From Chondrosia reniformis (taxonomy: Eukaryota > Porifera > Demospongiae > Chondrillida > Chondrillidae): DNA of 64,000 bases. The DNA lies in contig OX359190.1 of NCBI GenBank assembly GCA_947172415.1, positions 1,984,001 to 2,048,000 of the forward strand. Direction: 5' to 3'. Below, piece after piece: positions 1 through 64,000 of the stretch (positions are counted from its first letter, which is position 1; every line of letters begins with the position of its first letter). A program made the position numbers and the translations under genes. Under the pieces are notes generated by a model. The model was not told the origin of the DNA. It worked only from the letters and a program-made list of their open reading frames with translations, and did no database searches.

Positions 1-2669
1 CTTGTGATGTACTTCGCGTGGGGGAGGACTTTGAACTCTGTCGGGTAGTTCTAGTTACCTCCGGAGGGGAGGTGTCCCAGGAGGGGGTGTGGTCCTTCTC
101 TTTGGATTTACTCTTCTCAGACTTGACTGGTTTGTGTTTTTTCTTATCAAACTTCTTTTGTTTCTTCTTTGAAGACTTTCCTACAGTGATACAACGTCAT
201 ACAGGGGCTTGGAGTGGAGGGTGGAGGCTGTATAGGATCTATATGTATACACACTTGTATGTTCAGCTGATCTGGTCCAGTGTACTTTGACTGTGAAGCA
301 CACACTAACTTTATTACACAAAATTTGATACAAGCTGAGAATAGGTTTAGTAATATTCTCACCTAAAGTTAATCCATAACTTAACATAGGTACTGTCATT
401 GGATATACAGTACAACAAAATGATATAGCACTGGTTACACAAGACACATGCTAGGTGCTTCATATGGTACCTTCTTTGTGTAGTGATGATGCAATACTGG
501 CAGCACTCCCTGTGGAGCTGGTCTCCCAGTTTCCCTTCTTACTCAGAGGAGGAGCTAACGGTTCATGTTCCTTAATACCTAGCACATTTGAAGTGTATAA
601 CAGACCATCACATCACAATATTCCATAAGTATTAATTTAGTAATTCTAAAGTATGTGTAGAAGTTACATAATTCAGAATGCAAGTGAGTGTTGATCTATA
701 GTATATGTAGTGAACAGTCCATTGGTCAATAGGTACATTGCTTGCATATATTCTATACACAAGTACGTGCATGTTGTATGTGAAGGTCTATTCTGACCAT
801 GCAACTGTATGGAGGTAGACATTATTACTTTCATTGAGTGAGTCTTCATCTGGAAAAGATGCTCTTCTCTTCCCAAGAGGCGAGAGCTTGGAGGAGGAGC
901 TCAGCAGTCTTGTTCTTATCTCCTTCCTCTGCTCCTCTGTGTGCTGGGGACACTTGACTGAACATGTACACAGTCTCTTTGTCCTCTCAGACACAACTCC
1001 ACAAATTGAGTTCAATGTACTTCTTTGCTTTTCTGAGGAGAGAGAGAGAGAGAGGATTAGTAGAGAGAAATGTGCTACAATAAAAATATGGGTGGTATAA
1101 ATTTAGTGATAATGGACACATTAAATGTGTCTAGTGTTGTCTAGCTAGTGTTTTAGAGTCCTATAGATCATCATATATATATACCAGTTTTATCTCCATA
1201 TATATGTATATGTTCAGGGTTTCTTTAATTTATCTATTAAACTATAGAACTACACAATCCAATTATGTACTTAAAAATCCAATTATGTACTTAAAAATGG
1301 AACCTTAAGAGGAGATATTTGGGACATATTTTCAGATTTACTTTATTTAAGTATGGAAGGTATACAGCCAAAATATGACTTTAAGAATTTTTGTCTCATA
1401 CAAAAGTTCAACTGTATCAATCTCTTAAATGGTTTACTTTTAGTTTTAGCATAAAACACAATTGCATTGCACTGAAGTTGAAATGCTGACAAATAATTAT
1501 ATTTTTAGACAATCAAAAAGTCCCAAAGTTGGCAACCGTTAGTGGAACAGAAGTCGGCTGAAGGAAACAATTTATTTCACTTATATAGTATCATATATAC
1601 GTATGTACTAAGTTATAAAGATATACACTCACAATAGCTATACAAACATACTTTAGTCTTCTCTGTGGTTTGTGTGGGAGGGGGAGGAGGAGGAGGGGGC
1701 GGGTCTATCTTGACACTCCTCTTTGGAGTAGGTGAAGCTGTTCTGTCTTTCTCCCTGTCTCTCTCCTTGTCCTTCTTCGGCCTCTTGGAACCTGCAGTTA
1801 AGAAGGTCAGCTAGGAATGTATGCAACCAGTTGTGTGATTCATAAGTCAGATCTCTAATAGATATAATTATATTTGGGTACTTAAATTTAGTCAACTATT
1901 GCTTTCAAAATAATTAATTATGATTGGCTTTCTAATAGTAATGACTTACACGTATTTACATCATATAACATCAAATAAATACTATTTATAGTCTTCTACA
2001 GATTAAGGATGTTGAGAATGGCTGACAAGATTAGAAATTTTATACTGTATCTCCTAAAATTGCAATACATGTATACTTTGGAGAGTGTACATGTATATGT
2101 GTATATATCTTATATTCAATAAAAGTGATTGGTGGATCTCATCAAGACTGTACAACCGAGTCTCAATTATGGCCAATCTAATCCATTCCAAAGACATGAC
2201 ATCCACTACTGATGTTACAATTTATTTAAAATCTTTGTTTTATCCTTCTTGCTATTATGTGTGTGTGCAGTCTACTCCAGTGTTACCTTTCTTGTCCGGC
2301 ACATACTCCTCCCCTTCAGAGTCACTTCCCCCACTCTCAGAGTCGAGTATCCTCTGAGGTCTCTTGCTGGCCAGTCTGTTGCGACCAGTCAGTTTATTAG
2401 AATTATGCAGCCATTTATCAGATTAGGAATTTGCATTTTAACTTTTTGGAGACATTCTCTTGTCATAATGTCAAATTTCATCACGTTATTTAAGTTCTAA
2501 AGTCAAGCATTAGTTCTACTCATGACTTATGTCTCTCATCTTTCTTACCTCTTTGGTCAATGTTAGCTGGATCTGGGTCGATCAGTTCTTTGTAGTATCC
2601 CAGTTTAATAGCACGATGAAGTTCAAAGGCTACTTCTAGAAATAATTCATCTACGTTTGTAAAAACCAT
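1..2669 (-). pseudogene. ATXN7L3/Sgf11-like gene A, copy 1: zinc finger deleted
   Basis: Member of the ATXN7L3 (Sgf11) family, the subunit of the SAGA histone H2B deubiquitinase module. Remaining exons, in transcription order: 2549-2669 (DELFLEVAFELHRAIKLGYY, the Sgf11 N-terminal helix region), 2287-about 2388 (Sgf11 exon, acidic tail only), 1652-1791 (Lys-rich and poly-Pro), about 1526-1557 (remnant of the 49-nt exon), 829-1032 (SCA7 domain, CGVVSERTKRLC...CPQHTEEQR), 471-578, and <1-180 (Lys-rich C-terminal exon, cut by the window edge). About 450 bp present in copy 2 (15738-16189) are missing at 2388, which removes the Cys-x2-Cys...His-x3-Cys finger and the splice acceptor. The 49-nt exon has lost its 3' part and donor. 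I call it a pseudogene; a short SCA7-only product cannot be excluded. Confidence 0.8.
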
Positions 2670-3771
2670 AGCATATAATTATGGTAAAGCTGTATTAGTA
2701 GTGTTCGCTATATAAACATTACGAAATGATGCATACCTTAGATAGTTCTTAATGAGAATTAGGAAAAATTGCTTGATTCAACAGAAAATATGAAATAATT
2801 ATAAAATTGTACAAAAATGGTAGACTGACAAGTGGTGTATCTAACTGTTCCTGATTGACTATATGAGAAGTCCTCCATCTTTTGAAAGCAACTGAATATT
2901 ATATATGTAACGATAGGAGGAGAAATGGTGTGATAGATTATTCATACAGTACACCCTAATTTTTATGCAAAGTGGAAGTTGTGTTTATAAACAAACAAAC
3001 AATTAAAAGGTCACTAATTATCAAACTGCTGGAAGTTGTGTTTATAAACAAACAAACAAACAGGGATGGATTAGGACTTAGGACAATCACTTTTAGAAGT
3101 AAGCTTCAATATTCAAAATATTCAAAAAGATGAGATGTTTGCAAATTAATTGCAAATACCATACATTTTAGGATCGGAAATAAATTAATTTCTTAATTCC
3201 CTTTTACGTACATTATACGTAGGACCAAAAAGTGACGCATAACACATTTATGATAAACAGTAGCTTCACAAGAATGTTGGGGAACAATAGGTAACCATTA
3301 ATCACAACTCAGTCAATCCCACAAGTGTATGCATAAGGACTTTTCAATAGTGTTAAAATGAGGAAAATTTGATAGCCTGCATAAATTAAATCATTGTGGC
3401 CTTTGAAGGCTGTGCTAGCACAGTGGTATCTTAGTTGTGGGTACGTGGTCTACTTTTCTAAGACCTTTTATACGTTACTCCCTACACAATGCACATGCTA
3501 TGTAACAATCACAGCGTATACGTATATGTCAGGCCATACGGTATACAAATAATGATTCAGCAACTAACTCAATGTATCCTTTAATGGTTTATCCTTTGAC
3601 TTCTGAGTGTCTATAGAAACAGTATTAGTAACTCTTCAAATCAACCAGATCAATTCACATGTGAGTAGGTGTTGGTAGAAGGCTAATTGCATTTTGTGTT
3701 TATGGACCTCAAAAGAGGTTGAATAATTTATGTATCACCAAAATTCTCAAATATATATACGTAGACGACCA
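2670..3771. other. 5' intron of gene A copy 1, no gene seen
   Basis: About 1.1 kb of AT-rich DNA between the Sgf11 helix exon and the 5' part of gene A. It contains a tandem pair of short segments ending in (AAAC)n near 2985-3060 and short TACGTA-rich stretches. The same sequence recurs in all modules. Short open frames here are not kept between copies. Confidence 0.6.
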
Positions 3772-3876
3772 TTTTTCTAACACACTGCTTGGAAGATGTA
3801 CATAGAAACAAAAAGCTATCTAGTATAAGGAAACTCTTTGAATCTATGTACGTATACAGACAGTGTGTTAGAAAAA
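3772..3876. repeat. Inverted-repeat element (TTTTTCTAACACACTG arms), copy 1
   Basis: The left arm TTTTTCTAACACACTG is matched by the inverted right arm CAGTGTGTTAGAAAAA about 80 bp away. Copies lie at 30980-31083, 45228-45332 and 59454-59557, and a left half at 33026-33091. Module 2 has none; its equivalent stretch holds a 17-bp satellite. It looks like a miniature inverted-repeat element with no coding capacity. Confidence 0.6.
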
Positions 3877-3883
3877 CTTTAAC

Positions 3884-4138
3884 TTAAACGTGTTCCATAT
3901 GCCTCACATACTTCACATGCAGGTCTGCCATCCTTGCCATATTCTGCAGACTAACCTCAACTAAGTAGGACCAGTAATTCCCGTGGACCAGAAAGACCTG
4001 CAGATCCAGAAGCTCCTTGTTCACCAGCTGCACCAGTTGGACCACAATCTCCAACTGTGCCAGGTAGACTCTGTAGTAATGTATTACCAGGCATAGGAGC
4101 AACAGGTTCTTTCACCAATTATCTCCACCAGCTTCTGT
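3884..4138 (-). other. Conserved block with two overlapping open frames, copy 1
   Basis: A block of about 250 bp in the 5' part of gene A, present in all five modules (also 18481-18735, 31081-31290, 45339-45593, 59566-59811). One minus-strand frame gives about 72 residues ending DLHVKYVRHMEHV but has no ATG start. An overlapping frame gives Gly-X-Y triplets (GDCGPTGAAGEQGASGSAG). I do not recognise the 72-residue frame. It may be a decayed exon. Confidence 0.4.
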
Positions 4139-4250
4139 GCATGGTAGATCGTGTTGTCTTTTGATCACATGGTTCTTCTATAGCAGTTTCTAAAGTTTGT
4201 AAAAACCATTAGCAGTGTTAGCTATATAAACATTACGAAATGATGCATAC

Positions 4251-4453
4251 CTGTATTTGGAACTCGGGTTTTCCGGCGCCGGTTTTGTTTTCCTCTCAGA
4301 AGATAATCAGATCTACCGCCAATATGCCGACGATATGCAAAGGGGGCGTAACTGTAAATATTAGCGTCTATAGTTCCACGTTGTTAAAGTGACAGTTACA
4401 GTTAGAACAATTATTGAAGTGTTTTTCTCAGTTTTGTTCGCTTTGCTGAAGAT
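4251..4453. promoter_or_regulatory. Shared divergent promoter A/B, copy 1
   Basis: The first, untranslated exon of gene A (minus; here ending with donor ACAG/GTATGC at 4251) and the first exon of gene B (plus, ATG at 4454) face away from each other over about 200 bp. The segment holds the motif ACCGCCAATAT, an inverted CCAAT box, which is also kept in copies 2, 4 and 5. The promoter role is inferred from this geometry. Copy 1 alone carries a small GC-rich insertion (CCGGCGCCGG) beside the gene A exon. Confidence 0.5.
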
Positions 4454-7400
4454 ATGAACAAAGATAAAGTGAGTTTACTTAATTGGTCTCTTGTAAGTAA
4501 AAGATGGGCGGAGCCGCCTGGAATCGAACGGTCTGACTGCGTCTCCTGCACTCATTTAAAAAGACACAGGCTATAGATCTGAAATACTTAAAGCGTTGGG
4601 ATGAGTCTAATCGTAGAACAGATATCGCAAGTGAACCTGCATGCTCTGTCGGGACGTAGCTGGCATATCTTTACAGAGACTGTAGCTTCTGTTCGATTGG
4701 GTTTGTTTAGACTGTAGTTTTAAACCAGTCGACTATACGTATAAAGCCACAAGCGATTCATATCCTTTTAGGGGACAAGTTAGAAAGCGAGAAACTGATT
4801 CCGTAATCTTTCCATAACTGAATAGCCATTCTGTTGCTCTACTGGTGGGAATTACTTTATCACTGTATATTCGTACGTTATGAAGTTTACTAACTTGACT
4901 ACGTATGAGCCATGCATGCACGTTAAGACAAGATTTACGTTAAGAATATTTAGACAAGAAGATTTACGGTACTTACAGACCTCAAAGTGTTCTTACAATA
5001 AGCTGCTACAGAAGTTGCTCCTTCCATGTCATTCAGTTCCTCCAAACAGTAAATATTATCTTTTCTTTCTTGTCTCTAATTAGGTATTTCGAAGTGACCT
5101 CCTGACAGCTGGAGGAGGTCACTTCCTAAAATCAACTGAAATACCAGAAATGCCTAAAGGAACCAGATTTGGCAAAGCTGTTGTACACAATCAAAGAGTA
5201 TTCGTCTGCGGAGAGCAGAGAGGAGACCAGAGAGTTCAGATTTACGATGTTAAAACCAATAAATGGTCAACACTACCTCCATCTCCGTATTCTCTCAGTG
5301 GAGCCACCATCATAAATGATCAGTTAACTCTGATAGGAGGTTGGGACACTCGTGGCTATCATACAAGCAAGCTAGTGACATGGACAGGTGAAGAATGGTT
5401 AGAGCTATATCCTCCAATGCACACTGCCCAAACCGATCCAGGTGTTCTTGCTATTGGAGACTTAGTAATTGTGTCTGGAGGATTTGGAGCAAATGGCAAA
5501 GTAGACACAATTGAATTCCTGGATATTAAGAATAGAAAGTGGATCCAGTCGAATATGAAGCTTCCTCGACCATTATCAGGACACCACATGGCATTGTGTG
5601 GTGAATACATTTACATCTACTACTACAATGGATATTTTTGGAGAATGAATAAGAAGAACTTTATGGCTTCACTTACAACAAATGATGTACATTACTGGGA
5701 ACAGTTCAAGAATGCACCATGGGACAGTTCACTTTTACAATACAGCACCCTACCAGTCATAGTAGGTCCAAATGGAATCTTTATTTTCGAGAAGAAGAAG
5801 TGGACACAAATTAGTGAAGAAACGTCTTATTTCAACACTTGTACGGCTTCCCTCAACGGAACTACTTTTCTCACCATTGGAGGAGGAGGAGGACATTATC
5901 AGACAAGAGCTGTACAGTACGATATTGCAGTTGAGGTTAGTAACTTATTTAATTACAAAACATTACATTAAAGTATTACAAGTCTTGTTAACATTTGTTG
6001 TGCGCTTCGCGTGCACTTTCTCCTTCAAATAGAAACATTAGAAGGTTTTATTTCCTTCGTTAGAGTCACCTAACTTGTGCGCTCAGTGTACACGAAGCGC
6101 GTGTCAATGTTAACAAGACTTGTATTGTTTTAAGTTCTCGTAGAGTGTGTTTTACGAGCGCTCTCAGGAGTTTAAGTGGTAACTTGATTCCACTAACGAA
6201 GACTGTTAAGTCTTCTTGCTCTTAGCATTTGAAGGAGAGTGTGTACGTTTTATAAAAGTGCCAAGTTTTAAAACGGTTTCTTGTCGCGCTACACATGTAA
6301 TTTAAGAGAAAGTAGTTTTATAGAAGTGCTAGCGCTAAGTTGTAAATCGGCATTTAGACATATGGAATTAATTTCTCCTCCTTTGTACGTTCATTTGATT
6401 AGTTATAACTATGCAGTAGTGGTGGTTGTAGACACAATTAATAAACTACTTCCTCAACAGTAAATTGCTATACAAAGTTTATTTGCATTTGGCAGTCTAA
6501 AGTCGGCCATTTTACCAGTGAAAAATAGTCGTCAGCGTCTATAAAAGATAAATAAAGGCAAATACGTAGATTTGTCAGTGAATGTTTTGACAATTATTCA
6601 TATGTATTCATATAATTATATTAGGATTTTAAGTATACGTAACTATAGGATTGTTCCTTGTTCCTCAATTGTTGACATTTTACTTAACAGCCAAAAGTAG
6701 GACAGCTAGAACTACTACAGCTAGGTGCTAAGTTTTCAATTTTACAGCTAGGTACTACGTATACAGCTAGGTACTGTGTATACAGCTAGGTACTACATAT
6801 ACAGCTAGGTACTGCGTATACGAATATTGACTTATTGGTTCCAACAATGACTTGAGATGTGGTTGTTTCATACAGTATAATTGAACCATAACTTTAAATA
6901 GTTTGAATACTTTTTTATAAAATGCTATTCCAAAGCTGTAGTGTACGTAGGTGTATAAGAGTATGTATAACCTGTATTCTTAGGAGGAAGACACTAGCTT
7001 GAAAGAGGGAGACACTAGCTTGGAGGAGGGAGACTCTAGCTTGAAGGAGGGAGACACTGGCTTGAAGGAGGGAGACACTAGCTTGAAGGAGGGAGACGCT
7101 AGCTTGAAGGAGGGAGACGCTAGCTTGAAGGAGGGAGACGCTAGCTTGAAGGAGGGAGACGCTAGCTTGGAGGAGGGAGACATTAGCTTGGAGGATGAAT
7201 TTATCATTTTCAAGGTAAGTTTGTTGAAAGTTTATTTTGATATTTTTCAACTGATATATTGTCATGTTGTAGGAGAAGGAAATGAGGGAGAAGCAGACAT
7301 TGATTGATCAAGTAGAGAGATTGAAGCAATCTGAAAGAGAGTACGAACTAAAGGTCAAACAACTGATGGAGAGAAACACTCAGTTGGAGGTACAGTATCC

Positions 7401-10400
7401 TACTGTAACACCTCCCACACCTCTGCTGATTTAACCTGGCTGGATGTATTAACACTACCTGCACACAACATCACTAGTTATCCACCAGTTTACACCTAAT
7501 AGAGTAAGGATTACTTCTGTAACTGCTTCCAACTTATCTTTTGATGGTTCGTCTTTTGACTTTTTGGTAAATATTTTGTTGACAAAAGGTTTACCAAACT
7601 GTGTCTTTAGATGTCAAAATATGAACCATCCAAAAGATACAGTACATATGGGACATACAGACACTTTGTTAAATAGATAGGTCAATTGAAGTCTCATCCT
7701 GACTGGTGAAAAGTACATTGTGGACTAGAGAGCCGATAGTGCACTGACATTACACATTATTTACAAATTTAATGAGTTTCACCTCTTGACTTTGGATTAT
7801 AGGAATCTATAGCAAGTTAACACATCTCATGTATGTACATATATATATTGTATGTTACCACTGCTAGTCTGTTGGGAATGCCTAATTTCCAATATATATT
7901 CAGTATCTTAAAATCTGGTGCTTAATGTGTCCACCTTTTTAATGTACTTTCTACGATGCAATTTTGAATTAACTGTGTAGTTTAATTCTCTTTTACAAGA
8001 GTATTTGAAATTTGTTTTAATCTTTCTACAAATGCTACATCTCACTTCCATTGATATATGCTCTGTTGTGTGTATATACAGACGGAAGTAGCTGATTTGA
8101 GCAGCAAAGGAACAGAGACACAACAGAAAATCATTGAACGTCTTGAGGTATGAAGACACTGGAGAGGATTTATAATGTGTTATTTGACTTACAGGCTCTT
8201 AATACTGTAGGAGAAGATAGCTGAACTGACTAGAGAACTGAGAGACACTCAGAAAGACAATCTACACCTGAAAGAACGTAATACAGATTTGAAGGAGTTC
8301 AACAGCCAGTCTACTGTGAGTGTCACTATTGACATGTAATGAATATGGTCTTTGATCAACCCTTTTTGATGTAGGAGAAGATGGCTGAACTAACTAGAGA
8401 ACTGAGAGACACTCAGAAAGACAATCTACACCTGAAAGAACGTAATACAGATTTAATGGAGTCCAATAGCCAGTCTACTGTGAGAGGCACTATTGACATG
8501 TAATGAATATGGTCTTTGATCAACTTTTTGATGTAGGAGAAGATGGCTGAACTAACTAGAGAACTGAGAGACACTCAGAAAGACAATCTACACCTGAAAG
8601 AACGTAATACAGATTTAATGGAGTCCAATAGCCAGTCTACTGTGAGAGGCACTATTGACATGTAATGAATATGGTCTTTGATCAACTTTTTGATGTAGGA
8701 GAAGATGGATGAACTAACTAGAGAACTGAGAGACACTCAGAAAGACAATCTACACCTGAAAGAACGTAATACAGATTTAACGGAGTCCAACAGCCAGTCT
8801 ACTGTGAGTGTCACTATTGACATGTAATGAATATGGTCTTTGATCAACCCTTTTTGATGTACGTAGGAGAAGATGGCTGAACTAACTAGAGAACTGAGAG
8901 ACACTCAGAAAGACAATCTACACCTGAAAGAACGTAATACAGATTTAATGGAGTCCAATAGCCAGTCTACTGTGAGAGGCACTATTGACATGTAATGAAT
9001 ATGGTCTTTGATCAACCCTTTTTGATGTAGGAGAAGATGGCTGAACTAACTAGAGAACTGAGAGACACTCAGAAAGACAATCTACACCTGAAAGAACGTA
9101 ATGCAGATTTGAAGGAGTCCAACATTGAATTAAAGGAATCCATTTCAGAATTGAAGAAAACACATTCGGATTTAAGCAGCCAGACTACTGTAAGTATCAC
9201 TGTTGACATGTTATCCATACATGTTACATATAGTTACTTATCCAATCTTCTTATTGTAGGAGAAGATGGATGAACTGACTAGAGAACTGAGAGACACTCA
9301 AAGGAATGTAGACAAACTAGAATGTTCCAAAGTACACCTGGAAGAGCGTATCAATGACTTAAATAAAACTAATTCTCTTCTGGAAGAAGGCAACTCTGAA
9401 TTGAAGGTAATCCATCATACAGTATATATTCATACTTATCACTGTCACTTATCTCTATATACATACATACAAAAAATTCTACATTTTATTACATACATGT
9501 TAATTTTATGGCATGTTTATCTAAAATAATAGCACTGTGTATATATGTGTACATTACATATGTATGTATATAAATATGAGATACATTCACAACTAGTAAC
9601 TGATTGACAAGACATCTATGTACTGCAATGTAGACTAGACTACAGCAGCAACAGCAAAGTACAGAAAGAGTTGCAGAGTTACAAGAGGAGAACATCAAAC
9701 TGAGAGAAGAGAAGGTATTTCATTTCACTATTACTATACTCGGGAGTGATTATGGATACTTCCTTTTAACATGTTTTTCTCAACTACCATAAATGGTAAT
9801 AATTTGGGACAACTCATCTAGCGTTGCCAACCTTAATTATGTCCCAAATTATCCTATGCTACACTATATGGACATACATAGTTACTTACTCCTGCAGAAT
9901 CACTGGATCTGCAATATACACCTTTTAGTTAAACCAGCTGTGCATTATGAAATAATAATATAGGTACAGTCTGTCTACATTGATAGTAAGCGTGATATAT
10001 GAATATCATTATTGAACAAGAAATGGTCTCTCTTTCAAACACCTTGTATCAGCTGTGGAATAGACTGTTACAGATTTTTATAGCTTTTCTTCTAATATTT
10101 AGAAAACTGTTCATTCTTCTTATTTTTACTTGTGTAGAGCTTTCTTGAAGGTTCCTTGAAAGAAACTCAAGAGAGAAGGAAAGCTTTGGAGGAAGAAAAG
10201 AATAAAACTGAAAAGCAAGCTGAAGAGTTGAGGAGTAACATGTTGGGAAAGGTTGATAGATTTGGTGCCATGTTAGAAGAAATGAAGAAATCATTAGACG
10301 TGTTGGAAGGTTAGCTTTATTTTCCAAAGAAGCGTAGACTTGTAAATTGAGATATTTGATTCATTTCCACTATTTAGAAAAGCAAAGCAAAGGAGAATTA

Positions 10401-11218
10401 ATGAGGTGAGTTTTATGTAAATCTTTAATGTAGAATATTGGATGCAGTTGGTCCTGATAAAGTAGTTAATGAAGATGTTGTTGTTATAACTTATTTTTGT
10501 CCCTGAAAACCTTATTACAAAGCATCCAACAATAAGTAGTGTGAAATGTGTCTTTAAATGCTCACCAATTTGTTGCAAAGATGATGCATCTATAAAAGAG
10601 GGAGCATTTTAACCATCTACACCGTAGAATCATTTCCATGCAGTACCAAAAGTACTTTATTGCCTTAGAATGGACATTTTGCTTTGCGGCCTAAACAACC
10701 AACCATCCAGTACTTGTCCCCCTCCCCCATGATTCATAGTATATTATGTCCTATTAATTAGAAGTCTTATAGACTAGAATTCTGTATCATATTTGTCCTT
10801 AAAATATTCTTCAGAATATTCTACAATAAATTACATGTGTCCGTAGACACTTCTAAAAGGTGCATGATGTACATATCTAAGAATTAAGTATTTTATTGCT
10901 TTCCACAGCACTGAACTCACAACCAGACACATGGATGTGCTGCTGAGAAATGTCATTGATAAAGTTCCTCAAAAATGGGAGGAAATTGCAATTTGCCTTC
11001 AATTTGAGGACAATAAGATTACATCACTTAAGTACCCGAAGGTGAACAATAAGGACCTTTGTAAAGAGATGCTGAGATCTTGGCTGAGACAAGATAAAGA
11101 TACTGGTAGCCGGCCAAGGACCTTGAAAACCTTGTACAATGCACTTGTGGATCGAGACTGTAAGCCTCAGGCAGAGAAACTTGTAGAAGAAGTGAAGGGA
11201 CACGTGGAGAAGGAATGA
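4454..11218 (+). CDS. Gene B copy 1: Kelch - heptad repeat - coiled coil - Death domain protein
   Basis: Sixteen exons join in frame to about 900 residues: 4454-4468 (MNKDK), 5084-5935 (Kelch), 6984-7214 (about 10 SLKEGDT heptads), 7273-7389, 8082-8147, 8211-8315, 8375-8479, 8537-8641, 8699-8803, 8867-8971, 9031-9189, 9260-9406, 9634-9714, 10138-10309, 10378-10405, 10909-11218. All junctions are GT..AG, and every junction up to exon 14 is phase 0. The Kelch exon (residues 6-289) shows repeated blades such as VQIYDVKTNKWSTLP, LTLIGG, LVIVSGG and FLDIKNRKWIQ. Residues about 290-790 are Glu/Lys/Leu-rich coiled coil. The last ~95 residues are a Death domain (PQKWEEIAICLQF...MLRSWLRQ...LKTLYNALVDRDC). 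There is no signal peptide or membrane segment, so it is probably cytosolic. I know no named protein with this order; a recognition or adaptor role is inference. Confidence 0.85.
5977..6124. repeat. Intronic inverted repeat after the Kelch exon, copy 1
   Basis: Arms of about 38 bp (ACAAGTCTTGTTAACATT at the left, its inverse near 6107-6124) flank a core of about 70 bp. It lies about 40 bp after the Kelch exon donor. Equivalent hairpins occur at 20501-20642, 34299-34440, 48004-48143 and 61612-61753. The arms include GCGCTTCGCG, unusually GC-rich for this locus. Confidence 0.6.
6706..6822 (+). repeat. TACAGCTAGGTACTACATA minisatellite, copy 1
   Basis: Tandem repeats of about 19 bp with consensus TACAGCTAGGTACTACATA in the intron just upstream of the heptad exon. 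About 6 units here, more in copies 3 and 4. Each unit contains CAGCTAG, which looks like a 3' splice site. Confidence 0.8.
6984..7214 (+). repeat. Coding 21-bp repeat (SLKEGDT heptads), copy 1
   Basis: This single exon of gene B encodes about ten 7-residue units (S/T-L-K-E-G-D-T/A) from a 21-bp tandem repeat, then DEFIIFK before donor GTAAGT. It begins and ends in phase 0. One Leu per heptad suggests a weak coiled coil or an extended spacer. The antisense strand is also open because of the 21-bp period, but no gene is implied there. Confidence 0.85.
7535..7640. repeat. Intronic hairpin element (TATCTTTTGATGGTTCGTC arms), copy 1
   Basis: Inverted arms of about 40-60 bp with the ends TATCTTTTGATGGTTCGTC and GATGAACCATCCAAAAGATA. 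The left arm has a small internal deletion here. The fullest copy is at 21605-21729. Others lie at 36094-36207 and 63337-63453, and a right arm only at 50393-50469. It is miniature-inverted-repeat-like and non-coding. Confidence 0.65.
8211..9189 (+). repeat. Tandem 164-bp exon-plus-intron array in gene B copy 1
   Basis: Six consecutive exons start at 8211, 8375, 8537, 8699, 8867 and 9031 (spacing 162-168 bp). Each encodes EK(I/M)AELTRELRDTQKDNLHL or a near variant. The first five are 105 nt, the last 159 nt. Exon and intron are both near-identical, so this is recent tandem amplification of a phase-0 coiled-coil cassette. Confidence 0.88.
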
Positions 11219-12135
11219 CAGTTAGTTGATGTTAAGTGTGATGTTGTGTATATATATATATATATAGTCGGAGCATACAAGGGGGCAGTACCCTCTACTG
11301 GCTATCAAAGATATATACAATTTTAACTGTTAAAAAAAATGTCAAGTAAAGATATATTAATTAAAAATAACAACAGTACCTTATATGGTAATGGATAATG
11401 CTTACAATAAAAACTGTACAATATAAAATGGCCGTACCATTGTGTAGTGAAATGGGTCTGATATCGTGAGACTATTCCACACCAATGCCTATATAGATGG
11501 GCTATATAGTAGACCCAGCACTTTATGACTTGTGCCTCCTCTTCCTCCCATTATTGTGGAAGTGGAATCATTAATTGTGTACAGTTTAACAGTTCAATGA
11601 TAAACTGTATAGTTTTGTACAATATCATATAAGTCTTCTTTTATAATTTCTTCATTTAACAATATTTCTCATCCTATTTACAGTATTACAAAGGAGAACA
11701 ACTTTGCAGTCTTTTAACAAACTATTGGATTACAGAAAGAAATGAAACAATAATTAGAAGTAGTCCTGACAATCTCTAGCTTCTTAATCATGTAATTGGA
11801 CTATTTGTATCGTTGTATTTCAAAGCAAATTAGTGTTCCTTTAATATATCACTTGGTTGTTAGAGTTATGACAATATTGTATAAGTTAGTGCCATCTGCA
11901 GCTGAAATTTATTTATTCTATCATTACGTCATTCAGTCTATTATTAAATTTTGTAAACACTGAACTTGGAGATTGCACGTTATGTCAATTCAATTGAAGT
12001 TTATTGATTATAAGCATTATTCTGTGACTATTTATATGCATGTATGTGTGCAGGAGTAAATTTGTGAATTAAGTGGTTTAAGTACTGTGAGGTTTCAAGC
12101 AAAGAGGGTGACGAACTGTTCCACTTGAAAAGCAC
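11219..12135. other. Spacer between gene B and gene C, copy 1
   Basis: The 3' UTR of gene B has a poly(A) signal AATAAA at 11406, followed by AT-rich DNA and the upstream region of gene C. An in-frame TGA at 12109 precedes the gene C start. No further gene is seen. Confidence 0.6.
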
Positions 12136-12870
12136 ATGATGACTGGAGCTGCAGATCGTGAAGAATCAGTAGGACTCCGACTAACTGCTGTGACTACTAA
12201 ACTTTGCAGTTTACCTAGTTTTCCACTGTTCGTTGGTTATCTCGTTTTCACTGCATCTGCTCGTCCTATTTGGAAGGTGGCTGCAACGGTACCCGTGGAT
12301 CTGAAGACTCCATTAATATTGCACAATTTGACTTGCTTTGTGGCGAGTGTGTACACGTTCGTTGCTGGAGTGTACGCATTGACAACAACACCGTCTTTGC
12401 TCACTGTTTCCGAAGGAAACTCGAACGTTATCCACGTCTTATATGCATATTGGATAAGCAAGGTGATTGAACTCTTGGATACCGTATTTATTATCTTTCG
12501 AGACAAGAAACGGCAGCTAACGGCGCTTCATGTTTTTCATCACTCGAGTATGCTGCTCCTTGCAGATTTCGCTTACAGCAGGACGCGTTGGACTCCAATA
12601 TCAGTCGGTTTCACCATTAATTCCTTTGTACACATAGTCATGTACGGCTATTACAACCTTGCAACCTTCTACAGCCTCAGCTCAGCATGGTGGAAGAGAG
12701 GAGTGACACAGCTGCAGATTGTCCAGTTTTTGTTTGTTATTTATGTGGGAGTTTATGGCTACGTGAACTACGGGTATTGTATTTATTCCATTATTTATCC
12801 CGTAGCAATCTTATTATTCTTTATAAACTTTTACTATAATGCCTACTTATCCAAAAGATTCAAGAAGTAA
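12136..12870 (+). CDS. Gene C copy 1: ELO-family very-long-chain fatty acid elongase, intact
   Basis: A single-exon reading frame of 244 residues. ELO enzymes catalyse the condensation step (malonyl-CoA plus acyl-CoA) of fatty acid elongation in the ER membrane. Family motifs appear in order: KVIELLDT (109-116), the His box HVFHH (132-136), NSFVHIVMYGYY (162-173) and TQLQIVQF (191-198). Several hydrophobic membrane segments are present, and the C-terminus is basic (SKRFKK). An in-frame TGA at 12109 supports the start at 12136. It is shorter than usual for ELOVL proteins (about 265-315), mainly at the N-terminus. It lacks introns, unlike genes A and B. Substrate preference cannot be read from the sequence. 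Confidence 0.88.
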   Translation: MMTGAADREESVGLRLTAVTTKLCSLPSFPLFVGYLVFTASARPIWKVAATVPVDLKTPLILHNLTCFVASVYTFVAGVYALTTTPSLLTVSEGNSNVIHVLYAYWISKVIELLDTVFIIFRDKKRQLTALHVFHHSSMLLLADFAYSRTRWTPISVGFTINSFVHIVMYGYYNLATFYSLSSAWWKRGVTQLQIVQFLFVIYVGVYGYVNYGYCIYSIIYPVAILLFFINFYYNAYLSKRFKK

Positions 12871-13142
12871 TTAAAGAAGACTACGAGGAAGCTAAAGAAG
12901 AGACTGTATTAAGAGAGTTTACGTATAACAAGTCTGGAAAGTCTTTTATTTCTATTATGTGCACACCTTGTGTATACATGCACCAAAGCAGCTACTTTTG
13001 TGTTGTATTTAATTATTGTTGAATTGCATGCCCAATTCATTTCAGTATTAAATATTGCATGGTGTTGAACAAGTGGAATTTTTGCATTTGTAGAAAGCTT
13101 TTTAATTCATTAAATAAGATTGATGGATTCAAGGTATATTAT

Positions 13143-13182
13143 TCATGTGACTGTCACATGACCTGATGTTCCTCACATCAGT
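13143..13182. other. Two adjacent hairpins between converging genes C and A
   Basis: TCATGTGACTGTCACATGA is followed directly by CTGATGTTCCTCACATCAG; each can fold (stems of 7-8 bp). They sit just past the stop codon of gene A (minus) and in the 3' region of gene C, and recur at every module junction (near 26650, 41640 and 56318). A role in 3'-end formation is possible; TCACATGA also resembles an E-box. Confidence 0.45.
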
Positions 13183-13183
13183 A

Positions 13184-16100
13184 CTAACAAATGAATGGCA
13201 TGTCAGGCATGTCTTGTGATGTACTTCGTGTGGGGGAGGACTTTGAACTCTGTCGGGTAATTCTAGTTACCTCCGGAGGGGAGGTGTCCCAGGAGGGGGT
13301 GTGGTCCTTCTCTTTGGATTTACTCTTCTCAGACTTGACTGGTTTGTGTTTCTTCTTATCAATCTTCTTTTGTTTCTTCTTTGAAGACTTTCCTACAGTG
13401 ATACAACGTCATACAGGGGCTTGGAGTGGAGGGTGGAGGCTGTATAGGCTCTATATGTATACACACTTGTGTGTTTAGCTGATCTGGTCCAGTGCACTTT
13501 GACTGTGAAGTACACACTAACTTTATTACACAAAATTTGATACAAGCTGAGAATAGGTTTAGTAATATTCTCCTAAAGTCAATCCATAACTTAATATAGA
13601 TACTGTCATTGGATATACAGTACAATAAAATAATATAGCACTGGTTACACAAGACATGCTAGGTGCTTCATATTGTACCTTCTTTGTGTAGTGATGATGC
13701 AATACTGGCAGCACTCCCTGTAGAGCTGGTCTCCCAGTTTCCTTTCTTATTCAGAGGAGGAGCTAACGGTTCATGTTCCTTAATACCTAGCACATTTGAA
13801 GTGTATAACAGACCATCACATCACAATAATCCATAAAGTATTAATTTAGTAATTCTAAAGTATGTGCAGATCAAGTTATTATAATTCAGAATGCAAGTGA
13901 GTGTTGATCTATAGTATATGTAGTGAACAGTCCATTGGTCAATAGGTACATTGCTTGCATATATTCTATATACAAGTACGTGCATGTTGTATGTGAAGGT
14001 CTATTCTGACCAACTGTATGGAGGTAGACATTATTACTTTCATTGAGTGAGTCTTCATCTTGAAAAGATGCTCTTCTCTTCCCAAGAGGTGAGAGCTTGG
14101 AGGAGGAGCTCAGCAGTCTTGTTCTTATCTCCTTCCTCTGCTCCTCTGTGTGCTGGGGACACTTGACTGAACGTGTACACAGTCTCTTTGTCCTCTCAGA
14201 CACAACTCCACAAATTGAGTTCAATGTACTTCTTTGCTTTTCTGAGGAGAGAGAGAGAGAGGATTAGTAGAGACAAAAATGTCAACAAAAAAACAGAAAT
14301 GTACTACACTAAAATATAGGCAGTATAAATTTAGTGATAATGGACACATTAAATGCGTCTAGTGTTGTCTAGTGTTTTAGAGTCCTATAGATCATAATAG
14401 ATATACCAGTTATATCTCCATATATATGTATATGTTCAGTGTTTCTTTAATTTATCAAGTAATCTATAGAACTACACAATCCAAGAGCTGGACATTTGTG
14501 ACATATTTTCAAATTTTACTTTTAAGTATGGAAGGTATACATCCAAAATATGACTTTAAAAGAATTTTTCGTCTTATACAAAAGTTCAACTGTATCAATT
14601 TCTTAAATGGTTTAGTTTTAGCATAAAATAAAATTGGATTGCACTGGAGTTGAAATGCTTGACAAACGATTATAGACATTCAAAAAGTCCAAAAAGGTCA
14701 CGATCAATGTAAGACTAACTTGTACTTACAAACGATTATATTCAAAAAGTCCAAAAAATCAACTATTTCTGATCAATGTAAAGCTATAGCTACAGCTGGA
14801 AGGAAGTCTTAATTTATCATATTTATACTGTTTCTATGGCAACATGTACTTACTGACCTTGAGGAAATGTTAGGAAGTTGGCAACCGTTAGTGGAACAGA
14901 AGTCGGCTGAAGGAAACAATTCATTTCACTTACATAGTTATTGTATAAATATCATATATTATACGTATGTACTAAGTTATAAAAATATACACTCACAATA
15001 GCTATACAAACATACTTTAGTCTTCTCTGTGGTTTGTGTGGGAGGGGGAGGAGGAGGAGGGGGCGGGTCTATCTTGACACTCCTCTTTGGAGTAGGTGAA
15101 GCTGTTCTGTCTTTCTCCCTGTCTCTCTCCCTGTCCTTCTTCGGCCTCTTGGAACCTGCAGTTAAGAAGGTCAGCTAGGAATGTATGCAGCCAGTTGTGT
15201 GATTCATAAGTCAGATCTCTAATAGATATGATTACTTTATTTAAGTGTACTTAAATTTAGTAAACTAATGCTTTTAAAATAATTATGCTTGGCTTTCAAA
15301 TAGTATTTACATCTTATAACATCAAATAAATACTATTTATAGTCTTTTACAGATTAAAGTTGTTGAGAATAGCTGACAAGATTAGAAATTTTATACTGTA
15401 TCTCCTAAAATTGCAATACATGTATACCTTGGAGAGTGCACATGTATATGTGTATATATCTTATATTCAATAAAAGTGATTGGCGGATCTCATCAAGACT
15501 ATACAACCGAGTCTCAATTATGGCCAATCTAATCCATTCCAAAGACATGACATTCACTACTGATGTTACAAAATATTTGAAATCTTTGTTTTATCCTTCT
15601 TGCTATTATGTGTGTGTGCAGTCTACTCCAGTGTTACCTTTCTTGTCCGGCACATACTCCTCCCCTTCAGAGTCACTTTCCCCACTCTCAGAGTCGAGTA
15701 TCCTCTGAGGTCTCTTGCTGGCCAGTCTGTTGCGACCAAGTCCCATGCACTTCTCAAGATGAGGAGCAAACTTTGGTACTCCGATGGTCACACTGCACTT
15801 TGGACATCTGCAGGTCAGGTTGGGCTTTTTGAGATCCTGTTTAGTGTTACCAAATACATCCACAACATCAGCTGCAGAAAGCACTATGTCTGCAAGGAGT
15901 GGGTGGATCAAAGGATCTACTTGTACATACAACATAACATACATACCCAATCTAGTGTTACCTACCATAAATCAGCCATTTTATTTCTGCATCCATATAG
16001 TTTTATAAATACAAACAATTCACTTTCCCCATCACTCCAATTCAAACTAGCCAATTGCAAGCTGTTCTAATGGTAAACACTTTATTAACACTTGTGGTTG

Positions 16101-16452
16101 GGCTGTCCTTATTGATTTCAGTTTTGGTATAGCATGTCACAATAATAAACAATCATCATCATCATCATCATCATTATTATGTTTAGTAGAAATTATGCAG
16201 CCATTTATCAGAATAGGAATTCGCGTTTTAACTCTTTGGAGACATTTTCTTGTCATAATGTCAAATTTCATCTCGTTACTTATATTCTAAAGTCAAGCAT
16301 TAGTTCTACTCATGACTCTCATCTTTCTTACCTTTTCGGTCAATGTTAGCTGGATCTGGGTTGATCAGTTCTTTGTAGTATCCCAGTTTAATAGCACGAT
16401 GAAGTTCAAAGGTTACTTCTAGAAATAATTCATCTACGTTTGTAAAAACCAT
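13184..16452 (-). CDS. Gene A copy 2: ATXN7L3/Sgf11-like SAGA deubiquitinase subunit, intact
   Basis: Seven coding exons join to about 360 residues, close to vertebrate ATXN7L3: 16332-16452, 15638-15889, 15016-15155, 14858-14906, 14038-14241, 13679-13786, 13184-13392. Residues 1-40 (VDELFLEVTFELHRAIKLGY) match the Sgf11 N-terminal region. The Sgf11 zinc finger is CPKCSVTIGVPKFAPHLEKC (Cys69, Cys72, His84, Cys88) followed by MGLGRNRLASKR. The SCA7 domain (CGVVSERTKRLCTRS...CPQHTEEQR) lies about residue 195-230. The rest is Lys-rich, Pro-rich and acidic linker, ending DMPDMPFIC. In the family the finger and SCA7 domain support H2B deubiquitination on nucleosomes. The start is uncertain: ATG at 16452 is used, but an acceptor at 16434 (CGTAG/ATGAATT) is possible, and I did not find the upstream helix that binds ENY2 in relatives. 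Confidence 0.82.
16153..16174. repeat. (ATC)n microsatellite
   Basis: About seven ATC units in the gene A intron of copy 2. Also present in copies 4 and 5, absent from copies 1 and 3. Confidence 0.8.
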
Positions 16453-17841
16453 AGCATATATGGTAAAGCTGTATTAGTAGTGTTCGCTATATAAATATTA
16501 CGAAGTGATGCATACCTTAGATTAGTTTTTAATGAGAATTAAGGAAATATTGCTTGATTCAACAGAAAATATGAAATAATTATAAAATTGTACAAAATGG
16601 TAGACTTACAAGTGGTGTATCTAACTGTTTCTGATTGACTATATGAGAAGTCTCCATCTTTTGAAAGCAACTGAATATTATATATGTAACGATAGGAGGA
16701 GAAATGGTGTGATAGATTATTCATTAAGTATACCCTAATTTTTATGCAAAGTGGAAGTTGTGTTTATAAACAAACAAACAATTAAAAGGTCACTAATTAT
16801 CAAACTGCTGGAAGTTGTGTTTATAAACAAATAAACATGGATGGATTAGGACTTAGGACAATCACTTTTAGAAGTAAGCTTCAATATTCAAAATATTCAA
16901 AAGATGAGATGTTTGCAAATCAATTGCAAATACCATACATTTTAGAATCGGAAAGAAATTAATTTCTTAATTCCCTTTTACGTACATCATACGTAGGACC
17001 AAAAAGTGACGCATAACACATTTATGATAAACAGTAGTTTCACAAGAATGTTGGGGAACAATAGGTAACCATTAATCACAACTCAGTCAATCCCACAAGT
17101 GTATGCATAAGGACTTTTTAGTGGTGTTTGAATGAGATAGCCTGCATAAATTAAATCATTGTGGCCTTTGAAGGCTGTGCTAGCACAGTGGTATCTTAGT
17201 TGTGGGTACGTGGTCTACTTCTCTAAGACTTTTTACACGTTACTCCCTACACAATGCACATGCTATTTAGCAATCACAGTGAATATGTACATGTCAGGTC
17301 ATAGGTATACAAATGATGATTCAGCAACTAAATCAATGTATCCTTTTAATGGTTTATTCTTTGACTTTTGAGTGTCTATAGAAACAGTATTAGTAACACT
17401 CTTTGAATCAACCATATCAATTCACATGTGAGTAGGTGTTGGTAGGAGGCTAATTGCATTGTGTGTTTATGGACCTCAAAAGAGGTTGAATAATTTACTA
17501 TATACATACTATATACGAATTTCATAGGTGTACTGTATATATATGTGAAAGGAGAAGTATACGTATAATAGTCATTCTTGTTATTGGAGTACAATCTTCC
17601 ATTTGTTATTGTGTAATCACTCACATTCCATTCTCTTATATTTTTTGTCTGTTGTGAGGTGAATGTAACTTGGCGCTGTTCTTATTCAAACAACATCTCC
17701 TCCCTCTGCACCTAACAGAAATGTCACTACATATTAAAATACATTTTCTTCACTTATTTAAATAAGTGTGTGCTTGAAGGGTTTAAAATTACTTCTTTAA
17801 TATCTTACACATTCACTTAGTAACTATGAACGTGCATCATC
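16453..17841. other. 5' intron of gene A copy 2, no gene seen
   Basis: AT-rich DNA matching 2670-3771 of copy 1 up to about 17500. After that it is unique to copy 2 (17505-17841) and leads into the satellite. No coding signal is supported. Confidence 0.55.
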
Positions 17842-18473
17842 TTTAATGTTACAACCTCTCCAGTGTGACCACCTCTCTAATGTGACCACCTCTTAAATGT
17901 TATAACCTCTCCAGTGTGACCACCTCTCTAATGTGACCACCTCTCAAATGTTATAACCTCTCCAGTGTGACCACCTCTCTAATGTGACCACCTCTCTAAT
18001 GTGACCACCTCTCTAGTGTAACCACTTCTCTAGTGTGATCACCTCTCTATATAGTGTGACCACCTCTCTAGTGTGACCACTTCTCTAGTGTGATCACCTC
18101 TCTAATGTGACCACCTCTCTAATGTGACCACCTCTCTAATGTGACCACCTCCCTAATGTGACCACCTCTCTAATGTGACCACCTCTCAAATGTTATAACC
18201 TCTCCAGTGTGACCACCTCTCTAATGTGACCACCTCTCTAATGTGACCACCTCTCTAGTGTAACCACTTCTCTAGTGTGATCACCTCTCTAATGTGACCA
18301 CCTCTCTAGTGTGACCACTTCTCTAGTGTGATCACCTCTCTAATGTGACCACCTCTCTAATGTGACCACCTCTCTAATATGACCACCTCTCTAATGTGAC
18401 CACCTCTCTAGTGTGACCACCTCTCTAGTGTGACCACCTCTCTAATGTGACCACCTCCCTAATGTGACCACAC
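17842..18473. repeat. 17-bp satellite (AGTGTGACCACCTCTCT)
   Basis: About 37 tandem units with consensus AGTGTGACCACCTCTCT and variants (AATGTGACC, GTGTGATCACC, a TATAACCTC variant). Higher-order blocks repeat, for example near 17880-18000 and 18180-18300. It is found only in module 2, at the place where other modules carry the TTTTTCTAACACACTG inverted repeat. Confidence 0.92.
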
Positions 18474-18480
18474 TAAAAAC

Positions 18481-18735
18481 TTAAACTTGTTCCATATGCC
18501 TCACATACTTCACATGTAGGTCTGCCATCCTTGCCATATTCTGCTGACTAACCTCAACTAAGTAGGACCAGTAATTCCCGTGGATCAGAAAGACCTGCAG
18601 ATCCAGAAGCTCCTTGTTCACCAGCTGCACCAGTTGGACCACAATCTCCAACTGTTCCAGGTAGACTCTGTAGTAATGTATTACCAGGCATAGGAGCAAC
18701 AGGTTCTTTCACCAATTATCTCCACCAGCTTCTGT
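18481..18735 (-). other. Conserved block with two overlapping open frames, copy 2
   Basis: Equivalent of 3884-4138. The long frame ends VKYVRHMEQV, and the Gly-X-Y frame reads GDCGPTGAAGEQGASGSAG. Here the satellite abuts its end directly. Confidence 0.4.
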
Positions 18736-18887
18736 GCATGGTAGACCGTGTTGTCTTTGATCACATGGATCTTCTATAGCAGTTTGTAAAAACTATAGCA
18801 TATATGGTAAAGCTGTATTAGCAGTGTTCGCTATATAAACATTACGAAATGATGCATACCTTACTGTATTTGGAAGGCAACACTTAC

Positions 18888-19000
18888 TCGGGTTTTCCTC
18901 TCAGAAGAGGCGGGATAAACCAGATCTACCGCCAATATATAGTTCAACGTTGAAGTGAAGTGTTTTCTCAGTTTTTAGGTTTGTTCGCTTTGCTGAAGAT
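18888..19000. promoter_or_regulatory. Shared divergent promoter A/B, copy 2
   Basis: The untranslated first exon of gene A (minus) ends at 18888 with donor CGA/GTAAGT. The first exon of gene B begins with ATG at 19001. Only about 110 bp separate them. ACCGCCAATATAT (inverted CCAAT box) lies in between. Confidence 0.5.
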
Positions 19001-22000
19001 ATGAACGAAGATAAAGTGAGTTTACTTAATTGTCTCTTGTAAGTAAAAGATGGGCGGAGCCGCTCGGAATCGAACGGTCTGACTGCGTCTCCTACACTCA
19101 TTTAAAAAGACACAGGCTATAGATCTGAAATACTTAAAGCGTTGGGATGAGTCTAATGGTAGAACAGATATCGCAAGTGAACCTGCTCTGTAGGGACGTA
19201 GCTGGCATATCTTTACAGAGACTGTAGTTTCTGTTCGATTGGGTTTGTTTAGACTGTAGTTTTAAACCAGTCAACTATAAAGGGAAGATTCATATCCTTT
19301 TAGGGGACAAGTTAGAAAGCGAGAAACTGATTCGTAATCTTTTCCATAACTGAATAACCATTCTGTTGCTCTACTGGTGGGAATTACTTTATCACTGTGT
19401 ATTCGTACGTTATGAAGTTTACTAACTTGACTACGTATGAGCCATGCATGCACGTTGAGACAAGATTTACGTTAAGAGTATTTAGACAAGAAGATTTACG
19501 GCACTTACAGACCTCAAAGTGTTCTTACAATAAGCTGCTACAGAACTTGCTCCTTCCATGTCATTCAGTTCCTCCAAACAGTAAATATTATCTTTTCTTT
19601 CTTGTCTCTAATTAGGTATTTCGAAGTGACCTCCTGACAGCTGGAGGAGGTCACGTCCTCAAATCAACTGAAATACCGGAAATGCCTATTGGAATCCGTT
19701 TTGGCAAAGCAAAAGCTGTTGTACACAATCAAAGAGTATTTGTCTGCGAAGACCAGAGAGTTCAGATTTACGACGTTAAAACCAATAAATGGTCAACACT
19801 ACCTCCATCTCCGTATTCTCGCAGTCGAGCCACCATCATAAAAGATCAGTTAACTCTGATAGGAGGTTGGGACATTCGTAACACTACTACAAACAAGCTA
19901 CTGACATGGACAGGTGAAGAATGGTTAGAGCTATATCCTCCAATGCACACTGCCCAATCCATTCCAGGAGTTCTTGCTATTGGAGACTTAGTAATTGTGT
20001 CTGGAGGAGATGGAGCAGTAGACACAATTGAATTCCTGGATATTAACAAAAGAATATGGATCCAGTCGAATCTGAAACTTCCTCAACCATTAACAGGACA
20101 CCTCATGGCATTGTGTGGTGAATACATTTACATCTACGACTACAATGGATATTTTAGGAGAATGAATAAGAAGAATTTTATGGCTTCACTTACAACAAAT
20201 GATGTACATCACTGGGAAGAGCTCGAGAAGGCACCAGAGGACAGTTCACTATTACAATACAGCACACTACCAGTCATAGTAGGTCCATTTGGAATCTTCA
20301 TTTTCGAGAAGAAGAAGTGGACACAAATTAGTAGAGAAACGTCTTATGACTTCAATTGTACGGCTTCCCTCAACGCAACTACTTTTCTCACCATTGGAGG
20401 AAGTAGAGGAGGACAATTACAGACAAGAGCTGTACAGTACGATATTGCAGTTAAGGTTAGTAACTTATTTAATTACAAAACATTACATTTAAGTATTAAA
20501 AAGTCTTGTTAATATTCGTTGCGCGCTGCGCGTGCACTTTCTCCTTCAAATAGAAACATTAGAAGGTTTAATTTCCTTCGTTAGAGTCACCTAACTTGTA
20601 CCCTCAGTGTACATGAAGCGCGTGTCAATGTTAACAAGACTTGTATTGCTTTAATGTTCTCGTACAAGTGTGTTCTACGAGCGCTCTCACGAGTTTAAGT
20701 GTTAACTTGATTCCACTAACGAAGACTGTTAAGTCTTCTTGCTCTTAGCATTTAAAGGAGAGTGTGTACGTTTTATAAAAGTGCCAAGTTTTAAAACAGT
20801 TTCTTGTCGCGCTACACATGTAATTTAAGAGAAAGTAGTTTTATAGAAGTGCTAAGTTGTAAATCGGCATTTAGACCTACACATGGAATATATATGTATT
20901 CATATAATTATATTAGGATTTTAAGTATACGTAACTATAGGATTGTTCCTTGTTCCTCAATTGTAAGTTGACAAATTACTTTACAGTCCAAAAATAGGAC
21001 AGCTAGGAACTACGTATACAGCTAGGTACTACGTATACAGCTAGGTACTACATATACAGCTAGGTACTACGTATACAGCTAGGTACTACATATACAGCTA
21101 GGTACTACATATACAGCTAGGTACTGTGCATACGAATATTGACTTATTGACTCCTACAATGACTTGAGATGTGTTTGTTTCATACAGTATAATTGAACCA
21201 TAATAGTTTGAATACTTTTTATAAAATGCTTTTCCAAAGTTGTTGTGTACGTAGGTGTATAAGAGTATTAACATGTATTCTTAGGAGGGAGACACTAGCT
21301 TTTATTGACTTTGATATTTTTTACTGATATATTGTCATGTTGTAGGAGAAGGAAATGAAGAAGCAGACATTGATTGATCAAGTAGAGAGATTGAAGCAAT
21401 CTGAAAGAGAGTACGAGCTAAAGGTCAAAGAACTGATGGAGAGAAACACTCAGTTGAAGGTACGGTATCCTACTGCAACATCTCCCACACCTCTGCTGAT
21501 TTAACCTGGCTGGATGTATTAACACTGCCTGCACACAACATCACTAGTTATCCACCAGTTTACACCTAATAGAGTAAGGATTACTTCTGTAACTGCTTCC
21601 AACTTATCTCTTGATGGTTCGTCTTTTGACTTTTTGGAAATCTAAAGACGCAGTTTGGTAAATATTTTGTTGACAAAAGGTTTACCAAACTGTGTCTTTA
21701 GATGTCAAAAGATGAACCATCCAAAAGATACAGTACATATGGGACATACAGACACTTTGTTAAATAGATAGGCCAATTGAAGTCTCATCCTGACTGGTGA
21801 AAGTACGTTGTGGACTAGAGAGCCGATAGTGCACTGACATTACAGATTATTTGCAAATTTAATGAGTTTCACCTCTTGACTTTGGATCAAAGCAAGTTAA
21901 CACATCTCATGTATGTACAGAATATATATTTGCTAGTCTGTTGGGAATGCCTAATTTCAAATATATATTCAGAATCTTAAGATCTAGTACTTAATGTGTC

Positions 22001-24474
22001 CACCTTTTTAATGTACTTTCTATCATGCAATTTTGAATTAACTGTATAGTTTTTGAGTAAGAGTATTTGAAATTTACTTAAAGCTTTCTACAAATCCGAA
22101 TCACTTCCATTGATATATGTTCTGTTGTGTGTATATACAGACAGAAGTAGCTGATTTGAGCAGCAAAGGAACAGAGACACAACAGAAATACATTGGACGT
22201 CTTGAGGTATGAAGACACTGGAGAGGATTTATAATGTGTTATTTGATTTACAGGCTCTTAAAACTGTAGGGGAGGATAGCTGAACTGACCAGAGAACTGA
22301 GAACTCAGAAAGACGATCTGAAAGAGCGTATTACTGATTTGAAGGAGTCCAACACTCATCTAAAGGAATCTAACATTGAATTAAAGGAATCCATTTCAGA
22401 ATTCAGGAGAAAAAATTCAGATTTGAAGGAGTCCAACAGCCAGTCTACTGTGAGTGTCACTGTTGACATGTAGTGAATATGTTATTTGATCAACCCTTTT
22501 ATATTCTTATATTGATGTAGGAGAGGATAGCTGAACTGACCAGAGAACTGAGAGACGCTCAAAGAAATATAGCTGAAGTAACCAGAGAATTGAAAGATAC
22601 TCAAACAAATGTAGACAAATTAGAAGTTTCCAAAGTGTACCTGGAAGAACGTATCAATGACTTAAAGAAAACCAATTCTCTTTTGGAAGAAGGCAATTCT
22701 GATTTGAAGGTAATCCATTATTTTGACATGTAGATTTCTTATTTTCATATACGTATATAGTGATAGGTGTATTAATGAGCTGAATGAACACTCTATGTAA
22801 CATGTGAATGTGTTATTGCCTATTAATCTTAGATGGCACTTTGTACGTATGTATGTATATATATGTCAGACACATTCACAAGTAGTAACTGATTGACAAG
22901 ACATCTATGTACTGCAATGTAGACTAGACTACAGCAGCAACAGCAAAGTACAGAAAGAGTTTCAGAGTTACAAGAGGAGAACATCAAACTGAGAGAAGAG
23001 AAGGTATTTCATTTCACTATTACTATACTCGGGAGTGATTATGGGTACTTCCTTTTAACATGTTTTTCTCAACTACCATAAAGGGTAGAGTGTAATAATT
23101 TAGGACAACTCATCTAACTTTGCTAACCTTAATTATGTCCCAAATTATCCTATGCTACACTATATGTACATACATAGTTACTTACTCCTGCAGAATCACT
23201 GGATCTGCAATATACACCTTTTAGTTAAACCAGCTGTGCATTATGAAATAATAATATATGTGCAGTCTGTCTCCATTGATAGTAAGCGTGATATATGAAT
23301 ATCATTATTGAACAAGAAATGGTCTCTCTTTCAAACACCTTGTATCATCTGTGGAATAGACTGTTACAGATTTTTATAGCTTTTCTTCTAATATTTAGAA
23401 AACTGTTCATTCTTCTTATTTTTACTTGTGTAGAGCTTTCTTGAAGGTTCCTTGAAAGAATCTGAAGAGAGAAGGAAAGCTTTGGAAGAAGAGAAAGCTA
23501 AAACTGAAAAGCAAGCTGAAGAGTTGAGGAGTGACATGTTGGGAAAGGTTGAAGGATTTGGTGCCATGTTAGAAGAAATGAAGAGATCATTAGACATGTT
23601 GGAAGGTTAGCTTTATTTTCCAAAGAAGCGTAGACTTGTAAATTGAGATATTTGATTCATTTCCACTATTTAGAAAAGCAAAGCAAAGGAGAATTAATGA
23701 GGTGAGTTTTATGTAAATCTTTAATGTAGAATATTGGATGCAGTTGGTCCTGATAAAGTAGTTAATGAGGATGTTGTTGTTATAACAGTTGTCCCTGAAA
23801 ACCTTATTCCAAAACATCCAACAGTTAAGTTGTGTGAAAGATGATGCATCTATAAAAGAGGGAGCATTTTAACCATCTATACCGTAGAATCATCCCCATG
23901 CTGTACCAAAAGTACTTTATTGCCTTAGAATGGACATTTTGCTTTGTGGCCTAAACAACCAACCTGCCCCCCCTTCCCCATGATTCATAGTATATTATGT
24001 CCTATTACTTAGAAGTCTTATAGACTAGAATTCTGTATCATATTTGTCCTTAAAATATTCTTCAGAATATTCTACAATAAATTACATGTGTCCATGGATA
24101 CTCATAAGATTATTAAAAGGTGCATGATGTACATATCTAAGAATTATTTTATTGCTTTCCACAGCACTGAACTTACAACCAGACACATGGATGTGCTGCT
24201 GAGAAATGTCATTGATAAAGTTCCTCAGAAATGGGAGGAAATTGCAATTTGCCTTCAATTTGAGGACAATAAGATTACATCACTTAAGGACCCGAGGGTG
24301 AACAATAAGGACCTTTGTAAAAAGATGCTGAGATCTTGGCTGAGACAAGATAAAGATACTGGTAGCCGGCCAAGGACCTTGAAAACCTTGTACAATGCAC
24401 TTGTGGATCGAGACTGTAGGCCTCAGGCAGAGAAACTTGTAGAAGAAGTGAAGGGACATATGCAGAAGGAATGA
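19001..24474 (+). CDS. Gene B copy 2: Kelch - coiled coil - Death domain, heptad exon lost
   Basis: Exons 19001-19015, 19616-20455 (Kelch), 21346-21459, 22141-22206, 22270-22449, 22521-22709, 22923-23003, 23434-23605, 23674-23701 and 24165-24474 give about 664 residues, the shortest copy. The heptad exon survives only as a remnant (21285-about 21302: acceptor, then GAG GGA GAC ACT AGC, then deletion of the rest and the donor). Because neighbouring exons are all phase 0, skipping it leaves the frame open from Kelch to Death domain. Only two AELTREL-type exons are present (180 and 189 nt), against seven in copies 1 and 3. The Kelch loops differ, for example a short GGDGAVDTI where copy 1 has GGFGANGKVDTI. 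The Death domain is class 1 (SLKDPRVNNKDLC). Confidence 0.82.
20501..20642. repeat. Intronic inverted repeat after the Kelch exon, copy 2
   Basis: Same element as 5977-6124, with arms AAGTCTTGTTAA... and ...TTAACAAGACTT. Confidence 0.55.
20999..21134 (+). repeat. TACAGCTAGGTACTACATA minisatellite, copy 2
   Basis: About seven 19-bp units upstream of the remnant heptad exon. It is retained although the exon it precedes is gone. Confidence 0.8.
21605..21729. repeat. Intronic hairpin element, fullest copy
   Basis: Both arms are nearly complete: ATGGTTCGTCTTTTGAC...AGTTTGGTAAA at the left, and TTTACCAAACTGTGTCTTTA...GATGAACCAT at the right, with a short AT-rich loop. The arms are about 50 bp with few mismatches. 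Confidence 0.7.
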
Positions 24475-25661
24475 CAGTTAGTTGATGTTAAGTGTGATGT
24501 TGTGTATATATATAGTCGGAGATTGATCTATGTGGGGGCATACAAGGGGGCAGTACCCTCTACTGGCTATCAAAGATGTATACAATTTTAACTGTTAAAA
24601 ACATTGTCAAGTAAAGATATATTAATTAAAAATAACAACAGTACCTTATATGGTAATGGATAATGCTTACAATAAAAACTGTACCATATAAAATGGCCGT
24701 ACCATTGTGTAGTGAAAGGGTCTGATATTGTGAGACTATTCCACACCAATGCCTATATAGATGGGCTATAAAGTAGACCCAGCATGTTTTGACCAATACC
24801 TTTGCTTCCTCTACCTCCCATTATTGTGCAAGTGAAGGAGTGGAGAGGGTGGGATTGTTAATCATTGATTAGTACATGTGCAGTTTATCAGTTCAATGAT
24901 AAACTGTACAATATCATATAAGGCTTCTTTTACAATTTTTTCTTATCCAATATTTCTCATCCTATTTACAGTATTACAAAGGAGAACAACCTGACAGTCT
25001 TTTAACAAACTATTGGATTACAGAAAGAAATACAACTAAATAAGCAATAATCAGAAGTAGTCCTGACAATCTCTTTTATACATAACATGTATTTTATTTA
25101 GCATTTAACTGTTTGTCAACCATGTAACATAACAAATGTTCAACTTTAATTTGTGTCAATGGTGTTTGATGTTTGTAATTCACTGGGCTTCCTGCAAAGT
25201 AGCCATTTTGAGCTAAGTGGAGTACCATTATTATAATGACAGTATCGTATACGAACATAAAGTGCCATCTGTTTGATGTTTGTGTTGAGCTAAGTGGAGT
25301 ACCAGTATCATAATCATTCCTGATGTACGTAGTTGTATTATTACATTTCTAAGTAAATGAAGTGTTCCAGGAATATATTACTTTAGAATTACGACAGTAT
25401 ATTGTATATAAACATAAAGAGCCATCAGCTAGGAAATTATGACCCATATTCTATAAATACGTACTACACTTTTTTGTAAACACTGAACTTGGATATTGCA
25501 CGTTATATCATTTAGTTAGAGTTTATTGATCACAAGCATTATTCTGTGACTATTTATATACGTGTATGTATGTGTGCAGGAGTATATTTGTGAGTTAAGT
25601 GGTTTAAGTACTGTGAGGTTTCAAGCAAAGAGCGTGACGAACTGTTCCACTTGAAAAGCAC
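24475..25661. other. Spacer between gene B and gene C, copy 2
   Basis: The 3' UTR of gene B and the upstream region of the broken gene C. Compared with copy 1 it has extra sequence around 25080-25440, shared in part with copies 3 and 4. No gene is seen. Confidence 0.55.
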
Positions 25662-26382
25662 ATGATGACTGGAGCTGCATGCAGGTCTTGAAGAGACAAT
25701 AGGACTCCGACTAACTGCTGTGACTACTAAACTTTGCAGTTTACCTAGTTTTCCACTGTTCGTTGGTTATCTCATTTTCACTTCATCTGCTCGTCCTATT
25801 TGGAAGGTGGCTGCACCCGTGGATCTGAAGATTCCATTAATATTGCACAATTTGTCTTGTGGCGAGTGTGTACACGTTCGTTGCTGGAGTGTACGCATTG
25901 ACAACAACATCGTCTTTGCTCCCTGTTTCCGAAGGAAACTCGAACGTTATCCACGTCTTGGATAAGCAAGGTGATTGAACTCTTGGATACCGTATTTATT
26001 ATCTTTCGACACAAGAAACGGCAGCTAACGGCGCTTCATGTTTTTCATCACTCGAGTATGCTGCTCCTTTCAGATTTCGCTTACAGCAGGACGCGTTGGA
26101 CTCCAATATCAGTCGGTTTCACCATTAATTCCTTTGTACACATAGTCATGTACGGCTATTACAACCTTGCAACCTTCTACAGCCTCAGCTCAGCGTAGTG
26201 GAAGAGAGGAGTGACACAGCTGCAGATTATCCAGTTTTTGTTTGTTATTTATGTGGGAGTTTATGGTTACGTGAACTACGGGTATTGTATATTTATTCCA
26301 TTATTTATCCCATAGCAATCTTACTGTTCTTTATAAACTTTTACTATATAATGCCTACTTATCCAAAAGATTCAAGAAGTAA
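25662..26382 (+). pseudogene. Gene C copy 2: ELO elongase pseudogene
   Basis: Aligns over its whole length with the intact elongase of copy 1 but has several lesions. A 4-nt insertion at about 25679 leads to an early TGA. About 5 bases are lost near 25853, where the TGACTTGCTTTG stretch becomes TGTCTTG. The ATATGCATAT stretch is lost near 25957. A Trp codon is changed to TAG at 26195. A small insertion lies near 26290. The motifs KKRQLTALHVFHHSSM and VHIVMYGYY are still readable in pieces. No full-length enzyme can be made. Confidence 0.9.
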
Positions 26383-26687
26383 TTAAAGAAGACTACGAGG
26401 AAGCTAAAGAAGAGACTGTATATTAAGAGAGTTTACGTATAACAAGTCTGGAAAGTCTTATATTTCTAGATCTATTACGTGCACACCTTGCATATACATG
26501 CACCAAAGCTGCTACTTCTGTGTTGTATTTAATTATTGTTGAATTGCATACCCAATTCATTTTCACTATTAAATTTTGCACAGTGTTGAACAAGTAGAAT
26601 TTTTGCAGTTGTAGAAAGCTTTTTAATTCATTAATGGATGTAATATTCATGTGACTGTCACATGACCTGATGTTCCTCACATCAATA

Positions 26688-29600
26688 CTAACAAATGAAT
26701 GGCATGTCAGGCATGTCTTGTGATATACTTCGTGTGGGGGAGGACTTTGAACTCTGTCGGGTAGTTCTAGTTACCTCCGGAGAGGAGGTGTCCCAGGAGG
26801 GGGTGTGGTCCTTCTCTTTGGATTTACTCTTCTCAGACTTGACTGGTTTGTGTTTCTTCTTATCAATCTTCTTTTGTTTCTTCTTTGAAGACTTTCCTAC
26901 AGTGATACAACGTCATACAGGGGCTTGGAGTGGAGGGTGGAGGCTGTATAGGCTCTATATGTATACACACTTGTGTGTTTAGCTGATCTAGTCTAGTGTA
27001 CTTTGACTGTGAAGTACACACTAACTTTATTACACAAAATTTGATATAAGCTGAGAATAGGTTTAGTAATATTCTCCTAAAGTCAATCCATAACTTAACA
27101 TAGGTACTGTCATTGGATATACAGTACAATAAAATGATATAGCACTGGTTACACAAGACACATGCTAGGTGCTTCATATGGTACCTTCTTTGTGTAGTGA
27201 TGATGCAATACTGGCAGCACTCCCTGTGGAGCTGGTCTCCCAGTTTCCCTTCTTATTCAGAGGAGGAGCTAACGGTTCATGTTCCTTAATACCTAGCACA
27301 TTTGAAGTGTATAACAGACCATCACATCACAATATTCCATAAAGTTAGTAATTAAAATTTAGTAATTCTAAAGTTTGTGCAGAAGTTATATATATAATTC
27401 AGAATGCCAGTGAGTGTTGATCTATAGTATATGAAGCGAACAGTCCATTGGTCAATAGGTACATTGCTTGCATATATTCTATACACATGTACGTGCATGT
27501 TGTATGTGAAGGTCTATTCTGACCAACTGTATGAAGGTAGACATTATTACTTTCATTGAGTGAGTCTTCATCTTGAAAAGATGCTCTTCTCTTCCCAAGA
27601 GGCGAGAGCTTGGAGGAGGAGCTCAGCAGTCTTGTTCTTATCTCCTTCCTCTGCTCCTCTGTGTGCTGGGGACACTTGACTGAACGCGTACACAGTCTCT
27701 TTGTCCTCTCAGACACAACTCCACAAATTGAGTTCAATGTACTTCTTTGTTTTTCTGAGGAGAGAGAGAGAGAGAGGATTAGTAGAGACAAAAATGTCAA
27801 CAGAAAACAGAAATGTGCTACACTAAAATATACATATTTTCAAATTTACTATTAAGTATGGAAGGTATACATCCATAATCTGACTTTAAAAGAAATTTCG
27901 TCTCATACATAGTTCAACTGTATCAATCTCTTAAATGTTTTTAGCATGAAACACACTTGCATTGCACTGAAGTTGAAATGCTTGACAAGCGATTATATTT
28001 TTAGACATTCAAAAAGTCCAAAATATCAACTATTTCTGTTCAATGTAAAGCTATAGCTACAGCTGGAAGGAAGTCTTAATTTATACTGTTTCCATGGCAA
28101 CACATACTTACTGACCTTGAGGAAATGTTAGGAAGTTGGCAACCGTTAGTGGAACAGAAGTCGGCTGAAGGAAACAATTCATTTCACTTACATAGTTATT
28201 GTATAAATATCATATATACGTATGTACTAAGTTGTAAAGGTATACACTCACAATAGCTATACAAACATACTTTAGTCTTCTCTGTGGTTTGTGTGGGAGG
28301 GGGAGGAGGGGGCGAGTCTATCTTGACACTCCTCTTTGGAGTAGGTGAAGCTGTTCTGTCTTTCTCCCTATCTCTCTCCTTGTCCTTCTTCGGCCTCTTG
28401 GAACCTGCAGTTAAGAAGGTCAGTTAGGAATGTATGCAGCCAGTTGTGTGATTCATAAGTCAGATCTCTAATAGATATAATTATATTTGGGTACTTAAAT
28501 CTAGTCAACTATTACTTTCAAAATAATTAATTATGATTGGCTTTCAAATAGTAATGACTTACACGTATTTATATCTTAGTCTTTTACAGACTAATTTGTT
28601 GAGAATGGCTGACAAGATTAGAAATTTTATACGGTATCACCTAAAATTGCAATACATGTATACCTTGGAGAGTGCACATGTATATGTGTATATATCTTAT
28701 ATTCAATAAAAGTTATTGGTGGATCTCATCAGGACTGTACATCAGATATGGCCAATTCCAAAGACAAAAAAATCTAAGATACCATTTTCCTACATGCTAT
28801 GCCTATTCTGTAAAAAAGCCTATAGGGGAACTAAACCTGAAGAGAGCTTTGGATGAAGATACAGGAGTCTTTTCTTTCTTCTTTTCCTTTCTTTCATCTT
28901 TTTCTCCACTGGCTGTTTCTGGGAATTCCACCCTTCATCAGTGATCCTGGGAGTCTTTGTCTTTTTCTTTATCTTGATCTTCTATGAATCCTTGGCATGA
29001 CATGACATCCTACTACTGGTGTTACAATATATTTAAAATCTTTGTTTTATCCTTCTCGCTATTATGTGTGTGTGCAGTCTAATCCAGTGTTACCTTTCTT
29101 GTCCGGCACATACTCCTCCCCTTCAGAGTCACTTCCCCCACTCTCAGAGTCGAGTATCCGCTGAGGTCTCTTGCTGGCCAGTCTGTTGCGACCAAGTCCA
29201 ATACACTTCTCAAGATGAGGAGCAAACTTTGGTACTCCGATGGTCACACTGCACTTTGGACATCTGCAGGTCAGGTTGGGCTTTTTGAGATCCTGTTTGG
29301 TGTTACCAAATACATCCACAACATCAGCTGCAGAAAGCACTATGTCTGCAAGGAGCGGGTGGATCAAAGGATCTACTTGTACATACAACATAACATACAT
29401 ACCCAATCTAGTGTTACATACCCTAAATCAGCCATTTTATTTCTGCATCCATATACGTAGTTATATAAATACAAACAATTCACTTTACCCATCACTCCAA
29501 TTCAAACTAGCCAATTGCAAACTGCTCTAATGGTAAACTCTTTATTAACACTTGTGGTTGGGCTGTCTTTATTGATTTCAGTTTTTGTATAGCATGTCAC

Positions 29601-31919
29601 AATAATAAACAATCATGCAGCCATTTTTCAGATTAGGAATTCGCGTGTGTTTTAACTCTTTGGAGACATTCTCTTGTCATAATGTCAAATTTCATCACAT
29701 TATACTTATATTCTAAAGTCAAGCATTAGTTCTACTCATGACTCATGTCTCTCATCTTTCTTACCTCTTTGTTCAATGTAGCTGGATCTGGGTCGATCAG
29801 TTCTTTCTATAGTATCCCAGTTTAATAACACGATGAAGTTCAAAGGTTACTTCTAGAAATAATTCATCTACGTTTGTAAAAACCATAGCATATAATTATG
29901 GTAAAGCTATATTAGTAGTGTTTGCTATATTAATATTACAAAATGATGCATACCTTAGATTAGTTTTTAATGAGAATTAAGGAAATATTGCTTGATTCAA
30001 CAGAAAATATGAAATAATTATAAAATTGTACAAAAATGGTAGACTGACAAGTGGTGTATCTAACTGTTCCTGATTGACTATATGAGAAGTCTCCATCTTT
30101 TGAAAGCAACTGAATGTTATATATGTAACGATAGGAGGAGAAATGGTGTGATAGATTATTCATACAGTATATCCTAATTTTTATGCAAAGTGGAAGTTGT
30201 GTTTATAAACAAACAAACAATTAAAAGGTCACTAATTATCAAACTGCTGGAAGTTGTGTTTATAAACAAACAAACATGGAGGGATTAGGACTTAGGACAA
30301 TCACTTTTAGAAGTAAGCTTCAATATTCAAAATATTCAAAAAGATGCAAATCAATTGCAAATACCATACATTTTAGGATCGGAAATAAAGTAATTTCCTC
30401 ATTCCCTTTTACGTACATTATACGTAGGACCAAAAAGTGACGCATAACACATTTATGATAAACAGTAGCTTCACAAGAATGTTGGGAAACAATAGGTAAC
30501 CATTAATCACAACTCAGTCAATCCCACAAGTGTATGCATAAGGACTTTTCAGTAGTGTTAAAATGAGGAAAATTTGATAGCCTGCATAAATTAAATCATT
30601 GTGGCCTTTGAAGGCTGTGCTAGCAGAGTGGTATCTTAGTTGTGGGTGCATGGTCTACTTTTCTAAGACCTTTTACACGTTACTCCCTACACAATGCACA
30701 TGCTATGTAGCAATCACAGTGAATACGTACATGTCAGGCTATACGTAGGTATACAAATGATGATTCAGCAACTAAATCCTCTTATAATAGTTTATCCTTT
30801 GACTTTTGAGTGTCTATAGAAACAGTATTAGTAACTCTTTGAATCAACCAGATCAATTCACATGTGAGTAGGTGTTGGTAGGAGGCTAATTGCATTGTGT
30901 GCTTATGGACCTCAAAATAGGTTGAATAATTTATGCACCACCAAAATTCTCAAATATTTATACGTAGCTAGACAGCCATTTTTCTAACACACTGCTTGAA
31001 AGATGTACATAGCAACTAAAAGCTATCTAGTATAAGGAAACTCTTTGAATCTATGTACGTATACAGACAGTGTGTTAGAAAAACTTTAACTTAAACTTGT
31101 TCCATATATGCCTCACATACTTTACATGTAGGTCTGCCATCCTTGCCATATTCTGCAGACTAACCTCAACTAAGTAGGACCAGTAATTTCCTTGGACAAG
31201 AAAGACCTGCAGATCTAGAAGCTCCTTGTTCACCAGCTGCACCAGTTGGACCACAATCTCCAACTGTTCCAGGTAGACTCTGTAGTCATGAAAAATCTAA
31301 GATACCATTTTCCTACATGCTATATGCCTATTCTGTAAAAAGAGCCTATAGGGGAACTAAACCTAAAGAGAGCTTTAGATGAAGATACAGGAGTCTTTTC
31401 TTCCTTCTTTTCCCTTCTTTCATCTTCTTCTCCACTGGGTCAGACAGCCGTTTCTGGGAATTCCACCCTTCATCAGTGATCCTGGGAGTCTTTGTCTTTT
31501 TCTTTATCTTGATCTTCTGTGAATCCTTGGCTCTCTATGCTAAATCTAGGGGCCTTATATACACTATTTTGGCGCCAAAAGTTAAATAAGGTGTTAACTA
31601 AGACACATGATGAAATTTAATTTTATGAAAGGAATGTAGGTCCAATTAACTTTTATGCAGCCATTTATCAGATTAGGAATTTGCATTTTAATTTTTTGGA
31701 GACATTCTCTTGTCATAATGTCAAATTTCATCACGTTATTTAAGTTCTAAAGTCAAGCATTAGTTCTACTCATGACTCATGTCTCTCATCTTTCGTACCT
31801 CTTCGGTCAATGTTAGCTGGATCTGGGTCGATCAGTTCTTTGTAGTATCCCAGTTTAATAGCACGATGAAGTTCAAAGGCTACTTCTAGAAATAATTCAT
31901 CTACGTTTGTAAAAACCAT
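26688..31919 (-). CDS. Gene A copy 3: ATXN7L3/Sgf11-like, readable through a duplicated helix exon
   Basis: Exons 31799-31919 (helix exon, intact), 29094-29345 (Sgf11 zinc finger), 28271-28404 (two codons shorter in the poly-Pro), 28116-28164, 27551-27754 (SCA7), 27185-27292 and 26688-26896 join in frame to about 358 residues. A second helix exon at 29765-29886 has +2 and -1 nt changes and runs into a stop, so it must be skipped. The upstream copy at 31799-31919 restores the frame and has donor GTACGA. The normal A/B promoter is deleted, so expression is doubtful unless another promoter, such as the fragment at 31284-31650, serves. The zinc finger and SCA7 metal ligands are all present. Confidence 0.62.
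28757..28996 (-). other. Foreign promoter/exon fragment, first copy
   Basis: About 240 bp with no match in the other modules, inserted in a gene A intron. It matches 31284-31545 in the same orientation. On the minus strand it reads as a Lys-rich frame (KIKIKKKTKTPRI, then DEGWNSQK) interrupted here by a stop. The origin is not recognised. Confidence 0.6.
29611..31270. repeat. Internal duplication in module 3, left member
   Basis: Contains the frameshifted helix exon, the 5' intron of gene A, the TTTTTCTAACACACTG inverted repeat and the conserved block (31081-31290). It resembles copy 5. The right member at 31652-33091 resembles copy 1. Confidence 0.75.
31081..31290 (-). other. Conserved block with two overlapping open frames, copy 3
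   Basis: Equivalent of 3884-4138, cut at 31290 by the foreign fragment. Confidence 0.4.
31284..31650 (-). promoter_or_regulatory. Foreign promoter/exon fragment, second and longer copy
   Basis: Read on the minus strand: a perfect palindrome TTTTGGCGCCAAAA (31567-31580), which matches the E2F consensus, then TATATAAGG (31553-31561), a TATA box, then a Lys-rich open frame (AKDSQKIKIKKKTKTPRI, then DEGWNSQKRLSD) down to about 31330. This is the layout of a core promoter plus the first part of a gene, pointing the same way as gene A. The source gene is not recognised and no ATG leads the frame. Confidence 0.45.
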
Positions 31920-33091
31920 AGCATATAATTATGATAAAGCTGTATTAGTAGTGTTCGCTATATAAACATTACGAAATGATGCATACCTTAGATAGTTCTT
32001 AATGAGAATTAGGAAAAATTGCTTGATTCAACAGAAAATATGAAATAATTATAAAATTGTACAAAAATGGTAGACTGACAAGTGGTGTATCTAACTGTTC
32101 CTGATTGACTATATGAGAAGTCTCCATCTTTTGAAAGCAACTGAATATTATATATGTAACGATAGGAGGAGAAATGGTGTGATAGATTATTCATACAGTA
32201 CACCCTAATTTTTATGCAAAGTGGAAGTTGTGTTTATAAACAAACAAACAATTAAAAGGTCACTAATTATCAAACTGCTGGAAGTTGTGTTTATAAACAA
32301 ACAAACAAACAAACAGGGATGGATTAGGACTTAGGACAATCACTTTTAGAAGTAAGCTTCAATATTCAAAATATTCAAAAAGATGAGATGTTTGCAAATC
32401 AATCGCAAATACCATACATTTTAGGATCGGAAATAAATTAATTTCTTAATTCCCTTTTACGTACATTATACGTAGGACCAAAAAGTGACGCATAACACAT
32501 TTATGATAAACAGTAGCTCACAAGAATGTTGGGAAACAATAGGTAACCATTAATCACAACTCAGTCAATCCCACAAGTGTATGCATAAGGACTTTTCAAT
32601 AGTGTTAAAATGAGGAAAATTTGATAGCCTGCATAAATTAAATCATTGTGGCCTTTGAAGGCTGTGCTAGCACAATGGTATCTTTTATAGTTGTGGGTAC
32701 GTGGTCTACTTTTCTAAGACCTTTTATACGTTACGTTACTCCCTACACAATGCACATGCTATGTAGCAATCACAGTGTATACGTACATGTCAGGCCATAC
32801 ATAGGTATACAAATGATGATTCAGCAACTAAATCCTCTTATAATGGTTTATCCTTTGACTTTTGAATGTCTAGAGAAACCGTATTATTAGTAACTCTTTC
32901 AATCAACCAGATCAATTCACATGTGAGTAGGTGTTGGTAGGAGGCTAATTGCATTGTGTGTTTATGGACCTCAAAAGAGGTTGAATAATTTATGTATCAC
33001 CAAAATTCTCAAATATTTATATGTAGACGGCCATTTTTCTAACACACTGCTTGGAAGATGTACATAGAAACAAAAAGCTATCTAGTATAAG
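31652..33091. repeat. Internal duplication in module 3, right member
   Basis: A second copy of the helix exon (intact) and the 5' intron. Details such as the (AAAC)n stretch followed by AGGGATGG match copy 1 rather than 29611-31270, so it came from a different module. It ends at the deletion junction near 33092-33097. Confidence 0.75.
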
Positions 33092-33398
33092 GAAACTGAT
33101 TCGTAATCTTTTCCATAACTGAATAGCCATTCTGTTGCTCTACTGGTGGGAATTACTTTATCACTGTATATTCGTACGTTATGAAGTTTACTAACTTGAC
33201 TACGTATGAGCCATGCATGCACGTTAAGACAAGATTTACGTTAAGAATATTTAGGCAAGAAGATTTACGGCACTTCCGCTTCCACTTTACGGGACCTCAA
33301 AGTGTTCTTACAATAAGCTGCTACAGAACTTGCTCCTTCCATGTCATTCAGTTCCTCCAAACAGTAAATATTATCTTTTCTTTCTTGTCTCTAATTAG

Positions 33399-36300
33399 GT
33401 ATTTCGCAGTGACCTCCTGACAGCTGGAGGAGGTCACGTCCTCAAACCAACTGAAATACCAGAAATGCCTATTGGAACCAGTTATGGCAAAGCTGTTGTA
33501 CACAATCAAAGAGTTTTTATCTGCGGAGACCAAAGAGTTCAGATTTACGACGTTAAAACCAATAAATGGTCAACACTACCTCCATCTCCATATTCTTCAT
33601 CTCATTCTCGTAGTGGAGCCACCATCATAAATGATCAGTTAACTCTGATAGGAGGTTTGGACACTCGTGGCTATCATACAAGAAAGCTAGTGACATGGAC
33701 AGGTGAAGTATGGTTAGAACTATATCCTCCAATGCACACTGGCCGAACCGATCCAGGTGTTCTTGCAATTGGAGACTTAGTAATTGTGTCTGGAGGATTT
33801 GGAGCAGATGGCAGAGATGTAGATACAATTGAATTCCTGGATATTAAGAATAGAAATTGGATCCAGTCGAATCTGAAACTTCCTCTACCATTATCAGATC
33901 ACCACATAGCATTGTGTGGTGAATACATTTACATCTACAACTGGGAGGGATATTTTTGGAGAATGAATAAGAAGAATTTTATGGCTTCACTTGCCAATGA
34001 TGATGTACATGACTGGGAAGAGCTCGAGAAGGCACCATGGAAAAGTTCACTTTTACAATACAGCATCCTACCAGTCCTAGTAGGTCCAAAAGGAATCTTT
34101 ATTTTCGAGAAGAAGTGGACACAAATTAGTAAAGAAACGTCCTATGCCTTCACTTGTACAGCTTCCCTCAACGGAACTACTTTTCTCACCATTGGAGGAC
34201 AATTACGAGGACATTATCAGAAAAGAGCTGTACAGTACGATATTGTAGTTGAGGTTAGTAACTTATTTAATTACAAAACATTATATTAAGGTTTTAAAAA
34301 GTCTTGTTAACTTTTGTTGCGCGCTGCGCGTGCACTTTCTCCTTCAAATAGAAACATTTGAAGGTTTTATTTCCTTCGTTAGAGTCACCTAACTTGTGCG
34401 CTCAGTGTACACGAAGCGCGTGTCAATGTTAACAAGACTTGTATTGCTTTAATGTTCTCGTACGAGTGTGTTCTACGAGCGCTCTCACGAGTTTAAGTGT
34501 TAACTTGATTCCACTAACGAAGACTGTTAAGTCTTCTTGCTCTTAGCATTTGAAGGAGAGTGTGTACGTTTTATAAAAGTGCCAAGTTTTAAAACGGTTT
34601 CTTGTCGCGCTACACATGTAATTTAAGAGAAAGTAGTTTTATAGAAGTGCTAAGTTGTAAATCGGCATTTAGACCTACACTTGGAATTAATTTAACATCC
34701 TGTGCACGTTCGTGTGATTAGTTATAACTATGCAGTAGTGTTGGTTGTAGACACAATTAATAAACTACTTCCTCAAATTGCTACGAAGTTTATTTGGCAA
34801 TCTGAAGTCGGCCATTTTACCAGTGGAAAATAGTCGTCAACGTCTTAGGCAGATGATTATTACTTGTATTAAAGAGATGTTGCTTTCTTAAATTAGGTTT
34901 TCTTTGTTAAGGTTAGTGTATGAAAGATAAATAAAGGCAAATAGATTTGTCAGTGAGAATTAATCATATAATTATATTTTAAGTATACGTAACTATAAGA
35001 ATAATTGTAAGTTGACATTTTACTTTACAGCCAAACTAGGACAGCTAGGTGCTACATATACAGTTAGGTACTACATATACAGCTAGGTACTGCATATACA
35101 GCTAGGTACTACGTATGCAGCTAGGTACTGCATATACAGCTAGGTACTACGTATGCAGCTAGGTGCTACATATACAGCTAGGTACTGTGTATACAGCTAG
35201 GTACTACGTATGCAGCTAGGTGCTACATATACAGCTAGGTACTGTGTATACAGCTAGGTACTGCATATACAGCTAGGTATTGTGTATACGAATATTGACT
35301 TATTGACTCCTACAATGACTTGAGATGTGTTTGTTTCATACAGTATAATTGAACTATAACTTTAAATAGTTTGAATACTTTTTTTATAAAATGCTATTCC
35401 AAAGCTGTAGTGTACGTAGGTGTATAAGAGTATTAACATGTATTCTTAGGAGGAAGACACTAGCTTGAAGGATAGAGACAGTAGCTTGAAGGAGGGAGGC
35501 ACTAGCTTGAAGGTGGTAGACGCTAGCTTGAAGGAGGAAGACACTAGCTTGAAGGAGGGAGACACTAGCTTGAAGGAGGGAGACGCTAGCTTGAAGGAGG
35601 GAGACAGTAGCTTGAGGGAGGGAGACACTAGCTTGAAGGAGGGAGACAGTAGCTTGAAGGAGGGAGACAGTAGCTTGAAGGAGGGAGACACTAGCTTGAA
35701 GGAGGGAGACAGTAGCTTGAAGGAGGGAGACGCTAGCTTGAAGAATGAATTTATCATTTTCAAGGTACGTAGGTTTGTTGAAAGTTTATTTTGATATTTT
35801 TTCAATTGATATATTGTCATGTTGTAGGAGAAGGAAATGAAGGAGAAGCAGACATTGATTGATCAAATAGAGAGATTGAAGCAATCTGAAAGAGAGTACG
35901 AGCTAAAGGTCCAAGAACTGATGGAGAGAAACACTCAGTTGAAGGTACGGTATCCTACTGTAACACCTCCCACACCTCTGCTGATTTAACCTGGCTGAAT
36001 GTATTAACACTGCCTGCACACAACATCACTAGTTATCCACCAGTTTACACCTAATAGAGTAAGGATTACTTCAGTAACTGCTTCCAACTTGTCTTTTCAT
36101 CTTTTGACTTTTTGGACGTCTAAAGACGCAGTTTGGTAATATTTTGTTGACAAAAGGTTTACCAAACTGTGTCTTTAGATGTCAAAAGATGAACCATCCA
36201 AAAGATACAGTACAAATGGGACATACAGACACATTGTTAAATAGATAGGCCAATTGAAGTCTCATCCAGACTGGTGAAAGTACATTGTGGACTAGAGAGC

Positions 36301-39300
36301 CAATAGTGCACTGACATTACACATTATTTACAAATTAATGAGTTCCACCTCTTGACTTTGGTTTATAGGAATCTACTGCAAGTTAACACATCTCATGTAT
36401 GTACATAGATATGTTTGTATGTTACCACTGTCTGTTGGGAATGCCTAATTTCCAATATATATTCAGTATCTTAAGATCTGGTGCTTAATGTGTCCACCTT
36501 TTTAATGTACTTTCTAAGATGCAATTTTGAATTAACTGTGTAGTTTAATTCTCTTTTACAAAAGTATTTGAAATTTGTTGAAAGCTTTCTACAAATGCTA
36601 CATCTCACTTCCATTGATATATGCTCTGTTGTGTGTATATACAGACGGAAGTAGCTGATTTGAGCAGCAAAGGAACAGAGACACAACAGAAAATCATTGG
36701 ACGTCTTGAGGTATGAAGACACTGGAGAGGATTTATAATGTCTTATTTGACTTACAGGCTCTTAATACTGTAGGAGAAGATAGCTGAACTGACTAGAGAA
36801 CTGAGAGACACTCAGAAAGACAATCTACACCTGAAAGAACGTAATACAGATTTAACGGAGTCCAACAGCCAGTCTACTGTGAGTGTCACTATTGACATGT
36901 AATGAATATGGTCTTTGATCAACCCTTTTTGATATAGGAGAAGATGGCTGAACTAACTAGAGAACTGAGAGACACTCAGAAAGACAATCTACACCTGAAA
37001 GAACGTAATACAGATTTAACGGAGTCCAACAGCCAGTCTACTGTGAGTGTCACTATTGACATGTAATGAATATGGTCTTTGATCAACCCTTTTTGATATA
37101 GGAGAAGATGGCTGAACTAACTAGAGAACTGAGAGACACTCAGAAAGACAATCTACACCTGAAAGAATGTAATACAGATTTAATGGAGTCCAATAGCCAG
37201 TCTACTGTGAGAGGCACTATTGACATGTAATGAATATGGTCTTTGATCAACCCTTTTGATGTAGGAGAAGATGGCTGAACTAACTAGAGAACTGAGAGAC
37301 ACTCAGAAAGACAATCTACACCTGAAAGAACGTAATACAGATTTAATGGAGTCCAACAGCCAGTCTACTGTGAGTGTCACTATTGACATATAATGAATAT
37401 GGTCTTTGATCAACCCTTTTTGATGTAGGAGAAGATGGCTGAACTAACTAGAGAACTGAGAGACACTCAGAAAGACAATCTACACCTGAAAGAACGTAAT
37501 ACAGATTTAACGGAGTCCAACAGCCAGTCTACTGTGAGTGTCACTATTGACATGTAATGAATATGGTCTTTGATCAACCCTTTTTGATGTAGGAGAAGAT
37601 GGCTGAACTAACTAGAGAACTGAGAGACACTCAGAAAGATAATCTACACCTGAAAGAACGTAATGCAGATTTGAAGGAGTCCAACATTGACTTAAAGGAA
37701 TCTAACATTGAATTAAAGGAATCCATTTCAGAATTGAAGAAAACACATTCGGATTTAAGCAGCCAGACTACTGTAAGTATCACTTTGTTGACATGTTATC
37801 CATACATGTTACATATAGTTACTTATCCAATCTTCTTATTGTAGGAGAAGATGGATGAACTGACTAGAGAACTGAGGGACACTCAAAGGAATGTAGACAA
37901 ACTAGAATGTTCCAAAGTACACCTGGAAGAGCGTATCAATGACTTAAATAAAACAAATTCTCATCTGGAGAAAACCAATTCTCTTCTGGAAGACGGCAAT
38001 TCTGAATTGAAGGTAATCCATTATTTTGACATGTAGATTTCTTATTTTCATATACGTATATAGTAATAGGTGTATTAATTAGCTGAATGAACACTTTATG
38101 TAACATGTGAATGTGTTATTGCATGTTAATCTTAGATGGCACTTTGTACGTATGTATTTATATATATGTCAGACACATTCACAACTACTAACTGATTGAC
38201 AGGACATCTATGTACTGCAATGTAGACTAGACTTCAGCAGCAACAGCAAAGTACAGAAAGAGTTACAAAGTTACAAGAGGAGAACATCAAACTGAGAGAA
38301 GAGAAGGTATTGCATTTCACTATTACTGTACTCGGGAGTGATTATTGGTACTTCCTTTTAGCATGTTTCACTCAACTGCCACATAATGTAGAATGTAATA
38401 ATTTAATTTAATGTAAAGTGGGACAACTCATCATTGGGAAAACACTTTTCTCAAGTTATAAGTATCAGCTGTCGATTATATGCATGCACAAGACCCGAGG
38501 GCAAGAGCATGTATAATCGATACACTGCAAAGTGACATTGTATAACTGTTATACACTCCGCCCCTAGGCTTTTCACAATCTTTTAAGTATTTACTCAGTT
38601 ATCAAGGGAAAAGCGCATTGTATACCTATAATACGAGCTAGGCCAAAATGCCTCTTATTATAGTTATACAATGGTTATGGAATATAATTTGCCTTGAATG
38701 CCCCAGCAATGGAATGTATGACTGTAGACTTCATATTTAGAGTAATTTTTCAATTTCATTTATTCATTTCTTCTTGTGTAGAGCTCTCTTGAAGCTTCCT
38801 TAAATACTTTGAAAGAAGAGAAGGCTAAAACTGAAAAGCAAGCTGAAGAGTTGAGGAGTGACATGTTGGGAAAGGTTGAAGGATTTGGCTCTGTTCTAGA
38901 AGAAATGAAGAGATCATTAGACATGTTGGAAGGTTAGCTTTTGTAGTCATTATTTTCCAAAGAAGTGTGGACTTGTTAATTGAGCTATTTGATTCATTTC
39001 CACTATTTAGAAAAGCAAAGCAAAGGAGAATTAATGAGGTGAGTATGTACGTATAAGCAATTCATAAATCCTTTAAGTTGGTCCTGATACAATAGTCTAT
39101 TACAGTTGACTTGTATCTATTTCTACTCATCAGATATAAAGTTAACCTCACCACTGACAATAGTCTACAGGTGTGAAGGGAGCTAGTAATTTGACTTTAG
39201 TTGGGCAAAGTTGTTATTACTTGTTTCTGAAAATATAGAGATTCTGAAACTAAACTGACTCAAGTTTGAATGGAGACTGGAATAATTGTTAATGTTATTT

Positions 39301-40040
39301 TAATAACGTTTTTTATCTAAAAGAACCTGTACTAAACCACTTATGATTAGTTCGTGTAATACACTCGACGGTCAATTTTTAGAGAACTTTGGCTCTTGCT
39401 AATTCCTTCACCAGTAAGTCTTCCTACTTTAATTGTACTCAAATTGTTGGCTCACCATTTGAAGGGTCTGCCAGACCTCCTCTGCAGTCCCTGATCTCTG
39501 ACTAATGTACGTAAATGGAGTACATACGTATATTAAAGAGGGTCCCTTCTCTAATTTTATTCATAATATTCATAGAGTATGTCTTATAGACTAGAATTTT
39601 GTGTTATTTTATCCTTATAATATTCACTCAGAAATTCTACAATAGATTACATGAAATGTGTCCGTAGACACTCCTAAAAGTAGCATGATGTACGTATCTA
39701 CAAATTGAGTTATTTTATTACTTTCCACAGCACTGAACTCACAACCAGACACATGGATGTGTTGCTAAGAAAGGTCATTGATAAAGTTCCTCAGAAATGG
39801 GAGGAAATTGCAATTTGCCTTCAGTTTGAGGACAATAAGATAGCGTCACTTAAGGATGGAAATTCAAAAATTGAAGAACGATGTAGAGCCATGCTGAGAT
39901 CTTGGCTGAGACAAGATAAAGATACTGGTAGCCGGCCAAGGACCTTGAAAACCTTGTACAATGCACTTGTGGATCGAGACTGTAAACCTGAGGCACTTAA
40001 ACTTGTAGAAGAAGTGAAGGGACACGTGGAGAAGGAATGA
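33399..40040 (+). CDS. Gene B copy 3: Kelch - heptad repeat - coiled coil - Death domain, promoter and exon 1 deleted
   Basis: Exons 33399-34253 (Kelch), 35450-35764 (about 14 heptads), 35828-35944, 36645-36710, 36774-36878, 36938-37042, 37102-37206, 37265-37369, 37429-37533, 37593-37772, 37845-38012, 38226-38306, 38782-38932, 39011-39038 and 39731-40040 are open and in frame. The usual MNxDK first exon and the shared promoter are missing because of a deletion ending near 33092-33097. Translation could begin at the in-exon ATG 33465 (MPIGTSYGKAVV), giving about 909 residues. The Kelch loops differ (SPYSSSHSRSG, GGFGADGRDVDTI). The Death domain is class 2 (SLKDGNSKIEERC). Five 105-nt coiled-coil exons are nearly identical. 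The protein-coding part is intact; expression is uncertain. Confidence 0.75.
34299..34440. repeat. Intronic inverted repeat after the Kelch exon, copy 3
   Basis: Same element as 5977-6124; arms include GTCTTGTTAAC and its inverse. Confidence 0.55.
35039..35291 (+). repeat. TACAGCTAGGTACTACATA minisatellite, copy 3
   Basis: About 13 units of 19 bp, with internal two- and three-unit super-repeats (the order TACTACGTATG / TGCTACATATA / TACTGTGTATA recurs). Confidence 0.82.
35450..35764 (+). repeat. Coding 21-bp repeat (SLKEGDT heptads), copy 3
   Basis: A 105-codon exon with about 14 heptads, then LKNEFIIFK and donor GTACGT. It has variants SSLKEGD and SSLREGD. Confidence 0.85.
36774..37772 (+). 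repeat. Tandem 164-bp exon-plus-intron array in gene B copy 3
   Basis: Exon starts at 36774, 36938, 37102, 37265, 37429 and 37593 (spacing 163-164 bp). Each exon is 105 nt except the last (180 nt). It is as homogeneous as the array in copy 1. Confidence 0.88.
38420..38700. mobile_element. Candidate small inserted element in a gene B intron, copy 3
   Basis: About 280 bp that copies 1, 2 and 4 do not have; they share another sequence here. It contains inverted stretches (CATTGTATAACTGTTATACA against TATAGTTATACAATG) and a GC-richer core (CTCCGCCCCTAGGC). It has the look of a miniature DNA element; exact ends are not resolved. Confidence 0.4.
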
Positions 40041-40636
40041 CAGTTAGTTGATGTTAAGTGTGATGTTGTGTATATAGTCGGAGATTGATCTATGTGGGGA
40101 GCATACAAGTACCAGTCAGTACCCTTTATATGATGTATACAATTTTAACTGTTAAAACTCTGTCAAGTAAAGATAACAACACTGTACTAAGACTTGTGCC
40201 TCCTCTCCCTGGTATTGTTAATCATTGATTAGTACATGTACAGTTTATCAGTTCAATGATAGAAGAATAGTGTTGTTCATAATACATGTATAATTTCTTC
40301 TTATCCTCATCCTATTACGTACAGTATTACAAAGGAGAGCAGTCTTTTAACAAACTATTGGATTGCAGAAAGAAAATTATTGTAACAATAATCAGAAGTA
40401 GTCCTGACAATCTCTTTTATACAATACATGTATTTTTTTTAGCATTTAACTGTTTGTCAACAATGTAATATAACAAATGTTCAACTTTAATTTTGTGTCA
40501 ATGATGTTTGATGTTTGTAATTCACTGAGCTTCCTGCAAAGTATATGGAGTGGAGGAGTATATTTGTGAGTTAAGTGGTTTAAGTACTGTGAAGTTTCAA
40601 GCAAAAGGGTGACGAACTGTTCCACTTGAAAAGCAC
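40041..40636. other. Spacer between gene B and gene C, copy 3
   Basis: The shortest B-C spacer (596 bp): the 3' UTR of gene B and a shortened upstream region of gene C. No gene is seen. Confidence 0.55.
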
Positions 40637-41370
40637 ATGATGACTGGAGCTGCAGGTCTTGAAGAGACAGTAGGACTCCGACTAACTGCTGTGACTACTA
40701 AACTTTGCAGTTTACCTAGTTTTCCCCTGTTCGTTGGCTATCTCATTTTCACTTCATCTGCTCGTCCTATTTGGAAGGTGGCTGCACCCGTGGATCTGAA
40801 GATTCCATTAATATTACACAATTTGACTTGCTTTGTGGCGAGTGTGTACACGTTCGTTGCTGGCCCGGAGTGTACGCATTGACAACGACACCGTCTTTGC
40901 TCCCTGTTTGCGAAGGAAACTCGAACGTTATCCACGTCTTATATGCATATTGGATAAGCAAGGTGATTGAACTCTTGGATACCGTATTTATTATCTTTCG
41001 ACACAAGAAACGGCAGCTAACGGCGCTTCATGTTTTTCATCACTCGAGTATGCTGCTCCTTACAGACTTTGCTTACAGCAGGACGCGTTGGACTCCAATA
41101 TCAGTCGGTTTCACCATTAATTCCTTTGTGCACATAGTCATGTACGGCTATTACAACCTTGCAACCTTCTACAGCCTCAGCTCAGCATGGTGGAAGAAAG
41201 GAGTGACACAGCTGCAGATTATCCAGTTTTTGTTTGTTATTTATGTGGGAGTTTATGGCTACGTGAACTACGGGTATTGTATTTATTCCATTATTTATCC
41301 CGTAGCAATCTTATTATTCTTTATAAACTTTTACTATAATGCCTACTTATCCAAAAGATTCAAGAAGTAA
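40637..41370 (+). pseudogene. Gene C copy 3: ELO elongase with one 5-nt frameshift
   Basis: Nearly identical to the intact copies except for five inserted bases (CCCGG) near 40864, after the codons for TFVAG. The first frame ends at 40882 (PECTH). The downstream part, including HVFHH, NSFVHIVMYGYY and SKRFKK, stays open in the other frame to 41370. With this single lesion it could be a recent break or an assembly error. Confidence 0.82.
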
Positions 41371-41680
41371 TTAAAGAAGACTACGAGGAAGCTAAAGAAG
41401 AGACTGTATATTAAGAGAGTTTACGTATAACAAGTCTGGAAAGTCTTTTATTTCTATTACATTCACCAAAACAGCTATTTCTGTGTTGCATAATTATAAT
41501 ATAATTATTGTTGAATTGCATGCCCAATCCATTTTCACTATTAAATTTTAGACGGTGTTGAATTAGAGGAATTTTGCAGTTGTAGAAGAGAGATTCATTA
41601 ATATATTATATAAATATTAATGGATACAATGTATAATGTTCATGTGACTGTCACATGACCTGATGTTCCTCACATCAGTA

Positions 41681-44130
41681 CTAACAAATGAATGGCATAT
41701 CAGGCATGTCTTGTGATGTACTTCGTGTGGGGGGAGGACTTTGAACTCTGTCGGGTAGTTCTAGTTACCTCCGGAGGGGAGGTGTCCCAGGAGGGGGTGT
41801 GGTCCTTCTCTTTGGATTTACTCTTCTCAGACTTGACTGGTTTGTGTTTCTTCTTATCAATCTTTTTTTGTTTCTTCTTTGAAGACTTTCCTACAGTGAT
41901 ACAACGTCATACAGGGGCTTGGAGTGGAGGGTGGAGGTTGTATAGGATCTATATGTATACACACTTGTGTGTTTAGCTGATCTGGTCCAGTGCACTTTGA
42001 CTGTGAAGCACACACTAACTTTATTACACAAAATTTGATACAAGCTGAGAATAGGTTTAGTAATATTCTCCTAAAGTCAATCCATAACTTAATATAGGTA
42101 CTGTCATTGGATATACAGTACAATAAAATGATATAGCACTGGTTACACAAGACACATGCTAGGTGCTTCATATGGTACCTTCTTTGTGTAGTGATGATGC
42201 AATACTGGCAGCACTCCCAATTATGTACATAAATATAGTGGAACCATCTTAAGAGGGGATATATTTTCAAATTTACTATTACATAAGTATGGAAGGTTTT
42301 CATCCAAAATATGAGTTTAAGAATTTTCGTCTCGTACAAAAGTTCAATCAATCTCTTTCGTTTAGGTTTAGCATAAAATACAATTGCATTGCAATGAAGT
42401 TAAAATGTTTGACAAGCAATTATATATTTAAAAAGTCCAAGAAATCAACTATTTCTTATCTATGTAAAGCTATAGCTACAGCTGGAAGGAAGTCTTAATT
42501 TACTGTACTTATACTGTTTCCATGGCAACATGTACTTACTGACCTTGAGGAAATGTTAGGAAGTTGGCAACCGTTAGTGGAACAGAAGTCGGCTGAAGGA
42601 AACAATTCATTTCACTTACATAGTTATTGTATAAATATCATATATACGTATGTACTAAGTTATAAAGATATACACTCACAATAGCTATACAAACATACTT
42701 TAGTCTTCTCTGTGGTTTGTGTGGGATGGGGAGGAGGAGGAGGGGGCGGGTCTATCTTGACACTCCTCTTTGGAGTAGGTGAAGCTGTTCTGTCTTTCTC
42801 CCTATCTCTCTCCCTGTCCTTCTTCAGCCTCTTGGAACCTGCAGTTAAGAAGGTCAGCTAGGAATGTATGCAGCCAGTTGTGTAATTCATAAGTCAGATC
42901 TCTAATAGATATAATTATATTTGGGTACTTAAATCTAGTCAACTATTGCTTTCAAATAATTAATTATGATTGGCTTTCAAATAGTAATGACTTACACGTA
43001 TATCTTAGTCTTTTACAGACTAATTTGTTGAGAATGGCTGACAAGATTAGAAATTTTATACTGTATCATCTAATATTGCAATACATGTATACCTTGGAAA
43101 GTGCACATGTATATGTGTATATATCTTATATTCAATAAAAGTGATTGGTGGATCTCATCAAGACTGTACACTGAGACTGAGTCTCAATTATGGCCAATCT
43201 AATCCATTCCAAAGACATCCATTCCTACTACTGGTGTTACAATTTATTTAAAATCTTTGTTTTATCCTTCTTGCTATTATGTGTGTGTGCAGTCTACTCC
43301 AGTGTTACCTTTCTTGTCCGGCACATACTCCTCTCCTTCAGAGTCACTTCCCCCACTCTCAGAGTCGAGTATCCGCTGAGGTCTCTTGCTGGCCAGTCTG
43401 TTGCGACCAAGTCCCATGCACTTCTCAAGATGAGGAGCAAACTTTGGTACTCCGATGGTCACACTGCACTTTGGACATCTGCAGGTCAGGTTGGGCTTTT
43501 TGAGATCCTGTTTAGTGTTACCAAATACATCCACATCATCAGCTGCAGAAAGCACTATGTCTGAGGAGAGGATGGATCAAAGGATCTACTTGTACATACA
43601 ACATAACATACATACCCAATCTAGTGTTACAGATTATAAACAGCCATTTTATTTCTGCAACCATATAGGTTTATAAATACAAACAATTCACTTTCCCCAT
43701 CATTCCAATTCAAACTAGCAACTTGCAAGCTGCTCTAATGGTATACTCTTTATTAAACACTTGTGGTTGGGCTGTCTTTATTGATTTCAGTTTTTGTATA
43801 GCATGTCACAATAATAAACAATCATCATCATCATCATCATTATTATTATGTTTAGTAGAAATTATGCAGCCATTTATCAGATTAGGAATTCGCGTTTTAA
43901 CTCTTTGGAGACATTTTCTTGTCATAATGTCAAATTTCATCTCGTTACTTATATTCTAAAGTCAAGCATTAGTTCTACTCATGACTCGTGTCTCTCATCT
44001 TTCTTACCTCTTCGGTCAATGTTAGCCGGATCTGGGTCGATCAGTTCTTTCTATAGTATCCCAGTTTAATAGCACGATGAAGTTCAAAGGTTACTTCTAG
44101 AAATAATTCATCTACGTTTGTAAAAACCAT
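41681..44130 (-). pseudogene. Gene A copy 4: ATXN7L3/Sgf11-like, SCA7 exon deleted and frames broken
   Basis: Remaining exons: 44008-44130 (helix exon, +2 nt, stop soon after), 43309-43560 (zinc finger intact), 42699-42838, 42544-42592, 42179-about 42218 (3' part of the next-to-last exon) and 41681-41890 (last exon, one extra G shifts the tail). A deletion at 42218 removes the rest of the next-to-last exon and the whole SCA7 exon. At least three independent lesions make a working protein unlikely. Confidence 0.85.
43821..43849. repeat. (ATC)n/(ATT)n microsatellite
   Basis: Short trinucleotide run in the gene A intron, variable between modules. Confidence 0.8.
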
Positions 44131-45338
44131 AGCATATAATTATGGTACAGCTGTATTAGTAGTGTTCGCTATATAAATATTACGAAATGATGCATACCTA
44201 AGATTAGTTTTTAATGAGAATTATAGAAAAATTGCTTGATTCAACAGAAAATATGAAATAATTATAAAATTGTACAAAAACGATTTACAAGTGGTGTATC
44301 TAACTGTTCCTGATTGACTATATGAGAAGTCTCCATCTTTTGAAAGCAACTGAATATTATATATGTAACGATATGTGTGATAGATTATTCATTAAGTATA
44401 CCCTAATGTTTATGCAAAGTGGAAGTTGTGTTTATAAACAAACAAACAATTAAAAGGTCACTAATTATCAAACTGCTGGAAGTTGTGTTTATAAACAAAC
44501 AAACATGGACGGATTAAGACTTAGGGCAATCACTTTTAGAAGTAAGCTTCAATATTCAAAATATGAGATGTTTGCAAATCAATTGCAAATACCATACATT
44601 TTAGGATCGGAAATAAATTAATTTCCTAATTCCCTTTTACGTACATCATCCGTAGGACCAAAAAGTGACGCATAACACATTTATGATAAACAGTAGCTTC
44701 ACAAGAATGTTGGGAAACAATAGGTAACCATTAATCACAACTCAGTCAATCCCACAAGTGTATGCATAAGGACTTTTTAGTGGTGTTTGAATGAGATAGC
44801 CTGCATAAATTAAATCATTGTGGCCTTTGAAGGCTGTGCTAGCACAGTGGTATCTTAGTTGTGGGTACGTGGTCTACTTTTCTAAGACTTTTTACACGTT
44901 ACTCCCTACACAATGCACATGCTATGTAGCAATCACAGTGAATATGTACATGTCAGGTCATACGTAGGTATAAAATGATGATTCAGCAACTAAATCAATG
45001 TATCCTTTTAATGGTTTATTCTCTATAGAAGAGTGTCTATAGAAACAGTATTAGTAACACTCTTTGAATCAACCATATCAATTCACATGTGAGTAGGTGT
45101 TGGTAGGAGGCTAATTGCATTGTGTGTTTATGGACCTCAAAAGAGGTTGAATAATTTACTATATACGTACTATATACTATATTTATGTATCACCAAAATT
45201 CTCAAATATTTATACGTAGATGACCATTTTTCTAACACACTGCTTGGAAGATGTACATAGCAGCTAAAAGCTATCTAGTATAAGGAAACTCTTTGAATCT
45301 ATGTACGTATACAGACAGTGTGTTAGAAAAACTTAAAC

Positions 45339-45593
45339 TTAAACTTGTTCCATATGCCTCACATACTTCACATGCAGGTCTGCCATCTGCCATATTCTGC
45401 AGACTAACCTCAACTAAGTAGGACCAGTAATTCCCCTGGACCAGTAAGACCAGCAGATCCAGAAGCTCCTTGTTCACCAGCTGCACCAGTTGGACCACAA
45501 TCTCCAACTGTTCCAGGTAGACTCTGTAGTAATGTATTACCAGGCATAGGAGCAACAGGTTCTTTCACCAATTATCTCCACCAGCTTCTGTGC
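45339..45593 (-). other. Conserved block with two overlapping open frames, copy 4
   Basis: Equivalent of 3884-4138. A 2-nt deletion (CATCTGCC for CATCCTTGCC) breaks the 72-residue frame. The Gly-X-Y frame here runs on as GASGSAGLTGPG. Confidence 0.4.
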
Positions 45594-45743
45594 ATGGTAG
45601 ACCGTGTTGTCTTTGATCACAAGGATCTTCTATAGCAGTTTGTAAAAACTATAGCATATATGGTAAAGCTGTATTAGCAGTGTTCGCTATATAAACATTA
45701 CGAAATGATGCATACCTTACTGTATTTGGAAGGCAACACTTAC

Positions 45744-46325
45744 TCGGGTTTTCCTCTCAGGAGAGGCGGGATAAACCAGATCTACCGCCAATATATAGTT
45801 CAACGTTGACAGTTACAATTAGAGCAGTCAGTTTTTGTGTCAGTTTTCAAGTGTTTTCTCAGTTTTTAGTTTTGTTCGCTTTGAGATATGAACGAAGAGA
45901 AAGTGAGGTTACTTAACAGGGCCGGCGCCTCCGGTGCGGCTGCTACGGCCATGGCCGCACCACTTTTTACACTTCAACTTAAAATTTTAAAATAGCTAGC
46001 TACTGTTGCCACAAGGCAGAATAGAATTACTAGACTATATTTTAATTGAAAAGTGTAGTAACTATTCTACCATAAGTCATTAGTAGTGCACTTACGTACG
46101 CAGCCAATATATAGGTGCCTATTCCCTTAGGAAATCGAGTTGATCCACGAATCGACACACGTCGCGATTGAAGACAGCCATTTTGGTATGGACACGTGTG
46201 GACGTTAAAATGGCTGTTTCCGTTTATATTATATGCATGAATTCAGGCCGTACCACTCTAATTTTGCTTGCTCCGGGCCTGGAAGTGTTTTCTAAGTTTT
46301 TAGTTTTGTTCGCTTTGCTGAAGAT
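45744..46325. promoter_or_regulatory. Shared divergent promoter A/B, copy 4, split by an insertion
   Basis: The untranslated first exon of gene A ends at 45744. Two versions of the gene B first exon follow: 45888-45902 (MNEEK, donor GTGAGG) and 46326-46340 (MNRDK, donor GTGAGT). The inserted element at 45917-46281 lies between them. The stretch TTTTAGTTTTGTTCGCTTTG precedes both ATGs, so the start region was duplicated along with the insertion. Confidence 0.45.
45917..46281. mobile_element. hAT-like non-autonomous element (365 bp)
   Basis: The ends are imperfect inverted repeats: CAGGGCCGGCGC at the left and GCTCCGGGCCTG at the right (10 of 12 matching), with the CAG...CTG ends typical of hAT transposons. 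It is GC-rich at the ends, has no coding capacity, and is absent from the other modules. No 8-bp target duplication is visible; instead the flanks are duplicated first-exon sequence. Confidence 0.5.
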
Positions 46326-49300
46326 ATGAATAGAGATAAAGTGAGTTTACTTAATTGTCTCTTGTAAGTAAAAGATGGGCGGAGCCGCCCGGAATCGAAC
46401 GGTCTGACTGCGTCCCCTAAACTCATTTAAGAGCAGGGCAGGTTTACTTGCGATAGCTGTTCTACGCCCAACGCTTTAAGTATTTCAGATCTATAGCCTG
46501 TGTCTTCTGTCCTACTACGTATGTACCTTGACTATAATGCCTCTAGCTCCTGAAGTGCTTGTAAAAATCAATAATGCTCTAACTACTGGTTGGGCAGCAA
46601 ACATAAGGACCTAATAGCGTTGCTTGATTATTTGTGTTACAAATACATTCACATTAGGGAATCTGTACTCGATCTCATCTTTCCTGGAATATCTTTACTA
46701 TAGTTTTTAAACCAAACCAGTCGACTATACGTATAAAGCCACAAGCGATTCATATCCTTTTAGGGGACAAGTTAGAAAGCGAGAAACTGATTCCGTAATC
46801 TTTTCCATAACTGAATAGCCATTCTGTTGCTCTACTGGTGGGAATTACTTGATCACTGTATATTCGTACGTTATGAAGTTTACTAACTTGACTACGTATG
46901 AGCCATGCATGCACGTTAAGACAAGATTTACGTTAAGAATATTTAGACAAGAAAATTTACGGCACTTACAGACCTCAAAGTGTTCTTACAATAAGCTGCT
47001 ACAGAACTTGCTCCTTCCATGTCATTCAGTTCCTCCAAACATTGAATATTATCTTTTCTTTCTTGTCTCTAATTAGGTATTTCGCAGTGACCTCCTGACA
47101 GCTGGAGGAGGTCACCTCCTCAAACCAACTGAAATACCGGAAATGCCTATTGGAACCAATTATGGCAAAGCTGTTGTCATCAATCAAAGAGTATTCGTCT
47201 GCAGAGAGCAGATAGTTCAGATTTACGATGTTAAAACCAATAAATGGTCAACACTACCTCCATCTCCGTATTCTCGTAGAGGAGCCACCATCATAAAAGA
47301 TCAGTTAACTCTGATAGGAGGTTGGGACACTCATTACACTCCTACACTACACTACACTCCTACAAGCAAGCTAGCGACATGGACAGGTGAAGAATGGTTA
47401 GAGCTATATCCTCCAATGCACAATGCCCGATCCGATCCAGGCGTTCTTGCTATTGGAGACTTAGTAATTGTGTCTGGAGGAAAAGGAGCAGGAAAAGGTA
47501 ACCACCCAGCAGATGGCAGAGAAGTAAACACAATTGAATTCCTGGATGTTAAGAATAGAAAGTGGATACAGTCGAATCTGAAACTTCCTCAACCATTATC
47601 AGATCACCACATGGCATTGTGTGGTGAATACATTTACATCTACTACAACTGGTATGGATATTTTTGGAGAATGAATAAGAAGAATTTAATGGCTTCACTT
47701 ACCAATAATGATGTACATCACTGGAAACAGCTTGAGAATGCACCAAGGGGGAGTTCACTTTTACAAAACAGCACCCTACCAGTCCTAGTAGGTCCAAAAG
47801 GAATCTTCATTTTTGAGAAGAAGTGGACACAAATTAGTAAAGAAACGTCTTATTACAACACCTGTACGGCTTCCCTCAACGGAACTACATTTCTCACCAT
47901 TGGAGGATTAGGAGGACAAGATAAGACAAGAGCTGTACAGTATGATATTGTAGTTAAGGTTAGTAACTTATTTAATTACAAAACATTACATTTAAGTATT
48001 AAAATTCTTGTTAATATTAGTTGCGCGCTTCGCGTGCACTTTCTCCTTCAAATAGAAACATTAGAAGGTTTTATTTCCTTCGTTAGAGTCATCTAACTTG
48101 TGCGCTCAGTGTACACGAAGCGTGTGTCAATGTTAACAAGACTTGTATAGCTTTATTGTTCTCGTACGAGTGTGTTCTACGAGCGCTCTCACGAGTTTAA
48201 GTGTTAACTTGATTCCACTAACGAAGACTGTTAAGTCTTCTTGCTCTTAGCATTTGAAGGAGAGTGTGTACGTTTTATAAATGTGCCAAATTTTAAAACA
48301 GTTTCTTGTCGCGCTACACATGTAATTTAAGAGAAAGTAGTTTTATAGAAGTGCTAAGTTGTAAATCGGCATTTAGACCTACACTTGGAATTAATTTAAC
48401 GTCCTGTGTACGTTCGTGTGATTAGTTATAACTATGCAGTAGTGTTGGTTGTAGACACCATTATTAAACTACTTCCTCAACAGTAAATTGCTACAAAGTT
48501 TATTTGGCAGTCTGAAGTCGGCCATTTGACCAGTAAATAGACCAAAAATAGTCGTCAGTGTCTTAGGCAGATGATTATTACTTGTATTAAAGAGATGTTG
48601 CTTTCGTAAATTAGGTTTTCCTTGTTAAAATTAGTATATGAAAGATAAATAAAGGCAAATAGATTTGTCAGTGAGAATTATTCATATAATTATATTAGGA
48701 TTTTAAGTATACGTAACTATAGGAATAATTGTAAGTTGACATTTTACTTTACAGCCAAAAATAGGACAGCTAGGTGCTACATATACAGTTAGGTACTACA
48801 TATACAGCTAGGTACTACATATACAGCTAGGTACTACATATACAGCTAGGTACTACATATACAGCTAGGTACTACATATACAGCTAGGTACTACATATAC
48901 AGCTAGGTACTACATATACAGCTAGGTACTACATATACAGCTAGGTACTGCGTATACAGCTAGGTACTACATATACAGCTAGGTACTGCGTATACAGCTA
49001 GGTACTACATATACAGCTAGGTACTGCGTATACAACTAGGTACTACATATACGAATATTGACTTATTGACTCCTACAATGACTTGAGATGTGTTTGTTTC
49101 ATACAGTATAATTGAACCATAACTTTAAATAGTTTGAATACTTTTTTTATAAAATGCTATTCCAAAGCTGTAGTGTACGTAGGTGTATAAGAGTATTAAC
49201 ATGTATTCTTAGGAAGGAGACACTAGCTTGAAGGAAGGAGACGCTAGCTTGAAGGAGGGAGACACTAGCTTGAATGAGGGAGACACTAGCTTGAAGGAGG

Positions 49301-52300
49301 GAGACACTAGCTTGAAGGAGGGAGACGCTAGCTTGAAGGAGGGAGACGCTAGCTTGAAGGAGGGAGACAGTAGCTTGAAGGAGGGAGACGCTAGCTTAAA
49401 GGAGGGATACACTAGCTTGAAGGAGGGAGACACTAGCTTGAAGGAGGGAGACGCTAGCTTGAAGGATGGAGACACTAGCTTGAAGGAGGGAGACACTAGC
49501 TTGAAGGAGGGAGATACTAGCTTGAAGGAGGGAGAGACTAGCTTGAAGGAGGGAGGCACTAGCTTGAAGGAGGGAGACACTAGCTTGAAGGAGGGAGGCA
49601 CTAGCTTGAAGGAGGGAGGCGCTAGCTTGAAGGAGGGAGGCGCTAGCTTGAAGGAGGGAGACGCTAGCTTGAAGGATGGAGACACTAGCTTGAAGGAGGG
49701 AGACACTAGCTTGAAGGAGGGAGATACTAGCTTGAAGGAGGGAGAGACTAGCTTGAAGGTGGGAGGCACTAGCTTGAAGGAGGGAGACACTAGCTTGAAG
49801 GAGGGAGACGCTAACTTGAAGGAGGGAGACGCTAGCTTGAAGGAGGGAGACACTAGCTTGAAGGAGGGAGGCGCTAGTTTGAAAGAGGGAGACACTAGCT
49901 TGAAGGAGGGAGATGCTAGCTTGAAGGAGGGAGGCGCTAGCTTGAAGGAGGGAGACGCTAGTTTTAAGGAGGGAGACATTAGCTTGAAGGATGAATTTAT
50001 CATTTTCAAGGTAGGTTTGTTGAAAGTTTATTTTGATATTTTCAACTGATATATTGTCATGTTGTAGGAGAAGGAAATGAAGGAGAAGCGGACATTGATT
50101 GATCAAGTAGAGAGATTGAAGCAATCTGAAAGAGAGTACGAACTAAAGGTCAAAGAACTGATGGAGAGAGTTTATTTTGATATTTTCAACTGATATATTG
50201 TCATGTTGTAGGAGAAGGAAATGAAGGAGAAGTGGACATTGATTGATCAAGTAGAGAGATTGAAGCAATCTGAAAGAGAGTACGAACTAAAGGTCAAAGA
50301 ACTGATGGAGAGAAACACTCAGTTGAAGGTACGGTATCCTACTGTAGCACCTCCCACACCTCTGCTGATTTAACCTGGCTGGATGTATTAAAGTTTGGTA
50401 AATATTTTTTGACAAAAGGTTTACCAAACTGTGTCTTTAGATGTCAAAAGATGAACCATCCAAAAGATACAGTACATATGGGACATACAGACGCTTTGTT
50501 AAATAGATAGGCCAATTGAAGTCTCATCCTGACTGGTGAAAGTACATTGTGGACTAGAGAGCCGATAGTTCACTGACATTACACATTATTTACAAATTAA
50601 TGAGTTCCACTTCTTGACTTTGGTTTATAGGAATCTATAGCAAGTTAACACAGTTTTTATGTTAACAGTCTGTTGGGAATGCCTAATTTCCAATATATAT
50701 TCAGTATCTTAAAATCTGGTGCTTAATGTGTTAACCTTTTTAATGTACTTTCTATGATGCAATTTTGAATTAACTGTGTGGTTTTTGAGTATTTGAAATT
50801 TACTTAAAGCTTTCTACAAATGCTACATCTCACTTCCATTGATATATGCTCTGTTGTGTGTATATACAGACGGAAGTAGCTGATTTGAGCAGCAAAGGAA
50901 CAGAGACACAACAGAAAATTATTGGACATCTTGAGGTATGAAGACACTGGAGAGGATTTATAAATATGTTATTTGACTTACAGGCTCTAAATACTGTAGG
51001 AGAGGATAGCTGAACTGACCAGAGAACTGAAAGACACTCAGAAAGACAATCTACACCTGAAAGAACGTAATAGTGATTTGAAGGAGTCCAACATTGAATT
51101 AAAGGAATCCATTTCAGAAATGAGGAAAACAAATTCAGATTTAAGGGATTCCAATAGCCAGACTACTGTAAGTATCACTGTTGACATGTGATCAATACAT
51201 ATGTTATTTAATTTACTTGTCCAATCTTTTTATTGTAGGAGAAGATGGCTGAACTGACCAGTGAACTGAGAGACACGCAGAAAGACAATCTACACCTGAA
51301 AGAATGTAATGCTGATTTAACGGAGTCCAACAGCCAGTCTACTGTGAGTGTCACTGTTGACATGTAATGAATATGGTTTTTGATCAACCCCCTTATATTT
51401 ATGTACATAGGAGAGGATAGCTGAAGTGACCAGAGAACTGAGAGACACTCAGAAAGACAACCTACATCTGAAAGAACGTAATACAGATTTGAAGGAGTCC
51501 AACATTGAATTAAAGGAATCCATTTCAGAATTGAAGAAAACAAATTCAGATTTAAGGGATTCCAATAGCCAGACTACTGTAAGTATGACTGTTGACATGT
51601 GATCAATGCATATGTTATTTAATTTACTTGTCCAATCTTCTTATTGTAGGAGAAGACAGCTGAACTGACCAGTGAACTGAGAGACATGCAGAAAGACAAT
51701 CTACACCTGAAAGAACGTAATAGTGATTTAACGGAGTCCAACATTGAATTAAAGGAATCTAATACTGAATTAAAGGAATCCATTTCAGAATTGAGGAAAA
51801 CAAATTCAGATTTAAGGGATTCCAATAGCCAGACTACTGTAAGTATCACTATTGACATGTGATCAATATTAATTTACTTGTCCAATCTTCTTATTGTAGG
51901 AGAAGATAGCTGAATTGACCAGAGAACTGAGAGACGCTCAGAAAGACAATCTACACCTGAAAGAACGTAATACAGATTTGAAGGAGTCCAACAGCCAGTC
52001 TACTGTGAGTGTCACTGTTGACATGTAATGAATATGTTATTTGATCAATTCCCTTATATTGATGTAGGAGAAGTTGGCTGAACTGACCAGAGAACTGAGA
52101 GATGCTCAAAGAAATATAGCTGAAGTAACCAGAGAATTGAAAGATACCCAAACGAATGTAGACAAATTAGAAGTTTCCAAAGTGCACCTGGAAGAACGTA
52201 TCAATGACTTAAAGAAAACCAATTCTCTTCTGGAAGAAGGCAATTCAGAATTGAAGGTAATCCATTGTTTTGACATGTAGATTTCTTATTTTCATGTACG

Positions 52301-54269
52301 TATATAGTGATAGGTGTATTAATGAGCTGAATGAACACTGTATGTGACATGTGAATGTGGTAATCATAGATGGAACTTTGTACGTATATATAATATCTGC
52401 ATGTATATTTCAGACACATTCACAAGTAGTAACTGATTGACAAGACATCTATGTACTGCAATGTAGACTAGACTACAGCAGCAACAGCAAAGTACAGAAA
52501 GAGTTGCAGAGTTACAAGAAGAGAACGTCAAACTAAGAGAAGAGAAGGTATTGCATTTCACTATTACTATACTTGGGAGTGATTATTGGTACTTCCTTTT
52601 AACATGTTTCACAAATAGTCGATTTTAGGACAACTCATCTAACGTTGCTAACCTTAATTATGTCCCAAATTATCCTATGCTACACTATATGTACATACAT
52701 ATTTACTTACTCCTGCAGAATCACTGGATCTGCAATATACACCTTTTAGTTAAACCAGTGCATTATGAAATAATAATATATGTACAGTCTGATGTCTGCA
52801 TTGATAGTAAGCGTGATATATACGTACGTATTATATGAATATCTTTATTGAACAAGAAATGGTCTCTCTTTCAAACACCTTGTATCAGCTGTGGAATAGA
52901 CTGTTATAGCTTTTTATAGCTTTTCTTCTAATCTTTAGAAAACTGTTCATTCTTCTTATTTTTACTTGTGTAGAGCTTTCTTGAAGGTTCCTTGAAAGAA
53001 ACTGAAGAGAGAAGGAAAGCTTTGGAGGAAGAGAAGGCTAAAACTGAAAAGCAAGCTGAAGAGTTGAGGAGTAACATGTTAGGAAAGGTTGAAGGATTTG
53101 GTGCCATGTTAGAAGAAATGAAGAAATCATTAGACGTGTTGGAAGGTTAGCTTTATTTTCCAAAGAAGTGTGGACTTGTAAATTGAGCTATTTGATTCAT
53201 TTAAACTATTTAGAAAAGCAAAGCAAAGGAGAATTAATGAGGTGTGTATATATAGAAGCAATTCTTATATTATACATTTTGTATAAATCTTTAAGTTGGT
53301 CCTGATACAATAGTCTATTACAGTTGACTTGTATCTATTTCTACTCATCAGATATAAAGTAAACCTCACCACTGACAATAGTCTACAGGTGTGAAGGGAG
53401 CTAGTAATTTGACTTTAGTTGGGCAAAGTTGTTATTACTTGTTTCTGAAAATATAGAGATTCTGAAACTAAACTGACTCAAATTTGAATGAAGACTGGAA
53501 TAATTGTTAATTTTTTAATGAAGGCTTTATTTGTTTAATAGAATCCGTACTAAACCCACTTATGGTTAGTTTGTGTAATACAGTCAATTTTTAGAGAACT
53601 TTGGCTCTTGCTAATTCCTTCACCAGTAAGTCTTCCTACTTTAATTTTACTCAAATTTTTGGCTCACCATTTGAAGGGTGTGCCAGACCTCCTCTGCAGT
53701 CCCTGATCTCTGACTAATGTACACCAGTTAACTGGGCCAGTTGACTATGTACACAGGAAGATTAATTTTCTAATTTTATTCATTACGCTTTAATGATATT
53801 CATAGAGTATGTCTTATAGACTAGAATTCTGTGTTATTTTGTCCTTATAATATTCACTCAGAAATTCTCTACGATAGATAACATGAAATGTGTCCGTAGA
53901 TACTCCTAAAAGGTGCATGATGTACATACAATACGAATTAAGTATTTTATTACTTTCCACAGCACTGAACTCACAACCAGTCACATGGATGTACTGCTGA
54001 GAAATGTCGTTGACATGGTCCCTCAGAAATGGGAGGAAATTGCAATATGTCTTCATTTTGGGGATGCCAAGATAGCCTCACTTAAGGGTGGAAATTTAAA
54101 CATTGAGGGACGATCTAAAGATATGCTGAGATCTTGGCTGAGACAAGATAAAGATACTGGTAACCAGCCAAGGACCTTGAAAACCTTGTACAATGCACTT
54201 GTGGATCGAGACTGTAGACCCGAGGCAGATAAACTTGTAAAAGAAGTGAAGGGATTGGAGAAGGAATGA
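46326..54269 (+). CDS. Gene B copy 4: Kelch - long heptad repeat - coiled coil - Death domain
   Basis: Exons 46326-46340, 47077-47958 (Kelch, longest), 49213-50010 (266 codons, about 37 heptads), 50212-50328, 50870-50935, 51000-51167, 51239-51343, 51411-51578, 51650-51838, 51900-52004, 52068-52256, 52467-52547, 52974-53145, 53214-53241 and 53963-54269 give about 1129 residues. A partial extra copy of the 117-nt exon lies at 50068-about 50169. It can be skipped, or used in phase 0 through a weak GTTTAT donor. The Kelch domain has two loop insertions not seen elsewhere (HYTPTLHYTPTSKL and GAGKGNHPADGREVN). The Death domain is class 2 (SLKGGNLNIEGRS). The first exon could instead be 45888-45902. 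This is the most expanded copy. Confidence 0.82.
46433..46507. other. Small local inversion in intron 1 of gene B copy 4
   Basis: The segment reads GCGATAGCTGTTCTACG... to ...GATCTATAGCCTGTGTCTT, the reverse complement of the segment found in the same intron of copies 1, 2 and 5 (for example near 4565-4645). About 180 bp of unique sequence follow (46508-46690). Confidence 0.7.
48004..48143. repeat. Intronic inverted repeat after the Kelch exon, copy 4
   Basis: Same element as 5977-6124, with arms slightly diverged (TTCTTGTTAATATTAG). Confidence 0.55.
48765..49053 (+). repeat. TACAGCTAGGTACTACATA minisatellite, copy 4
   Basis: About 15 units, the longest array, ahead of the longest heptad exon. 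Most units are identical, which suggests recent expansion. Confidence 0.85.
49213..50010 (+). repeat. Coding 21-bp repeat (SLKEGDT heptads), copy 4, about 37 units
   Basis: An open exon of 798 nt. Units vary at a few positions (GDT, GDA, GGT, GGA, GET, GYT), and a block of about 170 bp is itself repeated (near 49460-49570 and 49670-49770). No unit has a stop or frameshift, which implies either purifying selection or very recent expansion. Confidence 0.9.
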
Positions 54270-55333
54270 CGGTTAGTTGATGTTAAGTGTGATGTTTTTT
54301 ATTGATGATTGATCTATGTGGGGAGTATAATGCAAAGGTGCAGTACCCTCTACTGGCTAACCCTTTGTATGAAAGATGTATACAATTTCAACTGTTAAAA
54401 ACATTGTATCAAGTGAAGATACGTATGTTAATTAACAACAGTACCTTATATAGTAATGAATAATAATAGTAAATGCTTAGAATAAACTGTACAATATAAA
54501 AAAGGGCCAAACCATTGTGTAGTGAAAGGGTAGTGAGACTGAGTATCGTGAGACACCTCTACATGTATAGATGGGCTATAAAGTAGACCCAGCATGTTTT
54601 GACCAATACCTTTGCCTCCTCTCCCTCCCATTAATGTGCAAGTGAAGGAGTGGAGAGGGTGGGATTGTTAATCATTGATTAGTACATGTACAGTTTATCA
54701 GTTCAATGATAAACTGCATAGTTTTGTACAATATCATATAAGTCTTCTTTTATAATTTCTTCTTATCCAATATTTTTCATCCTATTTACAGTATTACAAA
54801 GGAGAACAACTTTACAGTCTTTTAACAAACTATTGGATTACAGAAAGAAATATATAACTAAATAAGCAATAATCAGAAGTAGTCCTGACAATCTCTTTTA
54901 TATGATACATGTATTTTATTTAGCCTTTAACTGTTTGTCAACCATGTAACATAACAAATGTTCAACTTTAATTTTGTGTCAATGGTGTTTGATGTTTGTA
55001 ATTCACTGAGCTTCCTGCAAAGTAGCCATTTTGAGCTAAGTGGAGTACCAGTATTATAATGACAGTATCGTATATACGAACATAAAGTGCCATCTGCAGC
55101 GGAAGAATATTCTTTAAAAACGTACAATTACGTCATTCATTCGTCTGTACACATTGTTTGTAGACACTGAACTTGGATATTGCATATTATGTCAATTCAA
55201 TTGAAGTTTATTGCATTATTCTCTGACTATTTATATGCATGTATGTGTGCAGGAGTATATTTGTGAGTTAAGTGGTTTAAGTACTGTGAGGTTTCAAGTA
55301 AGAGGGTGACGAACTGTTCCACTTGAAAAGCAC
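54270..55333. other. Spacer between gene B and gene C, copy 4
   Basis: The 3' UTR of gene B and the upstream region of gene C; similar to copy 2. No gene is seen. Confidence 0.55.
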
Positions 55334-56059
55334 ATGATGACTGGAGCTGCAGGTCTTGAAGAGACAGTAGGACTCCGACTAACTGCTGTGACTACTAAAC
55401 TTTGCAGTTTACCTAGTTTTCCACTGTTCGTTGGTTATCTCATTTTCACTTCATCTGCTCGTCCTATTTGGAAGGTGGCTACACCCGTGGATCTGAAGAT
55501 TCCATTAATATTGCACAATTTGACTTGCTTTGTGGCGAGTGTGTACACGTTCGCTGCTGGAGTGTACGCATTGACAACGACACCGTCTTTGCTCACTGTT
55601 TCTGAAGGAAACTCGAACGTTATCCACGTCTTATATGCCTATTGGATAAGCAAGGTGATTGAACTCTTGGATACCGTATTTATTATCTTTGGACACAAGA
55701 AACGGCAGCTAACGGCGCTTCATGTTTTTCATCACTCGAGTATGCTGCTCCTTGCAGATTTTGCTTACAGCAGGACGCGTTGGACTCTATCAGTCGGTTT
55801 CACCATTAATTCCTTTGTACACATAGTCATGTACGGCTATTACAACCTTGCAACATTCTACAGCCTCAGCTCAGCATGGTGGAAGAGAGGAGTGACACAG
55901 CTGCAGATTGTCCAGTTTTTGTTTGTTATTTATGTGGGAGTTTATGGTTACGTGAACTACGGGTATTGTATTTATTCCATTATTTATCCAGTAGCAATCT
56001 TATTATTCTTTATAAACTTTTACTATAATGCCTACTTATCCAAAAGATTCAAGAAGTAA
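55334..56059 (+). CDS. Gene C copy 4: ELO-family elongase, intact
   Basis: A single exon of 241 residues, the same ER-membrane elongase as copy 1 with all family motifs: KVIELLDT, HVFHH, NSFVHIVMYGYY, TQLQIVQF and C-terminal SKRFKK. It is three residues shorter than copy 1: two fewer around KVATPVDL and one fewer at RWTLSVGF, where copy 1 has RWTPISVGF. A local difference, IIFGHKKRQ for IIFRDKKRQ, lies just before the His box and removes a conserved-looking Arg. Otherwise it should be active. Confidence 0.87.
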   Translation: MMTGAAGLEETVGLRLTAVTTKLCSLPSFPLFVGYLIFTSSARPIWKVATPVDLKIPLILHNLTCFVASVYTFAAGVYALTTTPSLLTVSEGNSNVIHVLYAYWISKVIELLDTVFIIFGHKKRQLTALHVFHHSSMLLLADFAYSRTRWTLSVGFTINSFVHIVMYGYYNLATFYSLSSAWWKRGVTQLQIVQFLFVIYVGVYGYVNYGYCIYSIIYPVAILLFFINFYYNAYLSKRFKK

Positions 56060-56357
56060 TTAAAGAAGACTACGAGGAAGCTAAAGAAGAGACTGTATAT
56101 TAAGAGAGTTTACGTATGACGACTCTTTTATTTCTATTACGTGCACACCTTGCATTTACATGTACCAAAGTTGCTACTTCTGTGTTGTATAATAATTATT
56201 GTTGAATTACATTTTCACTATTACATTTTGCACGGTGTTGAATAAGAGAAATTTTGCAGTTGTAGAAAGCTTTTTAATTCATTAAATAAGATTGATGGAT
56301 GCAATGTATATAATATTCATGTGACTGTCACATGACCTGATGTTCCTCACATCAGTA

Positions 56358-58342
56358 CTAACAAATGAATGGCATGTCAGGCATGTCTTGTGATGTACTT
56401 CGTGTGGGGGAGGACTTTGAACTCTGTCGGGTAGTTCTAGTTACCTCCGGAGGGGAGGTGTCCCAGGAGGGGGTGTGGTCCTTCTCTTTGGATTTACTCT
56501 TCTCAGACTTGACTGGTTTGTGTTTCTTCTTATCAATCTTATTTTGTTTCTTCTTTGAAGACTTTCCTACAGTGATACAACGTCATACAGGGGCTTGGAG
56601 TGGAGGGTGGAGGCTGTATAGGATCTATATGTATACACACTTGTACGTTTAGCTGATCTAGTCCAGTGCACTTTGACTGTGAAGCACACACTAACTTTAT
56701 TACACAAAATTTGATACAAGCTGAGAATAGGTTTAGTAATATTCTCCCAAAGTCAATCCATAACTTAATATAGGTACTGTCAATGGATATACAGTACAAT
56801 AAAATGATATAGCACTGGTTACACAAGACACATGCTAGGTGCTTCATATTGTACCTTCTTTGTGTAGTGATGATGCAATACTGGCAGCACTCCCTGTGGA
56901 GCTGGTCTCCCAGTTTCCCTTCTTATTCAGAGGAGGAGCTAACGGTTCATGTTCCTTAATACCCCCCTAGCACATTTGAAGTGTATAACAGACCATCACA
57001 TCACAATATTCCATAAAGTATTAATTTAATAATTCAAAAGTATGTGCAGAAGTTACACAATTCAGAATGCCAGTGAGTGTTGATCTATAGTATATGTAGC
57101 GAACAGTCCATTGGTCAATAGGTACATTGCTTGCATATATTCTATACACAAGTACGTGCATGTTGTATGTGAAGGTCTATTCTGACCATGCAACTTTATG
57201 GAGGTAGACATTATTACTTTCATTGAGTGAGTCTTCATCTTGAAAAGATGCTCTTCTCTTCCCAAGAGGCGAGAGCTTGGAGGAGGAGCTCAGCAGTCTT
57301 GTTCTTATCTCCTTCCTCTGCTCCTCTGTGTGCTGGGGACACTTGACTGAACGTGTACACAGTCTCTTTGTCCTCTCAGACACAACTCCACAAATTGAGT
57401 TCAATGTACTTCTTTGCTTTTCTGAGGAGAGAGAGAGAGAGAGAGGATTAGTACAGACAAAAATGTCAACAAAACAGAAATGTGCTACACTAAAAATATG
57501 AGAGGTATAAATTTAGTAATTTAGTTACTCCTCCCCTTCAGAGTCACTTCCCCCACTCTCAGAGTCGAGTATCCGCTGAGGTCTCTTGCTGGCCAGTCTG
57601 TTGCGACCAAGTCCCATGCACTTCTCAAGATGAGGAGCAAACTTTGGTACTCCGATGGTCACGCTGCACTTTGGACATCTGCAGGTCAGGTTGGGCTTTT
57701 TGAGATCCTGTTTAGTGTTACCAAATGCATCCACATCATCAGCTGCAGAAAGCACTATGTCTGCAAGGAGTGGGTGGATCAAAGGATCTACTTGTACATA
57801 CAACATAACATACATACCCAATCTAGTGTTACCTATACCATAAATCAGCCATTTTATTTCTGCATCCATATAGTTTTATAAATACAAACAATTCACTTTC
57901 CCCATCACTCCAATTCAAACTAGCCAATTGCAAGCTGCTCTAATGGTAAACACTTTATTAACACTTGTGGTTGGGATGTCTTTATTGATTTCAGTTTTGG
58001 TATATATAGCATGTCACAATAATAAACAATCATCATCATCATCATCATCATCATTATTATGTTTAGTAGAAATTATGCAGCCATTTATCAGATTAGGAAT
58101 TCGCTTTTTAACTCTTTGGAGCATTCTCTTGTCATAATGTCAAATTTCATCACATTATACTTATATTCTAAAGTCAAGCATTAGTTCTACTCATGACTCA
58201 TGTCTCTCATCTTTCTTACCTCTTCGGTCAATGTTAGCTGGATCTGGGTCGATCATTTCTTTCTATAGTATCACAGTTTAATAGCACAATGAAGTTCAAA
58301 GGCTATTTCTAGAAATAATTCATCTACGTTTGTAAAAACCAT
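56358..58342 (-). pseudogene. Gene A copy 5: ATXN7L3/Sgf11-like, middle exons deleted
   Basis: Remaining exons: 58220-58342 (helix exon, +2 nt frameshift as in copy 4), about 57526-57760 (Sgf11 exon, finger intact but 3' end and donor missing), 57218-57421 (SCA7 intact), 56855-56966 (next-to-last exon, 4 extra C at the acceptor) and 56358-56566 (last exon). The segment between the SCA7 and Sgf11 exons, holding the 140-nt and 49-nt exons, is deleted at about 57525. It is broken in a different way from copies 1 and 4. Confidence 0.85.
58030..58053. repeat. (ATC)n microsatellite
   Basis: About eight ATC units in the gene A intron of copy 5. Confidence 0.8.
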
Positions 58343-59565
58343 AGCATATATGGTAAAGCTGTATTAGTAGTGTTCGCTATATAAACATTACAAAATGATG
58401 CATACCTTAGATTAGCTTTTAATGAGAATTAAGGAAATATTGCTTGATTCAACAGAAAATATGAAATAATTATAAAATTGTACAAAAATGGTAGACTTAC
58501 AAGTGGTGTATCTAACTGTTCCTGATTGACTATATGAGAAGTCTCCATCTTTTGAAAGTAACTGAATATTATATCTGTAATGATAGGAAGAGAAATGGTG
58601 TGATAGATTATTCATACAGTATACCCTAATGTTTATGCAAAGTGGAAGTTGTGTTTATAAACAAACAAAAAATTAAAAGGTCACTAATTATCAAACTGCT
58701 GGAAGTTGTGTTTATAAACAAACAAAAAATTAAAAGGTCACTAATTATCAAACTGCTGGAAGTTGTGTTTATAAACAAACAAACATGGATGGATTAGGAC
58801 TAAGGGCAATCACTTTTAGAAGTAAGCTTCAATATTCAAATATTCAAAAAGATGACATGTTTGCAAATCAATTGCAAATACCATACATTTTAGGTTCGGA
58901 AATAAATTAATTTCTTAATTCCCTTATACGTACATTATACATAGGACCAAAAAGTGACGCATAACACATTTATGATAAACAGTAGCTTCACAAGAATGTG
59001 GGGGAACAATAGGTAACCATTAATCACATCTCAGTCAATCTCACAAGTGTATGAATAAGGACTTTTCAGTAGTGTTTAAATGAGGAAAATATGATAGCCT
59101 GCATAAATTAAATCATTGTGGCCTTTGAAGGCTGTGCTAGCACAATGGTATCTTAGTTGTGGGTGCGTGGTCTACTTTTCTAAGACCTTTTACATGTTAC
59201 TCCCTACACAATGCACATGCTATGTAGCAATCACAGTGTATACGTACATGTCAGGTCATACATAGGTATACAAATGATGATTCAGCAACTAAATCCTCTT
59301 ATAATGGTTTATCCTTTTCAGTATTATATTAACTCAACCAGATCAATTCACATGTGAGTAGGTGTTGGTAGGAGGCTAATTGCATTGTGTGTTTATGGAC
59401 CTCAAAAGAGGTTGAATAATTTATGTAAAACAATTTATACGTAGACGGCCATTTTTCTAACACACTGCTTGGAAGATGTACATAGCAACTAAAAGCTATC
59501 TAGTATAAGGAAACTCTTTGAATCTATGTACATATACAGACAGTGTGTTAGAAAAACTTTAACTT

Positions 59566-59811
59566 AAACTTGTTCCATATGCCTCACATACTTCACATGC
59601 AGGTCTGCCATCCTTGCCATATTCTGCAGACTAACCTCAACTAAGTAGGACCAGTAATTCTCCTGGACCAGTAAGACCAGCAGATCCAGAAGCTCCTTGT
59701 TCACCAGCTGCACCAGTTGGACCACAATCTCCAACTGTTCCAGGTAGACTCTGTTGTCATGTATTACCAGGCATAGGAGCAACAGGTTCTTTCACCAATT
59801 ATCTCCACCAA
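59566..59811 (-). other. Conserved block with two overlapping open frames, copy 5
   Basis: Equivalent of 3884-4138. The 72-residue frame is open (begins CLVIHDNRVYLEQ), and the Gly-X-Y frame reads GASGSAGLTGPG. Confidence 0.4.
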
Positions 59812-59971
59812 CTTCTGCATGGTAGACCGTGTTGTCTTTTGATCACATGGATCTTCTATAGCAGTTTGTAAAAACCATAGCATATATGGTAAAGCTGTAT
59901 TAGCAGTGTTCGCGCTATATGAACATTACGAAATGATGCATACCTTACTGTATTTGGAAGACAACACTTAC

Positions 59972-60114
59972 TCGGGTTTTCCTCTCAGGATAACCAGATC
60001 TATAGCTACCGCCAATAGTTCAACGGTGTCAATAGTTGTTATAGTGACAGTTAGAGTTAGAACAGTCAGTGAAGTGTTTTCTCAGTTTTTAGTTTTGTTC
60101 GCTTTGCTGAAGAT
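59972..60114. promoter_or_regulatory. Shared divergent promoter A/B, copy 5
   Basis: The untranslated first exon of gene A ends at 59972 (donor CGA/GTAAGT on the minus strand). The gene B ATG is at 60115. An inverted CCAAT box (ACCGCCAATAG) lies in between. Confidence 0.5.
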
Positions 60115-63100
60115 ATGGACAGAGATAAAGTGAGTTTACTTAATTGTCTCTTGTAAGTAAAAGATGGGCGGAGCCGCTCGGAATCGAACGGTCTGACTGC
60201 GTCTCATTTAAAAAGACACAGGCTATAGATCTGAAATACTTAAAGCGTTGGGATGAGTCTAATGGTAGAACAGATATCGCAAGTGAACCTGCTCTGTCGG
60301 GACGTAGCTGGCATATCTTTACAGAGACTGTAGTTTCTGTTCGATTGGCTTTATTTAGACTGTAGTTTTTAAACCAAACCAGTCAACTATAAAGCGAAGA
60401 TTCATAACCTTTTGGGGGACAAGTTAGAAAGCGAGAAACTGATTCGTAATCTTTTTCATAACTGAATAACCATTCTGTTGCTCTACTGGTGGGAATTACT
60501 TTATCACTGTATGTTCGTACGTTATGAAGTTTACTAACTTGACTACGTATGAGCCATGCATGCACGTTAAGACAAGATTTACGTTAAGAATATTTAGACA
60601 AGAAGATTTACGGCACCTCAAAGTGTTCTTACAATAAGCTGCTATAGAACTTGCTCCTTCCATGTCATTCAGTTCCTCCAAACAGTGAATATTATCTTTT
60701 CTTGTCTCTATAATTAGGTGTTTCGCAGTGACCTCCTGACAGCTGGAGGAGGTCACATCCTCAAACCAACTAAAATACCGGAAGTGCCTAAAGGAACCAG
60801 TTTTGGCAAAGCTGTTGTACACAATCAAAGAGTTTTTGTCTGTGGAGAGCAGATAGTTCAGGTTTACGATGTTAAAACCAATAAATGGTCAACACTACCT
60901 CCATCTCCGTATTCTCGTAGTGGAGCCACCATCATAAACGATCAGTTAACTCTGATAGGAGGTAAAGACACTCGTCGCACTCCTACAAGCAAGCTACTGA
61001 AATGGACAGGTGAAGAATGGTTAGAGCTATATCCTCCAATGCACACTGCCCGATTCAGTCCTGGTGTTCTTGCTTTTGGAGACTTAATAATTGTGCTTGG
61101 AGGAAGAGGAGCAGATGGCAGAGACGTAGACACAATTGAATTCCTGGATATTAAGAATAAAAAGTGGATCCAGTCGAATCTGAAACTTCCTCGACGATTA
61201 TCAGCACACCACATGTCATTGTGTGGTGAATACATTTACATTTACGACCGCTTAAATGGATATTTTTGGAGAATGAATAAGAAGAATTTTATGGCTTCAC
61301 TTACAAATAATGATGTGCATCACTGGGAAGAGCTCAAGAATGCACGTGTGAACAGTTCACTTTTACAATACAGCATCCTACCAGTCGTAGTAGGTCCATA
61401 TGGAATCTTCATTTACGAGAAGAAGAAGTGGACACGAATTAGTGAAGAAATGTCTTATGACTTCACTTGTACGGCTTCCCTCAACGGAACTACGTTTCTC
61501 ACCTTTGGAGGATTTCTGGGAACACAATATCAGAAAAGAGCTGTACAGTACGATATTGCAGTTAAGGTTAGTAACTCATTTAATTTACAAAACATTACAT
61601 TAAGGTATTAAAAAGTCTTGTTAACATTCGTTGCGCGCTTCGCGTACACTTTCTCCTTCAAATAGAAACATTAGAAGGTTTTATTTCCTTCGTTAGAGTC
61701 ACCTAACTTGTGCGCTCAGTATACACGAAGCGCGTGTCAATGTTAACAAGAGTTGTATTGCTTTAATGTTCTCGTACGAGTGTGTTCTACGAGCGCTCTC
61801 ACGAGTTTAAGTTAACTTGATTCCACTAACGAAGACTATTAAGTCTTCTTGCTCTTAGCATTTGAAGGAGAGTGTGTACGTTTTATGTGTTATAAAAGTG
61901 CCAAGTTTTAAAACGGTTTCTTGTCGCGCTACACATGTAATTTAAGAGAAAGTAGTTTTATAGAAGTGCTAAGTTGTAAATCGGCATTTAGACCTACACT
62001 TGGAATTAATTTAACATCCTGTGTACGTTCGTGTGATTAGTTATAACTATGCAGTAGTGTTGGTTGTAGACACAATTAATAAACTGCTCCCTAAACAGTA
62101 AATTGCTACAAAGTTTATTTGGCAATCTGAAGTCGGCCATTTTACCATTGGAAAATAGTCGTCAGCGTCCTAGGCAGATTACTCGTATTAAAGAGATGTT
62201 GCTTTCTTAAATTAGGTTTTCCTTGTTAAAGTTAGTGTATGAAAGATAAATAAAGGCAAATAGTTTTGTCAGTGAGAATTATTCATATAATTATATTAGG
62301 ATTTTAAGTATACGTAACTATAGGAATAATTGTAAGTTGACATTTTACTTTACAGCCAAACTAGGACAGCTAGGTACTACATATACAGCTAGGTGCTACA
62401 TATACAGCTAGGTACTACATATACAGCTAGGTACTACATATACAGCTAGGTACTACATATACAGCTAGGTACTGCGTATACAGCTAGGTACTGCGTATAC
62501 AGCTAGGTACTGCGTATACAGCTAGGTACTGCGTATACAGCTAGGTACTACGTATACAAATATTGACTTATTGACTCCTACAATGACTTGAGATGTGTTT
62601 GTTTCGTACAGTACAATTGAACCATAACTTTAAATAGTTTGAATACTTTTTTTTATAAAATGCTATTCCAAAGCTGTAGTGTACGTACGTGTATAAGAGT
62701 ATTAACATGTATTCTTAGGAGGGAGACAGTAGCTTGAAAGAGGGAGACACTAGCTTGAAGGAGGGAGACACTAGCTTGAAGGAGGGAAGCACTAGCTTGA
62801 AGGAGGGAGGCACTAGCTTGAAGGAGGGAAGCACTAGCTTGAAGGAGGGAGGCACTAGCTTGAAGGAGGGAGACGCTAGCTTGAAGGAGGGAGACACTAG
62901 CTTGAAGGAGGGAGACACTAGCTTGAAGGATGAATTTATTATTTTCAAGGTAGGTTTGTTGAAAGTTTATTTTGATATTTTTTCAACTGATGTATTGTCA
63001 TGTTGGAGGAGAAGGAAATGAAGGAGAAGCAGACATTGATTGATTTTCAAATGATATATTGTCATGTTGTAGGAGAAGGAAATGAAGGAGAAGCAGACAT

Positions 63101-64000
63101 TGATTGATCAGGTAGAGAGATTGAAGAAATCTGAAAGAGAGTACGAACTAAAGGTCCAAGAACTGATGGAGAGAAACACTCAGTTGAAGGTACGGTATCC
63201 TACTGTAGCACCTCCCACACCTCTGCTGATTTAACCTGGCTGGATGTATTAACACTGCCTGCACACAACATCACTAGTTATCCACCAGTTTACACCTAAT
63301 AGAGTAAGGATTACTTCTGTAACTGCTTCCAACTTATCTTTTGATGGTTCGTCTTTTGACTTTTTGGACGTCTAAAGACGAAGTTTGGTAAATATTTTGT
63401 TGACAAAAACTGTGTCTTCAGATGTCAAAAGATGAACCATCCAAAAGATACAGTACATATGGGACATACAGACACTTTGTTAAATAGATAGGCCAATTGA
63501 AGTCTCATCCTGACTGGTGAAAGTACATTGTGGACTAGAGAGCCGATAGTGCACTGACATTACAGATTATTTACAAATTTAATGAGCTTCACCTCTTGAC
63601 TTGGGATCACAGCAAGTTAACACATCTCATGTATGTACGTATATAAGTATATGCTAGTCTGTTTAATGTACTTTTTATGTACAAATCACTGATTAATTCC
63701 TTCCACAAGTGTTTGAAATTTGTTTAGTATGTAGATATATATTTGCTAGGCTGTTGGGAATGCCTAATTTCCAATATATATTCAGAATCTTAAGATCTAG
63801 TGCTTAATGTGTCCACCTTTTTAATGTACTTTCTATGATGCAATTTTGAATTAACTGTATAGTTTTTGAGTAAGAGTATTTGAAATTTACTTAAAGCTTT
63901 CTACAAATCCGAGTCACTTCCATTGATATATGCTCTGTTGTGTGTATATACAGACGGAAGTAGCTGATTTAAGCAGCAAAGGAACAGAGACACAACAGAA
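60115..64000 (+). CDS. Gene B copy 5 (3' end outside window): Kelch - heptad repeat - coiled coil
   Basis: Exons 60115-60129 (MDRDK), 60718-61566 (Kelch), 62719-62949 (about 10 heptads), 63073-63189 and 63954->64000. All are in frame. The Kelch exon begins VFRSDLLTAGGG with no ATG, which confirms that the short first exon supplies the start. A truncated extra copy of the 117-nt exon at about 63008-63045 has lost its acceptor (TTGGAG for TTGTAG) and is ignored. Loop differences include GGKDTRRTPTSKL, IYIYDRLNGYF and GGFLGTQYQKRA. Coiled-coil and Death-domain exons should follow outside the window. Confidence 0.82.
61612..61753. repeat. Intronic inverted repeat after the Kelch exon, copy 5
   Basis: Same element as 5977-6124. 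Confidence 0.55.
62362..62558 (+). repeat. TACAGCTAGGTACTACATA minisatellite, copy 5
   Basis: About ten 19-bp units upstream of the heptad exon, in two blocks (TACTACATATA, then TACTGCGTATA). Confidence 0.82.
62719..62949 (+). repeat. Coding 21-bp repeat (SLKEGDT heptads), copy 5
   Basis: A 77-codon exon with about ten heptads, alternating GST and GGT variants in the middle (TSLKEGSTSLKEGG), then LKDEFIIFK and donor GTAGGT. Confidence 0.85.
63337..63453. repeat. Intronic hairpin element, copy 5
   Basis: Same element as 21605-21729. The loop side of the right arm is shortened. Confidence 0.6.

Follow-up and report, generated by a model that had tools for sequence, protein, structure and literature searches.

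A tandem array of predicted Kelch–Death genes with one hypervariable propeller face in the sponge Chondrosia reniformis

Introduction

The nearest functional parallel to the genes described here appears to be the fungal HET-E/HNWD system of Podospora anserina (HNWD, HET-D, HET-E), likewise a multigene family with a propeller as sensor. According to the published accounts, the positively selected residues of HNWD/HET-E proteins lie in the D-A and B-C loops at the top of the WD40 propeller, paralogs are reshuffled, and the output is cell death (PMC1805685, PMC2873952). The nearest animal parallel seems to be an expansion in Branchiostoma, where DED-TRADD-N-WD40 proteins are reported to combine a death-fold module, a low-complexity or flexible linker and a highly variable propeller; the same source gives lineage-specific expansions of 13–129 such proteins in Branchiostoma and of 357 TRADD-N proteins in Amphimedon (PMC8195603). 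With that report, the principle of joining a death fold to a hypervariable propeller is already known. For sponges, large families of NLRs (NACHT-LRR) with Death or CARD modules are described in Dysidea avara (PMC12909245). In one group of Roco proteins, Kelch or WD40 repeats are mentioned as flanks of Roc-COR (PMC6320773), and exon shuffling and diversifying selection are reported for brown-algal LRR-ROCO candidate receptors (PMC11378527).

The Kelch heads of the present genes have their propeller fold in common with KLHL proteins, Keap1, KLHDC2 and LZTR1. In a four-stranded propeller blade, one face presents the B-C and D-A loops and the opposite face the A-B and C-D loops, and the kelch domains of Keap1 and KLHL proteins bind ligands through the BC/DA face. 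Many kelch proteins of the KLHL, Keap1, LZTR1 and KLHDC kinds are ubiquitin-ligase adaptors.

Here we analyse a family of predicted genes in the sponge Chondrosia reniformis, whose genome has been assembled into 14 chromosomes plus the mitochondrial genome (117.37 Mb; PMC12181767). We examined 117.38 Mb in 15 contigs; the window, that is, the whole 64,000-nucleotide stretch from which the analysis started, is C2:1984001-2048000.

Results

Gene B encodes a predicted Kelch–spacer–coiled-coil–Death protein

Gene B (4454–11218, plus strand) comprises 16 exons, all with GT-AG borders, and has a predicted product of 900 amino acids. From the N-terminus, this protein consists of a Kelch propeller (residues 1–289, including five from exon 1), a spacer of 7-residue repeats (290–366), a coiled coil (367–797) and a Death domain (798–900). 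The same layout had been proposed from the bare letters, and it is borne out by the exon borders and by profile matches. In window coordinates, the exons are:

4454..4468, plus strand: exon 1, encoding MNKDK, with a phase-0 donor
5084..5935, plus strand: exon 2, the Kelch propeller of 284 aa, with six blades according to the strands of the predicted model
6984..7214, plus strand: exon 3, the heptad-repeat spacer, which lacks a Met and has an in-frame TAG at its acceptor
7273..10405, plus strand: exons 4–15, the coiled coil, with 105-nt exons duplicated in tandem
10909..11218, plus strand: exon 16, the Death domain and stop, assigned by profile match

A counterpart of exon 1 (at most 4 mismatches, no more than 700 nt ahead of the Kelch exon) accompanies 15 of 23 copies; in the remaining eight, those 700 nt hold no match.

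The head of gene B contains kelch repeats that close a propeller. Scanned by themselves, both the Kelch and the Death exon score above their Pfam cut-offs (for Death, 27.3 bits against 22.6), as the domain assignments of the sequence-only reading led one to expect; within the full 900-aa protein, Kelch_1 is still above its cut-off, and PF24681 and Death (21.0 bits) lie slightly below theirs. Fold prediction gave a confident best model of the Kelch head with strong fold matches, two of the five models having failed, and the closest folds are the kelch domains of KLHL, Keap1, LZTR1 and KLHDC proteins. For the Death exon, the predicted model is weak and its best fold matches are death domains; sequence matches to FADD are weak. 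The coiled coil shows a strong 3.5-residue periodicity (z 9.2). It also attracted a Pfam match to an LHH nuclease model (27.6 bits over about 40 residues, against a cut-off of 23.3), which we took as an effect of composition.

At an E-value of 0.01, Pfam returned no match in the 900-aa protein to NACHT or NB-ARC, to LRRs at the C-terminus, or to DED or TRADD-N, and BTB, BACK and F-box are absent among the 12 families that it did match. Because inspection of the 900-residue model by eye reveals neither a signal peptide nor a membrane anchor, we take the product to be intracellular.

Kelch and Death exons probably share one spliced transcript

The case for a single gene centres on the heptad exon. 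In 19 of its 20 recognisable copies (L028 is the sole exception), the splice acceptor supplies the in-frame codon just before the exon, a TAG, and the exon has no Met; its reading frame is nonetheless open over as many as about 410 codons. In these 19 copies it is therefore translatable only when spliced to an upstream exon. Going upstream on the same strand, the first coding exon found with a phase-0 donor is the Kelch exon; phase 0 is shared by the Kelch donor and the heptad acceptor, and the order of exons, where they are present, is conserved across the 22 copies compared. This pattern points to splicing of Kelch and Death into one transcript. Alternatively, the two could be separate neighbouring genes that lie side by side through duplication of a whole block, which does carry unrelated genes along (ELO and SCA7/Sgf11), and the exon chain is here a prediction from genomic DNA. 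We consider that reading highly improbable: an exon that is unreadable without splicing and yet open over such a length makes separate transcripts unlikely, and matching phases and a maintained exon order speak against them as well.

The genes form a long, partly decaying array

Tandem repetition goes well beyond the five or more copies first noticed, to 22 copies in a row, some of them broken. Besides gene B, the window contains:

19616..20455, plus strand: Kelch exon of copy 2, in which no heptad exon was recognised
24165..24474, plus strand: Death exon of copy 2
33399..34253, plus strand: Kelch exon of copy 3
35450..35764, plus strand: heptad exon of copy 3, 12 units counted
39731..40040, plus strand: Death exon of copy 3
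47077..47958, plus strand: Kelch exon of copy 4
49213..50010, plus strand: heptad exon of copy 4, 34 units counted
53963..54269, plus strand: Death exon of copy 4
60718..61566, plus strand: Kelch exon of copy 5 (L033), whose tail lies beyond the window

The unrelated ELO and SCA7/Sgf11 genes are found within the duplicated block as well.

Genome-wide, there are at least 103 close Kelch copies, most of them on C2 at 0.77–4.0 Mb. Copy counts are minimum figures, as 137 of 264 candidates were scored, and the 103 leave aside two broken fragments at C2:6.91 Mb and cousins of 33–39% identity on C1, C4, C6, C7 and C11–C14. With coiled-coil exons 4 and 14 and the Death exon as tail markers, 26 of the 103 copies are followed by all three and 30 by at least one. 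Twenty-two of these 30 form an unbroken run at 1.87–2.19 Mb of C2, where 21 carry all three markers. A coordinate count of Kelch followed by any Death match (40/103) was dropped for this stricter one because near 1.3–1.4 Mb the Death exons adjoin CARD-like exons that belong to another chassis or other genes.

Part of the array is decaying: among the exons examined, 5 of 23 Kelch and 2 of 20 Death exons are broken. The spacer ranges from 2 to 57 heptads, and coiled-coil exons that share one start pattern number from 0 to 12 per copy; reach should therefore differ between paralogs. Queried with the Kelch exon, a protein collection yielded 141 proteins, and the 120 listed are all at least 58% identical. 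The full-length 900-aa query found one weak relative, exon-length proteins falling outside the length rule of that search.

One face of the modelled Kelch propeller is under diversifying selection

Codon comparisons excluded the broken exons (5/23 Kelch, 2/20 Death). Across the 18 intact Kelch exons of the 23, mean dN is 0.113 and mean dS 0.118, a ratio of 0.96. The corresponding dN/dS is 0.32–0.36 for the Death exon and 0.26 and 0.27 for coiled-coil exons E13 and E14, which are free of stops in 21 and 11 copies, respectively. Divided by structural region, all 153 pairs of the 18 Kelch exons give an omega of 1.74 for the BC and DA loops, 0.51 for the strands and 0.99 for the AB and CD loops; seven disjoint pairs yield 1.45, 0.59 and 0.71, and a pairwise test of omega above 1 in the BC and DA loops gives p = 0.02. 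BC or DA loops also hold 57 of the 65 indel columns. The other face is not quiet, as loop CD3 has a dN of 0.186 and a dS of 0.010.

Site models, fitted with purpose-written code from a single start, agree with this picture. For the Kelch exon, M2a improves on M1a by a 2dlnL of 353, with 10% of sites at an omega of 7.4, a gain that recombination can inflate in this tree-based version. Applied to the seven disjoint Kelch pairs, which require no tree beyond the pairing itself, the models give a 2dlnL of 139, with 9.6% of sites at an omega of 7.8. In the Death exon, the gain of M2a over M1a is about 0, the test having less power in an exon of only about 100 codons.

We assigned sites to loops with borders drawn by hand from DSSP on the predicted model, at a stage when the first variability string was already known and with blade 5 and strand D3 settled by judgement; so drawn, the BC/DA loops contain 16 of the 21 selected Kelch sites. 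Per codon, this amounts to 16/93 in BC/DA loops, 0/41 in AB/CD loops and 5/148 elsewhere (Fisher 3e-5). The five outside BC/DA comprise three at loop edges (87, 138 and the insertion after 139) and two in strands (14 and 98). Variability was scored over the 109 of 120 listed Kelch proteins (141 found) that remained once 11 under 250 aa had been omitted, at the 261 of 284 positions with enough sequences. Among the 30 most variable positions, 27 lie in BC/DA loops, covering all 12 of them, none in AB/CD loops, and the other three at the edges of BC2 and BC3. Entropy in this set averages 1.30 bits for BC/DA loops, 0.74 for AB/CD loops and 0.52 for strands.

The BC/DA face of the modelled propeller is thus under diversifying selection, while strands, coiled coil and Death domain are under purifying selection. 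A near-neutral Kelch ratio for the whole exon, an AB/CD loop omega likewise near 1 and the broken copies would also suit relaxed constraint, with a recently amplified array drifting to pseudogenes and loops that vary because they are unimportant. Relaxed constraint alone, however, cannot yield an omega above 1, let alone a site class at 7–8, and it sits poorly with 18 intact Kelch exons out of 23 and with purifying selection on the strands, the coiled coil and the Death domain. We judge it very unlikely; the dN/dS contrasts between exons and the site models, on the full set as on the disjoint pairs, lead us to reject pseudogene drift. The suggestion that these proteins are sensors gains backing from selection on about 10% of Kelch codons and from the concentration of the most variable positions in BC/DA loops.

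Heads and tails give conflicting trees

In the 14 copies whose Kelch and Death ends are both intact, each alignment rejects the tree of the other (AU values of 9.5e-46 for the Kelch alignment against the Death tree and 1.2e-7 for the Death alignment against the Kelch tree), both trees being FastTree estimates with several weak nodes. Four genes at 3.04–3.09 Mb have the same tail markers as gene B and heads only 62–65% identical to its head, and at least 30 copies have heads at least 75% identical and carry none of the three tail markers. Exchange between copies is the simplest reading; new head–tail combinations likely arise when copies undergo gene conversion or unequal crossing-over with one another.

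Sister loci place the Kelch head before a Roc-COR-like exon

Two loci on the same chromosome, L043 and L044, have Kelch heads that are 76–77% identical and whose donor is followed by the phase-0 acceptor of an exon of about 780 aa. This exon carries a P-loop motif (GGSRVGKTS) as well as DTGGQ and VGTH, and it matches Roc (20.3, cut-off 27) and then COR-A (18.6, cut-off 35.3), in that order and both below threshold; a search for PDB sequence matches found none. At least 48 proteins of the protein collection are at least 57% identical to it. Further downstream, both loci have a 9-residue repeat and a sub-threshold CARD-like exon, and L044 additionally has ZU5 and a second CARD, each over its cut-off, and a Death domain (46 bits). 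The Kelch head is hence common to at least two predicted chassis. The absence of a nucleotide-binding domain, part of the original proposal, stands for the genes of the window; it does not extend to their close relatives, which appear to have one in L043 and L044, where the Kelch exon precedes the P-loop exon.

Discussion

Diversifying selection on D-A and B-C loops is a behaviour that these Kelch heads share with HNWD proteins without belonging to that family. The latter are fungal, with nearly identical WD40 repeat units and a NACHT NTPase, whereas the window genes join a Kelch head encoded by one exon to a Death tail and show no NACHT or NTPase match in the 900-aa protein. The Branchiostoma proteins are built in the opposite direction, with an N-terminal DED-TRADD-N and a C-terminal WD40; here the Kelch head is N-terminal, a heptad spacer and coiled coil follow, Death is C-terminal, and neither DED nor TRADD-N is matched. 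Neither of the two modules that define sponge NLRs, NACHT and LRR, was matched in the window gene. ROCO proteins such as DAPK1 and LRRK resemble the sister loci in their Roc-COR-like exon but not in the additional CARD, ZU5 and Death exons of those loci; the window genes are without Roc-COR. KLHL-type proteins differ from the window genes, which show no BTB or BACK match and have hypervariable loops among paralogs and a Death tail.

Most of the 22 consecutive copies are predicted to combine a Kelch head with a Death domain. Since the predicted binding face of the head evolves far faster than the remainder, the family likely consists of sensors for intruders or non-self. We propose, with a probability of roughly 0.7, that the intact genes encode intracellular receptors whose variable Kelch face binds varying targets, whose tails then cluster, and which thereby start a death-fold signal. 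By analogy with known propellers and death folds, the fast-evolving face of each protein would bind one of many varying target molecules, which may come from microbes, symbionts or conspecific non-self. Once bound, the target would bring coiled-coil tails and their Death domains together, with reach and oligomeric state set by spacer and coiled coil. The clustered Death domains would nucleate a death-fold signal and might recruit a FADD- or RAIDD-like adaptor. Ligand binding through the variable face, oligomerisation and Death signalling are all read across from the families, and the immune or self-recognition role is likewise an inference. The best reading is a germline-encoded repertoire of intracellular recognition proteins whose evolution resembles that of the fungal HET-E/HNWD propellers.

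These sequence data do not distinguish between recognition of pathogens, of symbionts and of colony-mates, which bears directly on allorecognition proper, in which heads would read conspecific labels and the Death tail would trigger rejection or cell death at colony fusion, as with het-d/het-e. Clustering of the genes, the conflict between head and tail trees and the location of selected positions in D-A and B-C loops at the propeller top, as reported for HET-E (PMC1805685), all fit; since sensing of pathogens or symbionts predicts the same signature, we hold this narrower version to be possible and rather less probable than not. More doubtful still, and in our view unlikely, is a Kelch substrate adaptor, that is, a degradation or inhibitor protein caught in an arms race, with Death as a mere interaction handle. 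The closest folds of the head do include the kelch domains of KLHL, Keap1, LZTR1 and KLHDC proteins, and against it, none of the 12 families that the 900-aa protein matches at an E-value of 0.01 is BTB, BACK or F-box. Intracellular receptors with a variable binding face remain our preferred interpretation.

A bolder extension, which we offer tentatively and at somewhat less than even odds, is that the sponge has built a germline repertoire of about 100 Kelch heads, each with one hypervariable face resembling an antigen-binding site, set on interchangeable chassis (spacer, coiled coil and Death, or Roc-COR, CARD, ZU5 and Death), with head–tail exchange generating new receptors. If true, animals would have a counterpart to the HNWD repertoires of fungi and the NLR repertoires of plants, and the repertoire would be a candidate for the locus, long sought in sponges, of allorecognition or symbiont discrimination.

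The genes had been put forward as a new type of recognition protein. As a principle this is not new, since a death fold with a variable propeller has been published for Branchiostoma (PMC8195603). The Kelch–Death architecture itself is without a description in the open-access literature that we searched, a scope outside which most subscription papers fall. What seems new, as not met in that literature, is the Kelch–spacer–coiled-coil–Death form, the head held in common with a Roc-COR-like chassis, and the scale.

The proposed repertoire would place recognition in an early-branching animal on a Kelch propeller, instead of on LRR, Ig or SRCR domains, and suggests repeated origins, in fungi, amphioxus and sponge, of hypervariable propeller faces coupled to death outputs. 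Variable face and spacer each occupy a single exon and the tail lies on a fixed exon chain, so that all of these parts are testable. How sponges tell self, symbiont and intruder apart can now be tested at a mapped locus, C2 at about 0.77–4.0 Mb.

Duplicated blocks and possible sequence exchange

The receptor gene of the window, which is predicted to join a Kelch exon, a heptad spacer exon, coiled-coil exons and a Death exon, lies in blocks of ~13 kb that also carry genes unrelated to it, at these positions and in further repeats:

12112-12870 (+), neighbour gene
13886-14263 (-), neighbour gene
15606-15971 (-), neighbour gene

ELO elongase-like ORFs occur at three places among the blocks, and the zinc-finger exons of SCA7 and Sgf11 at two places each. 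Because these genes recur alongside the receptor gene, blocks of several genes were duplicated together with it.

Comparison of the first window copy (4454-11218) with the copy at locus L040 suggests that exchange occurred directly beside the Kelch exon: intron 1, which adjoins this exon, differs by 2.1%, whereas the Kelch exons themselves lie ~0.11 substitutions per site apart in the tree. In five further copy pairs, intron 1 divergence ranges from 5 to 34%, following no one pattern.

Copies with apparently missing or altered exons

In the second window copy (Kelch exon 19616-20455, Death exon 24165-24474, both + and both open), no heptad exon is recognisable at 20455-21346. The copy at 2.82 Mb (locus L020) features a distinct set of coiled-coil repeats of the QQSSERVAELQEENIKLK type (positions 123-677 of the locus), located upstream of the same Death domain as in other copies. 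On contig C10 (5179114-5196527, minus strand), the coiled-coil and Death tail is present twice with no Kelch head among those listed, and the exon-4 match sits within ORFs of ~300 aa.

Related loci elsewhere in the genome

On contig C7 (6.09 Mb), a Kelch cousin (35% identical) is followed ~3 kb downstream by a CARD-like ORF with its own methionine (23.8 bits, just below the cut-off of 23.9), and a genome-wide CARD search gave a match at 6036029 in the same cluster:

L045 4061-4441, CARD-like ORF

The contig that holds the best protein-collection matches of the Kelch and Roc-COR-like exons is 10,530,910 bases long, compared with 10,288,994 for the window's contig. The longest scaffold reported in the Chondrosia reniformis paper measures 10,413,042, below the former value (PMC12181767); the larger contig possibly represents another assembly version or haplotype.

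The sister locus L043, on the same chromosome as the window, comprises a single Kelch exon with two Roc-COR-like exons in tandem downstream, as well as a minisatellite of its own, in which a 27-nt unit encoding STDPRGRDI or a variant of it recurs 12.6 times:

L043 5529-7850 (-), Roc-COR-like exon, phase-0 acceptor
L043 1511-3862 (-), Roc-COR-like exon, phase-0 acceptor
L043 926-1266, coding minisatellite, 9-residue repeat

The two tandem Roc-COR-like exons could possibly serve as alternatives.
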